From a virus: a stretch of DNA of 31,357 bases. The notes under the pieces were generated by a model, which saw only the letters and a program-made list of their open reading frames with translations, did no database searches and was not told the DNA's origin. A program made the translations under genes and the position numbers. The stretch is taken from positions 1-31,357 of IMG/VR virus record IMGVR_UViG_3300009164_002760; one strand, 5' to 3'. Shown piece after piece: positions 1-31,357 of the stretch (positions within the stretch are counted from its first letter, which is position 1; every line of letters begins with the position of its first letter).

Positions 1-8
1 AAAAAATT

Positions 9-83
9 TGGTACTCCGAACGGGTTTCGATCCCGCTTCTCCAACTTGAAAGGCTGGCGTCCTAGCCACTAGACGACCGGAGT
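9..83 (-). tRNA. tRNA-Glu(TTC), first copy
   Basis: Read on the minus strand it folds as a full cloverleaf: 7-bp acceptor stem ACTCCGG/TCGGAGT, anticodon stem CCAGC/GTTGG and loop CTTTCAA, giving anticodon TTC (reads GAA/GAG). Discriminator A and an encoded CCA (11-9) end the gene. A second Glu tRNA with the same anticodon lies at 483-557. Confidence 0.93.
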
Positions 84-88
84 ATATT

Positions 89-163
89 TGGTAGCCTAAG
101 GTGGGAACGATCCACCGACCTACCGCTTATCAAGCGGTTGCTCTACCACTGAGCTACTAGGCT
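89..163 (-). tRNA. tRNA-Ile(GAT)
   Basis: Minus-strand cloverleaf with acceptor AGCCTAG/TTAGGCT, the classic D-arm TAGCTCAGTGGTAGAGC, and anticodon arm ACCGC-TTGATAA-GCGGT with anticodon GAT. Discriminator A and an encoded CCA. Only 5 nt separate it from the neighbouring Glu and Ser tRNAs. Confidence 0.94.
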
Positions 164-168
164 GTTAT

Positions 169-258
169 TGGCGGAAGTAGTAGGATTCGAACCCACGGAC
201 CCTTTCGAGCCTTCAGTTTTCAAGACTGCTGCCTTAAGCCATGCTCAGCCATACTTCC
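169..258 (-). tRNA. tRNA-Ser(TGA)
   Basis: Class II tRNA with acceptor GGAAGTA/TACTTCC, D-arm beginning TGGCTGAGC, anticodon loop CTTGAAA (anticodon TGA), a long variable arm (GGCTCGAAAGGGTCC) and T-loop TTCGAAT. Discriminator G plus encoded CCA fits serine identity. The outermost anticodon-stem pair is a mismatch. Confidence 0.93.
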
Positions 259-264
259 TAAACT

Positions 265-345
265 TGGTGCCCCAGGCGGGAGTTGAACCCGCATTTAAAT
301 TTCTCTTTTTGAGAGAGACGACTTTGCCAATTTGTCTACCGGGGC
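265..345 (-). tRNA. tRNA-Leu(CAA)
   Basis: Acceptor GCCCCGG/CTGGGGC, D-arm GAC...GTC, anticodon arm TCTCT-CTCAAAA-AGAGA (anticodon CAA, reads UUG), and T-arm GCGGG/CCCGC. Discriminator A plus encoded CCA. The variable region is short (about 9 nt) for a leucine tRNA. Confidence 0.88.
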
Positions 346-389
346 AAAAGAAAAACTCCAACGCAATGACTATGTCTTAGAGGTCGGAG
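346..389 (-). terminator. hairpin plus T-tract inside the tRNA block
   Basis: On the minus strand CTCCGAC and GTTGGAG pair over 7 bp around a 20-nt loop, followed by TTTTTCTTTT. It lies between tRNA-Cys and tRNA-Leu and looks like a weak intrinsic terminator or a processing hairpin. The large loop makes strong termination doubtful. A decayed tRNA is an alternative. Confidence 0.4.
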
Positions 390-399
390 CCATGTTGTT

Positions 400-477
400 T
401 GGAGCAACGGGTGAGATTTGAACTCACGGTTTTACGGATTTGCAATCCGTTGCATTGGGCCACTCTGCCACCGTTGC
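400..477 (-). tRNA. tRNA-Cys(GCA)
   Basis: Acceptor GCAACGG/CCGTTGC, anticodon arm ACGGA-TTGCAAA-TCCGT (anticodon GCA) and T-arm GTGAG/CTCAC. Discriminator is T (U73), the classic cysteine identity base, followed by encoded CCA. Confidence 0.92.
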
Positions 478-482
478 GTTAT

Positions 483-557
483 TGGTACTCCGAAAGGGTA
501 TCGATCCCTCTTCTCCGCCTTGAAAGGGCAGCGTTCTAGCCAGTAAACTACCGGAGT
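483..557 (-). tRNA. tRNA-Glu(TTC), second copy
   Basis: Same acceptor stem and CTTTCAA anticodon loop as the copy at 9-83, but the D-arm, anticodon stem (CTGCC/GGCGG, two wobble-type changes) and T-stem differ. It is a diverged duplicate with an intact fold. Discriminator A and CCA are encoded. Confidence 0.88.
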
Positions 558-563
558 ATAATT

Positions 564-639
564 TGGCGTACCCTCAGGGCCTCGAACCCCGAACCTCTGG
601 TTTTGGAGACCAGCACTCTGCCAATTGAGCTAAGGATAC
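564..639 (-). tRNA. tRNA-Trp(CCA)
   Basis: Acceptor GTATCCT/AGGGTAC, D-arm TAGCTCAATTGGCAGAG, anticodon arm CTGGT-CTCCAAA-ACCAG with anticodon CCA. Discriminator G (tryptophan identity) and encoded CCA. The CCA anticodon reads UGG only, so it gives no support for reading UGA as Trp. Confidence 0.93.
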
Positions 640-644
640 ATTGT

Positions 645-736
645 TGGTACCAGCGGAGGGAATCGAACCCTCTCAAGAACGCTAATCTGGCGCTAAAAGG
701 TTTATAAAACCTCTCTGACTTCCAAGTCTCGCTGGC
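645..736 (-). tRNA. atypical class II tRNA, apparent anticodon TAT
   Basis: Acceptor GCCAGCG/CGCTGGT, D-stem GAC/GTC with only a 6-nt loop, T-arm GAGGG-TTCGATT-CCCTC, discriminator A and encoded CCA. It has a long variable arm (AGCGC/GCGTT), as in Leu, Ser or Tyr tRNAs. The anticodon loop is TTTATAA (or nine bases if the last A-T pair is open), which centres on TAT, an isoleucine AUA anticodon. Body and anticodon disagree, so the amino acid is left open. Confidence 0.7.
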
Positions 737-745
737 AATAATAAT

Positions 746-820
746 TGGCGGTCTCAAGGGGTAACGATCCCCTTCTTCAACAGTGACAGTGTTGTGTGCG
801 TCCGTGAACACTTTGAGACC
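746..820 (-). tRNA. tRNA-Asp(GTC)
   Basis: Acceptor GGTCTCA/TGAGACC, D-arm GTGT/GCAC, anticodon arm CAACA-CTGTCAC-TGTTG with anticodon GTC, T-arm GGGGA/CCCC region. Discriminator G (aspartate identity) plus encoded CCA. Confidence 0.9.
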
Positions 821-828
821 AAATTTTG

Positions 829-1023
829 TTAAGCTTCACCACGATACGTTATGCGGCAGCGTGTTTGTCCACCGAACTGTGCTTGTGCAATTCTAACAGC
901 ATCCCCTGACGAGTTAGCAGTAACCGTAGTTTCGAATTGATTTAGACTTTCAGTAATGAACGCACCACTAGTGCCTTCACCTGCGTAGTAACCAACTTCA
1001 ACATAAACTCGATGTGTTTGCAT
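829..1023 (-). CDS. small phage protein, unknown function
   Basis: A 64-residue protein lodged between tRNA-Asp and tRNA-Tyr. ATG start is preceded by AGAAAG and by its own sigma70-type promoter at 1056-1084, which leaves a leader of about 25 nt. The sequence is soluble-looking, with no signal peptide or membrane segment. An alternating N-terminal stretch (HRVYVEVGYYAGE) and a C-terminal QTRCRITYRGEA suggest a small beta-rich or alpha/beta fold with a central helix. I recognise no family. Its promoter probably also drives the tRNAs downstream, so expression is likely early and linked to translation support. Confidence 0.7.
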   Translation of the reverse strand: MQTHRVYVEVGYYAGEGTSGAFITESLNQFETTVTANSSGDAVRIAQAQFGGQTRCRITYRGEA

Positions 1024-1055
1024 TTTAGACTTTCTAAAAATTTCTAAGTGTTAAT

Positions 1056-1084
1056 AGTATAACACCGAACTTACAAAAAGTCAA
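1056..1084 (-). promoter_or_regulatory. sigma70 promoter for the 829 gene and tRNA block
   Basis: -35 TTGACT (1084-1079), 17-bp spacer, -10 TATACT (1061-1056) on the minus strand. It starts 5 nt after the end of tRNA-Tyr and fires towards the small gene and the nine downstream tRNAs. Confidence 0.8.
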
Positions 1085-1088
1085 GTAT

Positions 1089-1176
1089 TGGTGGATGAGG
1101 TAGGAGTCGAACCTACAACGTTTCTTATGTCACTGATTTACAGTCAGCTGCCTTCAACCATTCAGCACACTCATCC
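1089..1176 (-). tRNA. tRNA-Tyr(GTA)
   Basis: Class II tRNA with acceptor GGATGAG/CTCATCC, anticodon arm GCTGA-CTGTAAA-TCAGT (anticodon GTA), a long variable arm and T-arm GTAGG/CCTAC. Discriminator A and encoded CCA. Confidence 0.93.
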
Positions 1177-1345
1177 AAAACACACTCTTTCGAATGTGTG
1201 TATTAAAATGCTCTCCGCTATGCTTTTAGACACCGTCGCAGGGCGAATGAAGAACATTTTAATACGATCTAATTTTTCCTCCCACAAAAGGGATTCCATC
1301 CTAGTCGCCGCCCATTTGCCCATGTTTTAAGTGCGGGCTAGGATC
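1177..1345 (-). other. structured non-coding stretch with two long inverted repeats
   Basis: This gap holds a perfect 11-bp inverted repeat (GTATTAAAATG at 1200-1210 with its complement at 1255-1265), a second 7-bp pair (1298-1304 with 1338-1344) enclosing CCGC/GCGG, and a small ACACAC/GTGTGT hairpin just before tRNA-Tyr. No good promoter was found inside it. A 50-codon frame (1323-1171) crosses it but lacks a ribosome site and runs into the tRNA. A folded RNA or tRNA leader is more likely than a protein. Confidence 0.45.
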
Positions 1346-1380
1346 TCGTTTCCTATAACACTTTTTCGAAAGTCTAAAAA

Positions 1381-1410
1381 CAAAAAACCCCAGGGTTTTT
1401 AATCCTAGGG
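1381..1410 (-). terminator. rho-independent terminator after the 48-codon gene
   Basis: Minus strand: CCCTAGG, 9-nt loop, CCTGGGG (one G-T pair), then six T. It closes the short transcript made from the promoters at 1634-1662 and 1720-1747. Confidence 0.85.
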
Positions 1411-1437
1411 TCCTTAGAGTTTAAAAGTAAACTGTGT

Positions 1438-1584
1438 TTACAATTTGGTCTCCGGGACCCTGCGAATCTCTGGTGTACGATCATATGATAAACTTACACA
1501 CTCAATCGATAACCAATTGGAGGCTATAACGCCTGCCTGCTTGGGCATCGTATTAAAGAGTTGATGTCTAAAATTTGATTGCAT
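1438..1584 (-). CDS. 48-residue protein behind two consensus promoters
   Basis: This reading frame is short but well framed: ATG at 1584, TAA at 1440-1438, and a purine-rich AAAGGAAAAAG site upstream (spacing a little long). It is the only frame between a perfect sigma70 promoter (1634-1662) and a strong terminator (1381-1410), so it forms its own transcription unit. The protein begins MQSNFRHQLFNTMPKQAG, has a central aromatic/hydrophobic part and a basic end (IRRVPETKL). No signal peptide or membrane helix, and no family recognised. Layout resembles early phage host-takeover genes, which is inference. A structured regulatory RNA of about 230 nt is the alternative, since part of it can form a GTGTGT/GTACAC hairpin. 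Confidence 0.6.
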   Translation of the reverse strand: MQSNFRHQLFNTMPKQAGVIASNWLSIECVSLSYDRTPEIRRVPETKL

Positions 1585-1633
1585 TTTGTTTTCTTTTTCC
1601 TTTTATAAACAGCACTCTGCTGCCTATGTTTTA

Positions 1634-1662
1634 ATTATACAGTTATTTAGTTCTGTTGTCAA
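1634..1662 (-). promoter_or_regulatory. perfect sigma70 consensus promoter
   Basis: -35 TTGACA (1662-1657), 17-bp spacer, -10 TATAAT (1639-1634) on the minus strand: both hexamers and the spacer match consensus exactly. Predicted start near 1627, about 43 nt before the 48-codon gene. Confidence 0.9.
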
Positions 1663-1719
1663 CCTCTATTTGCATTTTAGGCAAAATAAATTTTGATTCT
1701 TTCCTACTCAACTGTACGT

Positions 1720-1747
1720 ATTATATTGTCTTTTATTTATATGTCAA
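1720..1747 (-). promoter_or_regulatory. second consensus sigma70 promoter, with T4-late-like box
   Basis: -35 TTGACA (1747-1742), 16-bp spacer, -10 TATAAT (1725-1720) on the minus strand. The spacer begins with TATAAATA (1741-1734), the T4 late-promoter consensus, so early and late polymerase could both use the site. Tandem with the promoter 85 bp downstream. Confidence 0.82.
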
Positions 1748-1772
1748 TAAAAATATAGCCACATAATGCGGC
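1746..1772 (-). terminator. terminator of the clpP gene cluster
   Basis: Minus strand: GCCGCA-TTA-TGTGGC hairpin (one G-T pair) followed by TATATTTTTATT. It lies 13 nt past the stop codon of the 1785 gene and directly abuts the next promoter. Confidence 0.7.
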
Positions 1773-1784
1773 ATTTTTGCCATA

Positions 1785-2039
1785 TTACTCTACAAAAGAT
1801 TCTTGTTGAATTAACAAGTGCTTGCCAATTTCAAAAAGTCCAACACTGCCTGGAAGGTCCATCGCTGCCACATGTATCTGACAGATACCATCACCATCCA
1901 TACTCGATGCTACAAACTCTTTAATTTCGCCTTGCTCTATCGCTGCTCTTATGTAATCAATTACTTCGAGCATGGCTTTCTTTTGTTCTTCTTCTAACAT
2001 CTGTTCTTTATTAGATGGATTAATGCTAACAACTTTCAT
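1785..2039 (-). CDS. small acidic phage protein, unknown
   Basis: 84 residues, ATG with AAAGG six bases upstream, 8 nt after the clpP stop. The N-terminal half is a charged, probably helical segment (residues 9-40, EEEQKKAMLEVIDYIRAAIEQ). The C-terminal half contains GDGICQIHVAAMDLPGSVGLFEIGK, read as an alternating beta segment and a helix. It is the last gene before a terminator. I do not recognise a family. Pairing with ClpP could mean an accessory role, but that is only positional. Confidence 0.75.
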   Translation of the reverse strand: MKVVSINPSNKEQMLEEEQKKAMLEVIDYIRAAIEQGEIKEFVASSMDGDGICQIHVAAMDLPGSVGLFEIGKHLLIQQESFVE

Positions 2040-2047
2040 ATATGCCT

Positions 2048-2605
2048 TTATAGTAAATGATCTGCAATGTTGTAGTCAAGTGCTTCTTGAGTTGATAGAT
2101 AGACATCACTTGCCGGAAGTAGTTTAGATTTAATTCTGCTAGGCGGTAACCCTGTAGCGTCTTTTAAAATGTCTATCATTTTTTTATTTAAGAGTTCGTT
2201 CTCTTTCATTTCAGCTTTCAAATCATGAAACTTGGCATCAGTTCCTCCAGAAAACTGATGGCACATGATTCCTGTATTGGCAGCAAGATATCTTTCTCCC
2301 TTGGTACCCGAGACAAAGATTAAAAAAGCTGCACTCATAATGTTGCCAATAGCAATAGTTCGAATACTATGTTTGCTACTTTGAATTACATCTATAAGAG
2401 CAAACGCTTGATAAAGATCGCCACCTGACGAATTAACATATAGTGTAAGAATTTTTTCTTTAGCATCTAAATTTTCGTAGACTATCCACTTGATGCATTC
2501 ATTGACATTTTCTTCGGTAATTTCCCCTGTAAGAAAATGTATGGCATTTTCCAATAGTTTTACACCAATTCTGTCACCAGCATTAAATTCGTCAATCTTT
2601 TTCAC
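2048..2605 (-). CDS. clpP: ClpP-like serine protease
   Basis: Proteolytic subunit of the Clp family, which degrades unfolded or tagged proteins in a barrel fed by an AAA+ unfoldase. The catalytic triad is visible: Ser in GNIMSAAF, His in IMCHQFSGG and Asp in ASDVYLS (residues 91, 116 and 167 from the chosen start). The motif order and the YVNSSGGD segment match ClpP; about 185 residues is near the mature bacterial length. I chose GTG at 2605 because AAGGAG stands 5 nt before it; an upstream GTG at 2635 has no such site. No ClpX or ClpA gene is in the window, so it may use host unfoldases or process phage proteins. A ClpS adaptor is encoded at 14062. Confidence 0.92.
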   Translation of the reverse strand: MKKIDEFNAGDRIGVKLLENAIHFLTGEITEENVNECIKWIVYENLDAKEKILTLYVNSSGGDLYQAFALIDVIQSSKHSIRTIAIGNIMSAAFLIFVSGTKGERYLAANTGIMCHQFSGGTDAKFHDLKAEMKENELLNKKMIDILKDATGLPPSRIKSKLLPASDVYLSTQEALDYNIADHLL

Positions 2606-2659
2606 GGCTGCTCCTTGCGTACTATTACTTATCACAGTAGCTATTAAAGTATCTGTTTA

Positions 2660-3043
2660 TTATATAGCACCAGTAATCCACCCAATTATAGCTACATATG
2701 TAAGCCAATGCAAGAATTGATCAAATCCTACTAGTGTCCAAAATTGTTCGTGTGTAGTTGGACCCCATTTAAATTTGTCATTTAAGCGCATTTTTGCCCA
2801 ATCTATATGATAGTGGGCAACGCTGTCGAATAGGCTTAAAAACAATGTTCCCGCTGGGCTTAGAAAAAAACTTAGAACTATAAAAGTACCTATTCCGTGA
2901 AGTCCTGCATGAACCAATCCCCCAGGATGTCCGTAGGTGCCTTTGTTTTTCCACTGATATTCTTTCTGTAGTGGAAAATCGATAATAAAATGTTTGAGTC
3001 CTAATAGTGCCAAAAGTAGCACAACTTCTTGAATATCTGTCAT
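2660..3043 (-). CDS. DUF3307-type membrane protein
   Basis: 127 residues with three to four hydrophobic segments. Conserved polar signatures inside the membrane parts match my memory of DUF3307: KHFIIDFPLQ near the N-terminus, HAGLHGIGTF, HYHIDWAKMR and FDQFLHWL near the C-terminus. The His/Asp pattern hints at metal or quinone contact, but the family has no firm function. The start overlaps the stop of the preceding gene by ATGA, so translation is coupled. Sits immediately upstream of clpP in the same transcript. Confidence 0.8.
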   Translation of the reverse strand: MTDIQEVVLLLALLGLKHFIIDFPLQKEYQWKNKGTYGHPGGLVHAGLHGIGTFIVLSFFLSPAGTLFLSLFDSVAHYHIDWAKMRLNDKFKWGPTTHEQFWTLVGFDQFLHWLTYVAIIGWITGAI

Positions 3044-3495
3044 GATCGTTCTTTTGTTAGTTCACACATCAGTTGAAATTGCTCGTAGGCTCTACGAACG
3101 CTGTCATGTTTCATTAGTTTATCAGCTTCTTCCTGCATGGCTTTGACTCCAGCTTCAGCACAGTCATGCACACTTAGACCGTGTAGAGTACATAATTCGT
3201 CACCAAATTCTTTGGCTAGCTTTTCCCATGCCCGCTTCTGTCCTACGGTAATAGGAGTTTGTTTAGGACGTAGTTCGCTGGCCTTACTAATAGCCTTACA
3301 GATAGCATCTTCGGCAACTCGTCCAGCGGCAATCATAGCTGCATAGTTAGGATCAATGTTGTATCTGCGGCTCTGTCCGCCAGGGTAGCTCATAACTAAG
3401 TGTGTGCCTTTGGTAAAGCCATCCATGAAGTCGTTATCGTATTCGGCAACAGGCACATACCTGCGCCCAACTTTTTCATAATAGATTTTCTTCAT
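3040..3495 (-). CDS. conserved phage protein, unknown
   Basis: About 151 residues, starting MKKIYYEKVGRRYVPVAEYD. I prefer ATG 3495 because a start 24 codons upstream would add a hydrophobic leader lying wholly inside the previous gene. The body is mostly helical and charged (AEDAICKAISKASELRPKQ; GQKRAWEKLAKEFGDELCTLHG). No catalytic motif seen. It overlaps the upstream gene by 20 nt and the downstream DUF3307 gene by 4 nt. Proteins of this look occur in T4-like environmental phages, as far as I recall, always without a function. Confidence 0.75.
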   Translation of the reverse strand: MKKIYYEKVGRRYVPVAEYDNDFMDGFTKGTHLVMSYPGGQSRRYNIDPNYAAMIAAGRVAEDAICKAISKASELRPKQTPITVGQKRAWEKLAKEFGDELCTLHGLSVHDCAEAGVKAMQEEADKLMKHDSVRRAYEQFQLMCELTKERS

Positions 3496-3763
3496 AGGTT
3501 TCCCACGCTTTCTTTTCAAAATTCCAATGACGACTATCGTAGAAGTTAAAATGAACACAGTAGCCAAACAGCCCAGCTTCTAAATCTAAACCAGCGTGGG
3601 CTTGTCGTATGGTCCAACTAAACCCAAATGATACTAGACTACAATCCCTAATAAATTCTAATTCAATAAACTTGTGTTTAAATATAGTCTCGTAATTACG
3701 ACACCATAAGTTATCAAACCCATGTGTCCACGGATTACGGAGATTAAAATTAAATGAAATCAT
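3476..3763 (-). CDS. small aromatic-rich phage protein
   Basis: 95 residues, rich in Phe, Trp, Tyr and His (for example NPWTHGFDNLWCRN near the start and FNFYDSRHWNFEKKAWETY at the end). The central part (SLVSFGFSWTIRQAHAGLDLEAGLFGYCVHF) alternates like a beta-sheet. Start ATG 3763 overlaps the previous stop as ATGA. The pattern looks like a small globular phage protein conserved in T4-like viruses; no function is known to me. Confidence 0.75.
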   Translation of the reverse strand: MISFNFNLRNPWTHGFDNLWCRNYETIFKHKFIELEFIRDCSLVSFGFSWTIRQAHAGLDLEAGLFGYCVHFNFYDSRHWNFEKKAWETYEENLL

Positions 3764-3954
3764 TCAGGTACGGGCGAAAATCGATTTAAAAAACTTTCAA
3801 TATAACAACTATATTCTCGAGGTCCTGCTTCTAAAGACAAATTACTTTCGTCTCGATAATGCACCCAGGTATTACCATCTTGTTCTATAACATGCAGCAC
3901 AATAAATTTTTTATCGGGACTGCCACGCCACCTGCTGCCTTCTTTAATAATCAT
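3760..3954 (-). CDS. small beta-rich phage protein
   Basis: 64 residues from ATG 3954 (MIIKEGSRWRG), which has AAAGGAAA upstream; a longer frame to 3984 would overlap the preceding gene. The order GSRWRG, KFIVLHVIEQDGNTWVHYRDE, and YIESFLNRFSPV suggests an SH3-like small barrel followed by a helix. Similar short proteins are common in phages and prophages as regulators or host-factor binders, but nothing specific can be assigned. ATGA overlap with the next gene. Confidence 0.72.
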   Translation of the reverse strand: MIIKEGSRWRGSPDKKFIVLHVIEQDGNTWVHYRDESNLSLEAGPREYSCYIESFLNRFSPVPE

Positions 3955-3955
3955 G

Positions 3956-4363
3956 TTAGTTTCCTTTCCAATGTTCCGCCGCATCTTCCGGAACTTGTGT
4001 TGTCATATGTATCATGAATCTATAATGTTCCCAAGCTGTCTTGGCTGCAATATTATTTGCCATATTTGTTGGAAACAAATCTGCCCACAATGCTCCTTCG
4101 GGAATTCGAAACGCCCGAATGTTCTGCAGCCTAGGTTGGAACAACTTGCCGTCTTCAAATAATCGTAATCCAATCTTTTTACATTTTTCTTCATCTAATC
4201 CCATGAGATAATCGGGACGAACCATGTAGTCATCGATACACCATGTAATAGCTTCTGCATCTCTTAATGCTGTACCTGTAATTATAAATGCAACATCATC
4301 GTAACTAACTTCGTCGGTTACAATGTCTCTAATACATCTTCCCAAACTAAATCAGATTTTCAT
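3956..4363 (-). CDS. phage protein with an in-frame TGA at codon 4
   Basis: The body (from IRDIVTDEVSYDDVAFIITGTALRD to EDAAEHWKGN) is an intact reading frame of about 130 residues, helical, with no known domain. The only start with a ribosome site is ATG 4363 (AAGGG 5-6 nt upstream, immediately after the previous stop). Reading from it gives Met-Lys-Ile, then TGA (4354-4352), then Phe-Ser-Leu-Gly-Arg in the same frame as the body. TTG at 4345 could restart but lacks a ribosome site. TGA is a normal stop elsewhere here, so this is a nonsense change (perhaps TGG to TGA), readthrough or an assembly error. Confidence 0.65.
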
Positions 4364-4364
4364 A

Positions 4365-4586
4365 TTAGCCCTTAAGTATACAACGATACTCACGTTGTAA
4401 TTTCATCTTTGCATCGATGATAAATTTATTTCGATCTTTTTGATCTTGTGTTAACGTTACACCCACTGGTGTAAGTTCTGTCTCGTAAATTACACGAATA
4501 GATTTTTCACAACTGTTAATATTATCAAATGTTCCTAGTTGTGCAGGAGTTTGGTTTAATCCAAAAAACATTAAAATGTAAATCAT
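4365..4586 (-). CDS. small phage protein with hydrophobic N-terminus
   Basis: 73 residues from ATG 4586 (MIYILMFFGLNQTPAQLG), with AGGA 6 nt upstream and a promoter at 4616-4644 that leaves a 23-nt leader. An earlier in-frame start at 4628 would lie in front of the -10 box and is rejected. The first ten residues are hydrophobic, as in a short signal or anchor. Two cysteines (in NSCEKSIR and EYRCILKG) could form a disulphide if exported. Family not recognised. Confidence 0.7.
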   Translation of the reverse strand: MIYILMFFGLNQTPAQLGTFDNINSCEKSIRVIYETELTPVGVTLTQDQKDRNKFIIDAKMKLQREYRCILKG

Positions 4587-4615
4587 TCGATTCCTATGTG
4601 TGTTTATGTTTACAT

Positions 4616-4644
4616 AGTATAGCTTCAAAACTTATATTTGTCAA
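4616..4644 (-). promoter_or_regulatory. sigma70 promoter for the 4586-1785 gene run
   Basis: -35 TTGACA (4644-4639), 17-bp spacer, -10 TATACT (4621-4616), minus strand. The -35 overlaps the end of the upstream gene. It would drive genes from 4586 down through clpP to the terminator at 1746-1772. Confidence 0.85.
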
Positions 4645-4892
4645 CTACTCCATCGCATGGCAAACATAACAGCATCTTGTTCATTTTGAAAATACCATGC
4701 TCGATAACGAGATTCCTGTAAATCTCTAAACTTGTTTTGGCAATGTTCTAGACACCAAGTTAGTATATCGTTATAACTTTCTTCGTATTCTAATCGAACA
4801 ACATGATAATTTGCAAGTACCGCCATTAGACTTTCTGTAGGTTCCGGCCATTTAACCTTGCGACTTGCTGTCATCATTGGCGGCTTACTCAT
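4641..4892 (-). CDS. small phage protein of the 'LRW-tail' family, copy 1
   Basis: 83 residues from ATG 4892, whose TAATG overlap with the previous stop and AAGGAA site fix the start. It ends AWYFQNEQDAVMFAMRWSS. The same tail pattern (aromatic strand, acidic turn, helix with Phe, then Leu/Met-Arg/Lys-Trp) recurs in the genes at 5245, 5515, 5829, 6070 and 13805. The upstream part holds several Trp, Tyr and Cys residues. No function known. Confidence 0.75.
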   Translation of the reverse strand: MSKPPMMTASRKVKWPEPTESLMAVLANYHVVRLEYEESYNDILTWCLEHCQNKFRDLQESRYRAWYFQNEQDAVMFAMRWSS

Positions 4893-5245
4893 TAGCAGTT
4901 CCTTAATAACCACTCTGTCAGTCTAGGACCCATTAACTTAGCACGTACCTGATACTTATATCCGTACTGCATTATATCCGGAATCCTATACCAACTAGGT
5001 GTTTCTACAGCGTGTTCTATAATCCATTTACCAGCTTCACTGTTTTGCCAGTTATATAATGGCTCAGCGGCATATAAGTCTGGATCTTCAACATCACCCA
5101 ATGTAAACTCATGCACTACTATTTCTCGTATTTCTTCTACTTGATCGTTGACTATCATATATCTGTATGTATCAACTTTAGGTCGAGAGCCTAGATAACC
5201 CTGAGTAGGTAAAAATTGATATCCTTGAGTTTTCACTACTGACAT
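4892..5245 (-). CDS. conserved phage protein, unknown
   Basis: 117 residues from ATG 5245, with GAGGTGG upstream and a TGATG overlap with the previous stop. The N-terminal 25 residues are repeat-like (TQGYQFLPTQGYLGSRP), followed by a segment of strands (YRYMIVND, EIREIVVHEF) and a C-terminal helix ending GPRLTEWLLRNC. No membrane segment. Resembles unassigned proteins of T4-like environmental phages. It interrupts the series of LRW-tail genes but does not itself carry that tail. Confidence 0.72.
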   Translation of the reverse strand: MSVVKTQGYQFLPTQGYLGSRPKVDTYRYMIVNDQVEEIREIVVHEFTLGDVEDPDLYAAEPLYNWQNSEAGKWIIEHAVETPSWYRIPDIMQYGYKYQVRAKLMGPRLTEWLLRNC

Positions 5246-5511
5246 CACAACCACCTCAACTGAAATGCTGTTGCTTCTGAATCTTTCGTTATGTTAACAG
5301 TGTACATAGGATCGCCACTATTAAAACGATGTGTATAATCTGCTGTGGGACACATTCGTGTCATCCATTCTTCAAATGATCGATCATCCTCGGGATATAC
5401 CCAACAGGTCCAGCCTCGAGGAAGGATAATTTCTCCAAACTGATTTCCCGGATTAATAGGGGCTACACCGTCGTGGAATTCCCAATGGTGTACAAAAGTT
5501 TTAGTGTGCAT
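5245..5511 (-). CDS. LRW-tail family, copy 2
   Basis: 88 residues, ATG 5511 just after the preceding stop (5517-5515). Aromatic-rich (HHWEFHDGVAP, RGWTCWVYPEDD) and ending YTVNITKDSEATAFQLRWL, the motif shared with its neighbours. The middle holds FEEWMTRMCPTAD, comparable with the MMAWMIKQFGPSADN stretch of the next gene upstream, so the similarity extends beyond the tail. Function unknown. Confidence 0.75.
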   Translation of the reverse strand: MHTKTFVHHWEFHDGVAPINPGNQFGEIILPRGWTCWVYPEDDRSFEEWMTRMCPTADYTHRFNSGDPMYTVNITKDSEATAFQLRWL

Positions 5512-5514
5512 ATT

Positions 5515-5832
5515 TCATGACCATTTTAATAAAAATATTAACAGATCTTTTTCTTCACGGAACCAAAACTTGGCATTGTTAGCATACCAACGCATGTTAG
5601 GAGTCCACACTCCGTTGTCCGCACTTGGACCAAACTGTTTAATCATCCATGCCATCATTTCGTTCCATGCATCGCCATTGTTAGGATGCACAGTAAGATA
5701 CTCTGTTCCATAAATTGTACCCTTACTCAATTCAAACGGCTTCCAACCTATAGCAGTCATTAGGATTTCAGTGTCAATATCATGCGCCATTTTTCTGGCC
5801 GCTTGATTAAGAAGTTCTTTTTCTAAATTCAT
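5515..5832 (-). CDS. LRW-tail family, copy 3
   Basis: 105 residues from ATG 5832, chosen because it overlaps the previous stop as ATGA. N-terminal charged helix (LEKELLNQAARKMAHDID), then a strand/turn region, then EMMAWMIKQFGPSADNG and the tail FWFREEKDLLIFLLKWS. The layout strand-helix-strand-helix suggests a small ferredoxin-like or similar alpha/beta fold, which is an inference. No catalytic motif. Confidence 0.75.
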   Translation of the reverse strand: MNLEKELLNQAARKMAHDIDTEILMTAIGWKPFELSKGTIYGTEYLTVHPNNGDAWNEMMAWMIKQFGPSADNGVWTPNMRWYANNAKFWFREEKDLLIFLLKWS

Positions 5833-6083
5833 TTTAGTTCGTTGCCTTCTGCTGAACCCCAACGAAGCATAAACATAGTAGCGTCATAGTCATTTTCAAA
5901 TTGAAAATAAATTGCATGAACCTGTTCATTACGCCAAATACTTTTACAGTTGTTATCACACCAAGATTTCATCAGTGGAAGATTTGTGTAACCCACTCGA
6001 TTAAAATTAATTCTATAAGGAAACACAGCTCTTGCTCTAGTAGCAAGAACTTCCCCAATTGTTGCCACTTTAGTCCCGCCCAT
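5829..6083 (-). CDS. LRW-tail family, copy 4
   Basis: 84 residues, ATG 6083, overlapping the upstream gene by 14 nt. It carries FPYRINFNRVGYTNLPLMKSWCDNNC and the tail AIYFQFENDYDATMFMLRWG, closest to copy 1. A short extra tail (SAEGNELK) follows the motif. Unknown function; translation is coupled on both sides. Confidence 0.75.
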   Translation of the reverse strand: MGGTKVATIGEVLATRARAVFPYRINFNRVGYTNLPLMKSWCDNNCKSIWRNEQVHAIYFQFENDYDATMFMLRWGSAEGNELK

Positions 6084-6390
6084 TGCCGTATCTCAACAAA
6101 AACATTGTACGTTTCTGCTCATCGTAGAAATCCAAACAGATAGTATGATAAGCATTCTTGCCTTCATACCATCCTAACTCTACTACGGGATACCATTCAC
6201 CGTCTAGAGGAGGTCTAACGTAATTAGGATCTTTTACATACTCTCTATGTTCACGTACTGTAAATCCTAATACGTTTTTCATCTTTTCACGTGATAGATA
6301 AACAGAGGGCTTTTCCCTCTGTTTAATCTTGTCTAATATTAATGCCCATTGTTGGGGTAACATTGTAATCGGTTTACTTGTTATGCTCAC
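6070..6390 (-). CDS. LRW-tail family, copy 5
   Basis: 106 residues from GTG 6390 (GTGA overlap with the previous stop; AGGA about 7 nt upstream). Sequence includes LPQQWALILDKIKQREKPSV, a charged middle and DGEWYPVVELGWYEGKNAY, and ends CLDFYDEQKRTMFLLRYG, in which Tyr replaces the usual Trp. It is the longest member of the tandem set. No known domain. Confidence 0.75.
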   Translation of the reverse strand: MSITSKPITMLPQQWALILDKIKQREKPSVYLSREKMKNVLGFTVREHREYVKDPNYVRPPLDGEWYPVVELGWYEGKNAYHTICLDFYDEQKRTMFLLRYGNGRD

Positions 6391-6707
6391 GACCAAGTCC
6401 TGTGTACTTCAGCTACCCATTCAACTCCGTCGTACTCTGCAATGTCCCATTTTACATCGCCCGGAACTTCGATAATCTTAAGATTAGCATGAACTCCATT
6501 TGCACCCATACCTAACTCACGAACAATTTTTACAAGATAAGGATCATCTCTTGCAATGTTTCGATCAGAAAAATCAGTGTCAGTGATACCGGCAAGTTTT
6601 TTATATTCTTGAACAGCACGTTCGCTCAAACCAAAACCACCGTAACAGTCGTTGATAACTATCCATTGTATTCCACGTAGAGCATTCATCAATTCTTCGT
6701 TTGACAT
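6387..6707 (-). CDS. conserved phage protein, unknown
   Basis: 106 residues from ATG 6707 (TGAGGT upstream). It begins MSNEELMNALRGIQWIVIND, has CYGGFGLSERAVQEYKK, then a likely metal-free acidic stretch, and ends KWDIAEYDGVEWVAEVHRTWS. The combination 'IVINDCYGGFGLS ... YDGVEWVAE' is one I recall from several unrelated phages, always unassigned. Directly downstream of the phosphoesterase gene in the same transcript. Confidence 0.75.
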   Translation of the reverse strand: MSNEELMNALRGIQWIVINDCYGGFGLSERAVQEYKKLAGITDTDFSDRNIARDDPYLVKIVRELGMGANGVHANLKIIEVPGDVKWDIAEYDGVEWVAEVHRTWS

Positions 6708-6708
6708 G

Positions 6709-7557
6709 TTATACCTCAATCACAATGTTAGGATTCCAACCACTCTCGGGCTCGTAGCCTTCATAGCCACGAGGGTTGCAAACAATACGTGTCTCTCCAA
6801 CGACATAGTCAAATGGGTGATGCGTGTGTCCATGTGTCCACAATTTGATCTGTGGGTGATCCATAATGAACTCACTAAGGTCACTGCTGTAAGCACCGTT
6901 CATAATATGTTCGTTAGCATACTGCTCGTGAGTACTTAGTTTGCTGGGAGCATGATGTCCAACTACTACAAACTTTTTATCATGCTGTTCTGCAACAACT
7001 GTTTTAATGTATTGTAGCATCCTCTTATGACGAACGCAAGTGTCAGCGGGCTTGAGTCTAGTGTAGCCTTCGTGCTCTTTGAGAATCACACGGAAGTCAC
7101 TCATCATGTCTCGAACGGCATGCAGAGTCAAAGGATCGCCGTTGTTCATGTCAGTCCAAAGTGTGCCGCCAATAAAGGTAACATCATCAATAATCTTAGA
7201 CTCTTGTTCCAAGAAGTAGACGTTTGAAAACTTTGCGCATTCGTCATGCAGGACCTTTAGTGTACGTTCCCACTTGCCGTGATAGAACTCATGGTTGCCT
7301 GCAATGTAGATCACATGCGGAAACTGAAAGCTCACACGCTTTAGGAAGTCACGGAATCTCTGCACACGCTCTTGCTTACGTCCTAGATCTGCAACTGCAC
7401 CTGATGTCCAGGGATCAAATGTAGAAGCCGGATGGTCATAGAGTTCTTCGGCAATCATAATGTCGCCAGAGAGTATTAAGACATCACAGCCTTCGTCGTT
7501 TTTAATGTTGATATCGGAAAACTCAAGATGGAGATCACTAACTAGTTTGATTTTCAT
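6709..7557 (-). CDS. calcineurin-like metallophosphoesterase
   Basis: 282 residues with the complete motif set of the two-metal phosphoesterase fold: D8-x-H10 (SDLHLE), G31-D32 (SGDIM), G-N88-H89-E90, the H201-H202 pair (VVGHHAP) and H242-G-H244 (WTHGHTHHPFD). These residues bind Mn/Fe and the phosphate. Such phage enzymes act on phosphodiesters or phosphoproteins; the substrate is not predictable here. No signal peptide, so cytoplasmic. First gene behind the perfect promoter at 7586-7614. Confidence 0.92.
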   Translation of the reverse strand: MKIKLVSDLHLEFSDINIKNDEGCDVLILSGDIMIAEELYDHPASTFDPWTSGAVADLGRKQERVQRFRDFLKRVSFQFPHVIYIAGNHEFYHGKWERTLKVLHDECAKFSNVYFLEQESKIIDDVTFIGGTLWTDMNNGDPLTLHAVRDMMSDFRVILKEHEGYTRLKPADTCVRHKRMLQYIKTVVAEQHDKKFVVVGHHAPSKLSTHEQYANEHIMNGAYSSDLSEFIMDHPQIKLWTHGHTHHPFDYVVGETRIVCNPRGYEGYEPESGWNPNIVIEV

Positions 7558-7585
7558 AGTTTCTCATTGAATAATATATGTGTAT

Positions 7586-7614
7586 ATTATAGCGCCAGTT
7601 TAACAATTTGTCAA
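7586..7614 (-). promoter_or_regulatory. perfect sigma70 consensus promoter
   Basis: -35 TTGACA (7614-7609), 17-bp spacer, -10 TATAAT (7591-7586), minus strand. Start predicted near 7579, about 20 nt before the phosphoesterase ATG. Confidence 0.9.
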
Positions 7615-7643
7615 CTGATTAATGAAAGTCTTGATCTAAATTA

Positions 7644-7733
7644 TTAGTGAGTAATTTTTAATTGCCATTCTAACCAAATTAAGAATACAGTAACTGATAT
7701 TGTTAGTATCATAACAATTTGTGCTAGTCTCAT
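7644..7733 (-). CDS. 29-residue single-pass membrane peptide
   Basis: ATG 7733 overlaps the stop of the preceding gene as ATGA; TAA at 7646-7644. The peptide is one hydrophobic helix (residues 3-21, LAQIVMILTISVTVFLIWL) with a short polar tail. Size and coupling resemble small phage membrane peptides such as holin-like or lysis-accessory proteins, but nothing beyond the helix supports that. Confidence 0.5.
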   Translation of the reverse strand: MRLAQIVMILTISVTVFLIWLEWQLKITH

Positions 7734-8161
7734 AATTTGTATAATTTAAAAAAGTAAGTAATTAAGGCGGCAAAGGTAAAACACCAACAAAGCACATCGA
7801 TTTGTCGTTGGCGGTCGTAATCCATTGCAGACAGTTCGGCTTGATACTCTTTTTCTATAACAGATTTTTCAGCCTCTACTTTAATCCAAGCATCCTTGCC
7901 GTATTTTTGAATTGTTTTGGCTTTTAATTCAGCTACTTCTCGCTCATACTTCATCTTAGATTCAAACTTTTCAAGAGCTCGAAGTTCTAATGTTGATACA
8001 CGATGTTGCTCTGTTAGTTTAGATTTTATACGAGCTTGATGCTCGCGCTGAATGGTATTTTCCATATCAGCTTGTTGGCTGGATACAACTGCCCCCAGTT
8101 CCTTGCCTGCGGATTGTGCCGTTTTAAGGGCAGTCGTGGCGGATTTGACTCCGTCTATCAT
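7730..8161 (-). CDS. coiled-coil protein with C-terminal membrane anchor
   Basis: 143 residues. Residues 30-115 form a long charged heptad-type helix (for example RVSTLELRALEKFESKMKY, EKSVIEKEYQAELSAMDYD). Residues 123-139 (CWCFTFAALITYFF) are a membrane segment, with LYKL outside. Starts MIDGVKSATTALKTAQSAGK, an Ala/Thr-rich helix. Neighbour of another membrane-plus-coiled-coil protein at 8186, suggesting that they work together at the inner membrane or virion. No family recognised. Confidence 0.75.
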   Translation of the reverse strand: MIDGVKSATTALKTAQSAGKELGAVVSSQQADMENTIQREHQARIKSKLTEQHRVSTLELRALEKFESKMKYEREVAELKAKTIQKYGKDAWIKVEAEKSVIEKEYQAELSAMDYDRQRQIDVLCWCFTFAALITYFFKLYKL

Positions 8162-8185
8162 ATATTCGCTCTCGTCTTTACAATT

Positions 8186-8773
8186 TTATTTATTCGCTAA
8201 CGGATTATCAATAGCCTTTTGTATCTTGCTATCGACTTCTTTCTTCAATTGAACAACTTCACGCTCAATTTCTCTACGTGCTTGAGCCATTTCGATACGA
8301 ATAGTATTAGCTTCGTTACGTGCTTTTTCTAAGTCTTCACGAACTGCTTTACGCATATCTCGCATTTCTTGTTCAGTTTCACGTTGTGCAGTTTTAACGC
8401 CGCGCTCTACCTGTTCTGTCACCGATTCATTACGACGTAGATCGTTTTTCAAATCAGTTTTAATATCACGAGTATAATCGCTAGTCTTAGCACTGTTCTC
8501 TTCAATGACTGCTAGTCGCTTGTCAAAGCCACTTAGATCAGGTGCAGCATACTCTGAAATCTTTTTCTTCATTCCCACATAGTCTTTGTACACTTCAAAT
8601 GAGCCATAAAGTCCTCCCAGTATCGATGACACAATAGTAAATGCCACCATTAGTTTTGCTGGTGTAAATTCATAGCCACCAATACTGATAACAGTATCTT
8701 TGCTGGCATACTTCTTTGCGGCTGCTTCAAGTTCATCAACTTTAGCGTTTACGTCTTTAATTTCTTCTGTCAT
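8186..8773 (-). CDS. membrane protein with long coiled coil
   Basis: 195 residues; AGGAG 7 nt before ATG 8773. Residues 1-25 are a charged helix, 36-60 hold one membrane segment (KLMVAFTIVSSILGGLYGSF), and 90-185 are a continuous coiled coil rich in Glu, Arg and Lys (ERGVKTAQRETEQEMRDMR, ARREIEREVVQLKKEV). No enzymatic motif. The architecture suits a spacer or a membrane-tethered scaffold. Similar proteins accompany secreted Asn/Gln-rich proteins in some T4-like phages, to my memory. Confidence 0.75.
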   Translation of the reverse strand: MTEEIKDVNAKVDELEAAAKKYASKDTVISIGGYEFTPAKLMVAFTIVSSILGGLYGSFEVYKDYVGMKKKISEYAAPDLSGFDKRLAVIEENSAKTSDYTRDIKTDLKNDLRRNESVTEQVERGVKTAQRETEQEMRDMRKAVREDLEKARNEANTIRIEMAQARREIEREVVQLKKEVDSKIQKAIDNPLANK

Positions 8774-8783
8774 TTTCTTACTC

Positions 8784-8948
8784 CTAAACTTTGTTTTTAT
8801 TTTGATCTGCTAACATCTTGGCCCATGCTTTCTTAGCTTCAAGTGTATCTTTAGCATTTTGTACTTTGGTGCCATTGCTTGTTATAATGCTCGATGCTGT
8901 TGCACCCAAACCGAGCCCTATAATTATATAAACCATATAATATTCCAC
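8784..8948 (-). CDS. 54-residue single-pass membrane protein
   Basis: Start taken as GTG 8948 because AGGAG lies six bases upstream; an ATG at 8936 is the alternative. One glycine-rich membrane helix (VYIIIGLGLGATASSIITS) is followed by a charged amphipathic tail (AKDTLEAKKAWAKMLADQN). It sits between the large Gln-rich protein and the coiled-coil membrane protein. Glycine spacing in the helix suggests oligomer packing. Unknown function. Confidence 0.65.
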   Translation of the reverse strand: MEYYMVYIIIGLGLGATASSIITSNGTKVQNAKDTLEAKKAWAKMLADQNKNKV

Positions 8949-8958
8949 ATTACTCTCC

Positions 8959-10965
8959 TTACTTGTACTGTTGATCAATCATTTCTTGATGTAGCCTATC
9001 ACTGCCACCAGTGAGTCCTCTTAACAATCTTACATTGTCAACAGTCTTTTGATTTTTATAAACTTCCTTTGGCTCGTAGAATGCTACATCTTTTAATACA
9101 AATGAATATGCGTTAAATCCTGCAGGAGTTATTGCCATAGTGGCAAGATCCACTCCGCCTGCTAATTCGTTTGACTGTACATTTCTATTCACTGTACTGG
9201 TCTGTTGTTGTATATTATCCTGCATCAACTCAAAACGCTGTTGCATCATCATTTCTGATAGTGGATTACCAACCTTACCTATGCCTCCAAAACTGGCTAC
9301 TTGCATTGGCGGTATTTCAGCGTCTACAGGTCTTGCTTCTATTCTAGGTTGGTATACGGGTGATGTTTGTGCAACTGGGGACGACATGTTAGATACAGTA
9401 AATGCAGACAACGGATTATATCCCAGCGTATTTTTATTAACTGTAATACCGGTACCACTAGACTGCTGTTGAGTTTCTGTTGCTACTTGTGCAGGAGGTT
9501 TTAACATAACAACACTAGTTGATTGTATTTCTACTTGTTGACTAGCTGTTGTAGTTTGTTGAACTTGCTGAACAGTTTTGTTAGTTTGTTGCTGTTGTGT
9601 GGTAGTTTGTTGCTGTTGTTGTTGCGACACTTGTGTTGTTGACTGTGTTGTTGTCTGCTGACTAGCTTGTGTTGTTTGACTAGAGAACTGTGCGGCTGCG
9701 GTAGCACTATTAGCACTCATGTCTTGATTCATACTAACTGCGGCATTACTAGCGGCATTTGAACTTTGTACGGTTCCTTCAAATGCTTTAGCGGCATTTT
9801 GTACAGCCATTTGCTGAGTTGCTTTATCATTTGCCTGCGCTGTTTTAACCACACTCATTGCCAACTTACTAGGGCCAGCACCTCCTCCGCCTTGTTGTGG
9901 ACCTGCAGATTGTGGACCAGCACTTGGAGGTGGAGCATTTGCTGTTTGTGTAGCTTGTGGAGGACCGCCAGCAGGTTGTGCTTGTGTAGGTGCAGGTCCT
10001 TGCTGTTGTGGACTAGGCTGTGAGGGATTATCTTGAGGACCGCCAGGATTTTGATTTGGATCTTGTCCTTGTGGTCCAGGAGCAGGACCTTGTGGTCCAG
10101 GAGCAGGTTGCTGTGCCTGTTGTTGTGGACTTGCTTGAGCCAATGCCGGTGCCGCGTCTGCTACACCTGGAGGAGCTGCCGCAGGTGCAGGTGATCCATA
10201 GTTGATTGCAGGCACAAATGATGTTGCAGATGCATTTGAAACTGTAGACCCTAATATTGAATTTTTAACAGTGGCTAACGCATATCCTGGGCAAGTGGCA
10301 CTTGATAATGGATCAGCAATACATGGATCGGGTCTAGCCGAATATTTTAAACTAAAACTAACATTATAAATTTCTGGACCGTAGTTGCCTGCCCAGAAAT
10401 TATTATCTCTGCCGATAAAGCCTACTCGTGCAGTACTCAGGCTTGATGCAGTATAAGGTGTGGCGAATGTTTCGCTAAAATTAAAATTAGTCCAATTATA
10501 TTTTTGATTAGTTTGTGCTGTATAATCGTAGTTGGCAACTTGACTACCAGTGCTTCCGTATAATTTAACATAGGCAGACAAATAGTCTTGTCTAGCATCA
10601 TCCCAACCATTGCCGTTTTTAGCCCTAAATCCAAAGTTAAATCCGCTAAGTTGTACAACACTTCCGCTGATAGACAATGCTTTGTTTATGTTAACTATTT
10701 GATTTAAATCTACAGTACCGTAGGAAAAGTTAATATTACTGCCATCCCTAATACTGGGGTTTGGTCCACAGTTACCCGGCTGTCCTGCACCAAAGCATAG
10801 TTGGTTAACATAGACACCATTGTTCCAAATGCTAGTTGTAGTCGTAGGAGTACTACCAGTATTGATTAGATTACCGGTAGTAGTGTCTACTGTTTGACTA
10901 TTAGAATAACTTGAACACAAGAGCCCCAAGCAGAGCACCAATGCCAACTTTCTTATAAGTGTCAT
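8959..10965 (-). CDS. large exported Gln/Pro-rich protein
   Basis: 668 residues. Residues 1-24 are a Sec signal peptide (Arg-Lys, then a Leu/Val-rich core, SNSQT at the cleavage region). Residues 50-210 look like a beta-sandwich domain (many aromatic/Asn strands, Cys57-Cys66 and Cys215-Cys225 pairs). Residues 255-365 are Pro/Gln/Gly-rich, 415-480 are Gln/Thr-rich runs, and 560-668 is a conserved-looking C-terminus (DLATMAITPAGFNAYSF; NVRLLRGLTGG). The start codon lies inside the upstream gene (65-nt overlap), GAGG 9 nt before it. A secreted fibre, adhesin or envelope-associated phage protein is plausible; no family is recognised. Confidence 0.8.
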   Translation of the reverse strand: MTLIRKLALVLCLGLLCSSYSNSQTVDTTTGNLINTGSTPTTTTSIWNNGVYVNQLCFGAGQPGNCGPNPSIRDGSNINFSYGTVDLNQIVNINKALSISGSVVQLSGFNFGFRAKNGNGWDDARQDYLSAYVKLYGSTGSQVANYDYTAQTNQKYNWTNFNFSETFATPYTASSLSTARVGFIGRDNNFWAGNYGPEIYNVSFSLKYSARPDPCIADPLSSATCPGYALATVKNSILGSTVSNASATSFVPAINYGSPAPAAAPPGVADAAPALAQASPQQQAQQPAPGPQGPAPGPQGQDPNQNPGGPQDNPSQPSPQQQGPAPTQAQPAGGPPQATQTANAPPPSAGPQSAGPQQGGGGAGPSKLAMSVVKTAQANDKATQQMAVQNAAKAFEGTVQSSNAASNAAVSMNQDMSANSATAAAQFSSQTTQASQQTTTQSTTQVSQQQQQQTTTQQQQTNKTVQQVQQTTTASQQVEIQSTSVVMLKPPAQVATETQQQSSGTGITVNKNTLGYNPLSAFTVSNMSSPVAQTSPVYQPRIEARPVDAEIPPMQVASFGGIGKVGNPLSEMMMQQRFELMQDNIQQQTSTVNRNVQSNELAGGVDLATMAITPAGFNAYSFVLKDVAFYEPKEVYKNQKTVDNVRLLRGLTGGSDRLHQEMIDQQYK

Positions 10966-12187
10966 CTATTTTTGCCTCATCTAACTTTGGTATTTTATCT
11001 ACATTAGCTTCCCATTCAGCTTTGGCTTGTAGACCAATCTTACCTTCGTATGGGCAAGGTGTTCCTGCAGCCAACATAGCGTCAAACACACGACGGTCTT
11101 GACACATGGTAGCAACTGCGGCTACCTTCATACCCATATCATATAATGTTTTAGATAACTTTAGTCGTTCGCAATTCATATCACGAACTGTTCCACCACC
11201 ACTCACACCAAAGATTTGCGTTTGTATACTACCGCTAGTACCCGTTGAGCATAGGTCAGCATTACCGCCACTCATCATTGATGGTGCTACAGCGGTAGGA
11301 GGTGGTTGAATAACACGCTGAGTAATCTCTGTTTTATTAATGTTAGTGTTGGTCATTTCACCACTGTTGATGTTCTGATTAACATTGGCGTTTTGATTAA
11401 CATTGTTGCTTGTACTAGTGTTTGTATTGTTATTGTTGTTGGTCATACTACCACTTTGTACATTGTTATTAGTCATTGTACCGCTATTAATGTTAGTGTT
11501 AGTATTGTTAGATGTAGACGTACTATTATTAATATTACGGTTAGTCATATCACCTGTATTAACATTATTATTAGTATTTGTACTTGTGCTAGTACTGGTG
11601 TTGATATTACGATTAGTCATATCACCTGTGTTGATATTTCTATTTGTGTTATCGCTGGTACTAGTGTTGATGTTATTGTTTGTGTTAACACTGGTACTGG
11701 CATTATTGTTATTGTAGGTCATTGTACCGGTATTAACATTGTTATTTTGATTAACATTTGTACTTGTGCTTGCACTTGTGCTGGTATTAACATTGTTGTT
11801 GTTATTAGTCATTGTACCTGTATTAACGTTGTTATTGTTAAACGTTTGAGTACCGCTATTAATATTGTTATTGTTATTGTTATTAGTGTAAGTCACCGAA
11901 CCACTCATAACGTTGTTATTATTGTTATTGTTGGTCAGTGTGCCGCTGTTAACATTAATGTTGTTGTTAGTGTTAGTTGTGCCACCACTTAACGCAGTAT
12001 TGTTGTTAGTTGTCACGGTACCACTATTAACATTGTTAGTGTTGATTGTGCTTGTACTGGTAGTAGTACTATTAGTATCAACTAGACTTTTTGAGTCATA
12101 GGTGCCCTGATTAATTAATGTCTGGCCGTTTGCAGCCCAAGATATTAAGAGGGCCGAAATACCTAAAAGTATTCTTGTTTTTTTCAT
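10901..12187 (-). CDS. exported Asn/Thr-repeat protein
   Basis: 428 residues; AGGAG before ATG 12187. Signal peptide at 1-21 (MKKTRILLGISALLISWAA). Residues 48-285 are degenerate repeats of about 10-14 residues built on 'N-V/I-N-S/T-G-x-M-T-N-N-N', over half Asn and Thr. The regular turn-and-strand spacing is what beta-solenoid or amyloid-like fibres show. Residues 305-395 form a Cys-containing domain (C313, C339, C362, C378; RDMNCERLKLSKTLYDMG), and 414-428 is a hydrophobic tail. Probably exported with the Gln-rich neighbour. Function unknown; ice-, curli- or adhesin-like roles are only analogies. Confidence 0.82.
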   Translation of the reverse strand: MKKTRILLGISALLISWAANGQTLINQGTYDSKSLVDTNSTTTSTSTINTNNVNSGTVTTNNNTALSGGTTNTNNNINVNSGTLTNNNNNNNVMSGSVTYTNNNNNNNINSGTQTFNNNNVNTGTMTNNNNNVNTSTSASTSTNVNQNNNVNTGTMTYNNNNASTSVNTNNNINTSTSDNTNRNINTGDMTNRNINTSTSTSTNTNNNVNTGDMTNRNINNSTSTSNNTNTNINSGTMTNNNVQSGSMTNNNNNTNTSTSNNVNQNANVNQNINSGEMTNTNINKTEITQRVIQPPPTAVAPSMMSGGNADLCSTGTSGSIQTQIFGVSGGGTVRDMNCERLKLSKTLYDMGMKVAAVATMCQDRRVFDAMLAAGTPCPYEGKIGLQAKAEWEANVDKIPKLDEAKIDDTYKKVGIGALLGALVFKLF

Positions 12188-12215
12188 GGTCGCTCCTAAG
12201 CGGTAGAAGTTCCGC
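12188..12215 (-). promoter_or_regulatory. hairpin covering the leader of the Asn-repeat gene
   Basis: Minus strand AAGCGG, 8-nt loop, CCGCTT directly in front of the AGGAG ribosome site. The stem ends 1 nt before the site and could tune initiation or protect the 5' end. Confidence 0.4.
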
Positions 12216-12280
12216 TTATAAGTATTTACGTGGGGGCGACCTAAAGTTAACCACTCACTTTAATCTAGAACAAGATATTG

Positions 12281-12562
12281 TTAAAGATCTTGTTTTCGTT
12301 GGACTGAAAAGTAGGGTTTGATAACATTAAAGAAACTATCCCAATCTGTAATCTCGGGATAGTTTTTAAATACACTGTAATACCAACGATCTTCGTATTG
12401 ATTAATGTATTGTTTGCCGTTTGAGGCTGTTTTAACGTGCTTCTGAAAGAGAGGTTTTATATCTGAAGGAATAGAGTTGCCGTTGTGGCCTCCCCACCAT
12501 CTTGCGACTAATTTAGGTTTAAATTTGTCTTTTTGTATTTTATCAAAATCACTTGCTCTCAT
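12281..12562 (-). CDS. small phage protein, unknown
   Basis: 93 residues from ATG 12562; no clear ribosome site, so initiation is probably coupled to the bilin-reductase gene that ends 8 nt upstream. Basic first half (RASDFDKIQKDKFKPKLVARWWGGH), then a Trp/Tyr-rich second half (YEDRWYYSVFKNYPEITDW). An 8-bp inverted repeat AACAAGAT/ATCTTGTT spans its stop codon. No recognised domain. Could be an accessory to the heme-bilin genes, by position only. Confidence 0.7.
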   Translation of the reverse strand: MRASDFDKIQKDKFKPKLVARWWGGHNGNSIPSDIKPLFQKHVKTASNGKQYINQYEDRWYYSVFKNYPEITDWDSFFNVIKPYFSVQRKQDL

Positions 12563-12569
12563 CAAGTAT

Positions 12570-13253
12570 TTATTTGATTTCTGGAAACAAACAATCTTGA
12601 ATAAATGTTGTTACATCACTTTCACTTAGGCCTAGACTTACCATGACCTTAGGTGTATGCGGATTTTGCTTTTGATTTTCACAATAATAATTTTGTGAAG
12701 CAGTAGTGTCATTGGCCGTAGCATTAGTTTCACTTACTGTTTCTACGTAATGATTAACTAGAATGTGTGCTAGACTTGCAAGTTGCTTTAGTTCACTTTC
12801 ATCGTTTACATTGCCCGCAGCTACCATATGTTCACTGAAAATACGTTCTGCCCACTCTGGTAGTTTGCGCTTTTTATTCCACTCGTAACGTCCAACTTCA
12901 TCACCAAAGTATTCGATCATAGGATGTTCTGAATCTCCAGCTGGACTGTAATCAATAAAACAACCAGTAATCTTGTTTTTACCGGCTATAACATCAAATC
13001 CAAATATTGGTGCAGGATTATGTGTATGAGGAAAGATGCAACAATGCATCATCCAGAGTCCTTTGGATTCTCTGGCATCTACAACATCGACGTGAGCCCT
13101 ACGATAAGCGTCACTGGTCCAAACACGATTAACCCAACCAGGTTGATTAAATTGTTCCATGCCTGGCTCAAAGATTTCTTTTCCTGTTTTGTCAAATTTA
13201 TTTTCTAACAGGTGTTGAATCTCAATCAATGTGTTCCAAACATTACTCTCCAC
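12570..13253 (-). CDS. ferredoxin-dependent bilin reductase (PcyA/PebS/PcyX family)
   Basis: 227 residues. Reduces biliverdin to a phycobilin with electrons from ferredoxin. The family core is clear: WMMHCCIFPH, then PIFGFDVIAG, then GCFIDYSP (residues 67-104), matching PcyA's LHCVMFPEP, LFGCDIVAG and AIADLSP. His70 and Asp87 correspond to PcyA His88 and Asp105. The PcyA Glu76 position appears to be Asp56, so the product may not be phycocyanobilin. The C-terminal YYCENQKQNPHTPKV also matches. It starts at GTG 13253, 11 nt inside the heme oxygenase gene, giving a two-gene heme-to-bilin cassette. PebS of cyanophages and PcyX of marine viral metagenomes are the known viral relatives. Confidence 0.88.
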   Translation of the reverse strand: MESNVWNTLIEIQHLLENKFDKTGKEIFEPGMEQFNQPGWVNRVWTSDAYRRAHVDVVDARESKGLWMMHCCIFPHTHNPAPIFGFDVIAGKNKITGCFIDYSPAGDSEHPMIEYFGDEVGRYEWNKKRKLPEWAERIFSEHMVAAGNVNDESELKQLASLAHILVNHYVETVSETNATANDTTASQNYYCENQKQNPHTPKVMVSLGLSESDVTTFIQDCLFPEIK

Positions 13254-13788
13254 TATACAAATCTCTCATCATTTTAATAGCGTACTCAAAAGCTATACGA
13301 GCTTCGTCACCTAGGTCGTCTGTAAGTGTTTGTCTTATGGCCATTTTCATAGCATCTGCATTTTCAAAGTCGTAGAACTTACCACTCGAAATATGTGCTA
13401 CTTGCTTCTTAATGATTTGCCCGCCAAATAAATCACCCATATGTCGGCAATATAAATGTGCTTTAATTAAATGTTTATATTCTGGGTCATTACCAATTGA
13501 ATGCAAGTATGCCTGATACTCTAGTGTAGCAGTGGTTAGATAGCAATACGAGCCATCGTCTAATTCCATAAAGTCAGCATAGATACCTTTAAGACGAGGT
13601 AGGTCTGGCATATTATCGAGGAAACCCTGACGTTTACAGTACCATTCAATTGGATCATATATTGCTAGTAAATTATAGAGATAGTTTCTATAATCTGCTT
13701 TACCAATTTTCCCACTAAGTAACATCTTAGCGAATGTTGTTGTTTCTGCCTCGTGATGGAGGTCTTTAGTGATATCTTTTAAGCTCAT
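13243..13788 (-). CDS. heme oxygenase
   Basis: 181 residues. Opens heme to biliverdin IX-alpha, CO and Fe2+ using reduced ferredoxin. The proximal heme ligand is in KDLHHEAE (His11/His12, His12 best), and the distal helix is HMGDLFGGQIIKK (Gly118-Gln124), the glycine-rich signature of the family. The length is shorter than cyanobacterial HO1 (about 240) but fits bacterial and phage forms. The stop overlaps the bilin reductase start, so both enzymes are made together. Besides bilin, it would release iron from host heme, which may matter for the Fe-dependent enzymes at 27599-29939. Confidence 0.92.
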   Translation of the reverse strand: MSLKDITKDLHHEAETTTFAKMLLSGKIGKADYRNYLYNLLAIYDPIEWYCKRQGFLDNMPDLPRLKGIYADFMELDDGSYCYLTTATLEYQAYLHSIGNDPEYKHLIKAHLYCRHMGDLFGGQIIKKQVAHISSGKFYDFENADAMKMAIRQTLTDDLGDEARIAFEYAIKMMRDLYSGE

Positions 13789-13804
13789 AGTCTGTTATTT
13801 ACTA

Positions 13805-14065
13805 TTATCTAAATCTTAGGACGAAGAATAAGAGATCTTCTTCTCGATCCATTTTAATGATGTAATTAACTTGATCGAATCTTTGATACTGCCATTTTAT
13901 TCCCATTGGTCCAAGAGCCTGAGAAATAAAATTTAGCATTGATTTTTTGCCTTTGATGCCCTGTGACATCAGCGTTGAACGCTGATCTCTAAACTGTACC
14001 CAATATCCAAACCTCTGAGCACCAGTGCGTTGATGTTTAATTAAACGCACGTCGTCAAATGTCAT
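13805..14065 (-). CDS. LRW-tail family, distant copy 6
   Basis: 86 residues; ATG overlaps the clpS stop as ATGA. N-terminal MTFDDVRLIKHQRTGAQRFG, middle SMLNFISQALGPMGIKWQY, tail NYIIKMDREEDLLFFVLRF. The end matches the motif of the tandem proteins at 4641-6390 although it lies 7.5 kb away. More basic than the other copies. Lies between clpS and heme oxygenase genes. Unknown role. Confidence 0.7.
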   Translation of the reverse strand: MTFDDVRLIKHQRTGAQRFGYWVQFRDQRSTLMSQGIKGKKSMLNFISQALGPMGIKWQYQRFDQVNYIIKMDREEDLLFFVLRFR

Positions 14066-14361
14066 TCTTCTTCTATATTGATCTGTAAAGGAAATCCATT
14101 AGAACGAGCAAGGTGTGTACATTCAATACCTCTTTGTTCTGCAATCTCGTGTGTAAAAATTCCCACAACTGCACTACCTTCATTATGAATTTCTAAGGTA
14201 ATATTTCTTGCATCATTTTCAGTATGCTTAAAAACTTCAGTTAACAGGTCCATGACAAACTCCATAGGCGTTTGATCATCATTTAGAAAAATCACCTTCC
14301 ACATTTTGGGTGGCTGAAGTGATACTTTAATTTTTTCATCAAGTTGTACGTCTGTGGACAT
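14062..14361 (-). CDS. clpS: ClpS N-degron adaptor
   Basis: 99 residues. ClpS hands proteins with destabilising N-termini (Leu, Phe, Tyr, Trp) to ClpAP and can block other substrates. The signature WKVIFLNDDQTPMEFV (Asn27-Asp28-Asp29 lining the N-end-rule pocket), the helix MDLLTEVF, the conserved His59 (E. coli His66) and the C-terminal GFPLQINIEEE are present, and the N-terminal extension is short. It is complete by the family's usual length (about 100). Together with the phage ClpP at 2048 it suggests redirection of host Clp proteolysis. Confidence 0.94.
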   Translation of the reverse strand: MSTDVQLDEKIKVSLQPPKMWKVIFLNDDQTPMEFVMDLLTEVFKHTENDARNITLEIHNEGSAVVGIFTHEIAEQRGIECTHLARSNGFPLQINIEEE

Positions 14362-14380
14362 AGTGCTCCGGTTATTGTTA

Positions 14381-14404
14381 GTAGGGGAAGTTCCCTTCCC
14401 CTTT
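14381..14404 (-). other. GC-rich hairpin between hsp20 and clpS
   Basis: GGGGAAG-GGAA-CTTCCCC on the minus strand (7 bp, perfect), 20 nt upstream of the clpS start region's leader side. No T-tract follows on the minus strand, so it is more likely an mRNA processing or stability element than a terminator. A similar AGGGG/CCCCT hairpin sits between dnaK and hsp20 (14886-14907). Confidence 0.4.
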
Positions 14405-14410
14405 ATTATA

Positions 14411-14857
14411 TTACTTAACTTCTACAATGTCAATGACTCTTGGCTTTTCAGAGTCAGGAATATTGCGGAATAGTTTAACTATCAGCATACCATTCTTGAT
14501 TTCTGCACCTTTGACTTCTATATGTTCAGCGAGTGGAAATTCACGAACAAAGTCACGGGTAGCAAGACCTCTATGTAAGTAAACAATGTCTGGATTTTCG
14601 TGGCGAACAGATTCCTCTCCGTCACCCCTGATTGTAAGAACATTTGATTCTACAGTAACCGCAATTTCGTTTTTCTCAAATCCCGTCACTGCAATTTGAA
14701 TCTCGTACTGATTCTCACCAGTCTTGAGTATATTGTGTGGAGGATAGTTGTTGCCTACGGAATTAGAAAATCTGCGTTCCATAGTGTCAAACATTGTGTC
14801 AAACCCAACTAGGGCTCTGTTAAGTGCTTCTATTCTAGATATTTGATTGTTGTTCAT
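14411..14857 (-). CDS. Hsp20 / IbpA-type small heat-shock protein
   Basis: 148 residues from ATG 14857, with AAGGAG 6 nt upstream. The alpha-crystallin domain occupies about residues 38-135: strand-rich QYEIQIAVTGFEKNEIAVTV, then VLTIRGDGEE, the typical YLHRGLATRDFVREFPLAEH and IKNGMLIVKLFRNIPD. N-terminal MNNNQISRIEALNRALVGFD is the usual aromatic oligomerisation arm. It holds unfolding proteins for refolding by DnaK, whose gene is directly upstream in the same transcript. Small heat-shock proteins are known in cyanophages and related T4-like viruses. Confidence 0.93.
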   Translation of the reverse strand: MNNNQISRIEALNRALVGFDTMFDTMERRFSNSVGNNYPPHNILKTGENQYEIQIAVTGFEKNEIAVTVESNVLTIRGDGEESVRHENPDIVYLHRGLATRDFVREFPLAEHIEVKGAEIKNGMLIVKLFRNIPDSEKPRVIDIVEVK

Positions 14858-14915
14858 AATAGTCTCCTTAAAAAGTAAGAACAATTAGGGGCCTCGAAAG
14901 TACCCCTGTTTATGA

Positions 14916-16820
14916 TTAGTCTGCTTTCTTCTCTGTGAAGGTAGCGTCAACTATATCATCTTGTGCAGGTTGTGGTTGAGCAGTAGCTTGTGTTTCTGCT
15001 TGTTCCTTGGCCTGCTTTTTCTCCAACAATGTTTTCATTGCTGGAAGAACCTTTTCTAGTTCTGATTTAATCAGATCAACATCTTCACCTTGTCGTGCAT
15101 CTTCAACTGCTTTGATTGCAGTTTCGATATCTGCAATTTCAGTTTCAGTGAGTTCAGATTTAAATTCTTCTAGATCTTTTTTCACTTCATGCAATGTTGC
15201 TTCTGCTGAATTACGAGTTTCAATTAAGGTACGTGCTTTCTTATCTGAATCTGCGTTAATCTCAGCTTCTTGCACCATGCGTTCGATTTCTTCCTTGCTA
15301 AGTCCACTATCTGACTTGATAGTAATCTTATTTTCTTTGCCGGTGGTTTTATCTTTAGCGGATACATGCATGATACCGTTTGCATCAATATCGAAAGTAA
15401 CTTCAATCTGTGGCTGTCCACGACGTTGAGGTTGGATACCTTCAAGATTGAATTCGCCTAGCAACTTGTTGTACTGAACCAGTTCACGTTCACCTTGGAA
15501 CGCTTTGATAGTAACAGCCGGCTGATTGTCTTCTGCTGTAGAGAATGTCTGGCTAGCTTTGGTTGGAATAGTTGTGTTCTTCTGAACCAACTTGCTCATG
15601 ATACCGCCCATGGTTTCGATACCTAGGCTCAACGGAGTAACGTCTAGTAATAGAACATCACTGCGTCCACCACCTAGAACATCACCTTGAATAGCAGCAC
15701 CAACTGCAACTGCTTCGTCTGGGTTAACATCTTTACGTGGAGCCTTACCGAATAGTTTCTCAACTGCTTCTTGCACCTTAGGCATACGTGTCATACCGCC
15801 AACAAGAATAACTTCGTCAATGTCTGAGGCTGTAACACCTGCATCTTGCATTGCAGTCTTACAAGGTACAATGCTTCGTTGGATTAGTTCATCAACTAAC
15901 TGCTCTAGTTTGCTACGAGTAAGTGTGATGTTCATGTGCTTAGGACCACTTGCATCCGCTGTAATGTAGGGCAAGTTGACAGAAGTTTGCGCACTGCTAG
16001 ACAATTCAATTTTAGCTTTTTCAGCAGATTCTTTTAATCGTTGTAGTGCAAGTACATCTTTAGTTAGATCAACACCTTGATCCTTGCGGAATTCTTCAAC
16101 TAAGAAATCCATAATGCGTTGGTCAAAGTCTTCACCGCCCAAGAATGTGTCACCGTTGGTGCTTAGTACTTCGATTTGTTTATCGCCTTCGACATTCGCA
16201 ATTTCAATGATTGATACGTCGAATGTACCGCCACCAAGGTCGTAAACAGCAATTTTCCTGTCAGCTTTATCAGCTTTATCAACGCCATAACTAAGAGCTG
16301 CCGCAGTAGGCTCGTTAATAATACGGAGTACTTCCAGGCCTGCGATTTTTCCAGCATCCTTAGTCGCCTGTCTTTGGCTGTCGTTAAAGTACGCAGGAAC
16401 TGTAATAACTGCTTGGGTAACTTCATGTCCTAAATAGTCCTCTGCTGTCTTTTTCATTTTACGCAGAACTTCAGCACTAATCTGCGGCGGTGCTAATTCT
16501 TGTCCTTGTGCTCGAATCCATGCATCGCCGTTTTTAGCTTCCATGATTTCGTAAGGCATCAAGTCGATGTCTTTCTGCACAGCTTGTTCGCTGAACTTTC
16601 GTCCAATCAAACGCTTACTTGCATAGATTGTGTTTTTGGGATTTGTTACTGCTTGACGCTTTGCGCTTGCGCCTACTAGAATTTCATCATTAGCGTATGC
16701 AACAATACTAGGTGTAGTACGTGCGCCTTCTGAATTTTCAATTACTTTTGCAACACCGTTTTCGATGATTGCCACGCATGAATTTGTTGTACCGAGGTCG
16801 ATACCGATGATCTTAGACAT
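14916..16820 (-). CDS. dnaK: full-length DnaK (Hsp70) chaperone
   Basis: 634 residues, same length as bacterial DnaK. The ATPase domain opens [14 protein letters not shown], has [42 protein letters not shown] and [12 protein letters not shown]; the linker reads [15 protein letters not shown]; then come the beta-sandwich substrate domain and the helical lid, ending in an acidic tail before EKKAD. No gaps or missing catalytic residues. AAGGAG precedes ATG. From memory it looks betaproteobacterial ([21 protein letters not shown]). DnaJ and GrpE are not in the window, so it probably uses the host's. Complete DnaK in a phage is unusual. Might assist capsid folding, Hsp20 clients or Fe-S transfer from IscU. 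Confidence 0.97.
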
Positions 16821-16850
16821 GAGTCTATCTCCTTATTAAGTAAGATCTAT

Positions 16851-16907
16851 TGTTTGGGCCCTATGCCCCGTAAACTGCCCAGAGGTACAATTTACATTTT
16901 ATTTATA
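16851..16907 (-). promoter_or_regulatory. dnaK leader with T4-late-like box
   Basis: TATAAATA (16907-16900, minus strand) matches the T4 late-promoter consensus and overlaps the end of the MazG-like gene. The 70-nt leader contains a TGGGC/GCCCA hairpin ahead of the ribosome site. No good sigma70 or sigma32 hexamers were seen. The A/T-rich box could arise by chance. Confidence 0.4.
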
Positions 16908-17192
16908 TCAGATATTCTCTAAGTTAGGAATATTTGACCACTTTTTGAGTTTTTCTATTTTGGCTCTTTTAGCAGCATGTAGATTAGCCCAGCTTACAAC
17001 ATTGTTGATTAGCAGGATATCTACCATAGCAAGTAAATCGCCAATTTCTTCTTCCAAATGTTCTCGATTGGTATTTTCGGTGCCGGGTTTGGCATTATCA
17101 ATACCAAATCGTCGAATTTTACTAACTGCTTGGATTACTTCTGCACATTCTTCTTGCAGAATGTCCATTACTTCGTTGTCTTCTTCGTTCAT
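16908..17192 (-). CDS. MazG-like nucleotide pyrophosphohydrolase
   Basis: 94 residues from ATG 17192 (the previous gene's stop is 1 nt upstream; GAGAAAG site). Carries the all-alpha NTP pyrophosphohydrolase signature: ILQEECAEVIQAVSK with Glu15-x-x-Glu18, then HLEEEIGDLLAMVD with Glu49-x-x-Asp52, which bind Mg2+. It would hydrolyse NTPs or dNTPs to monophosphates, or lower alarmone or damaged nucleotide levels. MazG is common in marine T4-like phages. The single-domain size fits the phage form. Confidence 0.88.
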   Translation of the reverse strand: MNEEDNEVMDILQEECAEVIQAVSKIRRFGIDNAKPGTENTNREHLEEEIGDLLAMVDILLINNVVSWANLHAAKRAKIEKLKKWSNIPNLENI

Positions 17193-17193
17193 A

Positions 17194-17766
17194 TTATCTT
17201 TCTCTTGCAAAAGGCTGGATGTATTGTCCTGCACTAGTAGTAGATGTTTTTAGTGTATTAAACACATTTTGTACACCCACTGCTTGATCAATTGCATCAG
17301 CTAGGGCATTGTGTGCAGTAACCGTGGCACGTTGTGGATTGATACCAATATCAAACAGTGTTCGGGTATCACGCATTTCCCAGAAGCTCCAAGGAACAGC
17401 TTTGCCAATCTTACGGAAGTACCATTCTAGAATGATCAAGTCAAAGCCTACACCGTGACTCCATACTCGCTTGCTACCCCAACAAAACTTATAAAGTTGT
17501 GTCATAGCTTCATTGATAGACACACGATCAGTAGGATCAAATGCTGCTTCTTGTGCGGCTGCACTTTGCTTGGCCCACCAGTCCAATGTGCTTTGACTAA
17601 CTGTTGCACCGATCTTATCGCAACTGTCGACATCAACCTTGAGGTAGAACTTTTCCATTGTGCTCTCGTCGCCAAACGGATCAAACTTAACTGCTCCGAT
17701 GGTTAAGATAGTTGCGGAAGGGAGAACGTCGAGTGTCTCCAGATCAATCATGATGTCTGTGTTCAT
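17194..17766 (-). CDS. DEDDh 3'-5' exonuclease
   Basis: 190 residues with an RNase H-like exonuclease fold: IMIDLETL (Asp8, Glu10), WSHGVGFDLIILEW (Asp109), and TAHNALADAIDQA (His152, Asp157). The four acidic residues plus His bind two metals. The shape, with a long SQSTLDWWAKQS insertion, resembles the T4 DexA / Rv2179c-like group, which degrades single-stranded DNA or RNA ends. Probably cytoplasmic, used in host nucleic-acid breakdown or repair. Next to the MazG-like gene, so both belong to nucleotide handling. Confidence 0.9.
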   Translation of the reverse strand: MNTDIMIDLETLDVLPSATILTIGAVKFDPFGDESTMEKFYLKVDVDSCDKIGATVSQSTLDWWAKQSAAAQEAAFDPTDRVSINEAMTQLYKFCWGSKRVWSHGVGFDLIILEWYFRKIGKAVPWSFWEMRDTRTLFDIGINPQRATVTAHNALADAIDQAVGVQNVFNTLKTSTTSAGQYIQPFARER

Positions 17767-17805
17767 GTGTATATTGTACTATCTTTCTGCCCCATGGGCA
17801 ATGAA

Positions 17806-18018
17806 TTAATAAAGTTTTTGTGGGAGTTGCTGTTCGCGAAGCTTCTTGCGCAATCGTGCTTTAGCGGCACCTTTTTTACGTTTGCGTTCAGTAGTAGGTT
17901 TTTCGTAGAACTCTTTTGCACGAAGAGTTTCAAGTGTTCCTGCCTCTTCGACTTTCTTTTTAAAACGTCTTAACGATACGTTTATATTTTCGTTTTCTTT
18001 AATGGTAACTTTAGTCAT
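17806..18018 (-). CDS. rpsU: ribosomal protein bS21
   Basis: 70 residues, nearly the size of bacterial bS21. [19 protein letters not shown], then [18 protein letters not shown], basic throughout and ending in the usual -LY. Small-subunit protein needed for efficient binding of mRNA leaders. Phage copies are known from pelagic and giant phages and may change which mRNAs are started. The start overlaps the preceding gene by 8 nt. Complete, no missing positions. Confidence 0.95.
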
Positions 18019-18391
18019 AGGTATTTAAACTGTTTGTGAGTAGTTGTCCTACATCCTCACTTGCATATATAGACTTTGCATTAACAGAAGCTAGAAATTT
18101 TAAATATCCAAAGTAGTGAGAATTTTTTTGTGCTGCCATATAACCAACAAGTATTTGATTGTCATGATCAGCGTTGAAGATTATTAGATTACTTTTATGC
18201 TTTTTATCTAACAACCAATCTGAGTCTCCAGATTCCCAAATATAAAGAATAACATTGTCGTTGTAGTCTATGCTCAATAAGGTATCTGAAATAACTTTAC
18301 TTTGTTCACTAGTTAGTCCAACAATTAAAATTCGATAACCATCAATTAACACATCGTCTGGCGATGTAACAACTACAACTTTATCAGTCAT
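18011..18391 (-). CDS. phage protein, unknown
   Basis: 126 residues; start overlaps the previous stop as ATGA. Alternating strands and helices ([55 protein letters not shown]) suggest a Rossmann-like or receiver-type alpha/beta fold. There is no nucleotide-binding glycine motif and no phosphorylation signature I can trust. Lies between a large membrane protein and bS21, which it partly overlaps. No family recognised. Confidence 0.72.
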
Positions 18392-19800
18392 TCTGCACCC
18401 TTGGCTTTTTTAACACGATTCCAAATTGTAGATGCATTCTGTTCTTCGTTCTGAATATAACCTTCTTCACCATCGATAGGTTTCTTAACTTGTACACCGT
18501 CGACGTTTTCCATATATGTTTCGTTATTATTAACATAATCGCCTGGGCGGACATCTAATTGTTCTTGTGCCCACTTGGCTGCTTCTATAGCTGCTTCGTT
18601 ATCACTAATGTTTTCATTATCAATAATAGTTTCATTAGGAAGATAACTTTCCCACGGAAGCTGAGTGATAAGACCTCGATCATATAATTTTTTATGGCGC
18701 TTTAAACTATCGTTTGGATGATCATGTTTCCATGCTGTCTTAGCCGCTTTAGTTTCTGCAGAGTCATCTGGATGAAATAGTTCTTCATCAGTTTCCTCTA
18801 TAATCTCTTCTTCTTTTTCTTCCGGCTTATGTACTATAGGTTCAAGATTTTCAAAATGTGCAAACGGTTGATTTAGATAGGGATGTTGTTCTAGTATAGA
18901 CTTTTCTTCAACTATTACCTCCGGAACTACCTCCGGTGTTGTGACAGTAGGTTCAACAACTATGTTGTCGTTGCTCTCCGTAATCAGGCTGTCACCCTCT
19001 GCTTTTAATTCTTCTTCTCGAGCAGTTCGAAACCATTGGAAACTGTATTGACTTGCTATTAGTAATATAACTGCCAGTGGGTCAAATACTGAAACAATAA
19101 TAATGATTACCCATGTGACTGCTTTTTCTAAAATATTGGCATCTGGGTTGTCGCCGTAGATAAAGGCAGCAATATATTTGATTGGGCCTACTTCCGCTTC
19201 AACTTTGCGTACTTCTGCTCGAATAGGTGCGGCTTCGTCATTAAGTGTAGCAATAAGTTTCTGGTTGGCTTCAATGTCTTTGGCCAACGCAGTGCGATCA
19301 CGTTGCTGAGATCTACGTATATTGTTTGATTTGTCTGCACCTTTTTCGTCTGTGCTTCGACCCATGACTTGGTCAACCGCCTCATCCATTTGTTTAAGTT
19401 GCTTGCGGTTGGCTTCAATATTTTCTTTAGCTGTTTTGATTTTCTCATCATATATTGCAATCCTACTTTGTACATCACCTGAAACTAAACTTTGATCACT
19501 GTGTGCCTTACTTAGGAATCCAAAGATACCCATTGAAGTGATAAGCATTAAGATTGCAATCGCTACTAGAAGATAAGTGCGAATAAAGACCGGAGCACGT
19601 TGCCAGTTTAATTTAAGCCATACGGTAGCAATTAACTTGCTGATTTCTAATGCTACTCCCATGACAATAATCGGAATAACTGCGGCAGCAAAGATACTAA
19701 CTAGTCCTGCCACGCTATACCAAATAGCAACAGCAGATATAGTTAATCCGCTGAGTAATGCAAGCCAGGCAATTATTTTATCGCTTAAATTGATCTTCAT
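18388..19800 (-). CDS. multi-pass membrane protein with coiled coil and acidic tail
   Basis: 470 residues. Membrane segments at about 8-30, 33-60, 72-97 and 226-250. Between the third and fourth, residues 110-205 form a coiled-coil hairpin (YDEKIKTAKENIEANRKQL; RRSQQRDRTALAKDIEANQ). Residues 260-470 are a cytoplasm-type, strongly acidic, low-complexity tail (EEKEEEIIEETDEELFHPDD). Related membrane proteins occur in T4-like cyanophages and pelagiphages, as I recall, without a role. Could form a membrane-associated assembly scaffold. Confidence 0.8.
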   Translation of the reverse strand: MKINLSDKIIAWLALLSGLTISAVAIWYSVAGLVSIFAAAVIPIIVMGVALEISKLIATVWLKLNWQRAPVFIRTYLLVAIAILMLITSMGIFGFLSKAHSDQSLVSGDVQSRIAIYDEKIKTAKENIEANRKQLKQMDEAVDQVMGRSTDEKGADKSNNIRRSQQRDRTALAKDIEANQKLIATLNDEAAPIRAEVRKVEAEVGPIKYIAAFIYGDNPDANILEKAVTWVIIIIVSVFDPLAVILLIASQYSFQWFRTAREEELKAEGDSLITESNDNIVVEPTVTTPEVVPEVIVEEKSILEQHPYLNQPFAHFENLEPIVHKPEEKEEEIIEETDEELFHPDDSAETKAAKTAWKHDHPNDSLKRHKKLYDRGLITQLPWESYLPNETIIDNENISDNEAAIEAAKWAQEQLDVRPGDYVNNNETYMENVDGVQVKKPIDGEEGYIQNEEQNASTIWNRVKKAKGAE

Positions 19801-19810
19801 AAGTTAATAT

Positions 19811-20245
19811 TTATTCTCTATACCATTGCCAATTTCTACTACTATTGTTATAACAAGCAGTTCTGCTGATAGTCTTCTCTACATTATACGCGATTGTCTG
19901 TATATGTAAACGACGACAATAACCAGAACTACTCGGCCAAGTCATTACAGGAATAGCAATGCCGCTGGCATTAGATTTATACCATTCAACTGTCTGTCCA
20001 TTTTCTGCAACCATTAACGCATGAGTAACAGCTTGACTATATGAGGCTTTTTGTTCATCATCTAATGTACGAAACCAACCAAATGTAGTCTGTATGAGTT
20101 CGTCGATTGGTGGCCCACCGCGATATTCAAAAAATCGAGGATTGCTAAGATCACTGGCATGTGCTGTACTAGAGACGACCAACAGTATTAACAATCTCCC
20201 AACTACCGTCAGGCCTTTGACAACTAATTCCTTTGCGTTGAACAT
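19811..20245 (-). CDS. exported surface-antigen-like protein
   Basis: 144 residues from ATG 20245 (AGGAGG 5 nt upstream). Signal peptide 1-30 ending STAHA. The mature part contains TFGWFRTLDDEQKASYSQAV, and its end GYCRRLHIQTIAYNVEKTI...ACYNN...NWQWY has the Cys-Arg ... Ala-Cys ... Trp layout of the small beta domain in rickettsial 17-kDa-type surface antigens. Overlaps the upstream gene by 77 nt. Likely periplasmic or outer-membrane; a host-modification role is inference. Confidence 0.75.
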   Translation of the reverse strand: MFNAKELVVKGLTVVGRLLILLVVSSTAHASDLSNPRFFEYRGGPPIDELIQTTFGWFRTLDDEQKASYSQAVTHALMVAENGQTVEWYKSNASGIAIPVMTWPSSSGYCRRLHIQTIAYNVEKTISRTACYNNSSRNWQWYRE

Positions 20246-20516
20246 CACGTCCTCCTATTTGCGTCCAGTAAGTAAATTCACCACAACTTTGAGACAATCC
20301 CATTCTTGTTGCTGATAATCTTTTTGTTTGATCATCTGTGCAATCTAATGTAGTCTCACTGTTTACCCTTTCACCATTTTGTGTTTTAATGGTTTGACTG
20401 GTATAACAGTATTGCGGCTTATTTGCAGAAACTGTAGGTGCAGAGCTACAACCGGTCATTGCCATAATACACGACAATGCCAGTGTAGGCCCCACAGCAA
20501 TAACAAGAGCGTTCAT
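20169..20516 (-). CDS. lipoprotein, surface-antigen-like
   Basis: 115 residues, with a lipobox MAMTGC (Cys23) after a hydrophobic stretch. The mature part has Cys pairs and QIGGRDVQRKGISCQRPDGSWEI, the same Cys-Arg-x-x-Asp-Gly-x-Trp ending as bacterial 17-kDa surface antigens. Start TAATG overlaps the previous stop. Sits between two other exported proteins in a compact unit, probably made early from the promoter at 21030-21058. Membrane-anchored in the envelope. May alter host surface or phage exclusion, by analogy with phage lipoproteins such as T5 Llp; no direct similarity claimed. Confidence 0.75.
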   Translation of the reverse strand: MNALVIAVGPTLALSCIMAMTGCSSAPTVSANKPQYCYTSQTIKTQNGERVNSETTLDCTDDQTKRLSATRMGLSQSCGEFTYWTQIGGRDVQRKGISCQRPDGSWEIVNTVGRL

Positions 20517-20995
20517 TACTGTGCTCTTTTGGTCTGTGCTTCAGCAATCAACTGATCAAATGTTGACTTCTTCATCTCAAGACGAACAAATGTATAATGC
20601 TTTCCAGCCATAGTAAAATGACCACGTTCGGATTTCACATGGCGACGGATAGCAGTGTCTTCTACCTTGTAAGAAATCATAGTACGAGTAGTTTTCTTGT
20701 CGTTGACAATATCAATAACAGTTTCACTGTTAACTGTACCGTTGATGCGTTTTGCAAAGTTGTTCATTGCAATTGCATCCATTTGTTCTTCAGCTGCCTG
20801 AGCATAATTACTATCGCCGGCACCGCAAGCATAGACGTAATCTTCACTCCACCAAAACCAACCTTTGACGCCTTCTTGAGCGCAGTCCTGATACCAACTA
20901 GGTTGAGCAAATGTCTTACGCTCTGGGACTTCTTTAAGAGACGAACAGCCAGTAATAGCTGCTGCCATTAAGCCTACTAAAATTGCCTTTTTCAT
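20516..20995 (-). CDS. LPP20-like lipoprotein
   Basis: 159 residues from ATG 20995 (GAAAGG upstream; an in-frame start at 21058 lies within the promoter and is rejected). Lipobox AITGC (Cys17) follows a short hydrophobic core. Mature part: QPSWYQDCAQEGVKGWF, YACGAGDSNYAQAAEEQMDAIAMN, then strands KTTRTMISYKVED and HYTFVRLEMKKS. This reads like the LPP20/FlgO type fold (a helix with alternating Ala and acidic residues, then a sheet). First gene of the exported trio. Confidence 0.78.
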   Translation of the reverse strand: MKKAILVGLMAAAITGCSSLKEVPERKTFAQPSWYQDCAQEGVKGWFWWSEDYVYACGAGDSNYAQAAEEQMDAIAMNNFAKRINGTVNSETVIDIVNDKKTTRTMISYKVEDTAIRRHVKSERGHFTMAGKHYTFVRLEMKKSTFDQLIAEAQTKRAQ

Positions 20996-21029
20996 CGTGT
21001 GCCTTTCTGTGTGTGTTAACGATATAATA

Positions 21030-21058
21030 AGTATAGCACCGCGGCTACTCAAAGTCAA
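21030..21058 (-). promoter_or_regulatory. sigma70 promoter for the lipoprotein genes
   Basis: -35 TTGACT (21058-21053), 17-bp spacer, -10 TATACT (21035-21030), minus strand. Same hexamers as the promoter at 1056-1084. Predicted start about 28 nt before ATG 20995. Confidence 0.82.
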
Positions 21059-21076
21059 CCGGGTGCTTTACCAATT

Positions 21077-21412
21077 TTATTTGAAGAAAATTAACGCCAT
21101 CATTACAGCTTGAACAATAAACCCTAATCCAATAGTGACAACATTAAGCATGTCTTTTTGTACTGTGGCCTTAACAAATAACAATGTTAGTCCGCCCCAA
21201 CATAATAGTACAAGATCAACTGCGGGCATCTTATCAGTCAATCCACTCATTACTGCTAGTAGACTAGGGACAGTAGCGGCATGAAGAACAATGACTGCTA
21301 GCCAACCAAATGTTTCTGCTGAGATATGACTAACTGTAGCTGTAGCCCAAGTTTTGAATTCTTGAAGATTTTCAAAATGAGGTAACGGATTAAATTTATT
21401 TAAATTAACCAT
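21077..21412 (-). CDS. membrane protein, holin candidate
   Basis: 111 residues from ATG 21412 (AAAGGA upstream). Three hydrophobic helices at about residues 33-56 (FGWLAVIVLHAATVPSLLAV), 65-80 (VDLVLLCWGGLTLLFVK) and 86-109 (VVTIGLGFIVQAVMMALIFF), with a soluble N-terminus. It overlaps the end of the cell-wall hydrolase gene. A small multi-pass protein next to a lysin is the classic holin arrangement, but there is no sequence signature, so the role is inferred from position. Confidence 0.7.
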   Translation of the reverse strand: MVNLNKFNPLPHFENLQEFKTWATATVSHISAETFGWLAVIVLHAATVPSLLAVMSGLTDKMPAVDLVLLCWGGLTLLFVKATVQKDMLNVVTIGLGFIVQAVMMALIFFK

Positions 21413-21959
21413 TTGTTTTCTTTCCTTTATAAAAGATGTGATTTCCAATTGATCCAATTTTTTCTAAAGGCCAGCTTGGGTTGACATAGTTTGCATGATA
21501 GTACAATGCTTCTTTCATTACGTCAAGTCGAAAGCCTTCCAATAATACTTTTTTAGCCACAGCCATACTTTCGTTATAGGCAGCACTATTGATTGGACGA
21601 GCTCTTGGCGCTGTGTCGCAATACCATGAGAATTGGCAAACAACCCTGTCCATAATTACCGACTTTTGGTAGACAACACCGCATACGTCCTTTGGGAACG
21701 AAGGATGAGATGCCCTGTTCATAGTGACTTGCGCTACTGCTACTTTGCCTTCAAAGTTTTCGTGTCCTGCTTCGCGATAGATATTCATCGCTAGACACTC
21801 GAGTTGTCGTTCTCTAGTCTTGATTGATACAATATCGGGAGATGATAACATCTGCCCTTCACGTAGCTTTTCCATTTTGGCTTGAGTAATACTTTGAACC
21901 AAAACATATACTACTAACAATCCTATAATAAAGGATGTAAATCTAAATAACTTTTCCAT
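21405..21959 (-). CDS. SleB-type cell-wall hydrolase (lysin)
   Basis: 184 residues; AAAGGAGG before ATG. Residues 5-24 are a hydrophobic anchor (FRFTSFIIGLLVVYVLVQSI), as in signal-anchor endolysins. The hydrolase domain at about 50-180 has LAMNIYREAGHENFEGKVAV (Glu63 likely catalytic), NRASHPSFPKDVC, CQFSWYCD and HIFYK at the end, matching the Hydrolase_2/SleB family of lytic transglycosylases or amidases. Would cut peptidoglycan at lysis. Preceded by a 290-nt folded leader and followed by the candidate holin. Confidence 0.9.
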   Translation of the reverse strand: MEKLFRFTSFIIGLLVVYVLVQSITQAKMEKLREGQMLSSPDIVSIKTRERQLECLAMNIYREAGHENFEGKVAVAQVTMNRASHPSFPKDVCGVVYQKSVIMDRVVCQFSWYCDTAPRARPINSAAYNESMAVAKKVLLEGFRLDVMKEALYYHANYVNPSWPLEKIGSIGNHIFYKGKKTNG

Positions 21960-21975
21960 AAGTCCTCCTTTGACT

Positions 21976-22175
21976 TGGTGTTGTAAAACTTCTACAACAT
22001 TACATAAAGGGAGTTAACTTCACGAGGCTCTGACAGAACCCTACTTTCGTGTAGTTGTCTCCATTAGCCACCACAGCTCATAACATGTGGTACCTTTGGC
22101 GACCCTTGGCATCCCGAAAATACGGGTTTCTCATTAGCCAAGACCCGCGGACATAATATTGATGGTATCTCTATC
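21976..22175 (-). ncRNA. structured leader RNA upstream of the lysin
   Basis: The 293-nt gap before the lysin has no gene. On the minus strand it can form several clean stems: CTTGGC/GCCAAG (22105-22110 with 22137-22142) enclosing CCCG/CGGG; ACCACA/TGTGGT (22070-22075 with 22086-22091); CTAC/GTAG; GGTTC/GAGCC; and TGTTGTA/TACAACA (21979-21985 with 21993-21999), which sits next to the ribosome site. A TGGCTAATG block occurs twice, about 70 nt apart, each after a stem. A cis-regulatory RNA (riboswitch-like) or phage ncRNA is suggested; I match it to no known class. Confidence 0.5.
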
Positions 22176-22252
22176 ATGCCAACTATCTTAGTTTCTTTGC
22201 GAAACGTTTAATATATACCATATAAATCCAAAATGTACCATAGAACTGATGG

Positions 22253-22648
22253 TTATCGACGCATTTTGGAGATATCTTGTGCTTCTTCGTCCGAAAATAC
22301 AGGAACGGCATTGCTCTTGTGCATTGTCGCAATACCTTTGACTTTGGTTCCGGTATAAACTGGACTAGGTTTTAATACAGCATTACCACCAGTATCAACA
22401 CTTTTAATGTGAGCTGTGGTATTTCTGCCTTCTGGAATGGTAAGACTGTACGATCCCTTGAGCGGTTCTGCTGATAAAGCACGATTACGCTTTCGTTCTT
22501 CAGTATCAAAAGCCCACCGCTTTTGAATTTCTTTCCAAGATTCGTCCAATTCTCTAGCCTTTCTAGCATGTTCAGCCGATGCAAACTTTTGCTTGCCTTT
22601 GCGTTTACCTGTAGTACTGAGCCACGGACCTTCTAAGTGCATTGTCAA
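22253..22648 (-). CDS. phage protein, unknown
   Basis: About 131 residues. Either TTG 22648 (GGAGG 6 nt upstream, the best spacing) or ATG 22642 (12 nt). Very basic, charged N-terminal half (LSTTGKRKGKQKFASAEHAR; ARELDESWKEIQKRW) that is probably helical. The second half has short strands with Pro/Gly turns (LKPSPVYTGTKVKG). The basic, mixed composition resembles small DNA- or RNA-binding phage proteins, without a motif to prove it. Confidence 0.72.
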   Translation of the reverse strand: MTMHLEGPWLSTTGKRKGKQKFASAEHARKARELDESWKEIQKRWAFDTEERKRNRALSAEPLKGSYSLTIPEGRNTTAHIKSVDTGGNAVLKPSPVYTGTKVKGIATMHKSNAVPVFSDEEAQDISKMRR

Positions 22649-22681
22649 AAGAAACCTCCAAACTTGTTAAACTATGCTACT

Positions 22682-22710
22682 AGTGTAACAGGAAGTTTGA
22701 AGGTTGTCAA
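22682..22710 (-). promoter_or_regulatory. sigma70 promoter for the 22253 gene
   Basis: -35 TTGACA (22710-22705), 17-bp spacer, -10 TACACT (22687-22682), minus strand, sitting in the short gap after the ahpD-like gene. The resulting transcript could run on into the lysin leader. Confidence 0.8.
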
Positions 22711-22713
22711 TAA

Positions 22714-23220
22714 TCAACTGTTCAAAACTTTGGCAACTGAATTCATAACTGACGCAATGCGGCCAATGTCACGAAGTTGTGCTACAGTATAGCCTTCGGT
22801 CTTCAATGTTTCATAATGTGCCTTCACACAGAAGTGACACTTGCCAACAATACTTGCGGCAAGACTGAACGCTTCAAAATTTGCCTTGGTAGTCCCACCA
22901 TGTGACGCAATAGCGTTCATACGTAACTGTGCTGGCAATCCTTTTAGCTGTGGATCATCTGCCATCTCAACGTATGGATACCAAACATTATTTTGTGCCA
23001 TAATGCTTGCGGCTGTCATAGCGGCATCTGCATGTACTGGAGCATCTGCCAGCATAACAGCCAGCACTTTGCCGTTACCAGTTGCGGCTAGTGCGGCCAC
23101 AGCACACCCCATGGCCACATCAGCATCCAATGTACTACGCAGTAAAACAGCATCAAGGTTTAACTTGGTGTCCTTAGCGTAGTCTGGCAACACACCTTTT
23201 ACTGATTCAATAAAACTCAT
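22714..23220 (-). CDS. ahpD: AhpD-type alkylhydroperoxidase
   Basis: 168 residues, all helical. The core GKCHFCVKAHYETLKTEGYT carries Cys128-His-Phe-Cys131 and His135, and Glu116 (NFEAFSL) completes the proton-relay set known from mycobacterial AhpD. AhpD reduces AhpC, or peroxides directly, using the disulphide/dithiol centre. The gene is the third of an operon ahpC - SGNH hydrolase - ahpD, overlapping the SGNH gene by ATGA. An AhpC whose end resembles the AhpD-coupled type is at 23639, so the pair is functionally matched. Confidence 0.92.
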   Translation of the reverse strand: MSFIESVKGVLPDYAKDTKLNLDAVLLRSTLDADVAMGCAVAALAATGNGKVLAVMLADAPVHADAAMTAASIMAQNNVWYPYVEMADDPQLKGLPAQLRMNAIASHGGTTKANFEAFSLAASIVGKCHFCVKAHYETLKTEGYTVAQLRDIGRIASVMNSVAKVLNS

Positions 23221-23627
23221 TTTGTTTTCTCCGAAATTGTTTTATAACCTTTATAGGTAGGATGAACTTTATCCGGGCTAGTATCATGCTGTCTAGCATC
23301 TATTACAAAATCCTTGTATTTGTCTGCTACTGCAAGTACTGCCCGTCTCTTATCTTCCTTTATGTTAGGAACAATCCAATAAACATGACTAGCATCAACT
23401 AGTTGTCTTAAAGAATCTAATTCTTCAAACGTGTTTATTTTTGCAGTGTCGTTTGATCCTAGACTGATAATCACAGTCTTTGCCTGCGTATTACCTTGTG
23501 TGTGAAATATATGACGGTTTACATAGTCGTAACTATTAATACCGCTCTTAGCACGGGTAACACATTCTGTGCGGACTTGTCCTACACCTACTGCTAGGCT
23601 ATCACCTAGAATTAAACACTCTAACAT
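23217..23627 (-). CDS. SGNH/GDSL-type hydrolase
   Basis: 136 residues from ATG 23627 (AGGA 6-7 nt upstream). Conserved blocks: LILGDSLAVGVG (Ser10 nucleophile), IISLGSNDTAK (Gly57, Asn59, oxyanion hole) and DKVHPTYKG (Asp119, His122 of the triad). The enzyme would cut esters, perhaps acyl groups on polysaccharide, lipid or peptidoglycan. No signal peptide, so a cytoplasmic or virion-bound site is expected. It is unusually short for the family. Lies between ahpC and ahpD. Confidence 0.87.
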   Translation of the reverse strand: MLECLILGDSLAVGVGQVRTECVTRAKSGINSYDYVNRHIFHTQGNTQAKTVIISLGSNDTAKINTFEELDSLRQLVDASHVYWIVPNIKEDKRRAVLAVADKYKDFVIDARQHDTSPDKVHPTYKGYKTISEKTK

Positions 23628-23638
23628 AAATGATCCTA

Positions 23639-24178
23639 TCAAAGTGTTTCACCGCCGACTGTGCGATTACAAGCACATAGTTCTCCAGTTTGTAGCGCAT
23701 CAAGAATACGCAAAGTTTCTTCTGGGCTACGACCAACATTCAAGTTGTTGACAGTGACGTGTTGAATCTCGTTGTTCGGATCAACGATGAATGTAGCACG
23801 AAGTGCCGCACCTGCTGGCGCATAGAAAACACCCAACTGTTCAATCAAACTTAATTCGCCACGTTGTGTGTCAGCAAATTGTGTATGAGTAATTTTCTTT
23901 AAATCTGCGTGGGCATTTTGCCAGCTAACTTTACAAAACTCATTGTCTGTGCTACCGGTTAACAGAATAGCATCGCGATCGGCAAAGTCATTTGCTAGTT
24001 TGTCATAGGCTACAATCTCTGTAGGACAAACAAATGTAAAATCTTTTGGGTAGTAAACAATTATTTTCCATTTGCCGGGAAAGCTCTCATCTGTAATTGT
24101 GAAGAATGCATCTTCTGGTTGTCCTGGCTTAACACCTGTGACTGCAAACGCTGTTAATTTATCACCAACTGTTTTCAT
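23639..24178 (-). CDS. ahpC: AhpC-type peroxiredoxin
   Basis: 179 residues from ATG 24178 (AAAGGAG upstream; a start at 24241 would lie over the promoter). YYPKDFTFVCPTEI contains the peroxidatic Cys51, and Arg127 is the partner Arg. The C-terminus GELCACNRTVGGETL has Cys168 and Cys170, a two-cysteine ending like mycobacterial AhpC, which is reduced by AhpD. Reduces H2O2 and organic peroxides. No AhpF gene seen; AhpD at 22714 probably fills that job. Confidence 0.94.
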   Translation of the reverse strand: MKTVGDKLTAFAVTGVKPGQPEDAFFTITDESFPGKWKIIVYYPKDFTFVCPTEIVAYDKLANDFADRDAILLTGSTDNEFCKVSWQNAHADLKKITHTQFADTQRGELSLIEQLGVFYAPAGAALRATFIVDPNNEIQHVTVNNLNVGRSPEETLRILDALQTGELCACNRTVGGETL

Positions 24179-24212
24179 ATTTTCTCCTTTGTGTGTGAAT
24201 GAAACAATACTT

Positions 24213-24241
24213 ATTGTACAGTTATATATGCTATAGGCCAA
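24213..24241 (-). promoter_or_regulatory. promoter of the ahpC operon
   Basis: TTGGCC (24241-24236), 17-bp spacer, TACAAT (24218-24213), minus strand. Correct spacing but a weak -35, so activator control is possible. Leader of about 28 nt to ATG 24178. Confidence 0.6.
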
Positions 24242-24300
24242 GAGAAAACCATAGTTTTTTTCTAAAATATGTTAATAGGAGTAATAGGAAAAATTAATAA

Positions 24301-24324
24301 TAGAAAAGGCCCCGAAGGGCCTTT
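24301..24324 (-). terminator. terminator after the DUF4214-like gene
   Basis: AAAGGCCC-TTCG-GGGCCTTT with a UUCG tetraloop (24324-24305), followed by TCTATTATT on the minus strand. The 8-bp stem is perfect; the T-tract is modest. Confidence 0.85.
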
Positions 24325-24341
24325 AATTAATCGATAAACAA

Positions 24342-25244
24342 TTATAGTACAAATGGAGTGTATTCAATACCAGTTGTTGCTAGGCCCGTTAGCCCAATTG
24401 CTGTTTCAAATGTTGTTAATTCACTAGCAATAACCAAAACATCAGCTTGACTATATTTGTTACCAGTCATCCAATTTCCTAATGCTGTTACTTCTGCAAT
24501 AGTAGCATTCGTACCAACAACATTCTTGTAAACTTGCTTAATGAATGTTTCATCGCTAACACCGCCGGCATCTGCTTTGTAAACATCGGTATTTAAAATT
24601 GCCTGTGCCAATTGTTTATTAGTCCAACCTGCATCAGCAAGGGCAATACCAATTCCTTCATATGCTTTAGTAACATCAGCAACACCAAGTGCGGCAGCTA
24701 GTAATGCATACACATCACCGGCACGACCTGCGGCATCGTAGGCAATAGCCTTGTCTGAGAACACAACACGTTCTGTATCAGCTAATGTGAATGTTACATT
24801 GGTAGATAATGTACTGGCCAATGTTACACTGGCAGCAGCCTTGGTAACAGTAAATTCTGTGCTTTTGCCAGCAATTGTGTATGTGTCAATACCTGCGGTA
24901 CCAGTAACATCAACTTGAACATCAATAACACCGTCACCTGCCCGGGCAGTGCCGACTGAACCAAATGTAGCAACTTTGCCACCTGTGCCAACTGTGGCAA
25001 CAGTAAGGATCAAATCGTTTGTGGTGTTGACACCTCCAATGCCTGATCCAGCGATTGTAATTGTATCGCCTGCAACATAACCTGTACCAGCACTTGCTGT
25101 AGCTGAATCTAGTACAACAGAATAAACTCCGTCAGTTTTAGTTACATCAAACTTGGCACCTGTACCTGCACCACCGGTTGTGCCTGTTTTATCTTGATAC
25201 GTAGCATTAATTGGTTTATCTTTAATTGTGATTGTTGTTGTCAT
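24342..25244 (-). CDS. exported-looking repeat/DUF4214-type protein
   Basis: 300 residues. Residues 1-170 are Gly/Thr/Val-rich strands (GTGAKFDVTKTDGVYSVVLD; GTGYVAGDTITIAGSGIGG), the look of a virion decoration or surface beta-domain. Residues 185-285 are helical (VYALLAAALGVADVTKAYEG; ALADAGWTNKQLAQAILNTD; FIKQVYKNVVGTNATIAEV), similar to DUF4214 domains of surface proteins. No signal peptide. Stands alone between its own regulated-looking promoter and a strong terminator, so it is probably needed in quantity. Structural role is inferred. Confidence 0.75.
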   Translation of the reverse strand: MTTTITIKDKPINATYQDKTGTTGGAGTGAKFDVTKTDGVYSVVLDSATASAGTGYVAGDTITIAGSGIGGVNTTNDLILTVATVGTGGKVATFGSVGTARAGDGVIDVQVDVTGTAGIDTYTIAGKSTEFTVTKAAASVTLASTLSTNVTFTLADTERVVFSDKAIAYDAAGRAGDVYALLAAALGVADVTKAYEGIGIALADAGWTNKQLAQAILNTDVYKADAGGVSDETFIKQVYKNVVGTNATIAEVTALGNWMTGNKYSQADVLVIASELTTFETAIGLTGLATTGIEYTPFVL

Positions 25245-25294
25245 TGTTTTTCCTTATAAAATGATCATAAACTAATTTAGTTGTTTATTCTACC

Positions 25295-25338
25295 ATTATA
25301 CGTGAACTTTCAAACAAAATATGTGCGTACACGCACAT
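25295..25338 (-). promoter_or_regulatory. promoter with palindromic activator-type site
   Basis: TATAAT (25300-25295, minus strand) without a good -35. A palindrome, ATGTGCG-TACA-CGCACAT (25321-25338), is centred about 41.5 bp before the expected start, where class II activators such as CRP bind. The core TGTGC-N6-GCACA resembles CRP/FNR half-sites. Drives the DUF4214-like gene. Confidence 0.5.
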
Positions 25339-25362
25339 GTTTGAGACAAAATATTAAAATAA

Positions 25363-25391
25363 TAACAAAAAGAAACCCGCCGAAGCGGGTT
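25363..25391 (-). terminator. terminator of the tmRNA locus
   Basis: Minus strand AACCCGC-TTCG-GCGGGTT (7 bp, UUCG loop; 25391-25374) followed by TCTTTTTGTT. It ends the transcript from the cold-shock and tmRNA genes and precedes the DUF4214-gene promoter. Confidence 0.92.
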
Positions 25392-25438
25392 CTGCTATTT
25401 TGGATGACAAGGTATAACTACCTCGGACCTGCTGTTTC

Positions 25439-25525
25439 TTAGGCAGCTAGAGCAACTTTGCTTGCGCCAGTAACAGAGTTACCAGTGAAGCTCATTGCGC
25501 TGAAGTCGAATGTATCTGCGTTTGC
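25439..25525 (-). other. tmRNA tag reading frame
   Basis: Inside the coding piece, starting at resume codon GCA (25525): 28 residues, ANADTFDFSAMS..., ending SKVALAA and TAA at 25441-25439. The upstream AAAAATCGTAAAT resembles the run before the E. coli resume codon, and -ALAA is the usual degradation signal. It is longer than most tags (about 8-15). The in-frame ATG at 25555 could give a 38-residue protein, which the surrounding tRNA-like parts make less likely. Confidence 0.8.
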
Positions 25526-25636
25526 ATTTACGATTTTTGCTTGGATTACGTCCATCGCCTCTCGTGTTGCCGTCTCTAACTATTTGCCCAATCGATTACC
25601 AGAGCAGGCCCACCTAAATAGTCTCGGCCACCATTA

Positions 25637-25710
25637 TGGTGGATATAGCGAGAATCGACCTCGCATTTGATAGAGTCGGAGTCCATCTGTCCTACTTGGA
25701 CGATATACCC
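25637..25710 (-). tRNA. tRNA-Arg(CCG) inside the tmRNA intervening segment
   Basis: Acceptor GGGTATA/TATATCC (one G-T), D-stem GTCC/GGAC, anticodon arm ATGGA-CTCCGAC-TCTAT with anticodon CCG, T-arm GCGAG-GTCGATT-CTCGC, discriminator A and encoded CCA. It begins 13 nt after the end of the acceptor piece and ends 25 nt before the coding piece. Its processing would help separate the two tmRNA pieces. Confidence 0.88.
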
Positions 25711-25723
25711 GATACTACTTAGG

Positions 25724-25786
25724 TGGACCTGGCCGGATTCGAACCGGCGTCTTGAACACATCCTTGTCGAAGGGATTACAACAATT
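25724..25786 (-). ncRNA. tmRNA acceptor piece
   Basis: Contains GGATGTGTTCAAGACGC, T-stem/loop GCCGG-TTCGAAT-CCGGC, the 3' acceptor strand CAGGTCC and discriminator A. Next come CC and T, so the final A of the CCA end must be added after processing, unlike the eleven tRNAs here, which encode CCA. Its 5' end is estimated from the csp stop codon. Confidence 0.85.
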
Positions 25787-25788
25787 TC

Positions 25789-25992
25789 TTAGGCGGGCTG
25801 AATATTGCTAGCCTGCTCGCCTTTTGGTCCTACTGTCACTTCAAAATTAACTGTCTGTCCTTCTTTCAAACTCTTGAAGCCACTTGAATTAATCTGTGAA
25901 AAGTGTGCAAATAAATCTGCGCCACCACTGTCCGGAGTAATGAATCCAAAACCTTTTGCATCATTAAACCATTTTACTTTACCTGTTACCAT
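25789..25992 (-). CDS. csp: cold-shock protein
   Basis: 67 residues, complete. Single-strand nucleic-acid-binding OB barrel: [15 protein letters not shown] (RNP1), DLFAHF (RNP2), and [20 protein letters not shown] at the end, very close to betaproteobacterial CspA/CspE forms from memory. Melts RNA structure and anti-terminates. AGGAAATAAG precedes ATG. Its stop is only a few bases ahead of the tmRNA acceptor piece, so the two are probably on one transcript. Confidence 0.95.
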
Positions 25993-26045
25993 TTTACTTA
26001 TTTCCTGTTGTGTTAAAATTTGCTGTGTGTATACTTATCTATCGA

Positions 26046-26288
26046 TTACTTACCGATAATTTTTAAATTAAGCAACATGTTTTCAACTGTTAGTTTGGTA
26101 ATAGTTGCCAACATTATTAGCTTATCATCATCAGTATATACTTCTTTGTCAAACATGTCAAGTATTGTTGTGCCAATCATTCGAAATGCTTGTTCTTGTC
26201 CAACTGCAAGTTTGCCCCAATCTGTAGGGTCACCTGCTTCTACTTCTGCTGCAATTTCTACCAATTGCTCAAGTGTTATTTTTTTCAT
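26046..26288 (-). CDS. small phage protein, unknown
   Basis: 80 residues, ATG 26288. Mostly helical: LEQLVEIAAEVEAGDPTDWG, then VGQEQAFRMIGTTILDMFDK and LIMLATITKLTVENMLLNLK. The sequence DPTDWGKLAVGQEQAFRMIG recurs in T4-like phage proteins of unknown use, as far as I remember. No membrane segment or cysteine. Lies between a DUF454 membrane protein (3 nt away) and the cold-shock gene. Confidence 0.75.
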   Translation of the reverse strand: MKKITLEQLVEIAAEVEAGDPTDWGKLAVGQEQAFRMIGTTILDMFDKEVYTDDDKLIMLATITKLTVENMLLNLKIIGK

Positions 26289-26291
26289 AGA

Positions 26292-26711
26292 TTAAAAACT
26301 GTTATTAAACCAACCTATCTTGCGACCTTCTTCGATACGCCTGTCATGTTCTTCGACACTGCCTGGAAAGCGCCAGGCCCATACTGCAACAAGTGCCATG
26401 AAGATACCTGTGCTTAATATACCAATAGGTTTAACGCCAGTAAAGAACATAATGACTAAACTAGAACTCATCATGGCCAGCATGAAGAATTTCATTTTAT
26501 GAGGGAATACACGCTTCTCTCCCCAGTTGGTTAAGAATGGTCCAAATATCTTGTGATTGTATAACCAATCGTGCATACGTTTATTGCCACGGGCAAAGCA
26601 ATAAGCAGCACCTACAACAAAACAACTGTAGGGAATGCCTGGGGTTATTAATCCAATGTAGGCCATGCCCAAACTTAAAAAGCCTAATATATTCCAAAAT
26701 AGTTTTTTCAT
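26292..26711 (-). CDS. DUF454 (YbaN-like) membrane protein
   Basis: 139 residues from ATG 26711 (AGGA 4 nt upstream; the longer TTG start overlaps the PAAR gene). Helices at about 5-25, 27-42, 72-90 and 93-113. Family features: IGLITPGIPYSCFVVGAAYCFARGN, HDWLYNHKIFGPFLTNWGEK, and a charged C-terminus. DUF454 proteins are inner-membrane proteins with no settled function. Known in bacteria; rare in phages. The charged tail RRIEEGRKIGW is cytoplasmic. Confidence 0.83.
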   Translation of the reverse strand: MKKLFWNILGFLSLGMAYIGLITPGIPYSCFVVGAAYCFARGNKRMHDWLYNHKIFGPFLTNWGEKRVFPHKMKFFMLAMMSSSLVIMFFTGVKPIGILSTGIFMALVAVWAWRFPGSVEEHDRRIEEGRKIGWFNNSF

Positions 26712-26712
26712 A

Positions 26713-27003
26713 TTATCCTGCAAAAACGTTGGGACTACCTGAACTTAGAGTTTCGCTGCCATCTCCAACTCTTCCGAGTGGTTTGCCATTTACAAATACA
26801 GTGCCTGATCCTGCACTTAAAGCAACCTGATGTTTAGATGAACACCCACGACCACCATATGCATGTACGTTGTCTACATCTCCTTGGCGGACCGCCCCAA
26901 TGCCATTAATTAAAACATCTGAAGATCCTTGCGCCATTGTAGTAGTACCATCACATCCATGATTAGTTGCTACGGCATCTCCGATTCTTGATACTGCTGG
27001 CAT
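26713..27003 (-). CDS. PAAR spike-tip protein
   Basis: 96 residues. The PAAR fold caps the tail spike (T4 gp5.4) and sharpens the membrane-piercing tip. Sequence pattern: PAVSRIGDA, NHGCDGT, a repeat of small strands with Gly/Asn/Asp turns (VLINGIGAVRQGDVD), then HAYGGRGCSSKH and VFVNGKPLGRVGDG. His15, His47, Cys54 and His58 are candidates for the tip metal site. Its presence supports a contractile-tailed virus. Confidence 0.92.
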   Translation of the reverse strand: MPAVSRIGDAVATNHGCDGTTTMAQGSSDVLINGIGAVRQGDVDNVHAYGGRGCSSKHQVALSAGSGTVFVNGKPLGRVGDGSETLSSGSPNVFAG

Positions 27004-27014
27004 ATAGTTTCTCC

Positions 27015-27305
27015 TTATGCTAACGCAATCCCAGTCGTGCCTTGCATATACTGATTGGCAAAATCTTTATCGGATACTGCAACCACTGCAACCGCACTTT
27101 TGCTCAATTTAATATCCTTATCAGGACTCACAGTAAACAAATAGGGCATTAGTGCTGGCCCTTTAGGACTCATGCCAATTACAGATGGCTTAGTCAACTT
27201 GTAAAAATCAGCGCCTTCCTCAGCCAGTCGTGCAACTAGCTCTTCTCCACTTGTTAGTTTTAGAGTGATAACTTCACCTGCGCTTACGCCTTTATCAATT
27301 AACAT
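27015..27305 (-). CDS. Sm-like small barrel protein, phage
   Basis: 96 residues. Strand pattern GEVITLKLTSGEELVARLAE, DFYKLTKPSVIGMSP and YLFTVSP, then KSAVAVVAVSDKDFANQY, reads like a five-stranded Sm/SH3-like barrel followed by a helix. Such proteins occur next to PAAR or baseplate genes in T4-like phages, as I recall, with no proven function. No metal or catalytic residues visible. Confidence 0.72.
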   Translation of the reverse strand: MLIDKGVSAGEVITLKLTSGEELVARLAEEGADFYKLTKPSVIGMSPKGPALMPYLFTVSPDKDIKLSKSAVAVVAVSDKDFANQYMQGTTGIALA

Positions 27306-27317
27306 TTAATTTCCTTT

Positions 27318-27572
27318 TTAGTATCCGGTACCGTTAAATCCGGTTTCGTCAATGTATTTTCTTAATTCTGTGAATCCACCAATGGATGCTCCATTGATGA
27401 TAATTTGTGGAACTGTACGAGCATTTGGTACTGCTTCTAACAATTCTTCTTTAGTGTATCCATCTCCGATTTTACGTTCTTCGAATGGAATCTTACGATC
27501 TGTTAATAATGCCTTGGCTTGATCGCAATAGGGGCAGTGATATTTGCTCCATACTATAACTGGGTTTGTCAT
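27318..27572 (-). CDS. glutaredoxin
   Basis: 84 residues. Thioredoxin-like fold with the redox motif C13-P-Y-C16 in WSKYHCPYCDQAK, the cis-Pro loop RTVPQIIING and the GGFTEL glutathione site. Serves as electron donor to ribonucleotide reductase (as T4 NrdC does), and can support Fe-S cluster work. Directly downstream of nrdB, so its role in the reductase cluster is well supported. Confidence 0.95.
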   Translation of the reverse strand: MTNPVIVWSKYHCPYCDQAKALLTDRKIPFEERKIGDGYTKEELLEAVPNARTVPQIIINGASIGGFTELRKYIDETGFNGTGY

Positions 27573-27598
27573 TTAATTCTTCCTTCTTTTACTTATAT

Positions 27599-28699
27599 TT
27601 AGATAGTCGGCAGCTCATTATAATCAATGCCTTCTCCCATTACCCCAATGACATAGTTGGTTGACTCGGTTTCTTGTAGGGCGCTTTGTTTCTTGCTAGT
27701 GTCGACGTGTTTGTTAAACCAAGGAATTGGAGTTGACTTTGGGGCCGCTGTTAGATACTTGATGCCGATATCTTTTAATGCACCGACTGCGGTATAGTCT
27801 ACAAAGTCACGTAGGATGTTGGCATTTAATCCGATTACCGGTCCCATCTTAAACAAGTAGGTAGCCCAATCTTTTTCTTCCCGAATAACATCCATATAGA
27901 GTTCGTAGACTTCTGCTTGGCACTCGTCTCGCATTTCTGCAAATCTCGAATCCTCTTTAACTACTTGATTAATCAAATAAGCTGTCCAACCTTTGTGTAG
28001 TAACTCATCTTGTAGAATCAAACTGATAATATTACCATTGCCCATGAAGATACGATTCTCTACCATGGCCAATGAAGTTGCAAATGATACCATAAAGCGG
28101 AATGCCTCGAGAGCATAGCTTGCATGTAGTGCCATCCAAATTGCTTTGATATGTTCTTTCTCTGTAACGGTCTCACCTAGTTGTTTACGACAATTGACAA
28201 CGTGCAGTGCTTCGTAATAGTTTCCAACTGAACTAGCCATGTCAACAATTTCTTTAGTATCATGAATAGTGTTGAACACATCCTTGGGCACATTGTATAT
28301 GTTACGGATGATGTGGCTGTATGACTTACTGTGAATGTTAGTTTCAAAGAATGTCCAGTTATAAATCAATGCTTCTAGTTCTGGCAATGAAACAACGGGC
28401 ATAAAGATTTGGCTTGGGCCACGGCCTTGCAAACTGTCCAATGCTGTTTGGCGTAGCAGGTTACTGGTAAAGATATGTTTGATAGCATCACTAGCATCTT
28501 TAAAATCATTACTATCTTTAGTTAAGCTGATCTCTTCGGGTTGCCAAAAGAACCCACGTGCCGTTTCTTCAAAGTCTGCAATCTTCTTGTACTTGACTTC
28601 TTCAAAGCGTTGAATGGTAACTGGACCTGCTGGGTCTAGAAACATCTTGCGATTAAGATAGTCTGTCTTTGTGTTTAAGTTGTATTGTTGTTTGCTCAT
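27599..28699 (-). CDS. nrdB: class Ia ribonucleotide reductase small subunit
   Basis: 366 residues. Holds the di-iron centre and tyrosyl radical for dNTP synthesis with NrdA. Ligands can be placed: Asp88 (LDSLQGR), Glu119 and His123 (FFETNIHSKSYSHI), Glu198 (ALEAFRF), Glu232 and His235 (DELLH); radical Tyr127. The ETNIH spacing has one residue more than E. coli ETIH, as I remember for cyanophage NrdB. The C-terminus ends GIDYNELPTI, which binds NrdA. Complete. Separated from nrdA by sod, iscU and iscA. Confidence 0.96.
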   Translation of the reverse strand: MSKQQYNLNTKTDYLNRKMFLDPAGPVTIQRFEEVKYKKIADFEETARGFFWQPEEISLTKDSNDFKDASDAIKHIFTSNLLRQTALDSLQGRGPSQIFMPVVSLPELEALIYNWTFFETNIHSKSYSHIIRNIYNVPKDVFNTIHDTKEIVDMASSVGNYYEALHVVNCRKQLGETVTEKEHIKAIWMALHASYALEAFRFMVSFATSLAMVENRIFMGNGNIISLILQDELLHKGWTAYLINQVVKEDSRFAEMRDECQAEVYELYMDVIREEKDWATYLFKMGPVIGLNANILRDFVDYTAVGALKDIGIKYLTAAPKSTPIPWFNKHVDTSKKQSALQETESTNYVIGVMGEGIDYNELPTI

Positions 28700-28722
28700 T
28701 TATTAATTTTCCGTCTTTGTAA

Positions 28723-29049
28723 TTATACTCTAAAACTTTCACCACATCCACATTTATCGCGTTCATTTGGATTTAAAAATTCAAATCCTTCATTAAGTCC
28801 ATTGCGTACCCAATCAACAGTTAATCCTTTTAGATAAACTTCTGACTTAGCATCAACTAATAATGCAAAATCTTGCTGGGCATAATTAGTTACACCTACT
28901 TCAGCTAGATATTCATCCACAAATTCTAACACATAAGCTAGACCAGAGCAACCGGTAGTTTTTACACCTATTCGGATGCCCACGCCTTTCCCACGTTTAG
29001 TCAACTGTTGTTTAATCTTTTTAGCTGCTGTGTCGGTTACGGTAATCAT
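28723..29049 (-). CDS. iscA: A-type Fe-S carrier (IscA/ErpA)
   Basis: 108 residues. The three conserved cysteines are Cys34 (TTGCSGLAY), Cys100 and Cys102 (DKCGCGESF), which hold the cluster. The family core and length are complete. The start overlaps the iscU stop region by 29 nt. A-type carriers pass Fe-S clusters from IscU to apoproteins. In the phage the target could be host ferredoxin, which would feed the bilin enzymes and NrdAB, but this is inference. Confidence 0.95.
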   Translation of the reverse strand: MITVTDTAAKKIKQQLTKRGKGVGIRIGVKTTGCSGLAYVLEFVDEYLAEVGVTNYAQQDFALLVDAKSEVYLKGLTVDWVRNGLNEGFEFLNPNERDKCGCGESFRV

Positions 29050-29404
29050 TTACGGCTGCTTTGATAGCATCCTCTGCTAATATACTACAATGTATCTTAA
29101 CTGGCGGTAGAGCTAGTTCTTCAGCAATCTCGCTATTACGAATGTTACTAGCATCATCCAAATGCATTCCTTTAACCATCTCAGTGATAAGACTCGAGCT
29201 GGCAATTGCTGAGCCACAGCCGTATGTCTTGAAACGAGCATCTCTAATAATACCATTTTCGTCTACCTTAATTTGAAGTTTCATCACATCACCACAAGCA
29301 GGTGCTCCTACCATACCAGTGCCAACTGTAGGATCATCTTTTTCAAACGATCCTACGTTGCGTGGGTTTTCGTAATGATCAATTACTTTTTCAGAATATG
29401 CCAT
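29021..29404 (-). CDS. iscU: IscU-type Fe-S scaffold
   Basis: 127 residues, complete. Conserved Cys37, Asp39 (GAPACGD), Cys63 (KTYGCGSAIASSS) and His105-Cys106 (KIHCSILAEDAI) form the cluster site. The LPPVK motif (99-103), which HscA/Hsp70 chaperones bind, is intact. No IscS, HscA or Fdx gene is seen, so sulphur must come from the host; phage DnaK might stand in for HscA, which is speculation. Overlaps sod by 14 nt and iscA by 29 nt. Confidence 0.96.
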   Translation of the reverse strand: MAYSEKVIDHYENPRNVGSFEKDDPTVGTGMVGAPACGDVMKLQIKVDENGIIRDARFKTYGCGSAIASSSLITEMVKGMHLDDASNIRNSEIAEELALPPVKIHCSILAEDAIKAAVNDYRNRHSS

Positions 29405-29939
29405 TTATATGTTCCCAGTTCATAATTGTCCATTGATTTTTTAAGTATGACTTTTTGTCTGCTTGATAATCTAATGCCCATGCATGTTCCCACCAGTCAA
29501 CTAATACTATAATATCTTTTTTGATTTCGTGATTGACAATTGTTTTAATTTTTCCATCACGAGCAAGATAAACCCAACCACTGCCTTGTATGCCCATCGC
29601 TACCTTAAGGAATTCTTCTTTAAAACCAGTAAAGGTAACATAGTGTTTTTCAATCAATGCCAATACTTTTCCAACCGGTAAATTGTCATCGGAGGGCTTT
29701 TGATACTGCTGAAATAAAATGTTGTGTAAGAATACTCCAGCTTCATTAAACTCTGGATCGCCTTCGCCTGCATTGTATCTTTTAGCATAGGTCTTGGCCA
29801 GAGTATCATAATGATAATCTATAGTATCTCTTGATATAGCTGGACTAAGATCTCGAGGACTATACGGCAACTCTTCGATTTTTAATTTGTCAGGTTTACC
29901 TTCTCTAAGTATAGTATTCCTGATAAAACCGTAGTTCAT
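29391..29939 (-). CDS. Fe/Mn superoxide dismutase
   Basis: 182 residues. Metal ligands His43 (IDYHYDTLAKTY), His72 (VFLHNILF), Asp148 and His152 (VDWWEHAW); Tyr51 is the active-site tyrosine. GSGWVYLARDG and the C-terminal NQWTIMNWEHI match the family. Differences: the usual HYGKHHQTY block is HYDTLAKTY, the Gln before the second ligand is Gly68, and His137 stands where Gln or Ala would be, a set seen in some Fe or cambialistic enzymes. ATGA overlap with nrdA. Would protect the reductase radical and Fe-S proteins during the oxidative burst of infection, by inference. Confidence 0.9.
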   Translation of the reverse strand: MNYGFIRNTILREGKPDKLKIEELPYSPRDLSPAISRDTIDYHYDTLAKTYAKRYNAGEGDPEFNEAGVFLHNILFQQYQKPSDDNLPVGKVLALIEKHYVTFTGFKEEFLKVAMGIQGSGWVYLARDGKIKTIVNHEIKKDIIVLVDWWEHAWALDYQADKKSYLKNQWTIMNWEHINGIF

Positions 29940-31357
29940 AACTTGCAGGCCTCGCAGTCTTCGTCGTCTTCAATCAATTCTCGTTCGTTGTGAAATCCAT
30001 TATAGTGAACTTCAGGTGTTGCTTCTGCAACTTGTTTACTACCTGCTTTGTTAATCAAACTGTAGTAGAATGTTTTCAATCCCCAGAAATGGGCCATCAT
30101 TAAGTTTTTAGCAATCAATGTAGTGGGAACTTTACGATCGGCAAAATGTGCTGGATTGTAGAAAGTATTTGTTGAGATACTTTGATCTACATATGCTGCT
30201 AAAACTGCTGATGTTTTGATGTAAGCATCACAGTCTTTTTGTTCCCACATCAATTGATATTTGTTTTTTAATTTGTTATATTCAGGTACAACCTGTGTGA
30301 ATGAACCGGCCTTTGATTCTTTGGTACTGATTAAGCTCATAGGCATTTCGATGCCATTGGTGCTGTTTATAACAACACTAGAACTCTCAACAGGAGCAAC
30401 GGCCATTAAGGTTGCGTTACGAACACCGTACTGTTTCATATTAGTACGGAGTGTTTCCCAATCTAGTTCCGGAGCAAAGTCTGCAAGTTCATTCACACCT
30501 GCTGCACGGCATTCCCAAGGAAAAATTCCTTGTCCGTATCTTGTCTTATCACTGTCTAAACATTTGCCTCTTTCTTTGGCTAACTCAACTGTGGCTTCTG
30601 TTAGGTAGTAGGCCTGATGTTCAATCCACGATTTAACTTCAGCTAGGGAATCCTTTTCACCGTACTTTAAACTGCGTTTAGCATGCCAATAGGCTAAGTT
30701 AGTAACGCCAATGCCTAGAGGTTGAATTTCATCGTTTGACAACTTGCTCTGTATACTCAAGAAGTCTTGATAGTCAAGAATGTTACACAGGCTACGCTGT
30801 AGAATCCTGCAGGCTCTACGCATGTCCTCTGGATTACGGAACGATCCCCAGTTGATAGATCCCAGTGTACATAACGCTATGCGACCACTGTCGTCATCTA
30901 ATCTCTTAAATGAACGTGTGGGTAATAGGATTTCACAACACAAGTTACTTTGATAAATCGCATGATACTCTGGATCAAAAGGTCCCTGCTTCATTACATT
31001 ATCAATGAATACAAGATATATTCGACCTGTGTCTGTGCGTTCTTTTAGTATACCACTCTTGAACACTTCTTCGGCGCTCATCGTTTTTTTACGGAGGCCT
31101 TTTTGTTTTTCATATTTTACGTAGAGTTCTTCGAACAAGGCAGTATCCCTGTAGAACGCTTCGTACAAGTCAGGAACTTCGTTAGGATCAAAGAATGTTA
31201 TGTCTTCTTTGTTCTTAAAGCGTCTCCAAAAGAAGGCACTTAGAACTACTCCATAGTCCATATGTCTTACCCTTGTTTCCTCAGTTCCTTGATTATTTTT
31301 AAGAACGATGAGATCGTCAAACTGATGGTGCCAAATAGGATAAAAAACTGTCGCACT
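29936..31357 (-). CDS. nrdA: class Ia ribonucleotide reductase large subunit (5' end outside window)
   Basis: 473 residues are visible; the frame stays open to the right edge, so the N-terminal part lies outside. The ATG at 31261 is internal: residues before it (FYPIWHHQFDDLIVLKNNQG) continue the family match. The catalytic loop is QSNLCCEILLPT (Asn, Cys, Glu of the radical site), CTLGSINWG holds the second cysteine, LGIGVTNLAYW and ATNGIE-type blocks follow, and the tail DCEACKL carries the CxxC pair reduced by glutaredoxin. Standard class Ia. Head of the nrdA - sod - iscU - iscA - nrdB - grx cluster. Confidence 0.96.
   Translation of the reverse strand, partial: SATVFYPIWHHQFDDLIVLKNNQGTEETRVRHMDYGVVLSAFFWRRFKNKEDITFFDPNEVPDLYEAFYRDTALFEELYVKYEKQKGLRKKTMSAEEVFKSGILKERTDTGRIYLVFIDNVMKQGPFDPEYHAIYQSNLCCEILLPTRSFKRLDDDSGRIALCTLGSINWGSFRNPEDMRRACRILQRSLCNILDYQDFLSIQSKLSNDEIQPLGIGVTNLAYWHAKRSLKYGEKDSLAEVKSWIEHQAYYLTEATVELAKERGKCLDSDKTRYGQGIFPWECRAAGVNELADFAPELDWETLRTNMKQYGVRNATLMAVAPVESSSVVINSTNGIEMPMSLISTKESKAGSFTQVVPEYNKLKNKYQLMWEQKDCDAYIKTSAVLAAYVDQSISTNTFYNPAHFADRKVPTTLIAKNLMMAHFWGLKTFYYSLINKAGSKQVAEATPEVHYNGFHNERELIEDDEDCEACKL

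Follow-up and report, generated by a model that had tools for sequence, protein, structure and literature searches.

Why would a phage with no photosynthesis genes in view encode both enzymes leading from heme to a phycobilin? This question was raised by a first-pass annotation of the IMG/VR virus record IMGVR_UViG_3300009164_002760 (31,357 nt; hereafter the window, meaning the whole stretch of DNA that was analysed), which had described a heme oxygenase (HO) and a bilin reductase overlapping by 11 nt. Both genes were found intact on the minus strand of this 31-kb record with exactly that overlap, and a photosystem gene was recognised nowhere in the window:

12570-13253, minus strand: pcyX, encoding a ferredoxin-dependent bilin reductase of 227 aa; start codon GTG; catalytic residues Asp56, His70 and Asp87
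13243-13788, minus strand: hemO, encoding a heme oxygenase of 181 aa; His11 on the proximal side, GDLFGG (residues 118-123) on the distal side
13243-13253, minus strand: hemO/pcyX overlap of 11 nt, read from the sequence

The other two forward frames of the pair contain 14-27 stops, an alignment query found relatives in at least 584 viral contigs, and HO adjoins the reductase in 80 of the 82 first loci, the remaining two having little upstream sequence. These results show that the gene pair is real, far beyond chance. The two genes overlap or nearly touch in nearly all relatives, and the 11-nt overlap probably reflects translational coupling. Strong purifying selection is established for both genes (median dN/dS 0.056 and 0.071, ratios that are rough because dS is high).

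The reductase matches the Pfam family PF05996 (Fe_bilin_red) with an E value of 1e-17. Its best sequence match in the PDB is 5OWG (PcyX_EBK42635, E 4e-66), compared with E 1e-17 for Synechocystis PcyA, and its AlphaFold model (pLDDT 93.1) likewise has 5OWG as top fold match (Foldseek E 3e-15). The PcyA equivalog profile NF002760 gave 99 bits, under its cut-off of 206. In a maximum-likelihood tree, built without the alphaproteobacterial AX-clade PcyA and without CB_2 PcyA, the window reductase grouped with 5OWG and the enzyme of Pelagibacter phage Mosig in the PcyX clade (support 100/97), apart from PcyA and PebS. The phylogeny proposed in the first-pass annotation thus places the protein inside the ferredoxin-dependent bilin reductases (FDBRs); of the suggested PebS- or PcyX-like character, the PcyX half held and the PebS half did not. 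In the alignment, Glu76, His88 and Asp105 of PcyA correspond to Asp56, His70 and Asp87, which bears out the suspected exchange of the catalytic Glu76 for Asp. Among 167 distinct FDBRs, this position is Asp in 162/162 phage PcyX-type sequences and Glu in 5/5 cyanophage PcyAs. PcyX without Glu76 and the AX clade have already been published (PMC10151467). By sequence, clade and predicted fold, the window reductase is a PcyX.

PcyX makes phycoerythrobilin (PEB) (Wegner et al. 2024, PMC11480375). Considering this activity together with the PcyX clade and fold and with Asp56, PEB is probably the product of the window enzyme. A different product, be it PCB, DHBV or a new isomer, appears unlikely. It is true that the window PcyX is just ~48-50% identical to characterised PcyX, and that the enzyme of phage CB_2, likewise filed as PcyA/X, was found to make PCB (PMC11480375). 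However, the likely reason offered for the CB_2 product is that this enzyme has no PcyX-specific Asp55 (PMC11480375). When we count along the alignment, Asp55 of the marine enzyme corresponds to Asp56 of the window reductase, the catalytic Asp that is kept in all 162 phage sequences and missing in CB_2, and the window reductase lies within the PcyX clade.

The HO matches Pfam PF01126 (Heme_oxygenase, E 5e-21) and Synechocystis HO-1 (E 4e-11), and its AlphaFold model (pLDDT 89.9) has heme oxygenases as fold matches. His11 and G118/D119/G122/G123 of the distal GDxxGG motif are invariant in 91/91 distinct HO/PcyX pairs. This points to an HO-1 type heme oxygenase with a predicted activity of heme to biliverdin IX-alpha, and we consider it highly probable that the enzymology of HO and PcyX is as assigned here.

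Median pairwise identity was 73% for PcyX versus 43% for HO; within window-type loci, PcyX sequences are at least 61% identical to each other, while HO, clustered at 60% identity, forms ten groups. HO and PcyX distances were uncorrelated (rho 0.04), compared with 0.50 for clpS-hsp20 in the same set. A precise in-place exchange of HO was considered but is not demonstrated, as clpS-PcyX and clpS-HO distances were only weakly correlated too (0.13) and there is a single pair in which PcyX and ClpS are both 85% or more alike while HO stays under 60%. Given the weak clpS correlations and this single discordant pair, general recombination is the safer reading. HO alleles appear to vary independently of PcyX, and the fact that they change while PcyX stays suggests that the complete heme-to-bilin step is kept, not HO alone.

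The pair lies among stress genes and a candidate promoter:

12281-12565, minus strand: 94-aa ORF without a family match, 4 nt downstream of pcyX
13805-14065, minus strand: 86-aa ORF between clpS and hemO, with homologues in 17 loci
14062-14361, minus strand: clpS, Clp protease adaptor homologue (PF02617, E 2.5e-27)
14405-14433, minus strand: perfect sigma-70 consensus, TTGACA-17-TATAAT, before clpS
14411-14884, minus strand: hsp20, small heat-shock protein (PF00011, E 8.5e-16), conserved in synteny
14916-16820, minus strand: dnaK chaperone, full length, ~65% identity to annotated DnaK

This synteny is established across the relatives. The order dnaK-hsp20-clpS-hemO(-pcyX) occurs in 67 of the 76 distinct window-type loci whose upstream sequence is long enough, and clpS lies upstream of HO in 72/76 loci for which 4 kb or more of upstream sequence exists. 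The gap between clpS and hemO has a median of -1 nt, with direct contact in most relatives. A chaperone and ClpS neighbourhood of this kind favours a stress setting. Matches of 12/12 to the promoter consensus within 160 nt before clpS were found in 19/81 loci, compared with 1.2% of random windows from the same loci. The sigma-70 element is probably the promoter of clpS-ORF86-hemO-pcyX, read early by the host polymerase.

Further features were observed in this part of the window. A G/C-rich hairpin (14383-14402) directly follows the sigma-70 consensus on the minus strand. Several of the small minus-strand ORFs (~85-120 aa) at 3476-6396 and 13805-14065 share an 'FxLRW'-like C-terminus; we suspect that they form one family, with an overall identity below 20%. 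Two secreted-looking low-complexity proteins, one N/T-repeat-rich and one Q/P-rich, are encoded at 8959-12187 (minus strand) and kept in 15-17 related loci.

The phage assignment made at first sight proved sound: the window is an IMG/VR virus record, and a close relative of 356 kb carries a T4-type terminase, tail sheath and DNA polymerase. A first scan retrieved 414 viral contigs with relatives (best 80 at 74-85%) and a Mosig query retrieved 194, and the relatives' records reach 353-364 kb. This suggests that the window virus belongs to a T4-type jumbo phage group that is large and widespread. Several of the IMG/VR datasets presumably represent freshwater lakes. A clue to the host came from one RNA gene:

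25439-25824, minus strand: permuted (two-piece) tmRNA of betaproteobacterial type (RF01850, 102.6 bits, cut-off 84; RF04321, 116.5 bits)

Betaproteobacterial-type tmRNA scored above cut-off in 25/45 records (44 window-type plus Mosig), in line with the proteobacterial look of the genes remarked on earlier. As a control, the tmRNA of Mosig, a SAR11 phage, is of the alphaproteobacterial type and matches its host. The tmRNA type is nevertheless no proof of host, as the OM43 phage Melnitz has an alphaproteobacterial tmRNA (PMC9004378). From the tmRNA type we infer that the host is probably a betaproteobacterium, and probably a non-photosynthetic water bacterium. The window also contains ten clustered tRNA genes (9-1176, minus strand) and a cspA thermoregulator match below threshold (25754-26000, minus strand) over a CspA-like gene (25789-25992).

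A genome scan revealed five bacterial loci, namely four MAG contigs and the isolate Shewanella surugensis DSM 17177 (Gammaproteobacteria). One of the MAG contigs (L216; 335 kb, Neomarinimicrobiota) has the jumbo-phage gene order, with a CN-hydrolase gene between HO and PcyX, and is probably a misbinned phage. The genes of S. surugensis, the sole FDBR carrier among 398 sampled Pseudomonadota genomes, lie on two contigs (L303:2488-3258 and L217:5450-6219), both outside recognisable phage context. One contig carries an HO together with a broken pcyX-like gene, close to a transposase-like gene; the other encodes a bilin reductase that is intact but divergent, in which Asn takes the place of PcyA Glu76. 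A BLAST search of the tmRNA against 369 genomes of Shewanella's class returned four fragments only (24-45 nt) and no host clue.

Other genes of the phages bear on how the pair might be used. At the far end of the window, ~14 kb from hemO, lie several genes of iron and redox metabolism:

27599-28699, minus strand: nrdB, ribonucleotide reductase small chain, an iron user (PF00268, E 1e-40)
28723-29049, minus strand: iscA-like Fe-S assembly gene (PF01521, E 1.2e-16; TIGR02011, E 2e-40, under its cut-off)
29021-29404, minus strand: iscU Fe-S scaffold (PF01592, E 9e-54; TIGR01999, 224 bits, cut-off 192)
29391-29939, minus strand: Fe/Mn superoxide dismutase (PF02777, E 4e-20)
29936-31357: nrdA (PF02867, E 1e-76)

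The window also encodes peroxiredoxin (AhpC), a CMD protein and glutaredoxin. IscU is found in 22/34 records, including all four above 200 kb. AlaS, absent from the 31-kb window, occurs in 16/33 records, including all three above 350 kb. A 7Fe-type ferredoxin, FdxA, was detected by tblastn in three of the four records above 200 kb, the exception being one 353-kb relative. This type was recognised only on reading the 356-kb record, whose FdxA (L325:1771-2094, i.e., 181771-182094) reaches 162.6 bits (cut-off 135); its relatives occur in at least 273 viral contigs. Plant-type ferredoxin and GAF domains were each found in 0/34 phage records, and phycobilisome proteins above cut-off in 0/33, so that we found no phage-encoded bilin acceptor; absence from a single record proves little, since most records are fragments. 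Phycobilisome matches under cut-off, inside frames of 753 and 3470 aa, were taken as chance. A supposed second bilin reductase in one record (G005) was dismissed as well, being a weak match of 14.9 bits where the open frames resemble other genes.

It is above all the purpose of the pair that we infer with reserve. We give about an even chance to the favoured one, a heme-turnover or redox-stress service under infection. The hemO-pcyX pair, in a same-strand run with dnaK-hsp20-clpS, would be read early from the strong sigma-70 promoter before clpS. Heme stripped from host proteins under infection stress would be opened by HO to biliverdin IX-alpha, Fe2+ and CO, and the heme iron could be recovered for IscU/IscA, ribonucleotide reductase and superoxide dismutase. 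PcyX would reduce biliverdin to PEB in a four-electron step; this removal of biliverdin would draw the reaction forward, and the bilin left behind would be reduced and antioxidant. Electrons for both enzymes would come from reduced ferredoxin, either the host's or, in the three of the four largest relatives that carry it, perhaps the phage's own 7Fe-type FdxA, which might then be the donor to PcyX. Iron recovery fits the co-encoded IscU/IscA, ribonucleotide reductase and Fe/Mn superoxide dismutase, although genes at this distance from hemO could be unrelated. Iron release, one of the uses first suggested for the bilin genes, thus keeps some plausibility from these genes and loses weight with AlaS in the longest relatives: AlaS feeds heme synthesis, and heme that is made and then broken brings no iron gain, which weakens simple iron release and favours the bilin as end product.

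That the bilin itself is the goal, with AlaS raising tetrapyrrole flux and PEB acting as free antioxidant, photoprotectant or signal, is a reading we regard as conceivable but rather doubtful. It would fit the presence of AlaS in all records above 350 kb, the redox-defence genes of the window (SOD, AhpC, CMD, glutaredoxin) and a PcyX that is under constraint and more conserved than HO. However, neither GAF domains nor phycobilisome proteins supply a bilin-binding protein in the phage records, and AlaS may rather support heme for respiration, as has been proposed (PMC11480375). We consider it improbable that the phage alters light sensing by supplying the bilin as chromophore to a photoreceptor of the host, be it a phytochrome, a cyanobacteriochrome or another one. 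PEB, the predicted product, does bind phytochromes but prevents them from photoconverting normally, and the same GAF and phycobilisome searches left the phytochrome ligand of the first-pass annotation without a phage-side partner. In its favour, CB_2 PcyA can supply functional phytochrome in E. coli, and the hemO-pcyA-alaS genes of Bradyrhizobium ORS278 adjoin a phytochrome (PMC11480375). Light harvesting in a cyanobacterial host is the function of the family in cyanophages with PebS or PcyA (PMC13198022, PMC11480375), but it is very unlikely here, given the betaproteobacterial-type tmRNA, the lack of phycobilisome proteins above cut-off in the records and of a recognised photosystem gene in the window, and the distance of PcyX from cyanophage PcyA/PebS in the tree. 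Beside the favoured heme-turnover or redox-stress service, we tentatively put forward the possibility that the phage tetrapyrrole line is nearly self-sufficient (AlaS flux, HO, PcyX and its own FdxA), making PEB in a non-phototrophic betaproteobacterium from a chaperone and proteolysis stress operon for a role unrelated to light harvesting.

The novelty implied at the outset is smaller than thought, as HO with PcyX in a SAR11 phage and HO with PcyA and AlaS in a methanotroph phage, both phages of non-photosynthetic bacteria, have been published (PMC11480375), and AlaS in phages is the published valaS trait. In the openly searchable literature, outside which subscription papers and preprints fall, neither the stress-operon context nor a betaproteobacterial-type tmRNA in these phages nor the co-encoded FdxA turned up. 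To judge from the literature searched, what is new comprises the at least 584 contigs, the T4-type phages of 353-364 kb, the DnaK-Hsp20-ClpS-HO-PcyX order, the betaproteobacterial-type tmRNA, HO alleles independent of PcyX, and, in the largest relatives, the presence of AlaS, IscU/IscA and usually FdxA together with the lack of GAF domains, phycobiliproteins and plant-type ferredoxin. Bilin genes in phages of non-photosynthetic bacteria have been called enigmatic (PMC11480375). With hundreds of contigs, long genomes and a probable host class, this phage group makes their role easier to test, and further handles are the constant stress-gene neighbourhood, what is probably an early promoter and a phage-encoded candidate for the electron donor.

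Among known systems, cyanophages with PcyA or PebS share the FDBR fold and the HO partner in T4-like phages. They differ in that their PcyA has Glu and their PebS resembles PebA in sequence, in that their hosts are photosynthetic, and in having photosynthesis genes such as cpeT or psbA nearby. The AlaS-HO-PcyA/X cassettes of phage CB_2 (PMC11480375; PMC7674155) have a counterpart in the longest relatives of the window, where AlaS, HO and the reductase are likewise encoded by one large phage of a probably non-photosynthetic host, with the cassette broken up; the CB_2 reductase, however, is without the PcyX Asp and makes PCB, and its proposed host is Methylocystis (Alphaproteobacteria). The PcyX and HO of marine phage metagenomes (EBK42635, 5OWG) and of Pelagibacter phage Mosig EXVC030M share with the window an overlapping HO-then-PcyX cassette, Asp-type catalytic residues, a phage tmRNA and a host that is non-photosynthetic (probably so for the window). 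Yet these PcyX proteins are 48-50% identical to that of the window, and the Mosig cassette has 2OG-oxygenases, ferrochelatase and T4-type neck genes as its neighbours (in Mosig-type loci the neck genes come after pcyX), whereas the window type follows dnaK-hsp20-clpS. The Mosig tmRNA is alphaproteobacterial in contrast to the betaproteobacterial type of the window, and its genome of 141 kb compares with 353-364 kb for the window's relatives.
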